NCBI RefSeq assembly: GCF_001995255.1
Contig: NZ_MUZR01000024.1
Location: 1-40,762, forward strand
Origin: Thioalkalivibrio halophilus
Lineage (GTDB): Bacteria; Pseudomonadota; Gammaproteobacteria; Ectothiorhodospirales; Ectothiorhodospiraceae
Reading direction: 5' to 3'
DNA: 40,762 nt
Of this stretch, positions 1 to 40,762 are shown piece by piece. Position 1 is the stretch's first letter, and each line of letters begins with the position of its first letter. The notes under the pieces are model-generated. The model saw only the letters and a list, made by a program, of their open reading frames with translations. It had not been told where the DNA came from and searched no databases. The position numbers and the translations under genes are program-made.

Positions 1-124
1 GTTATTCTGTGAATTCAGGGGGGTGGCTCATCCCCTACTGAGGCTGCGGGTCGCTCGCGGTAGAGGGCGCCCCGGGTTGAGGAGGCGGGCGGGTGGCTAA
101 CCGACCGCAGGCCTCCCGCGCAAT
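1..124. other. Window start, no gene seen
   Basis: GC-rich sequence after the end of the restriction nuclease. No start, RNA gene or clear hairpin supported. Confidence 0.4.
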
Positions 125-772
125 TTAGGTGGTGATCATCGTTACATCATCCGGTGGCGGATTGTTCTCAAGGAAGTCCGCAGCTTCCCGCGTGATTTGC
201 TGTGCCGTTTCGTTGCGAGGTTGGCAGAGTTCCGCCCAACCCCGCCCCGGATGCACAACATCCCACCGGGGCCTCGCTCCATTGCGCCGCCCGGCGCCAG
301 GATCGTGGTTGCCAAATCCGTCCAAGACTGCATTCCAGAGAGGATTGAACTTTGCGATGAGGAGCGACTCACCTAGGGGGATCCAGATATCGTCAACTAT
401 CAGGAATCGACAATGGAAGTCCTCCACGCGAAGGTTATCCACTTCGTGGATGCTGTTCCGGTGCTGATTTAGCCGGCTGTGGAGAACGAATCCAGGGTTG
501 GTGCCTACAGCTGTTCCTCCTTTTCGCGCCCCCTTTGGAATAGCCTTGCCAACATAGATCGGGGCCATGAAACGCCCTTCCCGATTGCGCTCTGCAATAA
601 CCTCGTAGGGAGAAAACTCGCCTGTGTAGTAAATGGCGTAGATTCCCGCGCCCCGGAACTGTTCAAGGTTCGCAAGAGGCACCACCGGCCGGCGCAACAT
701 TGCTTGTCCCACACTCTCGCCCAAATGGCGCTTGTCGAGGGGATTGAACGGGACGACATTGTCGTCCGTCAT
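125..772 (-). CDS. Eco29kI-like GIY-YIG restriction endonuclease
   Basis: Type II restriction enzyme of 215 aa, GIY-YIG fold. Visible: GIYAIYY at about 43-49, PIYVGKA at 71-77 (the YIG half), R100 and H104 in the LHSRLNQHRN stretch, E135 in GESLL and N147. The R/H spacing of 4 and E/N spacing of 12 match those I know for R.Eco29kI (R104/H108, E142/N154), which cuts CCGCGG. The start at 772 is chosen because its ATG overlaps the methyltransferase stop (ATGA) and is preceded by AAAGGAG; longer starts would only read through the methyltransferase. Last gene of a Vsr-M-R cassette, so likely translated from the same message as its protecting methylase. CCGCGG specificity is inferred from family, not shown. 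Confidence 0.85.
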   Translation of the reverse strand: MTDDNVVPFNPLDKRHLGESVGQAMLRRPVVPLANLEQFRGAGIYAIYYTGEFSPYEVIAERNREGRFMAPIYVGKAIPKGARKGGTAVGTNPGFVLHSRLNQHRNSIHEVDNLRVEDFHCRFLIVDDIWIPLGESLLIAKFNPLWNAVLDGFGNHDPGAGRRNGARPRWDVVHPGRGWAELCQPRNETAQQITREAADFLENNPPPDDVTMITT

Positions 773-1992
773 GCTTGGCTCCTTTCGTCCCGCCTCTCGG
801 ATGCCCGTACGCGTATCGCCGCCTCTGCAAGCTGTTCGGCCACAGACGCGGCAACAATCCGACCCAGGGCGACCGGTACGGCATTGCCGAGCTGTCGCAT
901 CGTCTCGGTCCACGAGCCGTGGAAGACGAACCCGTCGGGGAACGTCTGGAGTCGCGCCGACTCGCGCACGGTAAAGTAGCGGACCGTACCGTCATCGCGC
1001 ACCATCATGTTTTCACCACCGGGCACGCCATGATCCCCTGCCTTGAGGGTCTTGGCGGGCAGGTCGAGTGGGCTACCCGTATGTCCCGGGTAGACGCGCG
1101 CGCCGTCCTGGAAATTATGGTTCAAGAATCCGTGGCGCTTGCGAGCACGTGGATCGGGTACGTCCCACAGCGCATCGCGCACGGTCCTCCACGGCTTTTC
1201 CCGCGACGGTGGTGGCTCCGAGGCGAGTCGGGCTACCCGTTTTTCCAGTTGCGCCGGAATGGCCGGGCGGGAATGCCGGGCTATTCGGTGTTTCTCCCAG
1301 TACGCGCCCGTTACCCACTGGGCGTGCAATAGCGCATCAAAACTGTGTGTTGCGCGGGGGAAGGACCATTCGATACCAAGGTCAGCGCGGAAACCGACCA
1401 TGAAGACCCGTTCCCTTTTTTGCGGAATGCCGTAGTTTGCCGCGTTCACCAGCGTGGGAATAACGTTGTAGGTTAAACCCGTACCATGAGCACCACCGGA
1501 GGTTTTCACCTCTTGGAGGCGTTTGAGGTGGTCGGCCCAGGTCTCGTTACCGCGCAGGGTGACCTCGGGGAATTCGAGTTGCAGCAGTATGTACTGAAAG
1601 TAGTTGGCAAAGCTGGAACGTGTCAGGCCTTTAACGTTCTCGACTATGAATGCGCGGGGCTGCAAGCGCCTGACAATGTCCACCGTGGCAGGGAACATGT
1701 CGCGTTTGTCGCCGTGCGCGCCATGCCTTCCACCCATGGAAAACGGTTGGCAGGGCGGTCCGCCGGCCACCAAGTCGATGCCTCCGGGGATCGAGTCCCA
1801 GTTGAAGTCACGGACATCACCGCCATGCAGCGGCCAGTTGCGCACCAAGGGGTAGTCTCTTCGCTGGTTCTCGCGGATGGTATCGCATGCCCATTTGTCC
1901 CACTCCACGACTGCCAAGGGTTCAAATCCCGCCAGGGAAAGGCCCATTCCCAAGCCCCCTGCACCCGCGAACAACTCAACTGCCTTCATCAT
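769..1992 (-). CDS. DNA (cytosine-5) methyltransferase, modification partner of the GIY-YIG nuclease
   Basis: C5 cytosine methyltransferase of 407 aa, complete. Motif I FAGAGG at 8-13 (AdoMet binding), motif IV GGPPCQPFS with catalytic Cys81, motif VI ENV at 118-120, motif VIII QKRERVF near 195, and the C-terminal QLGNAVPV motif X. Two adjacent ATGs (1992 and 1989) are possible. The gene overlaps the vsr stop by 17 bp upstream and the nuclease start by 4 bp downstream, so the three genes form one translationally coupled unit. By pairing with an Eco29kI-type nuclease it probably methylates a cytosine in CCGCGG; that is inference. Confidence 0.95.
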   Translation of the reverse strand: MMKAVELFAGAGGLGMGLSLAGFEPLAVVEWDKWACDTIRENQRRDYPLVRNWPLHGGDVRDFNWDSIPGGIDLVAGGPPCQPFSMGGRHGAHGDKRDMFPATVDIVRRLQPRAFIVENVKGLTRSSFANYFQYILLQLEFPEVTLRGNETWADHLKRLQEVKTSGGAHGTGLTYNVIPTLVNAANYGIPQKRERVFMVGFRADLGIEWSFPRATHSFDALLHAQWVTGAYWEKHRIARHSRPAIPAQLEKRVARLASEPPPSREKPWRTVRDALWDVPDPRARKRHGFLNHNFQDGARVYPGHTGSPLDLPAKTLKAGDHGVPGGENMMVRDDGTVRYFTVRESARLQTFPDGFVFHGSWTETMRQLGNAVPVALGRIVAASVAEQLAEAAIRVRASERRDERSQA

Positions 1993-2416
1993 TTTTCATT
2001 CCTGCTTCGCGATCCAAAAACTTCTGGATCTTTCCTATAGCTGCCTCGGTGTCGCCCAGCTCGCATTCCCAGATGACAAGCACTCGCCAGCCCATCGCGA
2101 GTAGCTTCTCCTGATTGACTTCGTCGCGGCGCCGATTCCCTTCCAGCTTTGTCCGCCAAAAATCGACCTTGGATTTCGGCAGTCGGGCACGAGCGCACCC
2201 GCGATGTCTATGCCAAAAGCAACCGTGGACGAATATTACGGCGTGTCGAGACGGGAAGGCCAGGTCTGGACAGCCGGTCAGGTCCTTGCGGTGAAGGCGA
2301 TAGCGATATCCCATGCCGTGAACAAGACGCCTGACCAGCATCTCGGGCTTGGTGTCCCTAGAGCGGATGCGGGACATTCGTTCACTCCGCTCGCTTGGCG
2401 CAAGTCTATCTGCCAG
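1976..2416 (-). CDS. vsr: Very short patch repair (Vsr) endonuclease, probable CTG start
   Basis: Nicks next to T:G mismatches that arise when 5-methylcytosine deaminates, so it guards sites methylated by the adjacent enzyme. Features in the 146-aa form: RSRDTKPE at 18-25, GCPD with the metal-binding Asp51, IFVHGCFWH at 61-69 with His64 and His69, zinc-type His/Cys at 66-74, and WECEL with Cys118. Family members begin a fixed short distance before the RSxxM motif; here that position is CTG at 2416, preceded by AAGGAG at a 7-nt spacing. The only longer alternative in frame is TTG at 2491, which adds 25 residues unlike the family. Confidence 0.88.
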   Translation of the reverse strand: MADRLAPSERSERMSRIRSRDTKPEMLVRRLVHGMGYRYRLHRKDLTGCPDLAFPSRHAVIFVHGCFWHRHRGCARARLPKSKVDFWRTKLEGNRRRDEVNQEKLLAMGWRVLVIWECELGDTEAAIGKIQKFLDREAGMKNDEGS

Positions 2417-2503
2417 TTTGCGGCTCCTTAAGGTCGAATACCCGTCGGATAGGACCCAGCGCCCGGAGTAGCGGCAGCTCACGGCCAGCAAGCTGAACTC
2501 GCT

Positions 2504-2749
2504 TCAGTGCACGATGTTGGGACATAGCGTTGAATGTTCTTCCCCGGTAAGCACGAAGAAGTCTTCGAGCCTACCGTTGAGCGTAACCCCGTCCGCCCAG
2601 GTAAGGCCGATCATTCCCGGGCCCTCGCCGATGAAATACTGACCCAGATGGTCCTTGTGTACGGGATACCGTAGGCTGGTCCAGTAAACCGCCTCGCGGC
2701 GATCCACAGCAGCCATAATTTCCCGTGCGTTACTGAATCCCTTGCGCAT
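2504..2749 (-). CDS. Small hypothetical protein upstream of vsr
   Basis: Predicted 81-aa soluble protein, no family recognised. It contains a well-formed mixed stretch (REAVYWTSLRYPVHKDHLGQYFIGEGPGMIGL) typical of a folded small domain, and starts at the ATG at 2749; only a weak GAGG lies upstream. It ends 87 bp before the vsr start, in the same direction, so it could be cotranscribed with the restriction cassette, perhaps as a controller or ICE cargo protein. No helix-turn-helix is obvious. Function unknown. Confidence 0.5.
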   Translation of the reverse strand: MRKGFSNAREIMAAVDRREAVYWTSLRYPVHKDHLGQYFIGEGPGMIGLTWADGVTLNGRLEDFFVLTGEEHSTLCPNIVH

Positions 2750-2827
2750 GGTGATGGGTTTGTCCTCACCTGACGGGGTGGGCCTCCAGTGGCGCGACCC
2801 AGTCGAAAAGGCGGATACGCACCCCAT

Positions 2828-3142
2828 TGGTATCGAGTCAGACTAAGGGGCGTGCGTGCCGCTGGCAAGGCTGGGGCTTTGCCTCGGTTCGCGCCCCCCT
2901 CTTAGCTGGGGCTCGGGCGCCGCCCCGTCGTTTCTGGATCGGTCTGCGTGTTCGATGCCATCAATGAACGGGATCCCGTGCTCGAGCTTGCCAAACCCGT
3001 AGTCCCAGAGCCAGCGCTACTGGGGCTGCGGGTGGTGCCTCTCCTTTGACCTTTCGCTCTGCCCTTTCCGGATAAGCCCCCTTGCCGTTCTCCATCCCAT
3101 TCCCTTCCCGGGCCTTTCCCTTTCTTGTAGATGCGTTGCTCG
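2828..3142. other. Intergenic stretch with no confident gene
   Basis: About 315 bp between the WGR pseudogene and the small gene at 2504-2749. The minus strand around 2900-3030 encodes, right after a stop codon and with no start, a protein-like stretch (WDYGFGKLEHGIPFIDGIEH); this may be the tail of a decayed gene. Nothing else supported. Confidence 0.3.
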
Positions 3143-3369
3143 TTAGCCGGTGTAGCCGCGTCTCGCCTTGGCAGACGCCCTTTGCGCCAGTTTCGCCGCT
3201 GCTTCGTCCAAGGTCCTGCACCAATCATCTCGGACCGTCCCCGGTCGGACGATACGACCCCACTCCGGGTGAGGGCGTAGGCCCCGAAGAGCCCCCGCCG
3301 GATGAACATCCGGTATGACCGGTATTGATGGCGGTCAGGGACAACTTTATGCAGGCGGATCTCGATCAT
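3143..3369 (-). pseudogene. WGR-domain protein, frameshifted
   Basis: Short WGR-domain protein (family linked to nucleic-acid binding, found alone or in PARPs and helicases). From ATG 3369 the frame reads MIEIRLHKVVPD...YRMFIRRGLFGAYALTR; the expected EWGRI then continues in another frame through LDEAAAKLAQRASAKARRGYTG to a TAA at 3143. The switch lies at about 3265-3270, where one base is missing; the total of 227 nt is one short of a whole frame. The start overlaps the end of the resolvase gene by 23 bp, so the intact ancestor was coupled to it. A sequencing error would make this a normal 75-aa gene. Confidence 0.75.
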
Positions 3370-3943
3370 CGCCACCCTCACGAAGTGCGGTTCGACCGCC
3401 GGGAAAGTGGCGATAGAGCGTGGCGGGCGAAACACTCAGCTGCTTGGCGAGTTCCCGCACGGGGGCATCGGAATGCGAAAGGACTGTCCACGCAAGGGCC
3501 AGCTGTTCGTCTGTAAGCGCCGGGGGGCGTCCGCCGGTGCGGCCACGCTGGCGCGCTGCGTCGAGGCCCGCACGGGTCCGTTCCTGCATGATGGAGCGTT
3601 CGAACTCGGCCACTGCGCCAAATACGTGAAAGACCAGCTTCCCGCCTGGGGTCGTGGTGTCGATGGATTCCGTCAGGGACTGGAACTCGATCCCGCGCTC
3701 CTCCAGGTCCCCGACGGTGGTGATGAGCTGCCGCATGGATCGGGCAAGCCTGTCCAGTCTCCAGACCACCAGGACGTCGCCCTGCCGCATGTAGTCCAGG
3801 GCCTCCCGAAGCTGCGGGCGGTTACGCTGGGCTCCGGATGCGCGGTCCTCGTAGATCCGGTCGCACCCGGCCTGCCGCAGAGCATCGGTCTGGAGCGATG
3901 GGTCCTGGTCCCGGGTAGAAACGCGTGCGTACCCGACTTTCAT
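3347..3943 (-). CDS. Serine resolvase / invertase family recombinase
   Basis: Small serine recombinase, 198 aa, full length. N-terminal catalytic domain: YARVST with nucleophile Ser9, YEDRASGAQRNRPQL near 31-45, WRLDRLARS near 61-69, and the long E helix around 100-125; C-terminal helix-turn-helix DNA-binding segment at about 143-181 ending in SPATLYRHF. Likely resolves cointegrates of a Tn3-type transposon, a multimer, or inverts a segment. No transposase lies nearby, so it may be a remnant of an element that brought the cargo in. The 138 bp upstream contain direct repeats and a palindrome suited to a res site. Confidence 0.93.
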   Translation of the reverse strand: MKVGYARVSTRDQDPSLQTDALRQAGCDRIYEDRASGAQRNRPQLREALDYMRQGDVLVVWRLDRLARSMRQLITTVGDLEERGIEFQSLTESIDTTTPGGKLVFHVFGAVAEFERSIMQERTRAGLDAARQRGRTGGRPPALTDEQLALAWTVLSHSDAPVRELAKQLSVSPATLYRHFPGGRTALREGGDDRDPPA

Positions 3944-3944
3944 A

Positions 3945-4081
3945 GGCTTGGCCTCTCGAAACTCATGGCTATGCTAGGTTTTGCGACAGTAGGTTTCAAG
4001 ACATGGTTTTGAGGCACTGAGCCGGAAGAAATCGAGTCGCTCAGATGGGTTCGGCTTGGCCGTCTCGAAAACGATCGTTTT
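3945..4081. promoter_or_regulatory. Possible res site of the resolvase
   Basis: The 137 bp directly upstream of the resolvase contain a direct repeat, GGCTTGGCCTCTCGAAA at 3945-3961 and GGCTTGGCCGTCTCGAAA at 4053-4070, and a perfect 14-bp palindrome AAAACGATCGTTTT at 4068-4081. The length equals a typical three-subsite res region upstream of a resolvase gene. Subsite assignment is not possible by eye. Confidence 0.4.
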
Positions 4082-4148
4082 TGATACTGGCTGTTCGGTG
4101 ATCGGCGGGGTGGACGCGGGGCCGGGTACCGCGCTAACTTGATATAAG

Positions 4149-4165
4149 GTAATACCACGTAATAC
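4149..4165 (+). promoter_or_regulatory. Candidate operator of the toxin-antitoxin pair
   Basis: Two GTAATAC repeats start exactly 10 bp apart (4149 and 4159), just after a TTGATA-like hexamer at 4139-4144 and ahead of the antitoxin start at 4176. One-turn-spaced repeats suit binding by ribbon-helix-helix dimers and autoregulation. AT-rich island in GC-rich DNA. Confidence 0.45.
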
Positions 4166-4175
4166 GAGGGCCACC

Positions 4176-4448
4176 ATGGCAACGTCCCTGAAAATCGATG
4201 ACGCGTTGAAAGATCGCCTCCAGGATCTCGCCGCCCAACGCCGGAGGTCGCCTCACTGGATCATGCTGGAAGCCATCCGCCAGTACGTTGACCGCGAGGA
4301 AGCCCGCGAGAGTTTCCGGCAGGAAGCCCTGGCGTCCTGGTCGGCTTACCGGGAAACCGGGCAGCACCTGACCGGGCAGGAAGCCCGCGACTGGTTGAGT
4401 ACATGGGGCACTGACGTTGAAGGAGCCGCGCCCGAGTGCCACGAGTAA
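4176..4448 (+). CDS. Ribbon-helix-helix antitoxin (CopG/ParD type)
   Basis: 90 aa. N-terminal RHH fold: short beta strand ATSLKIDDALKDRLQDLAAQ, then the helix SPHWIMLEAIRQYVDREEA; the acidic and aromatic C-terminal half (about 45-90) would wrap around the toxin. Start at 4176 has CGAGGG about 6 nt upstream. The stop lies 13 bp inside the toxin gene, the usual coupling for type II modules. Likely represses its own promoter through the GTAATAC repeats. Only divergently oriented block in the window apart from 4846-5232, consistent with separate acquisition. Confidence 0.85.
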   Translation: MATSLKIDDALKDRLQDLAAQRRRSPHWIMLEAIRQYVDREEARESFRQEALASWSAYRETGQHLTGQEARDWLSTWGTDVEGAAPECHE

Positions 4449-4729
4449 TCGTCACCGCAGGCGCCGCAGAAGGTTTGGAGCGATGCAGGCGCGCTCTCGC
4501 CACTAAAGCCCCGGATGCCGCCAGGCGCGCGGGCCAGGCGATCGAGCGGCAATTCCTGCTGCTGGAAACGGCCCCCGATATGGGGCGGCCGGACCCTGAA
4601 ATCCCCGAGCTGCGCGAGCTGGTGATTGCCTTCGGTGACTCCGGCTTTGTGGCGCTCTACCGACACGAACCGGCCGACGATGCCGTGTATGTCCTCGCCT
4701 TCCGGCACCAGAAAGAGGCGGGCTACTGA
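4436..4729 (+). CDS. RelE/ParE-family toxin
   Basis: 97 aa, complete. Pattern of the ParE/RelE superfamily: N-terminal strand PRVIVTAGA, two helices (LERCRRALATKAPDAARRAGQAI), a central MGRPDPEIPELRELVI segment, then strands SGFVALYRHEP and DAVYVLAFRHQKEAGY carrying the conserved C-terminal R and H. Predicted to poison gyrase or cleave mRNA; which one cannot be told. The ATG overlaps the antitoxin by 13 bp. The pair may stabilise the ICE or the cargo segment. Confidence 0.88.
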   Translation: MPRVIVTAGAAEGLERCRRALATKAPDAARRAGQAIERQFLLLETAPDMGRPDPEIPELRELVIAFGDSGFVALYRHEPADDAVYVLAFRHQKEAGY

Positions 4730-4845
4730 TGGAGCTTGAGCTTTAACCGCTTGTGCCGCGCGTCGTGGATTGGTCCCCCGGGCCTTGAATCTCGGGCCGG
4801 CGTGCGCTACTGGTGTAGTTAAGGACGAAAACGACTGGATAAAGC

Positions 4846-5232
4846 ATGTTGGTACTTACGACACTCATTCTTGCCCCCTTGGCCTTGTTCCTGGCCGCTG
4901 GGCTCGTCACTTCGATCCGCCGGCGAGGCTGGAAGGCCGGCGTGCGGCAGTTCGGTGTGGCCTCTGCGGGCTTGGGCTCAGGTGTGGCGCAGGCTGTTGG
5001 TCGAAACGCCGTCGCGGCGCCCGTTTCACCACACGCACAAAACGGCGTTGAGCCATTGGCATCGGGGGTTAGTTCGGGAGAACTATTGGCGGTGCTTCTG
5101 GAATCCGCCGCAGCAGAAGGCGGCGAAAGCGAAGAGTTTTCCGCCTTCGGAACGCCATCAGAGGACATCGCCATGTCCCCTGGGAGCTACTACGGCGAAA
5201 ATGATTACGCGCACTATGCCACCAAGGAGTGA
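4846..5232 (+). CDS. Small hypothetical membrane protein
   Basis: 128 aa, not recognised. Residues 1-22 form a hydrophobic segment (MLVLTTLILAPLALFLAAGLV) followed by a basic stretch RRRGWKAGVRQ, so a single N-terminal membrane anchor with the rest probably cytoplasmic; the C-terminal third is acidic and low in complexity. The minus strand over the same bases is also open but has no protein-like features. It faces the end of traG, converging on it. Confidence 0.5.
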   Translation: MLVLTTLILAPLALFLAAGLVTSIRRRGWKAGVRQFGVASAGLGSGVAQAVGRNAVAAPVSPHAQNGVEPLASGVSSGELLAVLLESAAAEGGESEEFSAFGTPSEDIAMSPGSYYGENDYAHYATKE

Positions 5233-5270
5233 TGGGCTTATAAGCTGTTGATGCCCATCATCGTCTGACA

Positions 5271-5304
5271 GCACTCCTCCCTCGCCAACAACGAGCGCGG
5301 AGTG
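5271..5304 (-). terminator. Weak terminator-like hairpin after traG
   Basis: CACTCC(tcc)CTCG ... CGAG(cgc)GGAGTG at 5272-5304, directly after the traG stop, forms a stem with a small internal loop. No T-run follows, so at best Rho-dependent or an mRNA-stabilising end. Confidence 0.3.
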
Positions 5305-6837
5305 TTACTTCTTCCCTCGACTAGCAAAACGACCGGCGGCGGAACCGGCGGCGGAGGCTGCGGCGGGCCCAGCGTTAGCCATTGACCCCGTCGTTTTGTC
5401 GCCTGCAGCGACGGAATCGGCCACCTTATAACCCGCCCAACCGACAATCATACTGAACAGCACTGGAAGGCCGATGTGCAGGAACCCGATTGCCATGCTC
5501 AGGATGCTGGCCTTTGTCCCTCCATCAGCAGACAGCAGCGACCCAAAACTCGACGCCATATAGCTGCCCGTGGATGGATACAACGCCGCCATCATGTTGT
5601 CCTCCAGCCAGCGGCTGATCGCCCAGAGGTAGGTCCAGAACGTGATCGTGAGGATCGAGGCCGTTGCGATGAACACCGGCCCCCAAGAGTACAGCGATAA
5701 CACGAGCAGGATGGGGAGCAGCATGTAGATCCCCATGAGCAGGAAGCTCTGCACGATGGGCGCGGCCTCGCGGATGGTGAGCATCATGGGGCCATGGGAA
5801 AACATTTCCTGCGCGCCGAGTCCAATCCCCGCTGCGATCGTCGCGAAAACTCCACCCCCTGAGTCGGTATTGATCAGTTCGCTGGTAGCGATTGGTGCGT
5901 TGACCGCAGCTTGATCGACCATCCGGCGGATCATCCGGTCTTCGATCTCCTCGTCCGAAGTCCCGAAGAATCCGGATACCCGGTCCCGGATCCCCTCAAA
6001 GGTGCTGGTTTCCATTTCATCCAGGATCTGCTGCCGCAGCCCGGGTCCTCCGTTCCCGCTCCACCAGTCCTCGCAGGACGGGCGGCCGTAAGGCGGCTCC
6101 GCGCCCTCGTTGTAATCTGGATCGTCTCGGGCCGGGTTGTAGTCGAAGCCGTGTACGGGGCTCCCGGCCCTATAGCGGTCATAGAATCCATCGGTTTGCA
6201 GGTAGACCCGGGAACCGATGAACTCGGGATCATCGGTGCCGTGCGTGGCCAGCAGTGAATCGACGTCCGGACGCTCGCGCTGGAATCGAGAGCGGGCCGG
6301 GATAAAGCACTCATTCGTGAATCGTTGGACGTTCTGCGCCACTTCGGGATCCGAGATCCGTTGTTCATCGATTGTCAGGCGGGTGCGCACCATTTCTTCC
6401 GGGCACCCGATACCGGCGATCGCTGCGCCAGTGATCCCCTTCGAGATCGCCATGGTGCCGTACCACCAGACCGGTACCGAGGCATTCGAGAGATCGAACG
6501 TAGTCGAGTACGTGGTGTCTTCGATGCTGGAAATGTCCGGCACTTGGCCGCAGGTGTTCTCAAACTCCAGCTCACTGAGCGTGAGGGGCCAGATCGGCTG
6601 TGCAGCCAGCACGACGACCGAGAGCGCCTTTACGATCTCGACCTCCATCATGTGGACGGACTTCCGGCTCCCGGCCTTGGCCTCCTGTCCGGTGTAGTTG
6701 TCCACGAAGGCTCGGATCACGATGATCAGAAAGGGGATGAACGCGATCCCCGAAAACACGAGGATGTCCCACAGGTTCTGAAACTGCATCCACCCGAAAA
6801 TGGTGGTGAATGCTTCGAGGGGATGCCCAACGGTCAT
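5305..6837 (-). CDS. traG: TraG-like mating-pair membrane protein (TraG N-terminal domain family)
   Basis: 510-aa inner-membrane protein of the type-G conjugation machine. Visible: a transmembrane segment at about 22-42 (LWDILVFSGIAFIPFLIIVI), a second near 67-85, a long periplasmic-type loop with four scattered Cys, and a C-terminal cluster of hydrophobic segments (IVQSFLLMGIYMLLPILLVL; FIATASILTITFWTYLWAI; FLHIGLPVLFSMIVGWAGY), ending in an Ala/Gly-rich tail. Corresponds to the N-terminal part of F TraG; here it lacks the long C-terminal domain. Start 6837 overlaps the upstream stop (ATGA). Last gene of the transfer operon in this window. Confidence 0.88.
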   Translation of the reverse strand: MTVGHPLEAFTTIFGWMQFQNLWDILVFSGIAFIPFLIIVIRAFVDNYTGQEAKAGSRKSVHMMEVEIVKALSVVVLAAQPIWPLTLSELEFENTCGQVPDISSIEDTTYSTTFDLSNASVPVWWYGTMAISKGITGAAIAGIGCPEEMVRTRLTIDEQRISDPEVAQNVQRFTNECFIPARSRFQRERPDVDSLLATHGTDDPEFIGSRVYLQTDGFYDRYRAGSPVHGFDYNPARDDPDYNEGAEPPYGRPSCEDWWSGNGGPGLRQQILDEMETSTFEGIRDRVSGFFGTSDEEIEDRMIRRMVDQAAVNAPIATSELINTDSGGGVFATIAAGIGLGAQEMFSHGPMMLTIREAAPIVQSFLLMGIYMLLPILLVLSLYSWGPVFIATASILTITFWTYLWAISRWLEDNMMAALYPSTGSYMASSFGSLLSADGGTKASILSMAIGFLHIGLPVLFSMIVGWAGYKVADSVAAGDKTTGSMANAGPAAASAAGSAAGRFASRGKK

Positions 6838-7172
6838 ACCACTAACTCCACGGCGCGGCCCAGCAGGTTCTGCCCCAGCAGGATTTCCAGGATCACGAGC
6901 CAGGCCGCGACTCTCCAGCGTGCGTCCACCAGACGTTGTTGCGACTCCGGCGGCAGGTGCCCGCCGAGCCAGGTCACCCAATACCGCCAACCCAGCACGA
7001 CCGCCGCGATCAGCAGCCAGCGCCAACCGGCCAGCAGCCACTCAGTGCGATCGAGGCGGGCCCGCACCGCCTCCGCCCCTTCGATCATGTTCCACGCGAG
7101 CCCCGCCACGATGACGATCGCAAAGGCGGCCGCGACCCCAATCAGGAGGTGGCGCGGGATTCGCGAAATCAT
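6834..7172 (-). CDS. Small integral membrane protein of the transfer operon
   Basis: 112 aa with three hydrophobic segments (about 9-28 HLLIGVAAAFAIVIVAGLAW, 46-68 LLAGWRWLLIAAVVLGWRYWVTW, and 86-105). Matches no named family that I can recall, but a small membrane gene at this place before traG is usual for this ICE class. Both ends overlap neighbours by ATGA (PFL_4711 family at 7169-7172, traG at 6834-6837), so translation is coupled and a role in assembling the mating channel is likely. Confidence 0.75.
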   Translation of the reverse strand: MISRIPRHLLIGVAAAFAIVIVAGLAWNMIEGAEAVRARLDRTEWLLAGWRWLLIAAVVLGWRYWVTWLGGHLPPESQQRLVDARWRVAAWLVILEILLGQNLLGRAVELVV

Positions 7173-8512
7173 GGCTGTGGCACCACGCCGCCACGGATTG
7201 GGGCGGTCTCGATCGGTTGCGGGGATGGGGTGCCGCTGGAGGCGCGGGTGCGGCGCTGCGCTTCACGCAGGATCGACCCGGCCGTATTCGACACCACGGC
7301 CTGACGCGCCTCGATCTCCATCATCAGCGTGTCGATCTCGGAGGTGATCTCCTCGACGCCGTCGCGGATGTCTTCGCGGGCGACACCGGCCGCGTCGATC
7401 TCCGGTGCCTTCCGCCCGCTCAGCAGCATGCGGCGGGTCAGGAGGGCCTGCTCCATCGTGCGCGCGGTCGCGACTTCCTGTGCCAGCCGTCCCGTCGCCA
7501 CCATCCGGTCGGATTCCGGGAGTTCACGCAGCGCCTCGATCAGGCCGCGCGACACCCCCACGCCGGGGGCCGAGACGTCGCGCAGATTGCTCCGCGTCGG
7601 ATTGGTCGCCCCCGAGACGAGCTGCATCAGATCCTCGCGGACCTGCTGGTTGGTTTCTTCGAGGATGGGCAGGAGGCCTACGCCGGGGGTGGTCTCGCTT
7701 TCGCACCCCTGGCAGGTGCGGATGTGCTTGTCTCCGAGCACCCGGGTTGCCCACTCCTGAGCCTCCTGCGGGCTGCTCCAGGTCCGTGCCAGGAGGGGTG
7801 TTTCACCACCGCCTGCATAGGGTGTGCCGGCGTTCGGGGGCCGATCCAGGGTGATGTTGTAGCCCGCCTTGACGGTATCGCTGATCACGTCAATCGGCTC
7901 CTGCCCCTGTCCGCCCCGGCGGCCCCCGATCCATTCGGCCCCATCGTTCCCGGCGTTCTGATCAATCTCCTCCTGGACCTGCACGATGTCGCCCCCGGAG
8001 CCCATGGCTGCACGCCAGTCATCGCCCTTCGAGAGCGTGACCCACTCCTGGTAGGGGTTGCGGCCGTCGGCGATGGCGGCCTCCATTTCCTCGCAGCTCT
8101 GCGTCGCGAGCGAAAGCTCTTCCTCGGCGCGCAGCAGGTTGTTCTGGAACAGATCGTACAGCCCGGGGTTGGACCTCTGGAGCACCATGGCCGGCAGGGA
8201 GGCGATCGCGTCCGTCGCGGACTGGACCATCTGATCGACCATGTCTTCCATGCCCTGAGCGACTTCGTTCAGGGTGTTCTCGATGCTCAGCAGGGGATCG
8301 AAGCTGCCACAGCTATACCCCGCACTGGCCTCCGCGCCGAAGGCCAGCCGGGTCGTGGTGACATTGGGATTCGGGGCATTGGAAATGGGCTCGGCACCGC
8401 CCACTTCGTAGTACCAGAACCCGTCTTCGGACGGCACCAGAGCATGGCCGGCGGTAGGTCCCCAAAGCGCCGCGCAGGCTGTAGCAGCGATCAGTGTTTT
8501 CCGCATCCGCAT
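7169..8512 (-). CDS. ICE conjugation protein, PFL_4711 family (TIGR03755)
   Basis: 447-aa exported protein; signal peptide MRMRKTLIAATACAALWGPTAGHA. The remainder is mainly helical (RAEEELSLATQSCEEMEAAIADG; two C-terminal coiled regions around 330-420) with a CQGC pair near residue 270. In this class the protein sits beside the TraU-like PFL_4710 protein and is thought to function in the periplasm, like TraH of F-type systems. ATG at 8512 has AGGAG 8 nt upstream; 10 bp separate it from the PFL_4710 gene. Confidence 0.85.
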   Translation of the reverse strand: MRMRKTLIAATACAALWGPTAGHALVPSEDGFWYYEVGGAEPISNAPNPNVTTTRLAFGAEASAGYSCGSFDPLLSIENTLNEVAQGMEDMVDQMVQSATDAIASLPAMVLQRSNPGLYDLFQNNLLRAEEELSLATQSCEEMEAAIADGRNPYQEWVTLSKGDDWRAAMGSGGDIVQVQEEIDQNAGNDGAEWIGGRRGGQGQEPIDVISDTVKAGYNITLDRPPNAGTPYAGGGETPLLARTWSSPQEAQEWATRVLGDKHIRTCQGCESETTPGVGLLPILEETNQQVREDLMQLVSGATNPTRSNLRDVSAPGVGVSRGLIEALRELPESDRMVATGRLAQEVATARTMEQALLTRRMLLSGRKAPEIDAAGVAREDIRDGVEEITSEIDTLMMEIEARQAVVSNTAGSILREAQRRTRASSGTPSPQPIETAPIRGGVVPQP

Positions 8513-8522
8513 GATCCGTCTC

Positions 8523-9560
8523 CTAGAACGTGACAGAGCCGAGGTAGACCTGGCCCCCGATTTCGCAGCAGTTGTAGGGACGCCATAGGGTCCACACGTA
8601 GTTGCCCTTGAGGTTGGTCTTGTCACTGGACCAGCCCTCCTTGTCCTCGGTGTCATCCTCCCCGAACACCTCGCAGGCGTTGGTGTCCGTGGGCATGTGC
8701 ATCTGGAACGTGCCGGTCTCTTCGTCCCGCTCCACCAGTTCGGGGGGAAGCCACACGCGGTAACCGTCCTCATGCACCACGTCGTCGCCCGGGAGCTGCT
8801 CGTAGACATGCCCCGACTGGTCTTCCCGAGTGGTAATGTCGCCCGCCCGCTGCGCGACGATCGCGGCCGCCTTGGCATCCTCCGGCTGGGAGACATAACC
8901 CGACCGGGGGTACACCGCACCCCAGGTGTAGTCGTCCCACTCTCCGATCTCCCGTTCACCCTCCTGGAGGGATTCGAGGTAGAACATTTCGGGCACCGCG
9001 TAGCGCCAGGCGAGTACGCTGGTCGCGGACTGGTAGTAGGGGTGGAAGGCTTCGGCCGTGGCCGCGCCCGGACAAATGTACGGGACGTCGATGTACTCCA
9101 GGATCTCCATGAAGGGGTGCCCGACTACATCCGCTTCCTTGAATCGAAGCTGACGGGCATCGCGGGAATGGCGCCCCTCCAGCGTGTTCCCGCCTCCCAC
9201 GAAGGCATCGAACGACAGGATCGATTCGGCGGCGGATTCCTGTGCGGACCCTAGCGCTCCCCGGATCTCGGCCCACGGGTTTTCGCCGGTGTTCTGGTAG
9301 GCCGAAATGACGGCGTCCGGGACGTAGTGCCGGATCCGCTCGGTGGTGACCACGCTGCACCCGGTAATGGTGCAGCGTAGCCACAGACAGACCCCGATGA
9401 TCTCCCAATTCAGGCAGGACGAGAGGGCGCTGCTCGTCTGTGAAGTGATCTCGGAGGTACTAATGGTGTCCGGATCCTCGGCCTTCGCGGGGCTGCCCAC
9501 CAACAGGCAGAGCGCGGCCACGATTCCGGCGCCGATGCGGCGCATGGACCCCCGGATCAT
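8523..9560 (-). CDS. ICE conjugation protein, PFL_4710 family (TraU-like, TIGR03756)
   Basis: 345 aa, periplasmic. Signal peptide IRGSMRRIGAGIVAALCLLVGSPAKA followed by a Cys-rich mature part (SSCLNWEIIGVCLWLRC, ITGCSV, YICPG, NACEVF, NCCEIGG) that suggests disulfide bonds, as in TraU. TraU-type proteins work in pilus assembly and DNA transfer. ATG 9560 overlaps the stop of the PFL_4709 gene (ATGA), which decides it over GTG 9569 and ATG 9545. The thioredoxin-like neighbours may handle its disulfides (inference). Confidence 0.88.
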   Translation of the reverse strand: MIRGSMRRIGAGIVAALCLLVGSPAKAEDPDTISTSEITSQTSSALSSCLNWEIIGVCLWLRCTITGCSVVTTERIRHYVPDAVISAYQNTGENPWAEIRGALGSAQESAAESILSFDAFVGGGNTLEGRHSRDARQLRFKEADVVGHPFMEILEYIDVPYICPGAATAEAFHPYYQSATSVLAWRYAVPEMFYLESLQEGEREIGEWDDYTWGAVYPRSGYVSQPEDAKAAAIVAQRAGDITTREDQSGHVYEQLPGDDVVHEDGYRVWLPPELVERDEETGTFQMHMPTDTNACEVFGEDDTEDKEGWSSDKTNLKGNYVWTLWRPYNCCEIGGQVYLGSVTF

Positions 9561-9961
9561 TGCCGCCACCGTTCATACTCGCGCAGGCCGCGCGCGAGAT
9601 CCGTTGTGCCATACACCACGGCCTGGCCGTCGAAGACGATGGCCGGTACTTGTTCAATGTTCAGACGATAGGCGCGCAGCAGCGGATCGTAGGCGGCTTC
9701 GAGATCCCGATGCGCCCGGGCGTCCAGGCGCTCCTGAGCGATCGCGGCCGCGGCCTCGGGGTCGGCTGGAAGCCCCTGACTCAGGGCCTCCGTGGCTCGG
9801 TCCACGGCGTCCACATGATGGATCTCGATGGGGATCCCCCGGCGGTCGGCTGGCGTGGTGGATACGGTCGTACCGGTGGTCACGAAGACCTCGATCTGCC
9901 CCGGGTCGGCACTGGCGGGGCTGATCCCCACTAGGAGCAGCATGGCAATCATTCGTCGCAT
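9557..9961 (-). CDS. ICE conjugation protein, PFL_4709 family (TIGR03757)
   Basis: 134 aa, exported: signal peptide MRRMIAMLLLVGISPASA. The mature part has a TrbC/TraF-type thioredoxin-like outline (IEVFVTTG near the start, PAIVFDGQAVVYGTTDL near the end) but no CxxC, so it is likely structural rather than redox-active. Strong AGGAGG 7-8 nt before ATG 9961. Overlaps the next gene upstream by 13 bp and the PFL_4710 gene by 4 bp. Confidence 0.82.
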   Translation of the reverse strand: MRRMIAMLLLVGISPASADPGQIEVFVTTGTTVSTTPADRRGIPIEIHHVDAVDRATEALSQGLPADPEAAAAIAQERLDARAHRDLEAAYDPLLRAYRLNIEQVPAIVFDGQAVVYGTTDLARGLREYERWRQ

Positions 9962-10374
9962 GAGCGGCCTCCTGCGCTGGATGTCGAGGGAAGGTGAAGC
10001 TGTGCCCGAAAGCGGCACTGAGGCTCGTTCAGCATGCGCTCGCACACGCGGCCTTCTGCCTCAGCCAAACGGATCGCCATGTCCCGCAGCGGACCCGCGC
10101 GCACCTCGCCCTCCTCGAACTCACGCGCCAGCGTCTCGGGCGTGCGCCCGTACACGGTCAGCTCCATCAGAACGGCATCGCGTTGGGTATCGGTAAGCCA
10201 GCCGCCCTTGTGGATCAGCTGGCCCTCGCCCTGCAGCGGGAGGGTGTGGATCTCCAGTTGTTCCGGGCCACCCTTGTTCTCGGGCATCAGGAACAGGCCC
10301 TTGCGACCCCCGGCGACCAACAGCCATTCGGTCCAGGCGAAGTCGCTCGCCCAAAGGGTGTGTTGATTGATCAC
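9949..10374 (-). CDS. Unknown protein between the VirB4-like ATPase and PFL_4709 genes
   Basis: 141 aa, no signal peptide, no membrane segment, family not recognised. GTG start at 10374 overlaps the ATPase stop (GTGA). Composition suggests a compact alpha/beta domain at 1-60 (ASDFAWTEWLLVAGGRKGLFLMPE) and a helical C-terminal half with acidic character and late Cys residues. Because it is translationally locked between two essential transfer genes, a cytoplasmic accessory role with the ATPase is plausible. Confidence 0.7.
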   Translation of the reverse strand: MINQHTLWASDFAWTEWLLVAGGRKGLFLMPENKGGPEQLEIHTLPLQGEGQLIHKGGWLTDTQRDAVLMELTVYGRTPETLAREFEEGEVRAGPLRDMAIRLAEAEGRVCERMLNEPQCRFRAQLHLPSTSSAGGRSCDE

Positions 10375-13115
10375 GATGCGTCCCCTCCGATCCGGCGTGC
10401 GACTTCTTCGGCGGCTTCGACTTCCGAGCATCCCAGCTCGTCCATGATCTTTCGGCGTTCCGATTTCTCGTGCTTCTCGGTCATCGCCAGGGCCAGGGCG
10501 ATCGGGGGTGGGACGTTGCGGAACAGCGTTTCGACCTGGTCGGCCAGGACCACGCCCTCGACGTACTTGCCGGGTTCCTTGCGGGCTCCGAGCAGCAGGC
10601 TCTTCTGTTCGCTGGTGAGGTCCTTGAAGCGGGCGATCTGCTCGATCTCCTCCTTCGGCATCACCAGGCACATCCACCACTCCATCATGTTGAGCATCTT
10701 CCGGGACGCATCCGGGAAGTCCTCCAGGTTCTGCGTGGCGATCCAGAACCAGGCCCCGAGCTTTCGCCACATCTTCGTGATCTTGACGACGTAGGGGGCG
10801 AGCAACGGATTGGTCGTGATCATGTGGCCCTCGTCGGTGAGCACGAGGGTCGGGCGTTCGGAGTGCTGGTGTTGCTCGACCAGGTCGTTGATATGGTTCA
10901 TCAGGCCCACGTAGGCGACCGTGAGCTGATCCTCGTAGCCCTCGCGCGCCATGATCCCCATATCGACGATCGTTACGTCGGCCTCCGGCCAGCGCTCGCC
11001 GGCCCGGTTGAAGACCTTGCCGGCGAACCCGTGACAGAACACCTCCATGGACTGCGCCATTTCGCTGACGCGCTTGCGGCGTTCGGGGGAATCTTCCTCC
11101 TTCGCGACCTCGTGCAACCCGGCGACCACGTCCTCGGTCAGGACCTGTTCACGCCCCGCCGCGCGGACGTTCTTGGCGGCACGGAGGATGCCGTTGGCGA
11201 TGGCCGTGTTGTCCGGGCGGCGCATGTGCGCCTCCTCACGCGGATCGCCCCCGGTGATCATGATCTTCGCCGCGATCTGCATTTCGCCGAGCAGGTCGCG
11301 CCCCTCCTCGATGTTGTCCTCGTCGTCTTCGTCGAGGTCTTCTTCCTCGATCTTCCTGTCCACCAGGGGGTCGTCCAGGAGCTGGGTCGCCGCCGCGAAC
11401 GGCGGCAGGCTGACCCGCTCCTTGGGGTTCAGGGAGACCTGATTGACCGAGACGCCACGGTGGTCCAGGTACTGACCCAGCAGACCAAACGAGTTGCCCG
11501 CCTCGATGATGAAGATCCGGGGGCGGTAGACCGCCACCATCTGGAGGATCAGATAGGTGAGCAGGGCGGATTTGCCGGCCCCGGTGGGGCCGAGGATCAA
11601 CGCGTGGGCGTTCTTCTTCCGGTCCGAGGGATGCAGCGGATCGAACATGAGGGGCTCGGCGCCCCGGTTGTAGAACAGAAACCCGGCGTGGTCCGTCCCC
11701 TTCGTGCGCCCGTAGAGGGGTAGCAGGGCGGCGAGGTGGTCGGCGTACACGTAGCGGCTCCGGCGCGTGACGCGCTCCAGCGCCGGGTCATAGGCCATCG
11801 GGAGCGCGCGCAGATAGGTGTCCAGCGGGAGCAGCTCGGCCTCTCGGGTGATGATCTGGAGGCCGTTCGCCACCAGACGCGAGGCCAGCTCGTTGCACCG
11901 GCGCACCAGCTGCGTGTCGTCCTCCGCGCGGATATAGAAAGCGATTTGGGTGGGGTAGAGCTTGTTGCCTCGCGCGAGTTCTTCCTGCGCCGTTTCCACC
12001 TCCTCCAGTGCCAGCCGCGATTCGATGTTGTCCCCACGGGACGCGGCGTGGATCTGCCCGATGTGATTGGAGACCTGGTCCTGCGGCTGGATGGTAATCG
12101 TGACCGAGAGGATCGTGCCTTCGGGAGCGCGATCGAACAGCGCATAGATGTTCTCGCCGGCCTGGCGTTCCGCCGTGAAATGCCCCGTCTTGGGCGCCTG
12201 ACGCAGGCTCTGGACGTTCAGGACCGCATGGGGCATCCCGTCGAAGCGCCAGACGCCGGCCTCGGCATCCGACACCGGCATCGAATACGTGAACAGTTCG
12301 GCCAGGTCGCGACCGAACGGGAGATCCTCGTCACCCGGATAGGGGGCAACGTTCAGCAGCTTCTCCGGGTCGCCATCGGCCACCTCGGGACGCGGGTTGA
12401 ACCACGGGACGAGCCACTCATACAGATCCTGCGCCTTGCAGCGCTTCACGCCGACCCCGACGGCTTCCAGGGAGGTCGCCCATTGGGCGGCGACCTGGTT
12501 GAGCGTCTCCTCGGGCGACAGGTCGCCCGAGATCGAGCGGCGGTACAAGCACGCGCGCACGCGACGTTTCTGCCCGCGCCACGCGCCCCCGGTGACCTGC
12601 TGATCGACGAAGAGACCGCCCTCCTGCGAGATCCGGTGGAGGTGGTCGTCCACCTCTGCGAGGTAGGCGTCCCGAAACGGATTGTCCTCGGACCGCTCGC
12701 GGGCGTAGGCCCGGATATGGTCGGTGACCCCGCCCAGGGCGGGGTCGTCCTGCACGAAGACCTGTAGCACCCACGGTGAACCGTCCACCTCGGGGACCGC
12801 GTCGGTCAGTGCGCCCTGGATCTGTTGGCGCAGGTCCTCCATGTATTCGGGCGTGCGCGCCTCGGAGCTGGCCGGGGTCAGCTCGAACAGGGCGCCAACG
12901 CTGTTTTGGTCCTCCAGGAGGAACACCTGAGTCGTCGGGTCGTAGTCCGTCCACGGGAGCAGGTCCGTGAACGAGTTGGGCCGGCGGTAGAGGTCCTTGA
13001 CCTCGGCCTGCGTTACCGGCCGCGACCCGCCCAGGTTCGGGTCGGGCCCCTGATTCTCGTCTTCATCCCTGGCCGAACGGCCGGGTAGGAGCGAGGTGAG
13101 CATCTTCAGCATCAT
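10371..13115 (-). CDS. traC: Conjugative transfer ATPase, PFL_4706 family (VirB4/TraC-like)
   Basis: 914-aa ATPase that powers type IV secretion assembly at the inner membrane. Walker A GPTGAGKSALL near residue 508; Walker B LVLTDEGH near 758; a long acidic insert (EEEDLDEDDEDNIEEG) near 590-605. Length fits TIGR03744. ATGATG start at 13115 overlaps the stop of the lipoprotein gene (ATGA). N-terminal 500 residues are the VirB4-type domain that contacts the membrane complex. Confidence 0.95.
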   Translation of the reverse strand: MMLKMLTSLLPGRSARDEDENQGPDPNLGGSRPVTQAEVKDLYRRPNSFTDLLPWTDYDPTTQVFLLEDQNSVGALFELTPASSEARTPEYMEDLRQQIQGALTDAVPEVDGSPWVLQVFVQDDPALGGVTDHIRAYARERSEDNPFRDAYLAEVDDHLHRISQEGGLFVDQQVTGGAWRGQKRRVRACLYRRSISGDLSPEETLNQVAAQWATSLEAVGVGVKRCKAQDLYEWLVPWFNPRPEVADGDPEKLLNVAPYPGDEDLPFGRDLAELFTYSMPVSDAEAGVWRFDGMPHAVLNVQSLRQAPKTGHFTAERQAGENIYALFDRAPEGTILSVTITIQPQDQVSNHIGQIHAASRGDNIESRLALEEVETAQEELARGNKLYPTQIAFYIRAEDDTQLVRRCNELASRLVANGLQIITREAELLPLDTYLRALPMAYDPALERVTRRSRYVYADHLAALLPLYGRTKGTDHAGFLFYNRGAEPLMFDPLHPSDRKKNAHALILGPTGAGKSALLTYLILQMVAVYRPRIFIIEAGNSFGLLGQYLDHRGVSVNQVSLNPKERVSLPPFAAATQLLDDPLVDRKIEEEDLDEDDEDNIEEGRDLLGEMQIAAKIMITGGDPREEAHMRRPDNTAIANGILRAAKNVRAAGREQVLTEDVVAGLHEVAKEEDSPERRKRVSEMAQSMEVFCHGFAGKVFNRAGERWPEADVTIVDMGIMAREGYEDQLTVAYVGLMNHINDLVEQHQHSERPTLVLTDEGHMITTNPLLAPYVVKITKMWRKLGAWFWIATQNLEDFPDASRKMLNMMEWWMCLVMPKEEIEQIARFKDLTSEQKSLLLGARKEPGKYVEGVVLADQVETLFRNVPPPIALALAMTEKHEKSERRKIMDELGCSEVEAAEEVARRIGGDAS

Positions 13116-13531
13116 CGGGCTCCCGCCTCTCCGGGGAGTGCATAGTGGTGGCGGTCATACATCGGGAACGACGTCGAATACCCGGGCACGGGCACCTCGT
13201 CGCGACCGGCCAGGTGCGGGTAGACGAACATCACCAGGGTCGGATTGGACACCCGACTGAAACGGGTTTCGATTTCGTCGTGTGCGGACCGGGTGTAGCC
13301 CGCGAGATCCGCCGTGCCGTCCTGGACGTCTCGGCCGATCGGCTGTTGCAGCGCCTGACGCGCGGCATCGACATCGGTGCGCCCCATGGACTCGAAGTGT
13401 CCTTCGTACACCTCGTCCATTGTGGGGCCGTCCTTCGGGATCACCTTGTCCGCCGAAGTGGAGGCGCAGCCGGCGGTCAGGACCGCACTAATCAAGAGTG
13501 CGATGGGTAGAGCGGCGCTCGAACGCTTCAT
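13112..13531 (-). CDS. Conjugative transfer lipoprotein, TIGR03751 family (TraV/VirB7-like)
   Basis: 139 aa. N-terminus MKRSSAALPIALLISAVLTAGC is a lipoprotein signal with lipobox LTAGC, so Cys22 would be acylated and the protein held in the outer membrane, where VirB7/TraV-type proteins build the core complex. ATG 13531 is preferred because it puts the basic n-region first; ATG 13558 nine codons upstream also has a GAGG and cannot be excluded. Starts inside the 3' end of the PFL_4705 gene. Confidence 0.85.
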   Translation of the reverse strand: MKRSSAALPIALLISAVLTAGCASTSADKVIPKDGPTMDEVYEGHFESMGRTDVDAARQALQQPIGRDVQDGTADLAGYTRSAHDEIETRFSRVSNPTLVMFVYPHLAGRDEVPVPGYSTSFPMYDRHHYALPGEAGAR

Positions 13532-14876
13532 GGGAGACCCTTCTGCCTTCAAGTTCATAATCGATCCTCAGTTCCCGGTCGAGGTGGACGGCGACCGTCT
13601 CGCCGGCGGGGGCGAAGACCGCGTCGAAGTGGCTTTCCTGGCGTTCCCGCAGCCACTGCGCGACTTCGCGGGCGGCACCGGAAGCCGCGCGGCCGGCGAT
13701 GAACTCCCCGGTGTCGCCGGTGACGATGTTCTGCGTGAAGCCCTCCTGCCCGACGATCTGCGTGGTCTGCGCAGCGGCGGCTGCGTCCGCAGCGGCCTGT
13801 GCCGTCACGATGCCGGTAGCCTGTGCCAGGTAGGCCGGCGCATTGGAAATGCGATCGCCCGCAATGCAGGGAACGCCCTGTTCGTTGGAGATCCAGCCGA
13901 GAGAGTCCCCGGAATCCCCGTCGGGGTCCGGCAGGGTGCGCACGGTGCCGTCCTGAAAGACGAACGTGACCGACTCTACCGAGCCCCGGACGCAGGACAG
14001 CGTCCAGTCACCCATCGCGGTTCCGGAGAAGATCATGCCTTCGATGTTGGGGATCTCGATGTCGTTGGCGGCCAGGTTGCGCTCGCCGACGATCACCTTG
14101 AAGGGCACGGGGTCCTCGACCGTTCCGCCATGCGGTACGCGCCCGATCAGGGCCGTCATGGCGGTCGAGCCCATCAGGGTCGAATTGCGCGGCACCGTGT
14201 ACCGGGGATCTTCCTCCGGCGTATCCGTGCCGGTGGCGCGCGCCGCCGTGTCGCGGGCGTGCTCCACGCCGGCGGCGCCGCGATCCCGGATGGTGCCGGC
14301 CACCGACCGGCTGCGATCGAGGAGTCCGCCCCCTTCTTCTTCGGGGTCATAGCCCACGGGATTCGTCCAACGCAGGGTGTCGGCGGACTCGGGTTCGGCC
14401 GTGCGCGTGCGGTCCTGAATGACCGGGGCCTCGTCTTCCCGAATGCCTAGACCGATCGGAATGTCGCTCCCGGGCACCAGGTCGGGATCTTCGTCGCGCT
14501 GCTCCAGCTGCTGCCCCATGTCCTGTACGCGGGAACTGAGCTGGTCCATGCGCCCGAGGAGTCCCTCCAGGTGGCTCTGGCGCTCGGGGTCCGGCTCCTG
14601 CCGTGCTTCCTCGGCCAGCTGCTCGCGCATCCGCTGGTTGTCTTCGCGCAGTTCGCGCAGCTGTCGGCGCGTCTCGCGCTGCTCGGCCGTCAGGGTGCGG
14701 ATGGTGTCGGTGGCCGTGTCCGCGTCCGGTTGCGCCGCCGCCTGCCGCTGGTCCAACGAGTCCGGTGCCTCGGCCGTCGGCTCGGTGCCGCAGGAGCGAA
14801 GCATCACCAGGATCATCAATGCGCCAACGGCCAGGCCGATGATCGGCAGAAGTCGATTGCCCTTGGTGGAAACCAT
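13488..14876 (-). CDS. ICE conjugation protein, PFL_4705 family (TraB/VirB10-like, TIGR03752)
   Basis: 462 aa. Single N-terminal membrane anchor (LLPIIGLAVGALMILVML, about 9-26), then a coiled coil at about 60-125 rich in E, Q and R (TAEQRETRRQLRELREDNQRM), a Pro/Gly-rich linker, and a C-terminal beta domain beginning near RYTVPRNSTLMGSTAMTALIG, as in VirB10/TraB proteins that span the periplasm and open the outer-membrane pore. ATG 14876 overlaps the PFL_4704 stop (TGATG). Confidence 0.9.
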   Translation of the reverse strand: MVSTKGNRLLPIIGLAVGALMILVMLRSCGTEPTAEAPDSLDQRQAAAQPDADTATDTIRTLTAEQRETRRQLRELREDNQRMREQLAEEARQEPDPERQSHLEGLLGRMDQLSSRVQDMGQQLEQRDEDPDLVPGSDIPIGLGIREDEAPVIQDRTRTAEPESADTLRWTNPVGYDPEEEGGGLLDRSRSVAGTIRDRGAAGVEHARDTAARATGTDTPEEDPRYTVPRNSTLMGSTAMTALIGRVPHGGTVEDPVPFKVIVGERNLAANDIEIPNIEGMIFSGTAMGDWTLSCVRGSVESVTFVFQDGTVRTLPDPDGDSGDSLGWISNEQGVPCIAGDRISNAPAYLAQATGIVTAQAAADAAAAAQTTQIVGQEGFTQNIVTGDTGEFIAGRAASGAAREVAQWLRERQESHFDAVFAPAGETVAVHLDRELRIDYELEGRRVSHEAFERRSTHRTLD

Positions 14877-15658
14877 CAGCGCACCCCCCAAAAGCTCTCG
14901 TCAAAGGGGCGGTCCGACACGACATACACGGCGGTTGTGTCGGCTTCGTGGCCGGCCGGGTGCAGCCGTGCATGCTGAAAGGTGGCCGTCAGCCAGTCGC
15001 CCCGGAGGTCGCGGGGGTCGAGCGTCACCGGGGATTCCGTGGCGTTGCGTAGCTTGACGGCGGTGACGTACCAGCGCCCGCCGCGCCAGGCCGCGAGCGG
15101 TTCGGCGGTGACGGCCGCGCCCCGGACCAGGCGGACCGGTTCCTGGTTCAGCGAAACCTGGCGCACGCCAGGCATCTGCGGGGCGAGCCGGCTGGGGCCA
15201 TACAGGGATTGGGACGCGAATCGCGTCAGCGCCACGTAGTCCAGGTTTTGGTGGTCGGGTTCGGCGTCGGGGACGTCCGTCGCGTGGTCCCGCCGACTCC
15301 CCGGCCGATGAATGACGACCTCATTGGCGCGGGCGCCGTCTTCGGCCGAAAGGTCGAGCATGAACGTCGCCCCGGATTCGACATCGGCAATGACGGCGCG
15401 GGCGGGGCCGAACGAGGATTGCGCCTTGAGATAGGCGATCCCGTCGTTCGAGAACACGCGGACCTGGTCATCGATGTGGGGTGGAAGCCCCACGCGGACG
15501 TGCCCTGCAGGGAAGCGGATCAGCCGCTCCTGCCCCACGGGCAGGGTGACCTGGACGGGCGCTCCGTCCCACGTAATGCGGTCGGGGCTGTCGCCGGCGG
15601 TGGCCGACACCGGCCCCGCGAGGGCCGCGATAAGGGCAATGGCGAGGATCGGGCGCAT
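14876..15658 (-). CDS. ICE conjugation protein, PFL_4704 family (TraK/VirB9-like, TIGR03749)
   Basis: 260 aa, exported: signal peptide MRPILAIALIAALAGPVSATA. The mature protein is beta-rich (ITWDGAPVQVTLPVGQERLIRFP; WYVTAVKLRNATESPVTLDPRDLRGDWLTATFQHARL), the outline of the secretin-like TraK/VirB9 group in the outer-membrane core complex. Start shares bases with the upstream stop (TAATG). Confidence 0.88.
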   Translation of the reverse strand: MRPILAIALIAALAGPVSATAGDSPDRITWDGAPVQVTLPVGQERLIRFPAGHVRVGLPPHIDDQVRVFSNDGIAYLKAQSSFGPARAVIADVESGATFMLDLSAEDGARANEVVIHRPGSRRDHATDVPDAEPDHQNLDYVALTRFASQSLYGPSRLAPQMPGVRQVSLNQEPVRLVRGAAVTAEPLAAWRGGRWYVTAVKLRNATESPVTLDPRDLRGDWLTATFQHARLHPAGHEADTTAVYVVSDRPFDESFWGVR

Positions 15659-16284
15659 TACTGCTCCTCCTCCGGGTCGATGCGATAGGGATCTTGGACG
15701 AAGCCCGCGAGGGCGAGTCCCCAGGGGTTCGATTCAGGGTCGATGTCGTAGGCGACCACCCGCAGGGGGTAGCGGATGAAGACCTGCTTGACGCGCTCGC
15801 CGTCGATGCGCTCCTCGACCTCCACGTCCAGCCATACGGTCCACGTCCCGTCCCCCGTGGCCTGCACGCGGTCCGGGGTGTAGCGCAGGCCGTCGATCTC
15901 CCGGATGAACCGGCTGCGATCCCGCAGCTCACCGCGCCGTTCGCGCTGTTCTCGGTCCGCTTCGAGGGTTTGCTGAAACCGTGGCGTCAGGAACGCCTGC
16001 AGCGACCACAGGTTGTCCGCGTAGTCCGCGCGTCCGTCCTCGGGCCAGCGATGGACCTGCTGCCAGATATAGAACGCGAAGGTGTACACCGACGCGGGAT
16101 GCACCTCTCCGGCTTCCAGAACCCCGCCGGTGCGCAGCTCCGGGGGGATGTGCACCGTCAGACGGTCGGGGGCCTGCTGCCACCCCCACCACAGGCCGAG
16201 GGCCACGAGCGCCATGACGCCGATGACGCCCCGGAGGGTGTTGATGTGCGATCGGGCGCTGTCGAGTTCCTTGCGGTATCTCAC
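15658..16284 (-). CDS. ICE conjugation protein, PFL_4703 family (TraE/VirB8-like, TIGR03746)
   Basis: 208 aa. Short cytoplasmic N-terminus, one membrane helix at about 17-34 (LRGVIGVMALVALGLWWGW), then a periplasmic VirB8-type domain (VYTFAFYIWQQVHRW; LQAFLTPRFQQTLE; YTPDRVQATGDGTWTVWLDVEVEER). VirB8-type proteins nucleate the inner-membrane complex. Starts with GTG at 16284, overlapping the TIGR03750 stop (GTGA). Confidence 0.88.
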   Translation of the reverse strand: MRYRKELDSARSHINTLRGVIGVMALVALGLWWGWQQAPDRLTVHIPPELRTGGVLEAGEVHPASVYTFAFYIWQQVHRWPEDGRADYADNLWSLQAFLTPRFQQTLEADREQRERRGELRDRSRFIREIDGLRYTPDRVQATGDGTWTVWLDVEVEERIDGERVKQVFIRYPLRVVAYDIDPESNPWGLALAGFVQDPYRIDPEEEQ

Positions 16285-16640
16285 GAACGTCTCCCCAGGT
16301 CCCAGGTCCCGCTGCGTAGCGTCACCGGGACCTTGCGCAGGCCGCTCCGGTGAAGGGCGAGCATGGCGCGTTGTTGGTAGTAGCCCGTGGGGCGGCCCCG
16401 CTTGATCTTCTGGAAGATCGTGGCGGTGATGAATACGGTCCCCAGCACGGCGACCGCCGCGAATCCGACGCCCATCATCGGAGCGCCGACCACGAAACCG
16501 AGCAGGATCCCGACGGGTAGCCAGCCGATCACGGCGAGCACGAGAATGGCGAGCAGCTCACTGGAGGAGCAGCCGCGAAAGATGGGCGGCTCCTCGTTAA
16601 GCCGCTCGGCCATTCGGTTTTCGAGTCCGGGTGTCGCCAC
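16281..16640 (-). CDS. Conjugative transfer protein, TIGR03750 family (TraL/VirB3-like)
   Basis: 119 aa. Two adjacent membrane segments at about 27-75 (LLAILVLAVIGWLPVGILLGFVV and GVGFAAVAVLGTVFITATIF) followed by a basic tail KIKRGRPTGYYQQRAM, the plan of TraL/VirB3 inner-membrane proteins. GTG start at 16640; 6 bp from the pilin-like gene before it. Confidence 0.85.
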   Translation of the reverse strand: MATPGLENRMAERLNEEPPIFRGCSSSELLAILVLAVIGWLPVGILLGFVVGAPMMGVGFAAVAVLGTVFITATIFQKIKRGRPTGYYQQRAMLALHRSGLRKVPVTLRSGTWDLGRRS

Positions 16641-16646
16641 GCGGCA

Positions 16647-17018
16647 TTACTCCATGATCGAAATGGCCTGATTGACGAAGAAGCTCAGGACGAGGAGCAC
16701 CACGGCACCCACCACGCCAAGCAGACCCACCTCGCCCCATTCGGCCTTGCCTTGGCGGGCCTCATTGAATTTGGTCAGCGCGGTCCAGGACACCCACAGG
16801 AAGGAGGCGACGGCGATCAGTGTCCCGAGGACGATCGCCCCCTCGAAGATGTAGCCGCGCATGAGGTCGATCCAGTTGCCATCCTCGAACCCTCCGTCGG
16901 GCTCGGGTGCCGTCGGCAGGTTCTGCGCCCAGGCGGGCGTGGAGTGGAGGGCGACCACGACTCCAGTCATGAGGATGTGGCGGGCGCGGGCCCATTGGCG
17001 TTTGCAGGTATTGAGCAT
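16647..17018 (-). CDS. ICE membrane protein, PFL_4702 family (VirB2/TrbC-like, TIGR03745)
   Basis: 123 aa. N-terminal signal-type segment ending in STPAWAQ, then two hydrophobic helices (about 52-74 FEGAIVLGTLIAVASFLWVSWTA and 97-117 GLLGVVGAVVLLVLSFFVNQA) separated by a short basic loop. This is the plan of VirB2-type pilin subunits, so it is the best candidate for the pilus building block. Strong TAGGAGGA just upstream of ATG 17018. Confidence 0.85.
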   Translation of the reverse strand: MLNTCKRQWARARHILMTGVVVALHSTPAWAQNLPTAPEPDGGFEDGNWIDLMRGYIFEGAIVLGTLIAVASFLWVSWTALTKFNEARQGKAEWGEVGLLGVVGAVVLLVLSFFVNQAISIME

Positions 17019-17030
17019 CGAAAAGTCCTC

Positions 17031-17264
17031 CTATGGACGGATGAAGTAACCCACGAGCATCACCACGACGGCGGCCCGTACAGAGACCCAAAGCAGGTCG
17101 AACATGGGTGTCTCGCGATCGCTCCAGGCGCGGAACTGGCCCATCACGACCCACATGAGCCAGCTCAGATAGGTGACCGCGACAATGGCCGCGATCGCGA
17201 GCCCCAGGTCGGCGCCACTCGCGCCGGCCCACTGCTCGAACTGACTGGAGGCATCGCCGCTCAC
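17031..17264 (-). CDS. ICE membrane protein, PFL_4701 family (TIGR03758)
   Basis: 77 aa with two hydrophobic segments (LGLAIAAIVAVTYLSWLMWVVMG at about 21-42 and LLWVSVRAAVVVMLVGYFI at about 57-75). Small conserved subunit always next to the pilin-like gene in this class; exact role not known. GTG start overlaps the RAQPRD stop (GTGA). Confidence 0.83.
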   Translation of the reverse strand: MSGDASSQFEQWAGASGADLGLAIAAIVAVTYLSWLMWVVMGQFRAWSDRETPMFDLLWVSVRAAVVVMLVGYFIRP

Positions 17265-17563
17265 CGGCGGTAATCACCACTGAGGGGCTCGACCCGGCGC
17301 GGTTGGGCGCGCGGTGCCCGGAGGTGCTCCTCGATGCCGGCCTGCACCCGCTCCAGGTCGTGGCGCAGCCAGTCGTACTGGAAGCGGATCCGCGCGTCGG
17401 GTTCGGCATGGGCTTCGGCCTGATCGACCAGCGCGTGCAGGGCCTGGATCTCGTGAGCGAGTCGGCTCAGGCTCTCGCGTTCCGCATCGCGGTCGGCCAG
17501 GGCCGCCGGTGTGAGGGTGATCATCACCACGCCCGTAGCGAGCGCGACAAGGGTCCTGTGCAT
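17261..17563 (-). CDS. RAQPRD family conjugal transfer protein
   Basis: 100 aa, exported: signal peptide MHRTLVALATGVVMITLTPAALA. The mature part is two long helices (ERESLSRLAHEIQALHALVDQAE, YDWLRHDLERVQAGIEEHL) ending in RAPRAQPRRVEPLSGDYR, a variant of the RAQPRD motif that names the family. First gene of the second transfer block; ATG 17563 lies 52 nt after the shared 43-bp element at 17616-17658. Confidence 0.85.
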   Translation of the reverse strand: MHRTLVALATGVVMITLTPAALADRDAERESLSRLAHEIQALHALVDQAEAHAEPDARIRFQYDWLRHDLERVQAGIEEHLRAPRAQPRRVEPLSGDYRR

Positions 17564-17615
17564 GACGTGTGACTCCGAGGCGTTAGCGTGAGCCACAGTC
17601 TTCTGATTCCCGGCC

Positions 17616-17658
17616 GTGGCGACTACGAAAAATCCTCAAACCGATCGCGAGGGTTTTT
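17616..17658 (-). promoter_or_regulatory. Shared 43-bp upstream element, copy before the RAQPRD operon
   Basis: Read on the minus strand it runs from AAAAACCCT through a CGCG-rich loop to AGGATTTTTCGTAGTCGCCAC. The AAAAACCCT/AGGATTTTT arms can pair (one G-U). A copy of the same length lies ahead of pilL at 26265-26307, differing mainly in the loop. Position upstream of both transfer blocks suggests a shared promoter or activator/repressor site. Confidence 0.6.
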
Positions 17659-17756
17659 CGGACGCCAGGGTTGAGCCCCTGCGCCGTGCTATTCGGGCCT
17701 TCGGAAAGGGCGGGTTTGGCGAGGGTGAAACGTGGGTGGGTCCAGCGGGTCACGTC

Positions 17757-17764
17757 GCAAGCCC
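17757..17764. repeat. Target-site duplication, left (GCAAGCCC)
   Basis: Eight-bp direct repeat identical to 19742-19749, touching the outer edge of the inverted IS66-type ends. IS66-family elements make 8-bp duplications. Confidence 0.85.
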
Positions 17765-17932
17765 GTAAGCGTCCAGCGAAATACATTCTTTCGTCGTCCC
17801 GCCGCGGGTCCGATCATGAAGCCGAGCCCAGTTGGAGAGGAACGGCATCATGGGTTGGAGGCGACGGAGTGGGGAGGAGTGGCAGCGATTGGTATCGGGA
17901 TGGCCGCGTAGCGGTCTAACCCAGGAAGCGTA
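17765..17932 (+). repeat. 168-bp terminal inverted repeat, left copy
   Basis: Base-for-base reverse complement of 19574-19741 in my comparison. Contains the IS66 terminal GTAAGCG, the leader, and the first 27 codons of tnpA. Confidence 0.9.
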
Positions 17933-18202
17933 TTGTGCGCAGCACGGGATCTCCGTCGGTAGCCTGCAGCGCGGGCGTCGGCATCCTGGATGCGGAAGCG
18001 GCGACGGCGCGAACGGAGGGGAGTGCCGCGACCGAGTTCGTCCCGGTGAAGCTGGTGGGCGATCGGCCCCCCACCCCCCCCCGCGGCGGGCGGTGCGGAG
18101 CTGACCCTGGTATTGGCCGATGGGGTGCGGCTCGAGATCGGGACGGCATGTCCGGCCGAGACCCCGAAGCGGGTTCTCGGAGTCGTGCGGGAGTCCGCAT
18201 GA
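17850..18202 (+). pseudogene. IS66-family tnpA, frameshifted
   Basis: Starts MGWRRRSGEEWQRLV, with WPRSGLTQEAYCAQHGIS (IS66 TnpA helix-turn-helix region). After SLQR the reading moves to another frame (ATEFVPVKLVGDRPP) somewhere in 17960-18010, and again in the C-rich tract at about 18065-18095, resuming as GAELTLVLADGVRLEIGTACPAE and ending with TGA at 18202. Two frameshifts make it non-functional. Its first 83 bp are duplicated inverted at the other end of the transposon. Confidence 0.8.
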
Positions 18203-18222
18203 TTGCGTTGGACGCGCGGCAG
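18199..18222 (+). pseudogene. IS66-family tnpB, 5' fragment
   Basis: ATG overlaps the tnpA stop (ATGA), as in intact IS66 elements, and codes MIALDARQ before the sequence stops resembling the family. Marks the inner breakpoint between IS66 sequence and the cargo. Confidence 0.5.
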
Positions 18223-18336
18223 TCACCCCGGTGGGGGTCGAGATCCGGCATCGCTCGTCGGCTCGCGTTTTTCAGCCAGCGTCGGCTCTTACGAGTCTCC
18301 ACCGTAGCGCGGCCCGGAGGGCCGCGAAAACACCGG

Positions 18337-18414
18337 TCAGTCTCTGAGGTGTTTGATGATGAACAGGTAGTTCGCGGCGATGAGAGCGAGGATGGTGAAA
18401 ATGACTTCCATCAT
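18337..18414 (-). CDS. Tiny membrane peptide in the transposon
   Basis: Frame of 25 aa: MMEVIFTILALIAANYLFIIKHLRD, one predicted membrane helix with a basic tail. GGAG lies 8 nt before ATG 18414. Size and shape resemble small membrane peptides, some of which are toxins, but no family is recognised. Followed by a GC-rich hairpin (18309-18325). Confidence 0.35.
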   Translation of the reverse strand: MMEVIFTILALIAANYLFIIKHLRD

Positions 18415-18589
18415 GTCGGAGCTCCGGGTCGCGGCATCCTGTGAGTAGGCTTCGCGGCTGTTTCCCCAGCCATCTATCTGCCAAGCACCATCAAGCGGGC
18501 ACGATGTACTCTCCTTCGTCGATTTCTTCGTGCCAATGGATGAGGTTCACGCCGTCGTCGCGGATTCGGTCTGATGTAAATCAGAGGGG

Positions 18590-19471
18590 CTACTCGTAGA
18601 GCTCTTCGCGGAGGCGCCAATAGACATCATCGGATTCGGTGATGAGGGAGTTGTTGTCGGCCATCCCCGCAGCTGTGAACCCCTCAGAGGTTACTACGCT
18701 GGCGTCGGCGCCGTGGTCGAGCAGGATTTCGACCATGTTCGGGCCGCTGACCGCAGCGGTTAATATGAGGGTGGTTATTCCGCTCTCGCTCCGCGCATTT
18801 ACGTCAGCGCCGCCCGCCAGCAGGGCCACAGCCATCGCCGGGCCGTTTTGCAACGCGGCGAACTTGAGGGCGGTCATTCCGCGCTCGTTCCGCGCATCGA
18901 TTTTGGCGCCATGGTCCAGCAGGGTCTCGGCCATGTCCGGGTCGTTGTCCTGAGCGGCGTACATGAGGGCAGTCGCTCCGGTAGCGGACCGCGCATCAAT
19001 GTTGGCGCCGTGGTCCAGCAGGGTCTCGGCCATGTCCGGGTCGTTGTTCTGAGCGGCGTACATGAGGGCGGTCATTCCGGTAGCGGACCGCGCATCAATG
19101 TTGGCGCCGTGGTCCAGCAGGGTCTCGGCCATGTCCGGGTCGTTGTCCTGAGCGGCGAACAGGAGGGCGGTCATTCCGCGCTCGTTCCGCGCATCGATTT
19201 TGGCGCCATGGTCCAGCAGGGTCTCAGCCATCGCCGGGTCGTTTTGCCCCGCGGCGACCATGAGCGCGGTCGAGCTGTTTTCGTACCGCCGCGCATAAAT
19301 TTTGGCGCCCGCCTCGATCGCGGCCCTAGCTTCACCGGGGGTGCCTGCCCACGCGGCCTGGAAAAGCCGGTTCGTTGGATCCGACGCGAAGGCCGTTTGC
19401 AGGAACAGGCCCAGGACCAGGATTGCCCCAAGGGCGATGCTCGGCAGCAGGGGGCGTTGGTTGCGAATCAT
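18590..19471 (-). CDS. Exported ankyrin-repeat protein (transposon cargo)
   Basis: 293 aa. Signal peptide at about 10-31 (LPSIALGAILVLGLFLQTAFA), then six or seven ankyrin repeats of 33 residues (G-x-TALMYAAQ-xNDPDMAETLLDHGAxIDAR) to about residue 275, then an acidic tail. Several repeats are almost identical at DNA level with 99-bp period (18900-19230), so recent repeat expansion. ATG 19471 has AAGGAG 7 nt upstream; the ATG upstream is not needed. Probably periplasmic, binding an unknown protein partner; bacterial homologues include AnkB-type proteins linked to oxidative stress, but no partner is visible here. Confidence 0.88.
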   Translation of the reverse strand: MIRNQRPLLPSIALGAILVLGLFLQTAFASDPTNRLFQAAWAGTPGEARAAIEAGAKIYARRYENSSTALMVAAGQNDPAMAETLLDHGAKIDARNERGMTALLFAAQDNDPDMAETLLDHGANIDARSATGMTALMYAAQNNDPDMAETLLDHGANIDARSATGATALMYAAQDNDPDMAETLLDHGAKIDARNERGMTALKFAALQNGPAMAVALLAGGADVNARSESGITTLILTAAVSGPNMVEILLDHGADASVVTSEGFTAAGMADNNSLITESDDVYWRLREELYE

Positions 19472-19573
19472 TCCGCCACTCCTTGGGTTGATGTGTGGGT
19501 AGGGCACCGATCGAACCGCCACTATACCAGTGCGGGTTTCCCTCGGTTTCACCGGCCCTGTGTGAATTTTTAC

Positions 19574-19741
19574 TACGCTTCCTGGGTTAGACCGCTACGC
19601 GGCCATCCCGATACCAATCGCTGCCACTCCTCCCCACTCCGTCGCCTCCAACCCATGATGCCGTTCCTCTCCAACTGGGCTCGGCTTCATGATCGGACCC
19701 GCGGCGGGACGACGAAAGAATGTATTTCGCTGGACGCTTAC
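19574..19741 (-). repeat. 168-bp terminal inverted repeat, right copy
   Basis: Perfect inverted copy of 17765-17932. It stops inside tnpA at the codons for QEAY, so this end carries only a tnpA start without the rest. Confidence 0.9.
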
Positions 19742-19749
19742 GCAAGCCC
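19742..19749. repeat. Target-site duplication, right (GCAAGCCC)
   Basis: Second copy of the 8-bp direct repeat, adjoining the right end of the transposon. Confidence 0.85.
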
Positions 19750-19858
19750 GAGCGGGGGGTGCTGTGTCGAACGTCGGTGGGAAGGGGTTTGGCGTCCGGC
19801 CGTCCGGGGGTGGAGAAACGCCCTGCGCTCGTGACACTCGCAGCGGCGGGAGGGGTTC

Positions 19859-20602
19859 TCAGAGGTATTTCTTGAAGCTCGATGCCGTAATGGCCACGGT
19901 GATCGCATTGAGCAGGGCGAACGGGAGAATGACCCAATTCGGGTGGACCGAAAACGGCAGCGCGAGGTAGACCACCCAGGCCATGGCGATCGAGGGCGCC
20001 ATCAGCCGTTTCGCGTGGTGGTAGACGAACGACGATTCGCGGCCACCCCCCCAGCGGCGCAGATCGCGCTGCACGAGTCCATCGACCAGGGCCACCATGG
20101 CGAACAGGACGAACACCGGCATGGCGAGGGTCAGCACCCCCAGGCGGAGGGCGAAGACCTGCGTGATCGCCATGCCGGCCAGGACATAAGGCTCAATGGA
20201 GTGATACCCGTTGCGCAGAGAGTGCACGATCCGGCCATCCTCGGGGTGCGCGGGAATCGACAGCCACTCCACGAGCGAGTGGATCCCCGTGTACTCAAAC
20301 AGGAAGCGATAGGACACCTCCGCGAAGCTGCGCGCGTAGCTCCCTGGATCCGCGGTCAACATGGACTGACGAAAATCCTCGTTGAGGTAGCCGATCTCGC
20401 GTTCGAGCATCTGCTGGCTGTGCTGGATGCCTTGGTCCGGCCAGATCCAGGTCATGCCGACCCATTCCGCCACCAGGGAAAACAGCAACGCCGCGAGCAA
20501 CCATAGGACGGTCTGGCCCGCGAGGTTCAGCGTTCGCCCGATCAGCCCCGGCTCGCGCTGCTGCGCGGGGTGACTCGATGTCTGCCGGCGCGCGCTCGCC
20601 AT
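19859..20602 (-). CDS. ICE membrane protein, PFL_4697 family (TIGR03747)
   Basis: 247 aa. Basic N-terminus, then membrane segments at about 29-50 (QTVLWLLAALLFSLVAEWVGMTW), 137-180 (YVLAGMAITQVFALRLGVLTLAMPVFVLFAMVALV) and 207-240; the loop between them carries many charged residues. In this class it always follows traD and is presumed to help the coupling protein or the inner-membrane complex. ATG shares bases with the traD stop (TGATG). Last gene of the pilL block before the transposon. Confidence 0.87.
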   Translation of the reverse strand: MASARRQTSSHPAQQREPGLIGRTLNLAGQTVLWLLAALLFSLVAEWVGMTWIWPDQGIQHSQQMLEREIGYLNEDFRQSMLTADPGSYARSFAEVSYRFLFEYTGIHSLVEWLSIPAHPEDGRIVHSLRNGYHSIEPYVLAGMAITQVFALRLGVLTLAMPVFVLFAMVALVDGLVQRDLRRWGGGRESSFVYHHAKRLMAPSIAMAWVVYLALPFSVHPNWVILPFALLNAITVAITASSFKKYL

Positions 20603-22683
20603 CAGGCGGGTTCCTGCGGGGCGACCGGCATGGCGGTGTCCTGCCACCAATGCTCGGCGGTGGTGTAATCGCGCTGCATGCGCTCGGCGATGTCGGCGAG
20701 CGACCCGGGCATCACCGGATCCGCTTTACTGTCCGGAAGCGGCATCCGGATCTTCCAGAGCTGTCCCCCCTCGATCAGGGCGAACGCCTGACCCTTGGGC
20801 AGGGTGACGATGTCGGACGGCGTGAGCAGCGGGACCTCGGTTACCGTGATGCGGTCTTCGTTGCGGCTGGAGAAGTGCTGGTCGGATTCGGGATCGGCCG
20901 AATCGTTGGTGCCAGATACCTGCATGAGCGTGTTGATCTCGACCTGCGGAAGTTGCTCCGTGAGCATTTCGGCCGTCTCGTACTCCTTCACCCGCAGCAT
21001 GACCAGCGTGTTGAAGTTACCGGCCACCTGGCCGGCCTTGGGCTTGGATCCGATCCGGGCCTCGACGTCGGACCAGGTCTGCGTATAGGCCGTGACCTGG
21101 AATCCCGCTCCACCGGCCTTGTTCAGCAGCGGGATGAACTCGTCGCCGATCAGCTCGTTGAACTCGTCCGCATGCACGTTGACGGTCGGAAGCCCCGACC
21201 GACCACCATCCGGTAGCCCGTCGTCCTGCCCATGCTTGTACAGCTGACCCGCGACGGAGCAGAGATCCGCGAACATCGAGTTGCCCACGGCCGCCGCCAC
21301 GTCCGCATCCGAGAGCGCGTCGAGACCCACATAGACGATCCCGCCGGTGCGGATGATCTCCCGCCAGGAGAAGATCGGGCGCGGATCGTCGGTGTCGAGA
21401 TAGTCGGGGGCGATCAGCTCCGCCGTCTTGCCGGTGGTCAGCTTTTCCATCAGGGGGAGCAGCGAAGCCACGATCTTGTCGAAATAGGTCTTGTCGTACT
21501 CGAAGGCGCTGCGCAGGCCGTCGGCGACGGGGTCGAACAGCCCCTGCTCCTTGGCGTAGAGCATCAGGGCGACGGCACGCTTGTCCCGACCCTGAAGGTT
21601 GCGCGGTAGCTGACGTTCGTTGGTGTTGGCCTCGCGCCGCCCCACTTCCTCCTTCCAGCCTTCGGGCGCCACACTGGGGAGCCAGTGCTCGTAGTATTCG
21701 ATCAGCAGCGGCTCGATGTAGGTGATGTGCCGGAGGATCTGTTGGTAATCGGGGCGTCGGCCCAGCGCCACGATCGCCTGGGACACGATGTTCACGAATC
21801 GCCACGCGAACTCCTTGAAGGCGGCACTGTTGCCTTCGCTCGGGAGCTGGTTCGAGACACGGGTGGCGACCTCGGTAATGCGGCTGAACGACCCGACGGC
21901 GTTGTAGCGTGCCGAGTGGTCGGGGTAGCCCAGGTGACACATATAGAACTGGTCTTCGCGCCCCGCGCGGCGGGCCTCCGCATACATCCGCTTGAGCAGT
22001 TCGGCATCTCCCTTGGGGTCGATCACGATGGTGACGTCGCCACGCCGGATGTCCTGAGTGATCAGCACTTCGGCCAGCCGCGTCTTGCCCACCCGGGTCG
22101 CGCCCAGTACGAGGGTGTGCCCCACGCGCTCACCGAGATCCGTCCAGGCATCTTCCTCGTCCGGTTCCACGGCGTGCAGCGCGGGTTTTCCACCCACGGG
22201 AGGCAGAGGGGCCAGGGGGTTCCACCAGGATCGTTTCCCGAGTGCGCGCGCAATGCCGCGCAGCCCGGGGATGGACTCCCACTGGACCTCCTTGCGGCGG
22301 GCCCAGCGGTACAGGGGTCCGGGATCCACGTAATGCTGGACCTCCGGTCGGATCGTGTCCCGCAGGCGCTGCGTGTGCTTCTGCGTCCAGCGGAACCCCC
22401 GTCCGAGGTAGAGCTTCCGCCGCGAGACGGGGATTTGTTTCGCGCTCATGGAAAACTCGGGTAGCTGTCGGAGGTGGCGGTGATACCGCACGATCCGCCA
22501 CCCCTGACGCGCCCGGTGCACGGCCAGTGCCCCGAGCATCGCCGCCGCGACCCAGGCGATCGAGGGGGTCATCATCAGGGCCCAGGGCGCGGCGACCGCG
22601 ATGACGGCGGCGGCGCCGGCCACAAAGGCGGAGTAGAACTCGACCGGCGGCCGTAGGAGGGCCTCGACGGGCAGTTGGCTCAT
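20602..22683 (-). CDS. traD: Conjugative coupling factor TraD (SXT/TOL subfamily, TIGR03743)
   Basis: 693-aa coupling ATPase that brings the relaxosome-bound T-strand to the secretion channel. Two membrane segments at about 16-55 (FVAGAAAVIAVAAPWALMM; AWVAAAMLGALAV); Walker A GATRVGKTR near residue 195; IDPKGDAEL near 222; Walker B region VNVHADEFNEL near 504. Length is normal for the family. ATG 22683 overlaps the PFL_4695 stop (ATGA). Confidence 0.95.
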   Translation of the reverse strand: MSQLPVEALLRPPVEFYSAFVAGAAAVIAVAAPWALMMTPSIAWVAAAMLGALAVHRARQGWRIVRYHRHLRQLPEFSMSAKQIPVSRRKLYLGRGFRWTQKHTQRLRDTIRPEVQHYVDPGPLYRWARRKEVQWESIPGLRGIARALGKRSWWNPLAPLPPVGGKPALHAVEPDEEDAWTDLGERVGHTLVLGATRVGKTRLAEVLITQDIRRGDVTIVIDPKGDAELLKRMYAEARRAGREDQFYMCHLGYPDHSARYNAVGSFSRITEVATRVSNQLPSEGNSAAFKEFAWRFVNIVSQAIVALGRRPDYQQILRHITYIEPLLIEYYEHWLPSVAPEGWKEEVGRREANTNERQLPRNLQGRDKRAVALMLYAKEQGLFDPVADGLRSAFEYDKTYFDKIVASLLPLMEKLTTGKTAELIAPDYLDTDDPRPIFSWREIIRTGGIVYVGLDALSDADVAAAVGNSMFADLCSVAGQLYKHGQDDGLPDGGRSGLPTVNVHADEFNELIGDEFIPLLNKAGGAGFQVTAYTQTWSDVEARIGSKPKAGQVAGNFNTLVMLRVKEYETAEMLTEQLPQVEINTLMQVSGTNDSADPESDQHFSSRNEDRITVTEVPLLTPSDIVTLPKGQAFALIEGGQLWKIRMPLPDSKADPVMPGSLADIAERMQRDYTTAEHWWQDTAMPVAPQEPA

Positions 22684-23210
22684 TGTTCGATCCCCTCGCG
22701 CGAGATCAGGACCGGGTAGACGTCGAGCTGCAACCGCTCGGCGAGATCATCGCCGTGCGAGAGCTGGACCGGGATCCCGTGCGCGGTGTCGCGCACCCGT
22801 TCGAGGTCCTCGGGGCTCTCCGCCTGAACGAGCATGCACACGGCCCCCGCCTGCATGAGCGCGACCCGGTGGTGTTCCAGCCAGGCGAGCGATTGCGGAT
22901 CCGATCCCACCAGGCAGAGCGGGCGCGGCATATTTCGGAGTGTCTCGCGCACATGCGCCGGCGGCTGCCCCTGCAGCGGTGCCACGCGCAAGCGGGAGGG
23001 TTCGATGGGCAGCATGCGCTCGGCCGCGTCGTTCAACGGGGGGAGTGCGGCCGTATTGCGAGGTGTGGGGTCCTCGGCGCCCTCCAGGCGCTCAAGGTAG
23101 GGGGCCGCCGGACGGCCCTCGCCCGTATCGAGGATCACCTCCAGGGCCTGCGCAGAGGCAGAGACGAAGAGAAGGGGCAGCAGGGCGGCCAGGGGGGACT
23201 TGACGATCAC
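22680..23210 (-). CDS. ICE conjugation protein, PFL_4695 family (TIGR03765)
   Basis: 176 aa, exported: short basic start then SPLAALLPLLFVSASAQA. The mature part includes LEVILDTGEGRPAAPYLERL and CLVGSDPQSLAWLEHHRVALMQAGAVCMLVQAE, the family pattern. GTG 23210 is chosen because it overlaps the transglycosylase stop (GTGA) and has GGAGG 8 nt upstream; a longer reading frame upstream is a shadow. Confidence 0.85.
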   Translation of the reverse strand: MIVKSPLAALLPLLFVSASAQALEVILDTGEGRPAAPYLERLEGAEDPTPRNTAALPPLNDAAERMLPIEPSRLRVAPLQGQPPAHVRETLRNMPRPLCLVGSDPQSLAWLEHHRVALMQAGAVCMLVQAESPEDLERVRDTAHGIPVQLSHGDDLAERLQLDVYPVLISREGIEQ

Positions 23211-23830
23211 GGCAGAGCCTCCAGATGGTGTTGGACGCGGGCCCGGTGGCGGGCGGCGTTGGTGGTGTTCGAGGGCGCGTGATAGAGGCCGCTGGCTTCC
23301 AGCCAGTGGCCGCTGCGTTCGTACTGCTCTCGCAGGATCGCGGCACCGATGCGGAGGTTGCGATAGGGGTCGAGGGCCCGCGCCGGGTCCTGGAGACGCG
23401 CCTCGTGCCAGCGCCAGTTGACCTGCATGAGTCCTATATCGATGTTCCGCTTCCCGGCCGCGAGGTGGCGCTCCAGGGCGTCCAGCGCCTCCCGGTACGT
23501 GCGGTATCGCTCCGGCCGTCCACCCACGTTGAGGGTCCAGGGCCACGGCCGCGCCGCACCCGTGGACAGCCGTGCGCCGGACTCGGCGGCGGCGAGGGCG
23601 TACAGGACATCGGCCGGAACACCCTCGGCCTGAGCGACGCGGTGGTAGCCTTCAGGAACGCCGGCTACCGCCTGGGTCGCGAGCGTTAGGGCAAGACCGG
23701 CTGCCAGCGCTGCCCGGATTGCCGCAACAGCGAGGGCGTGTCGTGATCGGCCAGCGTGCCGTCGTCGTGATTGAGGGTGATACGACCGGCTCGCACCAGG
23801 TCGATCGGGACCGCGTTCTCCGCCGCCCAT
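23207..23830 (-). CDS. Lytic transglycosylase, VirB1-like
   Basis: Cuts peptidoglycan to let the conjugation channel through. SLT-fold signs: catalytic Glu in ALAAAESGA (residue 83 of this form), GLMQVNWRWH at 133-142, and the C-terminal AAILREQYERSGHWLEASGLYHAPSN. Start uncertain: ATG 23830 has AGGAGGT at good spacing but overlaps the PFL_4693 gene by 145 bp and gives a long basic N-terminus before the export signal (ALAAGLALTLATQAVA); CTG at 23707 would give the signal directly. Confidence 0.85.
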   Translation of the reverse strand: MGGGERGPDRPGASRSYHPQSRRRHAGRSRHALAVAAIRAALAAGLALTLATQAVAGVPEGYHRVAQAEGVPADVLYALAAAESGARLSTGAARPWPWTLNVGGRPERYRTYREALDALERHLAAGKRNIDIGLMQVNWRWHEARLQDPARALDPYRNLRIGAAILREQYERSGHWLEASGLYHAPSNTTNAARHRARVQHHLEALP

Positions 23831-24456
23831 CGGCGCACCTCCTGATCCGCATCGGTATCCGTCAGAAAGACGTCCAGCCGCCATTGGGCCCCGTCCTGCA
23901 AGCGCTCCACGGCGCGTTCCAGGATGTCCCCGCAGCGGTTGCAGTCGCGGGCGGCGACCAAGACCACGCGATCATCCGCACGGAGGTCATCCAGGGTGGG
24001 CGTACTCGGCTCACTCATGCGGGGCGTGGCACCCGTCGCGGAGCCGGACCGGTCACGCGGCTCGATCAGCACCCTGTCCGGGTAGAGGCGATCCCACGCG
24101 GCATCGTAGGCATGCTGGAAGGCCAGTTCTCCGGTGACGCGATCCCGCTCCTGCTCCACGGCCAGCTCGGCGTAGTACCGACGTTCGCGCTCGGTCTCTG
24201 CATGAATCCCCAGGACCCATATCGGGTCCAGATCCGGCGACCAGAGTCCCCGTGGACCCTCCATGATGGCGTCGTAGCGTTCCCACTCGGCGTCGGAGAG
24301 ATCCCAATGCTGTGTCCGGGCCGGTGCCGTTTCGACGCCTTCGGACGCTCGGGCCTCGGCGCGGGTCGCGTCGGACTCGACCGAACTGGCCTGCACGGTG
24401 CCGGACAGTCCGGTCGTCACCAGCAACGCGATCACGGAGTAGCGAGGCCGGGTCAT
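23686..24456 (-). CDS. ICE conjugation protein, PFL_4693 family (TIGR03759)
   Basis: 256 aa, exported: signal peptide ending near SGTVQA. Conserved family block LSDAEWERYDAIMEGPRGLWSPDLDPIWVLGIHAETERERRYYAELAV near 52-100, then a thioredoxin-like C-terminal domain with a CNRC motif near 170 (LVAARDCNRCGD), so a possible thiol-disulfide role in the periplasm on Cys-rich partners such as the PFL_4710 protein (inference). ATG 24456 overlaps the stop of the small upstream gene. Confidence 0.87.
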   Translation of the reverse strand: MTRPRYSVIALLVTTGLSGTVQASSVESDATRAEARASEGVETAPARTQHWDLSDAEWERYDAIMEGPRGLWSPDLDPIWVLGIHAETERERRYYAELAVEQERDRVTGELAFQHAYDAAWDRLYPDRVLIEPRDRSGSATGATPRMSEPSTPTLDDLRADDRVVLVAARDCNRCGDILERAVERLQDGAQWRLDVFLTDTDADQEVRRWAAENAVPIDLVRAGRITLNHDDGTLADHDTPSLLRQSGQRWQPVLP

Positions 24457-24692
24457 GGGTACCCCCGCATGCAGGGTCGCCCATCAATGAAATAGACCCG
24501 CTGTTCCCATTTGGACGAAAGGTCGGCTTCGACCCGGGTCCGCTCGGCGACCTGGTCAAGGCAGGTCGGCGGCGGCTCGGGAATCGCGACGGGCTCGACG
24601 GGGGGCGGATCGGGTGTCACCTCGGGTTCCGGTTCGTGCGTGGCCGCGATGACGCCGACTCCAATCAACAGCAAAACGACAGCTCCACCCAT
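24453..24692 (-). CDS. Small membrane-anchored protein of the pilL block
   Basis: 79 aa. Membrane segment at 2-17 (GGAVVLLLIGVGVIAA), a Pro/Glu-rich spacer, then a short domain with two Cys (PTCLDQVAERTR and DGRPCMRGYP) that could form a disulfide. No family recognised. ATGA overlap with the PFL_4693 gene. Confidence 0.7.
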   Translation of the reverse strand: MGGAVVLLLIGVGVIAATHEPEPEVTPDPPPVEPVAIPEPPPTCLDQVAERTRVEADLSSKWEQRVYFIDGRPCMRGYP

Positions 24693-24707
24693 GATGGTCT
24701 CCTGCTC

Positions 24708-25415
24708 CTACTCGTCGTGGATGGCGAGGGCGTGCATGAACCCGCGTGGGTGCCGGAGGACCGCGACACCTGCATCCGGATCGAGGCTTTCCAGCGTCCA
24801 TTGCCCGTAGCGCCCGCCCACGCGGATACGCTCGCGGCCACTCGCGCCTTCCAGGATGGCGAAGTGGCGAGCCCCCCAGTGTTCGATACCCGTCAGGGTG
24901 GCGTTCGGTTCCGGCGTTTCAGGCGTTTCCTCCAGGCGGGCGACGCGGCGCTGCGTGGCGTTCAGATCGCCCCTCAGCGCCTCGATGGGCTCCAGGGCCT
25001 CCGAGGATTCCACCTCGGCGCGCAGGTCCATCAGTTCACCCTGCAGGGCCTCCAGTCGGTCGGTCACGGCCTGATCCGGTCCCTGGTGGTCGAGCGCGGA
25101 CTCCAGCCCGTCGAGCTTCTCGCGGAAGTCGCGTTGCTCGGAGCGCAGCGCGCGCAGATCCTCGTCCTGACTGGCGACCCGTGCCTCCAGGGAGGCGAGC
25201 AGCATTTCCAGTTCGTTGAGGTTCCCTTGATCGACCTCGGCGACCGGTTCGGCCCGTACGGGTTCGGGTTCCTCGGTTTCGGCCTTTCCGCCGCCGATGA
25301 ACATCAGGAGCAACCCCGTTACGACGGCGAGGCCGACGACTGGCCCCGCGATCTTGAGCCAGCGCGGGATGGGCTGAGGCGCTGGACGATTGTCCGACTT
25401 CTCGTTCGTGCTCAT
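24708..25415 (-). CDS. Membrane-anchored coiled-coil protein of the pilL block
   Basis: 235 aa. Single membrane helix at about 22-40 (LKIAGPVVGLAVVTGLLLMF), a long coiled coil at about 65-160 (NELEMLLASLEARVASQDEDLRALRSEQRDFREKLD), then a compact C-terminal domain with IRVGGRYGQWTLESLDPDAGVAVL, reminiscent of PilP/TraP-like periplasmic domains. ATG overlaps the pilL stop (ATGA). Likely a periplasmic bridging component; family assignment not certain. Confidence 0.75.
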   Translation of the reverse strand: MSTNEKSDNRPAPQPIPRWLKIAGPVVGLAVVTGLLLMFIGGGKAETEEPEPVRAEPVAEVDQGNLNELEMLLASLEARVASQDEDLRALRSEQRDFREKLDGLESALDHQGPDQAVTDRLEALQGELMDLRAEVESSEALEPIEALRGDLNATQRRVARLEETPETPEPNATLTGIEHWGARHFAILEGASGRERIRVGGRYGQWTLESLDPDAGVAVLRHPRGFMHALAIHDE

Positions 25416-26143
25416 TGATCACCTCGCAGAATCGACCGGGCGCGGGACGGGGCATACCGGGCGGCCACCTCGTCGCTGGGGATCTCCAGTTCGGCGCCGG
25501 TGCGGAGCTGATTCGGGTTCGGCGCATTGGCCGGGAAGAACGCGTGCGGGTTGGCCTCGAACAGCGCGGCGGCCATGCGCGCCGGTTGCTCCGGCGAAAC
25601 CGCCTCAGCGATGGAACCGAGGGTCTCTCCGAGCTGAACCGGGCCATACAGGCGGGCTGTTGGGGGCTGTGGCGCGAGCACGTCGCGCACGGTGTCGGCT
25701 TCGATCGCTTGGCCGCGCGCCCGCGCGGACTCGGCATAAGGCGCACGCGGTTCGTAGGAGATTTCCCGCATGGCGGGATCGACGACCAGGCGCCAGGTGG
25801 GGCCGGCGAGGGTGGTAAGCGCATTCTCAAGGCTCAGGGGCCCCAGCTCTCGATGCACCTCGGGAAGCGGTCGGGTCAGGAGCACCCGCATGGCCGGGTC
25901 CGCCTTGGCCGGCTCCTCCAGCTGATACCCGCTATGTGTCAGGAGGTAGGTGAGCGCGGAGCCGACGTGCCGGACGTCCGACGGGAAATCCATCTGGACC
26001 GTGACCTGCAGGGGCTGCACCTGCTCGGGCGCGGGCGCATCGGTGGCGGTGAGGTATCGACCCACCTGGATGTCACTGGCCGTAGCGGTTCCCCAGGAGG
26101 TGAACGTCAGCGCCACAAGGAGTGCGGGTAACCGTGTTCGCAT
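25412..26143 (-). CDS. pilL: Conjugative transfer protein PilL (TIGR03748 family) with a LysM/FimV-like C-terminus
   Basis: 243 aa, exported: MRTRLPALLVALTFTSWGTATA. N-terminal family domain includes VGRYLT, DVRHVGSALTYLLTHSGYQL and a TLAGPTWRLVVDPAMREISYEPR segment; residues about 165-222 (VQLGETLGSIAEAVSPEQPARMAAALFEANPHAF ... LRTGAELEIP) look like a LysM/FimV peptidoglycan-binding repeat. First gene of the transfer region. ATG 26143 is preceded by a strong intrinsic-terminator-like hairpin (26172-26193) and, further up, by the shared 43-bp element. Confidence 0.85.
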   Translation of the reverse strand: MRTRLPALLVALTFTSWGTATASDIQVGRYLTATDAPAPEQVQPLQVTVQMDFPSDVRHVGSALTYLLTHSGYQLEEPAKADPAMRVLLTRPLPEVHRELGPLSLENALTTLAGPTWRLVVDPAMREISYEPRAPYAESARARGQAIEADTVRDVLAPQPPTARLYGPVQLGETLGSIAEAVSPEQPARMAAALFEANPHAFFPANAPNPNQLRTGAELEIPSDEVAARYAPSRARSILRGDQ

Positions 26144-26160
26144 GTCTTGCCTCGCCTGCT

Positions 26161-26193
26161 TGGAATAAAGACCCGCGCCAACGGAGGCGCGGG
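26161..26193 (-). terminator. Intrinsic terminator in the pilL leader
   Basis: On the minus strand CCCGCGCC-TCCGTT-GGCGCGGG is followed by TCTTTATT, about 20 nt before the pilL ATG. A weaker pairing (AGCCC/GGGCT, 26198-26217) lies just ahead. Either the end of an upstream message or an attenuator controlling pilL. Confidence 0.6.
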
Positions 26194-26201
26194 CACCAGC
26201 C

Positions 26202-26663
26202 CTAAGGGGTATGGGCTGCCCGCCGCCAAGGCAGCGGACGTCGCCAATTCTCCGGGTCCCGCGTGTGGCGACTACGAAAAATCCTGAAGCGAGCGCGAAG
26301 GGTTTTTGAGTTATCCACAAAAACTGGGGATAACTGCATGGGAAAGAGGGGGAAGAAAGCGAGGGAACAAGGACTTGCCAGGCGTGGGCAAAACGTAACC
26401 AGCCACCCCGGTTGGGTCGGGGGTGGCTGATCCGCGAGTTGACTTCGATTGAGGTGCTTCAGGACCGGGCGCGTCGATTGTGCGATGGCCCGGTCGAGTA
26501 GGAGTCTTCCCCAGGGCGGATCGATCTCACCCTCCTGCAGTAGCGAGTCGTATTCCGGCGATCCATGGTTTTGGGGGGATGGATCTATCTCGAATGGCGC
26601 GGCAGTACCGCACAAAGGGACCCACGCTGCACCTGGCGGTGGGCGGCCAGTGATTTGAATCAC
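26202..26663 (-). CDS. Possible gene, perhaps decayed, after the first hairpin module
   Basis: GTG 26663 opens a 153-codon frame whose first 87 residues look protein-like (VIQITGRPPPGAAWVPL ... GSPEYDSLLQEGEIDPPW, then LLLDRAIAQSTRP). It begins a few bases after a strong hairpin like those ahead of the neighbouring genes. From about 26430 on, the frame runs through a hairpin (26401-26428) and the pilL regulatory element, so the true end was probably earlier and lost by frameshift. Family not recognised. Confidence 0.25.
   Translation of the reverse strand: MIQITGRPPPGAAWVPLCGTAAPFEIDPSPQNHGSPEYDSLLQEGEIDPPWGRLLLDRAIAQSTRPVLKHLNRSQLADQPPPTQPGWLVTFCPRLASPCSLAFFPLFPMQLSPVFVDNSKTLRARFRIFRSRHTRDPENWRRPLPWRRAAHTP
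26265..26307 (-). promoter_or_regulatory. Shared 43-bp upstream element, copy before pilL
   Basis: Same layout as 17616-17658: minus strand AAAAACCCT, CGCG-containing loop, AGGATTTTTCGTAGTCGCCAC. The last 21 positions are identical in the two copies. It lies 121 nt upstream of the pilL ATG with the leader terminator in between. Confidence 0.6.
26309..26335. promoter_or_regulatory. Inverted repeat with a DnaA-box-like TTATCCACA
   Basis: AGTTATCC and GGATAACT arms separated by 11 bp. The left arm continues as TTATCCACA, the DnaA box consensus. AT-rich relative to its surroundings, directly beside the 43-bp element. Could be a regulator site or part of an origin; no cluster of boxes is seen. 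Confidence 0.35.
26401..26428 (-). terminator. Terminator-like hairpin
   Basis: AGCCACCCC and GGGGTGGCT arms, perfect 9 bp, loop of 10; on the minus strand followed by GGTTACGTTTT. Would end transcripts from the module at 26664-26937 before the pilL leader. Confidence 0.45.
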
Positions 26664-26937
26664 GGAGACCAGAGTCTCCCCACGGCGGGCGCTACGCACC
26701 GACCGTGGGGAGACCCCCCTAAACCATTCGAGAAGAACTCGTGCCGGGCCCGGAGGGCCCAACGAGTTGACTTGTGAACCTCCACCGAGGATCGGTATTG
26801 ATCGACTGACCCGAGCCAGGGACAAAATTGGATCAGCCGACAGCGCCGGGCCGCAAAGGGGCAAATGCGGCACCCCCACTCTCGGCGCGTAGGGGCTTTT
26901 GCCGACGGGCGTCGGCAAGGGGCCTGATACGCTCAGG
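26664..26937 (-). promoter_or_regulatory. Multi-hairpin module 1 (most diverged)
   Basis: Contains GTCTCCCCACGG/CCGTGGGGAGAC (26674-26714), AACTCGT/ACGAGTT (26736-26768), TTGCCGAC/GTCGGCAA (26899-26918) and the conserved dyad CCTGATACGCTCAGG (26923-26937). Same order of parts as the modules below, but with different stem sequences. Confidence 0.55.
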
Positions 26938-27011
26938 CGGGCGGTGTAATACGCATTCAAACTCAAGGGCCCGATTCGGGCAATCCTCCAGACTGCAAAT
27001 GTTGAATCTCC

Positions 27012-27066
27012 GCCGTCATTCCCCAGGTGCGCGCGCGCACCTCGGGAATGACGGCCCGAAGGCCGT
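27012..27066 (-). terminator. Double hairpin after gene 27072-27527
   Basis: Minus strand: GACGGCC-TTCG-GGCCGTC (UUCG tetraloop) merging into CCGTCATTCCC/GGGAATGACGG with an inner GCGC palindrome. Similar hairpins follow the ArdC gene and others; no T-run. Confidence 0.5.
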
Positions 27067-27071
27067 CAGGG

Positions 27072-27527
27072 TTAGATCCAGCGGAAGACGTGCTGCATCC
27101 GCTCGCCCTCGGCGAGCGGTAGCTCCACGACATCCGCGCGGGCGTTGGCCCAAGTGTTGCCGCCATTCTCGGTGGCTTCCTGCCGCAGCGCTTCCAGTTT
27201 CCCGAGAGCGTCCGTAACAGCAAGCGTGGCGACGTAGTCGCCTACCAGCGGCGTGCCCTCGTCGGACACCCGCAGGGTGCGATATTCCGGCGACGTCAGT
27301 GGTGTCCCGGCGACTCGGGGAAAATCGAGCATCCCCGAAACCGCGTGGACGGCCTGCGCCCGATTCAGTCGCGGCAGGCCCTCGGCATCGCAGTCCATGT
27401 CGAGAAATACGCCATTGGGATCATTCCACGCCGCCCAGGCGAGAAGCTCGGCACGGGTGCCGTACTCCACCAGTCGTTTCTGGTACAGCGGGTCCCGATA
27501 CAGCGCCGCGAGTTCATAGGTGTGCAT
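27072..27527 (-). CDS. Hypothetical protein, accessory region
   Basis: 151 aa, acidic, no signal or membrane segment, family not recognised. N-terminal half has MHTYELAALYRDPLYQKRLVEYGTRAELLAWAAW and a DMDCDAEGLPRLN stretch; the C-terminal half is mixed. ATG 27527 has GCAGGAGACTGACC in front, the same leader end as its neighbours. Sits among antirestriction genes, so an anti-defence or early-transfer role is a reasonable guess only. Confidence 0.7.
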   Translation of the reverse strand: MHTYELAALYRDPLYQKRLVEYGTRAELLAWAAWNDPNGVFLDMDCDAEGLPRLNRAQAVHAVSGMLDFPRVAGTPLTSPEYRTLRVSDEGTPLVGDYVATLAVTDALGKLEALRQEATENGGNTWANARADVVELPLAEGERMQHVFRWI

Positions 27528-27730
27528 GGTCAGTCTCCTGCATGGAGGGGACAGACCGCTCCCACGGGGAGCGGTGTCCCCGTGGTGGGTGAAGTGAATG
27601 GATCGACCGGCGGAGCCGGCGCCCCTCCTCCCGGTCCGGAGGGGCTTTCAGGGGCCTGATACGCTCAGGCGGGCGGTAAAGCCGTCATTCCCCAGGGCCG
27701 CTCGCGACTCTCGGGAATGACGCCACCCCG
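27528..27730 (-). promoter_or_regulatory. Multi-hairpin module 2, full form
   Basis: From the start codon outward: GGGGACA...TGTCCCC with inner stem (27547-27581), CCGGC/GCCGG (about 27607-27620), GCCCCTC/GAGGGGC (27621-27645), dyad CCTGATACGCTCAGG (27655-27669), and CGTCATTCCC/GGGAATGACG (27683-27722). Each stem recurs in the other full modules. Confidence 0.7.
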
Positions 27731-27755
27731 CACCAGAGGCGGGAGTGGCGGTCGG

Positions 27756-27863
27756 TCAATGGCGCCGACGGTTTTGTCGGCGGGCGATCAGGTAGGCGCC
27801 GATCATCACGATCCCGATCAGTGCCAGCCCAATGAATACGCCGAAGTCTTCCATGAGCATCAT
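27756..27863 (-). CDS. 35-aa single-helix membrane peptide
   Basis: MMLMEDFGVFIGLALIGIVM followed by IGAYLIARRQNRRRH: one membrane helix with a strongly basic C-terminal tail. Begins 1 bp after the stop of the 54-aa gene, so cotranslated with it. A parallel pair lies at 33781-34083. ATG 27863 or 27860. No family known to me. Confidence 0.55.
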   Translation of the reverse strand: MMLMEDFGVFIGLALIGIVMIGAYLIARRQNRRRH

Positions 27864-27864
27864 C

Positions 27865-28029
27865 TTAGCTCTCCCAGCAGCCCACGAGCCAGAGGATCAG
27901 GCCCAGGACCACGGTGCTGAGTCCTCCTGCGGTGAATCCGCGTTCGATGAACAGAGCCAGGATTCCGGCAACAGCCAACAGTATGCCGGCCTGCCGCAGG
28001 CCTTCCTGGATTCGTGCGAGATTAAACAT
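27865..28029 (-). CDS. 54-aa two-helix membrane protein
   Basis: Two hydrophobic segments: GILLAVAGILALFIE (15-29) and LSTVVLGLILWLVG (38-51). Aligns with the 67-aa protein at 33880-34083 over (R/Q)xGIxLxVAGxxAxFxE and a second helix, so the two are probably paralogues. Has its own upstream hairpin (28049-28082) and an AAGGAG site. Followed by the 35-aa single-helix frame. Confidence 0.6.
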   Translation of the reverse strand: MFNLARIQEGLRQAGILLAVAGILALFIERGFTAGGLSTVVLGLILWLVGCWES

Positions 28030-28143
28030 GGTCTATCTCCTGCAAGGAGGGGACAGACCGCCCCACGGGGATCGGTGTCCCCGTGGTGGGTGAAAGCGTG
28101 CTCGCCCAGCAGATCGCTGGGTGAGCACGGACGGAGCGACAAG
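28030..28143 (-). promoter_or_regulatory. Multi-hairpin module 3, short form
   Basis: Start-proximal hairpin GGGGACA...TGTCCCC at 28049-28082, then a different hairpin TGCTCGCCCAGC/GCTGGGTGAGCA at about 28099-28127. Lacks the CCTGATACGCTCAGG dyad. Confidence 0.6.
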
Positions 28144-28145
28144 GG

Positions 28146-29540
28146 TTATGCCGCGACGGACTGATGTGGCTGCATCGAGTCCCGCAGGGCGGCTAGAGCG
28201 CGCCCGAGGTGCATTCCGACGGCTTCAAATGCGGCGTGCACCACAGACTGACCCAGGATTTCATGCGCGCGCGTGGCGGAGAGCCCTGCGATCAAGGACT
28301 CGGGAACCGCTTTGACGCGGGCATGCTCCTTCGGTGTCAACAGCCGAGTGAGCGCCGAGTCGCTCGGATGCCGAATGAACGGCTCGGTGGACCGCGCCTT
28401 TGCATACCCGCGTCCGATGGTCCCAAGGCTTGCCTCGGATCCATCGAGGAGCTGCCGCCGAAAGCCTTTTCCGGCCTCCTTGTCGCGGACCTCCTTCTCG
28501 GCCAGGTAGCTGTATGCCTTCCAGGCAGGATCGTCAGGGTCGATGTCCTCCAGGATGTCCCGGATACACGACTCACGATCCCGAACGGCACGCAGCCCGT
28601 CGAACGAGAATGGCACCTCCGGGTTGGTTGCAATCATGCAGAACCGATTGCGCCGCTCCATCGAGCCCAGCTCAAATCCATCGAGAACCGTCTCGTGCAG
28701 CTCGTAATCCAGGCTGCTCAAGATGGACCGGATCACCGTCATGCTGGTCGTGGTGCCGTACTGAGGCACGTTCTCCAGCAGGATCACACTCGGCCGCAAG
28801 GTCTGAATCGCCGCGAGAAACGCGACGAACAACGGACCAGCGGTTTCGTGCTCCTCGGCTTTCGCCAAGCGGTTTTTCGCTCGACCCGAGAGGGAGGCCC
28901 CTGTGCAAGGAAGCCCCGCCGCGAGGATGTCGATGGCCGGTAGCTTGCGCCACTCCACATCCTGCATTGGAGCCTCGATGGCGATCGAATCCGATTTCCA
29001 GATCGGATTGTTCGCCAACGACGCCTCCAAGTAGTCGCCGTCCGCCTCGTTGGCAAAGGCCAGCTCGACGGGGATTCCAGCGGCTTCCAGGCCTCGATGA
29101 AGGGCGTGGTCAAGAATACCCCCGCCGTGCGCCAGAGACCCCATACGCAGGGGCTCGTGCTGGTTCAGCCGCTCAAGCAGCCGGATCGAGCGCTCGGTTG
29201 TTGCTCGGTCGTGATGATGGACCCGGATCTCGATGGACCCGGGGCGGATGACCACGCGGACTCGCTCGGCCTCGCCGAAAGCGGACACGAGGGCCTCGCC
29301 CGACACATCGATGACCGGCAGTTCCTGGTCGCCCCGCTTGCGACGGGACACTTTCCGATCGCCAGATGGGGTGAACCGCAGGGTAATCCCTCCGTGCGGA
29401 CCATTCTCGCGATCAAGACTTTTCAGCTCGAACTGCTGACCCGGGCTGATCCCGGCCCGTGCCAGACGTCGGCCTTCCAGCCACAACCGCTTGGTCCCCT
29501 TGCGTTCTCCCAAGGTCGTGTAAATCACTGTCGTTGCCAT
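28146..29540 (-). CDS. Divergent C5 cytosine methyltransferase with extra N-terminal domain
   Basis: 464 aa. The N-terminal 120 residues (LWLEGRRLARAGISPGQQFELK ... PVIDVSGEALVSAFG) form a separate, AbrB/SymE-like beta domain. The methyltransferase part has altered motifs: GSLAHGGGI in place of FAGxGG, GLPCTGAS near 207-214 (Cys about 210) in place of GPPCQxFS, and a standard LLENVP near 256. No restriction gene adjoins it, so it is an orphan; in conjugative elements such enzymes can mark the incoming DNA against host restriction. Own full hairpin module upstream of ATG 29540. Confidence 0.82.
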   Translation of the reverse strand: MATTVIYTTLGERKGTKRLWLEGRRLARAGISPGQQFELKSLDRENGPHGGITLRFTPSGDRKVSRRKRGDQELPVIDVSGEALVSAFGEAERVRVVIRPGSIEIRVHHHDRATTERSIRLLERLNQHEPLRMGSLAHGGGILDHALHRGLEAAGIPVELAFANEADGDYLEASLANNPIWKSDSIAIEAPMQDVEWRKLPAIDILAAGLPCTGASLSGRAKNRLAKAEEHETAGPLFVAFLAAIQTLRPSVILLENVPQYGTTTSMTVIRSILSSLDYELHETVLDGFELGSMERRNRFCMIATNPEVPFSFDGLRAVRDRESCIRDILEDIDPDDPAWKAYSYLAEKEVRDKEAGKGFRRQLLDGSEASLGTIGRGYAKARSTEPFIRHPSDSALTRLLTPKEHARVKAVPESLIAGLSATRAHEILGQSVVHAAFEAVGMHLGRALAALRDSMQPHQSVAA

Positions 29541-29754
29541 AGGTCAGTCTCCTGCATGGAGGGGACAGACCGCCCCCACGGGGATCGGTTGTCCCCGTGG
29601 TGGGTAAAGGAATGGATCGACCGGCGAGCCGGCGCACCCCTGCCCGATCCGGGGGTGCTTTCAGGGGCCTGATGCGCTCAGGCGGGCGGTAAAGCCGTCA
29701 TTCCCGAGGGCCGCTCGCGGCCCTCGGGAATGACGCCCCCGCAGGGGCGTGTGG
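29541..29754 (-). promoter_or_regulatory. Multi-hairpin module 4, full form
   Basis: Start-proximal hairpin 29561-29596; CCGGCGAGCCGG; GCACCCC/GGGGTGC; dyad CCTGATGCGCTCAGG with one loop change (29668-29682); and a 40-bp near-perfect palindrome with CGTCATTCCCGAGGG arms (29696-29735). Confidence 0.7.
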
Positions 29755-30015
29755 TCAAGCGGCTTGCTTGCCGGTCGCAACCGCCAAAGCCAGCGATTCG
29801 ATCGGCTCGATTTCGGCGAGAAACGCCAGGTGTTCGAGTGCCTGAGCACGTAGGGCACCGGGCGACGTATCCATCGGCTCCAGTGCGTGCGAGTTGAGCA
29901 GGAATACGCCCGGGCCATGGCAGACCATGATCCGGGTCGCGTCCGAGCCAAGGGCGTACAGCCCTCGGTCCATGGGGACCAGGTCCCCAAGAATGGAGTG
30001 ATGTCGAGATTCCAC
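29755..30015 (-). CDS. Hypothetical protein, accessory region
   Basis: 86 aa, soluble, not recognised. GTG start at 30015 is supported by the shared AGGAGACTGACC leader directly before it. Sequence runs VESRHHSILGDLVPMDRGLYAL, a VCHGPGVFLLNSHALEP core and an Ala/Glu-rich C-terminal helix (AQALEHLAFLAEIEPIESLALAVA). Lies between the methyltransferase and ArdB genes. Confidence 0.6.
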   Translation of the reverse strand: MESRHHSILGDLVPMDRGLYALGSDATRIMVCHGPGVFLLNSHALEPMDTSPGALRAQALEHLAFLAEIEPIESLALAVATGKQAA

Positions 30016-30090
30016 GGTCAGTCTCCTGTGTCGAGGGACGACCGACCCCCAAAGGGGTGGTCGTCCCTTTGGGGAATGGAATACCGTCGG
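30016..30090 (-). promoter_or_regulatory. Multi-hairpin module 5, short form
   Basis: Only the start-proximal hairpin, 30035-30067: GGGACGACC pairs with GGTCGTCCC, and an inner ACCCC/GGGGT stem. The stem sequence differs from the GGGGACA type at both arms, i.e. compensatory change. Confidence 0.6.
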
Positions 30091-30513
30091 CTAGTCGATC
30101 GTGCGAAGGATCTCGCCGGACTCGTCGTGGTCCAGGGCGTAATCCCTCAACCAGTGGTACAGGTTGACGTGCCGATCTTCGCGAAAGCGCCAGGCCATCG
30201 CGTTGAAGGCGAACAGACAGGCAACAATGCCCGCCGCATCCGGACTTAACTCGCCCTCGTAGCCGTTACCGGGCACGACGATCCGCAGGTTCCGTTCCTG
30301 TTCGGGAGCCATATAGAAACCGCCGTTGGAAAGCTCGTAGAACTCCCAAAAGCCGCCCCGGTAGGCTTCCGCAAGGGTTCCCAGCGAATCGAAGACGCAG
30401 TTTTCAAATGCCAGGGCATGTGCCCCGAGATACCTCGGCAGGATCCGGATCCGTTCGAGGTCCGGGACACGGTGGCGATGAATCGCAAGATCCGTTTCAG
30501 TGCAAAACGTCAT
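30091..30513 (-). CDS. ArdB/KlcA-family antirestriction protein
   Basis: 140 aa, full length for the family. Typical blocks: RIRILPRYLGAHALAFENCVFD, YRGGFWEFYELSNGGFYMAPE near 50-70, and LSPDAAGIVACLFAFNAMAWRF near 88-110. ArdB proteins lower type I restriction of incoming DNA without directly blocking the enzyme. ATG 30513 is preceded by the GCAGGAGATAGACC leader and a hairpin module, which may serve early expression after transfer. Confidence 0.92.
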   Translation of the reverse strand: MTFCTETDLAIHRHRVPDLERIRILPRYLGAHALAFENCVFDSLGTLAEAYRGGFWEFYELSNGGFYMAPEQERNLRIVVPGNGYEGELSPDAAGIVACLFAFNAMAWRFREDRHVNLYHWLRDYALDHDESGEILRTID

Positions 30514-30662
30514 GGTCTATCTCCTGCATGGAGGGGACAGACCGCCCCCACGGGGGGTCGGTGTCCCCGTGGTGGGTGAAGTGAATGGATCGACCGGCGA
30601 GCCGGCGCACCCCTGCCCGATCCGGGGGTGCTTCAGGGGCCTGATACGCTCAGGCGTCTGTT
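30514..30662 (-). promoter_or_regulatory. Multi-hairpin module 6
   Basis: Start-proximal hairpin 30533-30568, CCGGCGAGCCGG, GCACCCC/GGGGTGC and the dyad CCTGATACGCTCAGG (30640-30654). The outer GTCATTCCC hairpin is absent; the upstream gene ends 8 bp further. Confidence 0.65.
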
Positions 30663-30866
30663 CTATGGATGGGCCCGCTGTGTCCAGGCGCCCGTATTCA
30701 GAGCCTCCGTGGCCGCCTCCTCCGTGGCGAAATACTCCAGGGATTCCCGCGACAACGGAGTCCCGTCCAGAGGGTCCGCCGTACCGACATACCAGCCTCG
30801 GGCGGATGCCATGGGCTGGAGTTCGACATGGTGGCCGAAGTATTCAAAAGCGATCTTCCCGTACAT
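30663..30866 (-). CDS. Small hypothetical protein
   Basis: 67 aa, not recognised: MYGKIAFEYFGHHVELQPMA followed by SARGWYVGTADP and a helical FATEEAATEALNTGAW end. Compact soluble domain. Starts 9 bp after the 111-aa gene, so in the same transcript and without a module of its own. Confidence 0.6.
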   Translation of the reverse strand: MYGKIAFEYFGHHVELQPMASARGWYVGTADPLDGTPLSRESLEYFATEEAATEALNTGAWTQRAHP

Positions 30867-30875
30867 CCTCGCCTC

Positions 30876-31211
30876 CTATCCGTACCGGATCCGGTGGAAT
30901 ACCTGGAGTTCTTCCTCCACGGAAAAGCCGTAGAGGTGGTAACTCCGAATCTCCTGATCCCCGGACTCGAAATCGATCTCCGGTTCAGTGGAGAACCACA
31001 GGTCGATGCCGGTCGGCGGGTCGCTGGAGGGGTGCACGGCACCCTTCCGGTTCAGGAACTCAACGGTCGCCTCGACGGCCGACGGATCCTCTGCGTCTTC
31101 GGGGTCCATACGGACCCCCTCGGAATCGATCCATCCTCGCTGGGAGGGTTCGCCAAGTTCCAGATCGACGGGCTTCCATCGCTCGAACGTGATCTTGATA
31201 CGCGCAGTCAT
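30876..31211 (-). CDS. Hypothetical acidic protein
   Basis: 111 aa, strongly acidic (DPEDAEDPSAVEATVEFLN; EPEIDFESGDQE), not recognised. N-terminal MTARIKITFERWKPVDLELG looks like a beta strand pair. Highly acidic small proteins in such regions can act as DNA mimics, but nothing here proves that. ATG 31211 with CCGGAGACAGACC in front; first gene of a pair with 30663-30866. Confidence 0.65.
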   Translation of the reverse strand: MTARIKITFERWKPVDLELGEPSQRGWIDSEGVRMDPEDAEDPSAVEATVEFLNRKGAVHPSSDPPTGIDLWFSTEPEIDFESGDQEIRSYHLYGFSVEEELQVFHRIRYG

Positions 31212-31448
31212 GGTCTGTCTCCGGATGGAGGGGACAGACCGCTCCCACGGGGAGCGGTGTCCCCGTGGTGGGTGAAGTGAATGGATCGACCGGCGAAGCC
31301 GGCGCACCCCTGCCCGATCCGGGGGTGCTTTCAGGGGCCTGATACGCTCAGGCGGGCGGTAAAGCCGTCATTCCCCAGGATCGCGCGCGACCCTCGGGAA
31401 TGACGGCCCGAAGGCCGTCAGGATTGAGGGTGGATTTCGAGCCGGGAT
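31212..31448 (-). promoter_or_regulatory. Multi-hairpin module 7, full form
   Basis: Start-proximal hairpin 31230-31264; CCGGC/GCCGG; GCACCCC/GGGGTGC; dyad 31338-31352; CCGTCATTCCC/GGGAATGACGG (31365-31406); and a UUCG-loop hairpin ACGGCC-CGAA-GGCCGT on the plus strand (31403-31418) next to the ArdC stop. Confidence 0.7.
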
Positions 31449-32396
31449 TTATCCCGCCTCCTCGGACTGCACCTCGGCCTCCGGCCGCAGGTGCTCAGCG
31501 GCTTTCCGCGCCTGACTGGCTGCACGGAAAATGGCCCGCTTGTCCTCTTTGAGCTTCCTGACCCAGGAGCCGATGTAGCCTTCGTGGCGAAGATCCCCCT
31601 GGATGCCGATCTCGGCACACAGGAAGGCGGCTCCCAGTTCAGCGACCAGCTCCTCGAACGCATAGCGCTCGGATCCGAAGTGATCAAACTCCACGATGCC
31701 TTCGCGCGCGAGTCGGGACTCGTGTCCCGTCCAGTGCGTGAGTTCGTGGAGTGCCGTGGCGTAATAACCGGCCTCTTCCCGAAACGACGCTTTCGGGGGC
31801 AACTGGATGTAATCCAGCTCGGGCGAATAGAACGCCCGGGTGCCCCCGTGTCGGATCAGAGCCCCGGAGGACTCCAGCACCGATTCCGCGGCCTCGATGG
31901 GCGTGAAGCTCGGTTCCGGGGCGTCCCCGGTGGGACCCACGCGATACCGGTCCTCCAGGCCATCGATCTGGTCTACGTTGAAGAGCTTGAAGGCCCGAAG
32001 GATCGGCACGGTTTTCATTACCGGCTCGCCCTTCTCGTCCGTCACCGGCTTGCCATCGCGGTCGGTCTTCTGCCGCTCGATCGGCTTGAAGAACACGGCC
32101 AGCGTGCTTTTCTCGCCCTTGCGCACCGACCCGCCGGCATCCTTCGCCTGCTTGAAGGTCATCCACCGACTGCTGGAATACCCGTGTGCCACCTCCCGCA
32201 TCCACAGGAGCATGACGTTGACGCCCTGATAGGGGCGATTGGTCGCGGCATTGACCGGCATTCCGCTCGCCAGGGCCGCCTTGTCGGGATTCCAGGGCTT
32301 GACCCAGGGGACCGTGCCCCCTTCGAGGGCCGCAACGATCTTGTCAGTGACCTCCTGGTAAAGGTCACGGGTTTCCTTCTGCTGCTTCTCAGCCAT
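31449..32396 (-). CDS. ArdC-like antirestriction protein (ssDNA-binding plus zincin domain)
   Basis: 315 aa. N-terminal ArdC domain (LYQEVTDKIVAALEGGTVPWVKPW, then NRPYQGVNVMLLW), which binds ssDNA in known members, and a C-terminal metallopeptidase-like domain with HELTHWTGHESR near 215-226 (zinc HExxH) and ELVAELGAAFLCAEIGI near 255-271. ArdC-type proteins protect the entering strand from restriction. Full hairpin module upstream of ATG 32396. Confidence 0.93.
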   Translation of the reverse strand: MAEKQQKETRDLYQEVTDKIVAALEGGTVPWVKPWNPDKAALASGMPVNAATNRPYQGVNVMLLWMREVAHGYSSSRWMTFKQAKDAGGSVRKGEKSTLAVFFKPIERQKTDRDGKPVTDEKGEPVMKTVPILRAFKLFNVDQIDGLEDRYRVGPTGDAPEPSFTPIEAAESVLESSGALIRHGGTRAFYSPELDYIQLPPKASFREEAGYYATALHELTHWTGHESRLAREGIVEFDHFGSERYAFEELVAELGAAFLCAEIGIQGDLRHEGYIGSWVRKLKEDKRAIFRAASQARKAAEHLRPEAEVQSEEAG

Positions 32397-32619
32397 GGTC
32401 TATCTCCTACGTGGAGGGGACAGACCACCCCCACGGGGATGTCTGTCCCCGTGGGGTGAAATTGTGAAGTCGGGACCGACCGGCTTTTGCCGGCGCACCT
32501 CTTCCCGATCCGGAGGTGCTTCAAGGGGCCTGATACGCTCAGGCGGGCGGTAAAGGCGTCTTCCCGGAAACGGCCGTACCGGCCGCCTCGGGGAAGACGC
32601 CCCGGAGGGCGTCCGAAGA
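32397..32619 (-). promoter_or_regulatory. Multi-hairpin module 8, full form
   Basis: Start-proximal hairpin with 10-bp stem GGGGACAGAC/GTCTGTCCCC (32416-32450); CCGGC/GCCGG; GCACCTC/GAGGTGC; dyad 32529-32543; outer hairpin now GCGTCTTCCC/GGGAAGACGC (32556-32600), both arms changed relative to modules 2, 4 and 7; and GACGCC/GGCGTC (32596-32613). Confidence 0.7.
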
Positions 32620-32790
32620 TCACGCCACCTGCAGCTGCAGATGATCGAGATCCGTGATGGACAGCTGGCCGAGGTCGTCCTCGGTAACAGGTTCGGCGGT
32701 CCGCGAATCGAGGACACTGAACCCGCACCGGAGGGCTTCCGCGACGGAATCGAACGAGGTGAAAACCTGGAGGATCGGACGCTGTTTCAT
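32620..32790 (-). CDS. Small hypothetical protein
   Basis: 56 aa: MKQRPILQVFTSFDSVAEAL, then CGFSVLDSRTAEPVTEDDLG and SITDLDHLQLQVA. Compact soluble alpha/beta pattern, no family recognised. ATG 32790 is preceded by AAGGAG with 7-nt spacing and a very long hairpin at 32813-32875. Confidence 0.6.
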   Translation of the reverse strand: MKQRPILQVFTSFDSVAEALRCGFSVLDSRTAEPVTEDDLGQLSITDLDHLQLQVA

Positions 32791-32899
32791 GGGGGTACTC
32801 CTTTTGCTTGTTGGGGGACACCACGGAACCTTCTCCGCGCTGGAGGCGGACGCGAGAAGATTCCGTGGTGCCCCCTCAACGGAGGAGACACCCAGAAGG
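32791..32899 (-). promoter_or_regulatory. Module 9: very long hairpin
   Basis: GGGGGACACCACGGAA (from 32813) pairs with TTCCGTGGTGCCCCC (to 32875), extended inward by CCTTCTCCGCG and CGCGAGAAG. About 25 base pairs in all. Occupies the same place as the start-proximal hairpin of the other modules. Confidence 0.6.
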
Positions 32900-33046
32900 T
32901 CAGGCCTCGGCCAGGGCCCAGTGTTTGGGCACCGACTTCGGCATCGGCCGCCGATTGCGATCCGGTTCGGAGAACCGGCGATCGAGCCGTGCTGCGACCG
33001 ACTGCCAGAGCTGACCTTCATTTTTCCGCGAAATGTGACGTCCCAT
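32900..33046 (-). CDS. Very small basic protein
   Basis: 48 aa: MGRHISRKNEGQLWQSVAAR, then LDRRFSEPDRNRRPMPKSVP and KHWALAEA. Basic, no hydrophobic segment, no family recognised; could bind nucleic acid. Support comes from its position right after a full hairpin module and a clean start. Confidence 0.5.
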   Translation of the reverse strand: MGRHISRKNEGQLWQSVAARLDRRFSEPDRNRRPMPKSVPKHWALAEA

Positions 33047-33270
33047 AGTGATCTGTCCTCAAAGTTTGGGGACAGACCACCCCACGGGGCGCTGTCCCCG
33101 TGGTGGGTAAAAATATGGATCGACCGGCAGAACCGGCGCACCTCTTCCCGATCCGGAGGTGCTTCAAGGGGCCTGATACGCTCAGGCGGGCGGTAAAGGC
33201 GTCTTCCCGGAAACGGCCTTGCCGGCCGGCTCGGGGAAGACGCCCCGGAGGGCGTCAGAAGAGAAGTTGA
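33047..33270 (-). promoter_or_regulatory. Multi-hairpin module 10, full form
   Basis: Start-proximal hairpin 33068-33099; CCGGCAGAACCGG; GCACCTC/GAGGTGC; dyad 33172-33186; GCGTCTTCCC/GGGAAGACGC (33199-33243). Closest relative of module 8. Confidence 0.7.
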
Positions 33271-33693
33271 TTACTCCGAGGTGGTTTCCTCGGGGGGTTC
33301 CTGGGTCGTGCGCTCGGCGGTATAGACGGTTTCGCCGTCCACTTTCACCCACGCGACACGCAACAGCCGAGCCTTCAGCGAGATTCCGGTTTCACCGGAT
33401 TTCTCGCCTTTCTTATAGACAAAGGTCTCGGGGTACAGATCCCCGAGCTTGAAGGCAATAAGGACCTTCTTTTCGTGATCGACGTAAGCCTTGGCGGCTT
33501 TGATCACGCGTTCCGCTTCCTGGCCGCTTACGCGGCAGTCGAAGCGGGTTTTCTCTGGGGCCTCACGATCTCCGTGAATAGCGACGATGTCGCAAGCCCA
33601 GAAAGGCTGGCCCTTCCTGGGCCGCACCTCACGGATGCGATTCACGTACCCGAGGCCAGAAATGTGCAAGTCAAAGTAGTGGGATTCGGACAT
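33271..33693 (-). CDS. STY4534-family ICE protein (DUF3577)
   Basis: 140 aa. Pattern of the STY4534 family, annotated as ICE replication proteins: SHYFDLHISGLGYVNRIREVRPRKG at the start, FDCRVSGQEAERVI near 51-64, KKVLIAFKLGDLYPETFVYKKGEKSGETGISLKARLLRVAWVKVDGE near 74-120. Probably a single-strand-binding or replication accessory. ATG 33693 follows a short module with a hairpin at 33716-33754. Confidence 0.9.
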   Translation of the reverse strand: MSESHYFDLHISGLGYVNRIREVRPRKGQPFWACDIVAIHGDREAPEKTRFDCRVSGQEAERVIKAAKAYVDHEKKVLIAFKLGDLYPETFVYKKGEKSGETGISLKARLLRVAWVKVDGETVYTAERTTQEPPEETTSE

Positions 33694-33780
33694 GGTGTTT
33701 CTCCTTATGACGAATCCGGAGAAACCATGCCCGTCCGGGGATTGGTTTCCCCGGTAGGGTGGATAAGGTCGGTGTCGTGG
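33694..33780 (-). promoter_or_regulatory. Multi-hairpin module 11, short form
   Basis: Only a start-proximal hairpin: CCGGAGAAACCA (33716-33727) pairs with TGGTTTCCCCGG (33743-33754), one G-U in the RNA. Different sequence from the GGGGACA type, same position. Confidence 0.6.
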
Positions 33781-33876
33781 TTACTTACGCTTCCTCTTTT
33801 CCTGTCTCCACACGATAAAGTGGACGACTAGGAAGACCGCAAGAACGACCGTTGTGGCAATGGCGAGTGGATCCAT
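33781..33876 (-). CDS. 31-aa single-helix membrane peptide
   Basis: MDPLAIATTVVLAVFLVVHF followed by IVWRQEKRKRK: one membrane helix and a strongly basic tail, like the 35-aa peptide at 27756-27863. GAGGAG at 7-nt spacing before ATG 33876. Begins 3 bp after the stop of the 67-aa gene. Confidence 0.55.
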   Translation of the reverse strand: MDPLAIATTVVLAVFLVVHFIVWRQEKRKRK

Positions 33877-33879
33877 AAG

Positions 33880-34083
33880 TCACTCCTCGTTGTTTTGCAC
33901 GTTCACCAATCCAAGCAGGATCAGGAACACGCCACTGAGAATGGCGTACAGAGCGCTTGCAAAGGACACGTGCTCGGGTTCGAGAAAGACCGCGATCAAG
34001 CCGGCTACGGTCAGAGCAATGCCGACACGGCGGGAATCCTCCCGGAAGCCTTGCGGATCTATGGACACCCGTTTACCTCTCAT
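33880..34083 (-). CDS. 67-aa two-helix membrane protein
   Basis: Basic N-terminus (MRGKRVSIDPQGFREDSRR), then helices VGIALTVAGLIAVFLE and ASALYAILSGVFLILLGLVNV and an acidic end. Similar to the 54-aa protein at 27865-28029 in the first helix and overall plan, and likewise followed by a one-helix basic peptide. GGAG upstream of ATG 34083, and its own hairpin module. Confidence 0.62.
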   Translation of the reverse strand: MRGKRVSIDPQGFREDSRRVGIALTVAGLIAVFLEPEHVSFASALYAILSGVFLILLGLVNVQNNEE

Positions 34084-34270
34084 GGTTCTCCTCCGGTTAT
34101 AGCCGGAAGAGACTCGCCCTGCCGGGGGAGTCTCCCCGGCAGGGTGGGTGGAAATGATGTCGGGACCGACTGGCTGTACCAGCGCACCCCTGCCCGGTCC
34201 GGGGGTGCTTGAAGGGGCCACGATACGCACGTGGTGGGCGTTGAAGACTGTTATTGCTGGAAAACTAGCC
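34084..34270 (-). promoter_or_regulatory. Multi-hairpin module 12, full form with compensatory changes
   Basis: Hairpin GAGACTC/GAGTCTC with inner GCCCTGCCGGGG pairing (34109-34134); CTGG/CCAG in place of CCGG/CCGG (about 34169-34181); GCACCCC/GGGGTGC; and CCACG-ATACGCA-CGTGG (34218-34234) where the other modules have CCTGA/TCAGG. Every stem is kept although bases differ. Confidence 0.7.
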
Positions 34271-34510
34271 TCACCAGAAAGCGTCTGTCAACCCGGCCGC
34301 GATGTCTTCATCGACCGGCTCCTCAACCTGCTCCAGCTCGCGCACATCGGCCTCCACCCACGCGTGGTCCCGCTCCCGGTAGAGCAGGCGTTGCATCGGG
34401 GCGTCGTCCGGAATATCCAGGACTTCGCAGATCCCGTGCTCGGGGTGTTCCACGGTCGCGCCGGCGGCGCAGTGATCGCGGCGCTCGATGGGGAATCGGA
34501 TGATCGCCAT
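34271..34510 (-). CDS. Small hypothetical protein downstream of topB
   Basis: 79 aa, acidic, not recognised: MAIIRFPIERRDHCAAGATVEHPEHGICEVLDIP ... LLYRERDHAWVEADVRELEQVEEPVDEDI. The GATVEHPEHGICEVLDI stretch resembles the start of small beta-barrel (CarD/KOW-like) folds. 24 bp after topB, so in that operon. Confidence 0.65.
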   Translation of the reverse strand: MAIIRFPIERRDHCAAGATVEHPEHGICEVLDIPDDAPMQRLLYRERDHAWVEADVRELEQVEEPVDEDIAAGLTDAFW

Positions 34511-34534
34511 GGGCTCTCCTGTAGTCTGGCGCAG

Positions 34535-36769
34535 TCAGTCGAACTGCAGCTGCACCTTGCCTTCCGTTAGTTTCGCACCGGCATCAAAGGTTTTGCCAGT
34601 CCGTTTGCTCTTGAGACCCTTGAGCTGTACCAGGTCCCCCGCGAACAGCGTGAGCGCCTGGGTCTCGGTCAGCTTCTTGCCACTGAGCTGCTTCCAGACA
34701 ATGGCGTTGCACGCTTCGCACTGCCAGGCCTTGGGTGATTCCTTGATGTTGCCCTGCTGGGCGCAGCCGCACTGCCCGACCGGCCCCTGTTTTGGGGCCT
34801 TGCCGGGTTTTCCGCCCTGGTCGGGCAGCGTGGTCGTGCAGTCCGGATAGCGGGTACAACCCCAAAACGCCCCGGACCCGCCCTTGCGGCGCCGCATGGG
34901 CGAACCGCATGCGGGGCAGGCGTGCTGGGCCTGCGCCTCGACCTGAACCGCGTCGGCGCCCTGCTGTTGAACGTTCTGCACCAGTCGCTTGACCCATTCG
35001 GACTGCCGTTGCAGGAACCCGTCGATCTCGCCTTCGCCCTTGGCGATCTGGTCCAGAGCCTGTTCCCACAGGGCCGTGGTGGACGGGTCCTTCACCGGAT
35101 CCGGCAGCGCATCGATCAGCGACCGGGCGGCGGCCGTGGAGGTGAGTTTCTTCTTGCGCTCCTCCAGGTAGCCGCGATCCATGAGGGTCTGGATGATCCC
35201 GGCGCGCGTCGCCTCCGTGCCGATGCCCGTGTTCTCTTTCAGGACGCGCCGCAGCCGCTCGTCCGCGATCTCGCGGGCGATGTTCTTCATGGCGGCGAGC
35301 AGCGTGCCCTGGGTAAAGCGTTCCGGCGGGGTGGTTTCCTTGTCGCGGATCTGCGCGCCGGCCAGTGAGACGGGGTCGCCTTTCTGCACGTTGGGAAGGG
35401 CCTGGTCGCTTTCGGCGCGCTCCTCGGCCGAAGCGTCCGTCTGGATCAGTACACGCCAACCGGTTCGGCGATTGACGCGCCCCTGCGTGCGGAACGTTTC
35501 GCCTTCGGCCGCGACTTCCAGCCGCGTCTGGTCGTACTCGTAGGCGGGATAGAACTGTGCAATGAAACGGCGTCGGATCAGGTCGTAGACCGCCTGTTCC
35601 CGCGACGACATCGCGTGGACATCCGCGACGGCGGTGGTCGGGATGATGGCGTGGTGTGCCGTGATCTTCGCGTCATTCCAGCAGCGTCCCTGTACGGCGG
35701 CATCCGCGCCTTCGACCAGGTGTTCGATGGTCGAGTCGCTCTGCATCAGTCCCTGCAGGACGTCGCGTGCCTCGCCGTGCTGGCTGACGGGCAGGTAGCG
35801 GCAGTCGGTCCGGGGATAGGAGGTGGCTTTGTGCTTCTCGTACAACGACTGTGCGGTATCGAGGACCTCCTGCGCCCCCATCCCCAGCCGTTTCGATGCC
35901 TCCTGTTGCAGCGTCGAGAGATCGTAGGGCAGCGGCGCGTTCTCGCGCTTGCGCTCGGTCTGCGCCAGGGTCACGGTGCCTTGCACCCCCTGTACACGCT
36001 GCGCCACAGAGGCGGCCGCCTGTTGACTGGTACAGCGGCCTTCGGAGTCACTCACTCCCTCGGGTGGCACCCATCGGGCCTCCCACGCGCCGTTCGTATG
36101 GCCGCAGCGGACCGATACCTCGTAGTACGGGACTGGCTTGAACTGTTCGATCGCGCGGTCACGATCGACCACGAGCTTGAGGGTGGGCGTCTGGACGCGC
36201 CCGACCGAGAGCACGCCGTCATACCCGCGTGCCTGCGCCGCGAGGGTGTAGGCCCGCGTGAGGTTCATGCCCACAAGCCAATCGGCGCGGGCGCGTGCCA
36301 CGCCGGCGCGGTACAAGGGGAAGGTTTGATCCCCCGGTAGCAGGTTGGCGAGGGCCTTGCGCACGCTGGCCTCGTCCAGCGCGGCGAGCCAGAGGCGCTG
36401 GATCGGCCCCCGGTAGCCGCACAGATCCAGCACCTCGCGCGCAATCGTCTCGCCTTCCCGGTCGGCGTCCGTCGCGACGACGACTTCGGAGGCCTGTTTC
36501 AGCAGGGACCGGATGCTGGAAAAGTGCCCCTTCACCTTGGGTCGCACGTTCATTCGCCACTGGTCCGGCAGGATGGGGAGCGTCTCCACGCGCCACTGCT
36601 TGAGCGCCGGGTCATAGTCTTGTGGCGGGGCCATTTCCAACAAATGCCCGAAGCACCAGGTGACCGTCACCCCATCCCCGCGAATACACGCATTTTCCTT
36701 GCGCGATGCTCCCAGCACACGCGCAATGTCGCGGGCCTGGGATGGTTTTTCCGCAAGAAAGAGCTTCAT
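34535..36769 (-). CDS. topB: DNA topoisomerase III (type IA)
   Basis: 744 aa. Toprim domain MKLFLAEKPSQARDIARVLG at 1-20 and ATDADREGETIARE near 95-108; active-site region ATSYPRTDCRYLP with the catalytic Tyr near 318; RVQTPTLKLVVDRD near 193; C-terminal zinc ribbons CPACGSPMRRRKGG / GCTRYPDC near 617-645 and CEACNAI near 680. TopB copies are part of this ICE class core, probably for decatenation during ICE replication or transfer. ATG 36769 overlaps the previous stop (ATGA). Confidence 0.95.
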   Translation of the reverse strand: MKLFLAEKPSQARDIARVLGASRKENACIRGDGVTVTWCFGHLLEMAPPQDYDPALKQWRVETLPILPDQWRMNVRPKVKGHFSSIRSLLKQASEVVVATDADREGETIAREVLDLCGYRGPIQRLWLAALDEASVRKALANLLPGDQTFPLYRAGVARARADWLVGMNLTRAYTLAAQARGYDGVLSVGRVQTPTLKLVVDRDRAIEQFKPVPYYEVSVRCGHTNGAWEARWVPPEGVSDSEGRCTSQQAAASVAQRVQGVQGTVTLAQTERKRENAPLPYDLSTLQQEASKRLGMGAQEVLDTAQSLYEKHKATSYPRTDCRYLPVSQHGEARDVLQGLMQSDSTIEHLVEGADAAVQGRCWNDAKITAHHAIIPTTAVADVHAMSSREQAVYDLIRRRFIAQFYPAYEYDQTRLEVAAEGETFRTQGRVNRRTGWRVLIQTDASAEERAESDQALPNVQKGDPVSLAGAQIRDKETTPPERFTQGTLLAAMKNIAREIADERLRRVLKENTGIGTEATRAGIIQTLMDRGYLEERKKKLTSTAAARSLIDALPDPVKDPSTTALWEQALDQIAKGEGEIDGFLQRQSEWVKRLVQNVQQQGADAVQVEAQAQHACPACGSPMRRRKGGSGAFWGCTRYPDCTTTLPDQGGKPGKAPKQGPVGQCGCAQQGNIKESPKAWQCEACNAIVWKQLSGKKLTETQALTLFAGDLVQLKGLKSKRTGKTFDAGAKLTEGKVQLQFD

Positions 36770-37101
36770 GCTGGCAGGGAGTCGGACGAGGCTTGGGGTC
36801 CCTGTGGGGACGGTTCTGGCGCGTCCAGTTCGACGTAGACGATGCCGTGTCGAGCCTTGGTAACGTCCCAATCGGTGGCCCGACCGCTCACGTCCGTGGC
36901 CGTGGTTGGGGCGAGTGAGACCCGCATGAACCCCGGCGGAAGTTCAACGGTCACCACGGACGGAGAGTCGCCTTCGTCTTCGCGCCACTCGTCCAGTTGG
37001 CGCACGGCAGCGGCGTAGATCGTGAACTGGGGATCATTGAGTCCCATCTGATCGCGCGCCAGTGTGTCGATACGGTTAGAGAACATTCCGGTGGGCATCA
37101 T
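36766..37101 (-). CDS. Hypothetical protein upstream of topB
   Basis: 111 aa, soluble, acidic, not recognised: SNRIDTLARDQMGLNDPQFTIYAAAVRQLDEW then VVTVELPPGFMRVSLAPTT. GAGGACCCC before ATG 37101 (or 37098). ATGA overlap with topB argues for a linked role. Confidence 0.7.
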   Translation of the reverse strand: MMPTGMFSNRIDTLARDQMGLNDPQFTIYAAAVRQLDEWREDEGDSPSVVTVELPPGFMRVSLAPTTATDVSGRATDWDVTKARHGIVYVELDAPEPSPQGPQASSDSLPA

Positions 37102-37120
37102 GGGGTCCTCGTGTACGGGG

Positions 37121-37633
37121 TTACTCCACGGTTTCGCGCACTTTGGCGCGGAAGCGGTCCATGAACGCGTCCGTGGCGGGAAAGCCGTCTACCTGGTCCG
37201 TACCTTCGTAATACTCCACGGCGATGTGACTGCCGTTGCCGTCACGGGAAATGTCCATCTGGACCACGCCGGCGTGACCGAGGATTTCGCGGTAGTCCCG
37301 CACGGAGTAGAAGGAGCCGGGGTTTTCATGGAAATGGTAGGCATCCGAGGCTTCCAGCCACGCCTGTCCGGCGCGATTGGTGCGCTGTTCCAGTGGCAGA
37401 TACCCGAACTCGCGGCGGATGCGATTGAAGGCGGTATCAACGTCGGTCGTGGTGGTGACCTCGAAGTTGAGGACCTCGTTCGCGTACTGCTGTTGGCCGG
37501 AGGCCTGGTTGTTGGATCCAGCCGAGGGGCTGCTCGTCGTGGTCGGCCGCGTCTCCTCAATCACGATGCAGCCGGACAGGGCCGCGATTACGGCACCGGC
37601 GAGGAGGGTGCGGGTAATCATGCCGTTCATCAT
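37121..37633 (-). CDS. Lipoprotein, unknown function
   Basis: 170 aa. MITRTLLAGAVIAALSGC is a lipoprotein signal (lipobox LSGC). The mature part has a Ser/Thr/Gln-rich linker then a domain NFEVTTTTDVDTAFNRIRREFGYLPLEQR ... GHAGVVQMDISRDGNGSHIAVEYYEG, a pattern seen in small envelope lipoproteins. Good AAGGAG before ATG 37633. Odd neighbour for topB and ssb; may be cargo. Confidence 0.8.
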   Translation of the reverse strand: MMNGMITRTLLAGAVIAALSGCIVIEETRPTTTSSPSAGSNNQASGQQQYANEVLNFEVTTTTDVDTAFNRIRREFGYLPLEQRTNRAGQAWLEASDAYHFHENPGSFYSVRDYREILGHAGVVQMDISRDGNGSHIAVEYYEGTDQVDGFPATDAFMDRFRAKVRETVE

Positions 37634-37854
37634 GGAGTGTCTCCTTCTTCCTTGGCTGGGTCATCGGCGGTGACGCGCGAGGCGATCGTAGGTTCTGGCT
37701 CCGTGGGTACGCGGGTGACCGCGGCCCATTGCCCTCTGCGCCAGTCGGCGCTTTCATCGGCCTCCTTCCCGGCCGCCTGGTCGCTGTGCGCCTCGAAACG
37801 GGTCGTGGCGACCACGCGACCGAGTTCCACCAGTTGAGCCTGGTACACGGGCAT
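37630..37854 (-). CDS. Small hypothetical protein
   Basis: 74 aa: MPVYQAQLVELGRVVATTRFEAHSDQAAGKEADE then a disordered, acidic tail ending EEGDTP. Not recognised. Overlaps the lipoprotein start by ATGA. Confidence 0.6.
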   Translation of the reverse strand: MPVYQAQLVELGRVVATTRFEAHSDQAAGKEADESADWRRGQWAAVTRVPTEPEPTIASRVTADDPAKEEGDTP

Positions 37855-37857
37855 GCC

Positions 37858-38052
37858 TCAGCGGACCTCCTCGGGATGCGTCCACTCGCCGCACCAGTGG
37901 ATCGCGTTCGTGATGGGGAACGGTCCGTCGCTCGCGCCTACGGGCTGCAGCAGTCCCGGGGGGTGGCGTCGGCAGGAGCCTTCATTGGTGCCCAGACGGT
38001 GCCAGTAGATGCAGGCATCGCAGCGCGCACGGGCGAATTTGGTCTCAGGCAT
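37858..38052 (-). CDS. Small Cys-rich protein, possible zinc binder
   Basis: 64 aa with CDACIYW, GSCRRHPPG and HWCGEW: four Cys and several His spaced like a small zinc ribbon. Family not recognised by name. ATG 38052 overlaps the ssb 3' end by 8 bp and ends 3 bp before the next gene, so part of the ssb operon. Confidence 0.7.
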   Translation of the reverse strand: MPETKFARARCDACIYWHRLGTNEGSCRRHPPGLLQPVGASDGPFPITNAIHWCGEWTHPEEVR

Positions 38053-38440
38053 CCGTCCCTCCCGCGCGCTCGTCACGTTGCCGGAACGTCACGTCCTCGA
38101 CGCGCGCAAGGTCCAGATCGACGGCGGACGCGCGGACTTCGAGGCGGGATCGCTCCTCGCCGGTCTCGCGGTCACTCCATGTGGACTCGAACAGTTCACC
38201 CTCGACGTGGACCCGAGCGCCCTTCGGCAACAGGCGCGCGGCCTGCTCGGCACGGGGGCCCCACAAGGCCACGTCCAACCAGAACCCGCCCTTGTCTTCA
38301 AAGCCGCCGTTGCCGTCGGGCTTCGGTCGATCAAAGAAGATGCGGAGGTTGGTGACGGGGGTTGATTCGCCGCCGCGCTCGGCATGGCGGAGCGTGGGCG
38401 CCGCGCCAAGATTGCCGCGACCGGAAAAGGTATTGGACAT
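38045..38440 (-). CDS. ssb: Single-stranded DNA-binding protein
   Basis: 131 aa. OB-fold pattern MSNTFSGRGNLGAAPTLRHAERGGESTPVTNLRIFFDRP ... FWLDVALWGPRAEQAARLLPKGARVHVEGELFESTW. Shorter C-terminus than chromosomal SSB and without the usual acidic DDDIPF tip, as often in ICE copies. Coats the incoming single strand. A hairpin at 38565-38587 lies upstream. Confidence 0.9.
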   Translation of the reverse strand: MSNTFSGRGNLGAAPTLRHAERGGESTPVTNLRIFFDRPKPDGNGGFEDKGGFWLDVALWGPRAEQAARLLPKGARVHVEGELFESTWSDRETGEERSRLEVRASAVDLDLARVEDVTFRQRDERAGGTDA

Positions 38441-38625
38441 GATTCACACCGGACATGGGTTCGATGTCAGCGTGCGCGGCGCCCCATCCGGAAGCTAGGC
38501 GAAATCCTGAAGTAAAGCGGGGTGGTTTTGGCCGAAAGAGGCCGACTCGTCCTACTACTGGCTCGGGGTGGAACGGGGTTCCACCCCCTCTGGTCTGGCT
38601 CAGGGTGCCACTATCGGGATAGCGG
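38441..38625 (-). promoter_or_regulatory. Module 13: ssb upstream region
   Basis: Hairpin GGGGTGGAA-CGGGG-TTCCACCCC at 38565-38587, followed by TGGTCTGGCTCAGGGTG, one arm of the window-edge hairpin at 40714. Near 38499-38531 the plus strand reads GGCGAAATCCTGAAG ... GGTTTT, a weak match to the 43-bp transfer element. Confidence 0.5.
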
Positions 38626-38976
38626 TTACGCGTCGGCTCTCGCCGTCTCGATTTTCGCGATCGTCACGAGCTGGAACCGTTGCTGATCACCCAGGCGGTG
38701 GTGGCGAATCTGCTCCAACGCGTGGTCGGGTCCTGTGACGTCGATGCCGAACTCCGTTCGTGCCCGCCAAATGACACGCAGTGCCCGCGCCTGATCGAGT
38801 CCGTCGAAAAGCTCGTCGAGTTCCACGAGGTCAAGACCATTCCAGCCGTCCAGCGGAACGATATGCCCCGCCCTGGCCGCCTCTTCCATGGTCATGCTGC
38901 CGATTGACCGGCGCATCGCCCGGGCAGACTTACGGATACCCTCTCGCAGTTTCTGGCTCATGGTGTCATTCGGCAT
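38626..38976 (-). CDS. Hypothetical protein of the ICE maintenance block
   Basis: 116 aa: MSQKLREGIRKSARAMRRSIGSMTMEEAARAGHIVPLD then VELDELFDGLDQARALRVIWRARTEFGIDVTGPDHALEQI. Helical, basic first part; unknown family. Overlaps the next upstream gene by 11 bp. Confidence 0.65.
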   Translation of the reverse strand: MPNDTMSQKLREGIRKSARAMRRSIGSMTMEEAARAGHIVPLDGWNGLDLVELDELFDGLDQARALRVIWRARTEFGIDVTGPDHALEQIRHHRLGDQQRFQLVTIAKIETARADA

Positions 38977-39400
38977 GGCTCCCTCGACCGCGCCATTGGT
39001 CTTCCAGCGCGTTCAGCGCCTCGATCTGTGCCACCAGATCCTTGAGTCGGAGCCGCTCGTAGTTCCGCCGCCGGTGCTCGAACGTGAGGATCCGCCCTCG
39101 ACGTTCGATCTTCAGCCACGCCAGACGCGTCCGCAAGGGCACACCCTCGCGGGAAAGTGCCTCCTGAAGCATGTCCGACGTAAACATCAGCCAGGACTGG
39201 CCGATGCCGTCGAATCCACGTAGACGCCACCGGAACACGGACCCGCCTTCCCGCCGGGAGCGATGGATCGCGGGATGCGCGACCCAGGGCCGTTGGTACG
39301 TGTTCTTGAACTCCTGCACCAGCTGGTCCATCTGATCATCGATCTGCCGTAGCTCGGTTTCGAGAACCTGCATTCGCTTACGTGCGTCAGCGAGTTTCAT
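38966..39400 (-). CDS. Hypothetical ICE protein, possibly DUF3158-like
   Basis: 144 aa. N-terminal coiled coil (ADARKRMQVLETELRQIDDQMDQLVQEFKNTYQ), then SVFRWRLRGFDGIGQSWLMFTSDMLQEA and a long C-terminal helix. Position between PFL_4669 and ssb and the FRWR stretch recall DUF3158-type ICE proteins, but the match is weak by eye. GAGAGG before ATG 39400. Confidence 0.6.
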   Translation of the reverse strand: MKLADARKRMQVLETELRQIDDQMDQLVQEFKNTYQRPWVAHPAIHRSRREGGSVFRWRLRGFDGIGQSWLMFTSDMLQEALSREGVPLRTRLAWLKIERRGRILTFEHRRRNYERLRLKDLVAQIEALNALEDQWRGRGSHAE

Positions 39401-39526
39401 GTATCCCTCTCCAGTGGCCTCGCGCGCCCCTTACCCTTAAAGGGCCCTTTAGGGCGTAACTACATGGCAGGCCTTCGGCCATAACTACTCTCCGTGCATC
39501 TGAGCCAGGCGATCCATCAAGGTCCA
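39401..39526. promoter_or_regulatory. Intergenic region with palindromes
   Basis: AAAGGGCCCTTT at 39439-39450 is a perfect 12-bp palindrome within CCCTTAAAGGGCCCTTTAGGG. Nearby CAGGCCTTCGGCC and two TAACTAC copies flank it. Probably the end of the PFL_4669 message or a promoter region for the next genes. Confidence 0.4.
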
Positions 39527-40357
39527 TCACGTTCCGGTTTCCTGAGCCACGGGCGAATCGTAGGACTCGGCGCGCTCGCCTGCCGGGGCATCGGTTTCAT
39601 CGTCGTCCTCGTCGTCATAAAGCCCTGGGGGCGGCTCGCTGCGCGCCTTCGGGTCCCGAATGTCGGGTGCCACCGGCGCCCGCAGTTTCCCCTCCAGGAC
39701 TTCCTTCGGCGGCAGGCCGAGGGTCTCGATTGCCTGTCGGGCTTTCGCTGTGCCAGCGGCCACGTCGTCCCGGGTCACGCCCTGATACTGGAATCCCTGA
39801 GGAGCGTTGAACGCACTGCGGACCAGTCGGCCACCCTGATACAGCATCCGCTCGCTCTCGTCCCGGCCCATGAGCCCGACGTGGCGCGCGGTCAGGATGG
39901 CGCGTGCGGTCCGATCGAAGTCGGCGATCAGGTAGGCCCCCATGAAGCCGTAGGGGTTCGAGAACTCCAGTGGGACCGTGCACGGGCTCTGGCTCTGAGC
40001 CACATCGATCTCGATACCGGGCATCGAGGCCAGGAGGCGCTCGGTCTGTTCCCGGAGGGCATTGATGCCCTCGCGGTTCTCCGTGAGGGATTCATAGGTC
40101 TGGAGCAGTTTCCAGTCGGCCCACGGATCGTCCAGGGCGGCGGCTCGCCAGATCCGCCGCATCGTGGTCGCGAAGCGCACGAGTCCGATGATGGGTGCCT
40201 TCTTGTCGGTGGCTCCGCGTCCGTGCACCAGCCGCTGCGCCTGGCGCGTCTGGATCTCCATCGCGGCGGACCCGCGCAGGCCTCCGGGTGACGAACTGGC
40301 GGTACGCCAGTCCACGATGGGGTCGGCCTCGTTGGGCATGGGTTTCGTGTCGGCCAT
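39527..40357 (-). CDS. ICE protein, PFL_4669 family (TIGR03761)
   Basis: 276 aa. Family blocks: GLRGSAAMEIQTRQAQRLVHGR near 27-48, IIGLVRFATTMRRIWRAAALDDPWADWKLLQTYESL near 56-92, VPLEFSNPYGFMGAYLIADFDRTARAILTARHVGLM near 130-166, QYQGVTRDDV near 192. Acidic disordered tail. Conserved marker of PFGI-1-type ICEs; role unknown. Strong TAGGAGG before ATG 40357. Confidence 0.9.
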   Translation of the reverse strand: MADTKPMPNEADPIVDWRTASSSPGGLRGSAAMEIQTRQAQRLVHGRGATDKKAPIIGLVRFATTMRRIWRAAALDDPWADWKLLQTYESLTENREGINALREQTERLLASMPGIEIDVAQSQSPCTVPLEFSNPYGFMGAYLIADFDRTARAILTARHVGLMGRDESERMLYQGGRLVRSAFNAPQGFQYQGVTRDDVAAGTAKARQAIETLGLPPKEVLEGKLRAPVAPDIRDPKARSEPPPGLYDDEDDDETDAPAGERAESYDSPVAQETGT

Positions 40358-40395
40358 GGTCGCCTCCTAATGTCGTGAGTGCCGGGAGATCCCGG

Positions 40396-40701
40396 TCAGC
40401 GTGTTCTATCACCGTCCTCCGTTTCCTGGCAGGCCAAATCCCAAATCGCCTGCCAGGGCGCTTCCGGGCGGTGTTTATAAAGATCGGAACCTTCCATAAA
40501 GAGTCCGATTGCCGTGAGCGCGGACGCCTGGAGATCCGGATCGAGTCCTCGTAGATCGGACAGGTCGAGCGGCCATTCCGGCGCGTTGTAGCAGGCGAGC
40601 AGCACGCGACGGACGGAGCGCGCCTGCCCGCTGTGGTTCAGCGCCACGTCCAGCAGTCGATCCAGGGCCTGATCCGCGTCTACTGTGGCAATCCTCGGCA
40701 C
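40396..40701 (-). CDS. DUF7673-like small ICE protein
   Basis: 101 aa. ALDRLLDVALNHSGQARSVRRVLLACYNAPEWPLDLSDLRGLDPDLQ follows the DUF7673 pattern (GQSRRVAxFLLAWWNA ... FDLxDLWxxD) with some changes. GTG 40701 has AGGAGGAGAACGGAC before it, partly joined to the large hairpin at 40714-40762. Confidence 0.65.
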   Translation of the reverse strand: MPRIATVDADQALDRLLDVALNHSGQARSVRRVLLACYNAPEWPLDLSDLRGLDPDLQASALTAIGLFMEGSDLYKHRPEAPWQAIWDLACQETEDGDRTR

Positions 40702-40713
40702 GTCCGTTCTCCT

Positions 40714-40762
40714 CCTGGTCTGGCTCAGGGTGGGACGGGGTCCCACCCTGAGCCAGACCAGG
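40714..40762. promoter_or_regulatory. Module 14: 22-bp perfect hairpin at the window edge
   Basis: Arms 40714-40735 and 40741-40762 are perfect reverse complements around a CGGGG loop. The stem may extend past the window. It lies 13 nt before the GTG of the DUF7673-like gene, the same place as the start-proximal hairpins elsewhere, and shares the ACGGGG loop and TGGTCTGGCTCAGGGTG arm with the ssb upstream region. Confidence 0.65.

Follow-up and report, generated by a model that had tools for sequence, protein, structure and literature searches.

Repeated hairpin modules before anti-defence genes of an integrative and conjugative element are probably translational switches in mRNA leaders

The window (the whole stretch analysed, 40,762 nt of contig NZ_MUZR01000024.1 from Thioalkalivibrio halophilus) encodes TraD (TIGR03754), TraC (TIGR03744), a PFL_4669 family protein and STY4534/DUF3577, in line with the original prediction of an integrative and conjugative element (ICE), and the predicted anti-defence genes are likewise present (KlcA/ArdB-type antirestriction, ArdC and an orphan C5 methylase). 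In relatives the relaxase gene lies downstream of DUF3577, at about 34 kb (G022) and 38 kb (G043) on the same strand, and at about 91 kb in a third one (G041). For ICEclc, oriT1 and oriT2 are named in PMC6561031.

A repeat search of the window confirmed the coordinates of the predicted hairpin modules (Table 1), and the order of their hairpins counted from the start codon also agreed. It gave seven copies of a 30-nt CCTGATACGCTCAGG block and four copies of a 181-nt repeat with at least 60% identity. The start-proximal element, previously taken as one hairpin, consists of two alternative hairpins and a third covering the Shine-Dalgarno sequence. A further pairing is possible between the GCACCCC hairpin loop and the stretch behind CCGGC/GCCGG. 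The start-proximal unit (X/Y/Z, model R1) precedes 10 of the 12 minus-strand ORFs sampled (at least 48 aa, starts at 27.0-34.1 kb), with 10 minus-strand matches in the window at E 3.3e-16 to 4.1e-7, and seven of these ten leaders also contain a 5'-domain (model R2). The proposed rule of one module per gene thus holds for most genes of the region but not for the ORFs starting at 30866 and 32790, which have no switch, the former being without any module hairpin. Related hairpins proposed before ssb and the DUF7673-like gene were not reproduced by R1, which near these genes gave no match up to E 10 except 36266-36342 (E 3.3). A blastn comparison of the module DNA with plasmids gave no match. Terminator-like sites numbered 14, against 9.3 expected, and none was assigned to the modules.

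Table 1. Module features of the window, all on the minus strand.
Feature	Position	Strand	Model or search
Decayed module upstream of T4SS genes; keeps dyad and accessory hairpin, lacks a switch	26860..27055	-	no R1/R2 match
X/Y/Z switch before ORF 27072-27527 (unknown protein)	27525..27589	-	R1 E 4e-15
5'-domain (P1, P2, P3), ORF 27072-27527 leader; sole copy with broken pseudoknot pair	27598..27675	-	R2
Accessory GTCATTCCC hairpin	27681..27722	-	repeat search
Switch before ORF 27865-28029, without 5'-domain	28027..28090	-	R1 E 5e-15
Switch before C5 methylase 28146-29540	29538..29604	-	R1 E 3e-14
5'-domain and pseudoknot, C5 methylase leader	29612..29688	-	R2
Accessory GTCATTCCC hairpin	29694..29735	-	repeat search
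Switch before ORF 29755-30015, without 5'-domain	30013..30076	-	R1 E 6e-9
Switch before antirestriction gene 30091-30513 (PF03230)	30511..30576	-	R1 E 3e-16
5'-domain and pseudoknot, antirestriction gene leader	30585..30660	-	R2
Switch before ORF 30876-31211 (unknown)	31209..31272	-	R1 E 5e-15
5'-domain and pseudoknot, ORF 30876-31211 leader	31281..31358	-	R2
Accessory GTCATTCCC hairpin	31364..31407	-	repeat search
Switch before ardC 31449-32396	32394..32458	-	R1 E 7e-16
5'-domain and pseudoknot with one U-G pair, ardC leader	32471..32549	-	R2
Accessory hairpin, GTCTTCCC variant	32555..32601	-	repeat search
One long hairpin ahead of ORF 32620-32790; no R1 match	32814..32875	-	repeat search
Switch before ORF 32900-33046	33044..33107	-	R1 E 4e-7
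5'-domain and pseudoknot, ORF 32900-33046 leader	33115..33192	-	R2
Accessory hairpin, GTCTTCCC variant	33198..33244	-	repeat search
Switch before DUF3577/STY4534 33271-33693, without 5'-domain	33691..33760	-	R1 E 8e-16
Switch before ORF 33880-34083	34081..34145	-	R1 E 1e-9
5'-domain, pseudoknot compensated GGACCG:CGGTCC, ORF 33880-34083 leader	34161..34240	-	R2

Seven nearly identical copies of the dyad CCTGATACGCTCAGG lie in the module region. At up to two mismatches only two more occur elsewhere in the 2.87-Mb genome (nine in all), both carrying two mismatches, while the reversed dyad gave no occurrence in the whole genome at the same threshold. Such confinement to the element would suit double-stranded operators, where the dyads bind a protein regulating transcription. 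The stem letters, however, vary with compensation across copies and species, which an operator would not tolerate, and we consider this reading extremely improbable.

The X/Y/Z unit of about 65 nt forms the leader end of ten window genes and has three competing pairings, X (a:c), Y (b:d) and Z (d:e), of which Y is incompatible with both X and Z. Strand b is GGGGACACC-like, strand d is GGTCTGTCCCC-like, and strand e is the Shine-Dalgarno sequence directly 5' of the start codon, which is covered in the X+Z fold. In leader alignments (MAFFT L-INS-i; sets thinned at >80% identity from 80 to 45 and from 95 to 85; one alignment with 36 of 55 leaders, hand-chosen for diversity) all three pairings co-vary, and native pairing partners outscored swapped partners in two leader sets. 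A strand test on G-U and A-C pairs favoured RNA in one leader set and hardly in the second, and when folds were predicted without Z, Y formed in only 6 of the 10 window leaders. Despite these limits of the strand test and of the Y folds, the unit combines what we take to define a translational RNA switch, i.e. mutually exclusive, conserved pairings, one of them over the Shine-Dalgarno sequence. A static leader, whose hairpins would stabilise the mRNA or insulate the cistrons and keep translation low with no switching, is in our judgement unlikely. The idea that transcripts starting inside X represent the on-state was dropped; trimming raised the opening of the Shine-Dalgarno sequence in 6 of 55 cases and lowered it in 1.

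The 5'-domain of the seven window modules is composed of three hairpins (P1, P2, P3) and a pseudoknot, the pairing of which is intact in 45 of the 46 copies found. A regular expression composed after inspection of the window copies gave 36 matches, two of which (62 nt, L028 and L029) look spurious, and three L076 sequences were omitted from a set of 21. In other ICEs and in pKLC102 the position of the 5'-domain is occupied by the radC RNA (RF01754), described in 2010 as a candidate (Weinberg 2010, PMC2864571). The window gave no RF01754 match at the Rfam gathering threshold of 40 bits, nor did 26.1-34.6 kb up to E 10, where the Rfam matches were weak and unrelated (best E 0.002, a microRNA model); the whole window had nothing at gathering threshold, and R2 matched no radC locus. 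The sequences differ, and what the two share is the layout, P1-P2-P3 with the P2 loop pairing behind P3, together with placement in leaders of ICE or DNA-handling genes. This pairing was seen in 18 of 19 parsed radC hits (6 of 25 hits were unparsed) and is unmarked in the structure line of RF01754. Since added covarying pairs are stated to exist for radC in PMC7657543, the radC pseudoknot may already have been proposed there. In pKLC102 all 3 of 3 radC hits are directly followed by the X/Y/Z unit, as are 17 of 22 at seven loci. The 34 genomes and seven loci used were picked by hand, mostly for radC-type leaders, and the rates from them are not unbiased. The unit lies outside the Rfam radC model, save for an overlap with the model's last hairpin. 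On these data the radC RNA belongs to a leader built of modules. The leader's 3'-half, a conserved, predicted Shine-Dalgarno switch, is common to ICEs bearing other 5'-domains, and the window adds a 5'-domain class missed by the Rfam model. In the literature searched we found no later functional study of radC RNA and, among titles, no paper on the X/Y/Z switch.

The original prediction regarded the modules as single-strand promoters of the Frpo/ssi type, with RNA polymerase starting on the folded incoming T-strand before second-strand synthesis. The anti-defence, ssb and methylase genes do all lie on one strand, the module hairpins can form in either strand, and repeated Frpo-like promoters are reported from plasmid leading regions (PMC11541004), which are likewise structured elements before anti-defence genes on one strand. 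Frpo, however, is known by -35/-10 elements in folded single-stranded DNA (PMC11541004), whereas a consensus scan of the linear sequence at 26.0-40.8 kb found no sigma-70-like promoters, against 2.1 expected from shuffles; this is not decisive, because the candidates described in PMC11541004 include strongly altered -35/-10 elements. Unlike Frpo, the window unit lies against start codons and has the Shine-Dalgarno sequence within one of its pairings. The G-U/A-C counts for Y lean, not decisively, toward the mRNA-sense strand. Because the unit centres on the Shine-Dalgarno sequence and start codon, its pairings co-vary, and the 5'-domain is pseudoknotted, shares the layout of an Rfam RNA and is replaced by radC RNA in relatives, single-strand promoters lack support here and appear quite improbable; translation switches are the more likely function of the repeats.

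Another repeated structured motif is STAXI, found near ssb, topoisomerase, antirestriction and integrase genes, for which the authors weighed single-stranded DNA against RNA and favoured RNA because of UUCG loops (PMC2864571). STAXI consists of tandem pseudoknot repeats, an architecture unlike that of the window modules (PMC2864571), and its model RF01728 had no match in the window.

We propose that the modules are probably structured mRNA leaders, each a translational on/off switch for one cistron and off by default. What sequence comparison shows are three pairings, a pseudoknot, units that touch start codons, and the set of genes they precede. In the proposed mechanism each leader would comprise a radC-like 5'-domain, with three hairpins and a pseudoknot, followed by the common 3'-unit, in which strands b, d and e would compete. 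X and Z together would bury the Shine-Dalgarno sequence and keep translation off, the predicted default, while Y would break both and could free the sequence. We infer that Y is the on-state and that the 5'-domain tips the choice between the folds, and the trigger would be a factor linked to the life cycle of the element. Since control would act on translation, a separate copy would be needed for each cistron. If so, such elements would time anti-restriction genes via translation, cistron by cistron, beside promoters, which offers a testable answer. Translational riboswitches have a 5'-domain and sequester the Shine-Dalgarno sequence with an alternative pairing. The window leaders resemble them in layout; unlike a riboswitch, the window-type switch in many cases has no recognised 5'-domain ahead of it. 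It is possible, albeit unlikely, that the switches serve zygotic induction at the RNA level, where a factor in the settled host would silence translation and its absence in the recipient would turn on the whole set together, cistron by cistron; anti-defence and establishment genes would then be activated jointly upon entry.

PADLOC, applied to 79 switch-led proteins (8 of 87 were left out of the protein set), gave mainly shared helicase domains and was uninformative. Of 274 genomes sampled from the window's class, 26 carried the switch with an E value of 1e-4 or better, two of these 26 being from the window's own genus, and the unit stood before DUF3577 in all 80 loci fetched. It also occurs in the well-known element pKLC102, where 9 of 10 plus-strand switch matches in a 12-kb stretch terminate on annotated starts.

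The window is one entire contig of a 2.87 Mb genome, and the closest of the relatives retrieved belong to Thioalkalivibrio. Its minus-strand genes, among them TraD (TIGR03754), TraC (TIGR03744), the PFL_4669 family, SSB and topoisomerase, make up an ICE, the setting claimed in the original prediction, and the repeated modules are also present as it described. The 27.0-34.1 kb part contains an antirestriction gene (PF03230), ArdC, a C5 methylase, DUF3577/STY4534 and small unknown genes. Among the 12 ORFs of at least 48 aa that we picked there, 10 are preceded by a start-proximal unit, one by a plain hairpin and one by nothing. Our reading of the modules changes from single-strand promoters to translational RNA switches, one for each cistron and with a radC-like domain upstream; their function, trigger and timing are inferred.

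The start-proximal unit, or switch, has five strands, a to e in gene sense, forming X (a:c, CCACGGGGA..TCCCCGTGG), Y (b:d, GGGGACACC..GGTCTGTCCCC) and Z (d:e, GGTCTGTCCCCTCC..GGAGACTGACC-ATG). Z covers the Shine-Dalgarno sequence, and X and Z are each incompatible with Y. Compensated letter changes among the window copies are found, for example, at 30.0 kb (GGGACGACC/GGTCGTCCC) and 33.7 kb (GGGGAAACC/GGTTTCTCC/GGAGAAACACC). A second leader set was obtained from 150 matches by removing those of DUF3577, of the window and of the minus strand together with ORFs below 20 aa (95 left), and then leaders more than 80% identical (85 left). Own partners gave lower values than swapped ones for Y (-16.8 vs -11.9), Z (-12.5 vs -8.0) and X (-19.0 vs -15.3), each with 0/5000 permutations; the controls were flat (3562/5000 and 3536/5000). 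Only Y is selection-free here, because the model that chose the rows describes X and Z, and all permutation tests in this analysis are tree-blind.

In 53 of 55 leaders, folding without Y (the off fold) gave a more stable structure than folding without Z, by a mean of 6.1 kcal/mol. When Z is left out, Y appears in six of the ten window leaders and X persists in four, and on average 1.49 of four Shine-Dalgarno bases are open vs 0.33 in the off fold. The mean ensemble probability of Shine-Dalgarno opening was 0.10 in the 55 leaders and 0.42 in 12 other window starts (16 tried). The leader is predicted to be off unless acted upon.

Seven window modules carry, upstream of the switch, a 5'-domain consisting of P1 (CCTGA-GCGTA-TCAGG), P2 with loop CGGATCGGGNA, P3 (CCGGC..GCCGG) and TCGATCCA; CGATCC after P3 is complementary to the P2 loop GGATCG, giving a pseudoknot. 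A regular expression for it, with two variable letters, matched upstream of 34 of the 150 units, in 11 sources (letter shuffles 0.7). In an alignment of 18 of 21 sequences, P2, P3 and the pseudoknot had 93.5% paired cells vs 78.8% and 45 double changes vs 14.7. Of the six pseudoknot pairs, five are invariant among these 18, and the number of additional pair types was not unusual (100/500 shuffles). A search of 81 sources (E up to 0.1) with R2, a 5'-domain model built without the pseudoknot, returned 46 copies, every one on the gene strand. The pseudoknot is paired in 45, including the compensated forms GGACCG:CGGTCC and, both in locus L031, AGATCG:CGATCT and GGATCA:TGATCC (E 0.002 and 0.014). 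A switch follows 39 copies at 7-104 nt; the seven copies with no recognised switch possibly precede another type of downstream platform. An accessory GTCATTCCC hairpin has six copies in the window; it is also present in L027-L029, has a single copy in L030, and is absent from L032, L048 and L078.

In other ICEs this leader position is occupied by radC RNA (RF01754), which was matched in 26 of the 34 genomes chosen; copies number three in L019, 22 in seven chosen loci and three in pKLC102. Among the matches listed, one to R1, the switch model, lies directly behind 17 of the 22 and all three in pKLC102. The radC P2 loop pairs with a stretch after P3 in 18 of 19 parsed hits (6 of 25 unparsed; permuted mean 13.9, 0/2000), a layout shared with the window 5'-domain. 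This pairing may already be known, since an excerpt of a 2020 paper reports covarying radC pairs gained under its method (PMC7657543). The window 5'-domain gave no match to the radC model and R2 matched no radC locus, and on these grounds membership was rejected; the domain is radC-like in layout without belonging to the radC family.

The modules had been read as single-strand promoters. Counts of G-U (gene sense) against A-C, scored symmetrically in the first set, were 56:5 for Y (swapped 3.4:1, letter-shuffled 2.5:1), 37:19 for Z (1.2:1, 0.96:1) and 9:19 for X (0.71:1, 0.68:1). The second set gave 76:16 for Y (letter-shuffled 3.2:1), 40:52 for Z (1.1:1) and 29:25 for X (1.3:1), and P1-P3 gave 41:9, though in an alignment fitted to a model and so biased towards G-U. 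For Y the test leans towards RNA, without settling the matter. The chief arguments for RNA are the Shine-Dalgarno/start-codon contact, the pseudoknot, the C-UUCG-G loops found in P3 of L078 and radC RNA in the same place. As to the transferred strand, oriT was not found; in three genomes the relaxase (PF07514) shares a strand with DUF3577 and lies about 34 kb (G022), 38 kb (G043) and 91 kb (G041) downstream of it, and in the other five it is on a different contig.

Regulatory or transfer sites could lie in the non-coding DNA upstream of the T4SS genes. The ORFs of about 30 codons possibly form gene pairs with the switch-led genes preceding them, and the pKLC102 match suggests an unannotated small gene. 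The left end of the window (769-3943) is apparently accessory DNA.

Positions of individual features in the window and in compared loci
Source	Position	Feature
Window	769-1992	ORF, presumably a second C5-methylase-like gene (named from translation)
Window	1976-2491	ORF, presumably Vsr-like (named from translation)
Window	3347-3943	Resolvase
Window	18590-19552	ORF, ankyrin-repeat-like by eye, within T4SS gene run
Window	26202-27055	Long non-coding stretch with decayed module
Window	near 26.67-26.72 kb	Separate inverted repeat GTCTCCCCACGG/CCGTGGGGAGAC in this stretch
Window	27598-27675	Sole R2 copy with unpaired pseudoknot
Window	27.75-27.86 kb; 33.79-33.88 kb	Very short ORFs (~30 codons) following small genes led by a switch
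Window	27527, 28029, 30015, 30513, 31211, 33693	Leaders showing Y in fold without Z
Window	29540, 32396, 33046, 34083	Leaders keeping X in fold without Z
L030	14431	5'-domain, no recognised switch
L032	11752	5'-domain, no recognised switch
L034	1060	5'-domain, no recognised switch
L035	11487	5'-domain, no recognised switch
L048	12312	5'-domain, no recognised switch
L078	11272; 18841	5'-domains, no recognised switch
L117 (pKLC102)	6537-6599	Strong switch match (E 3e-8), ending on no annotated start
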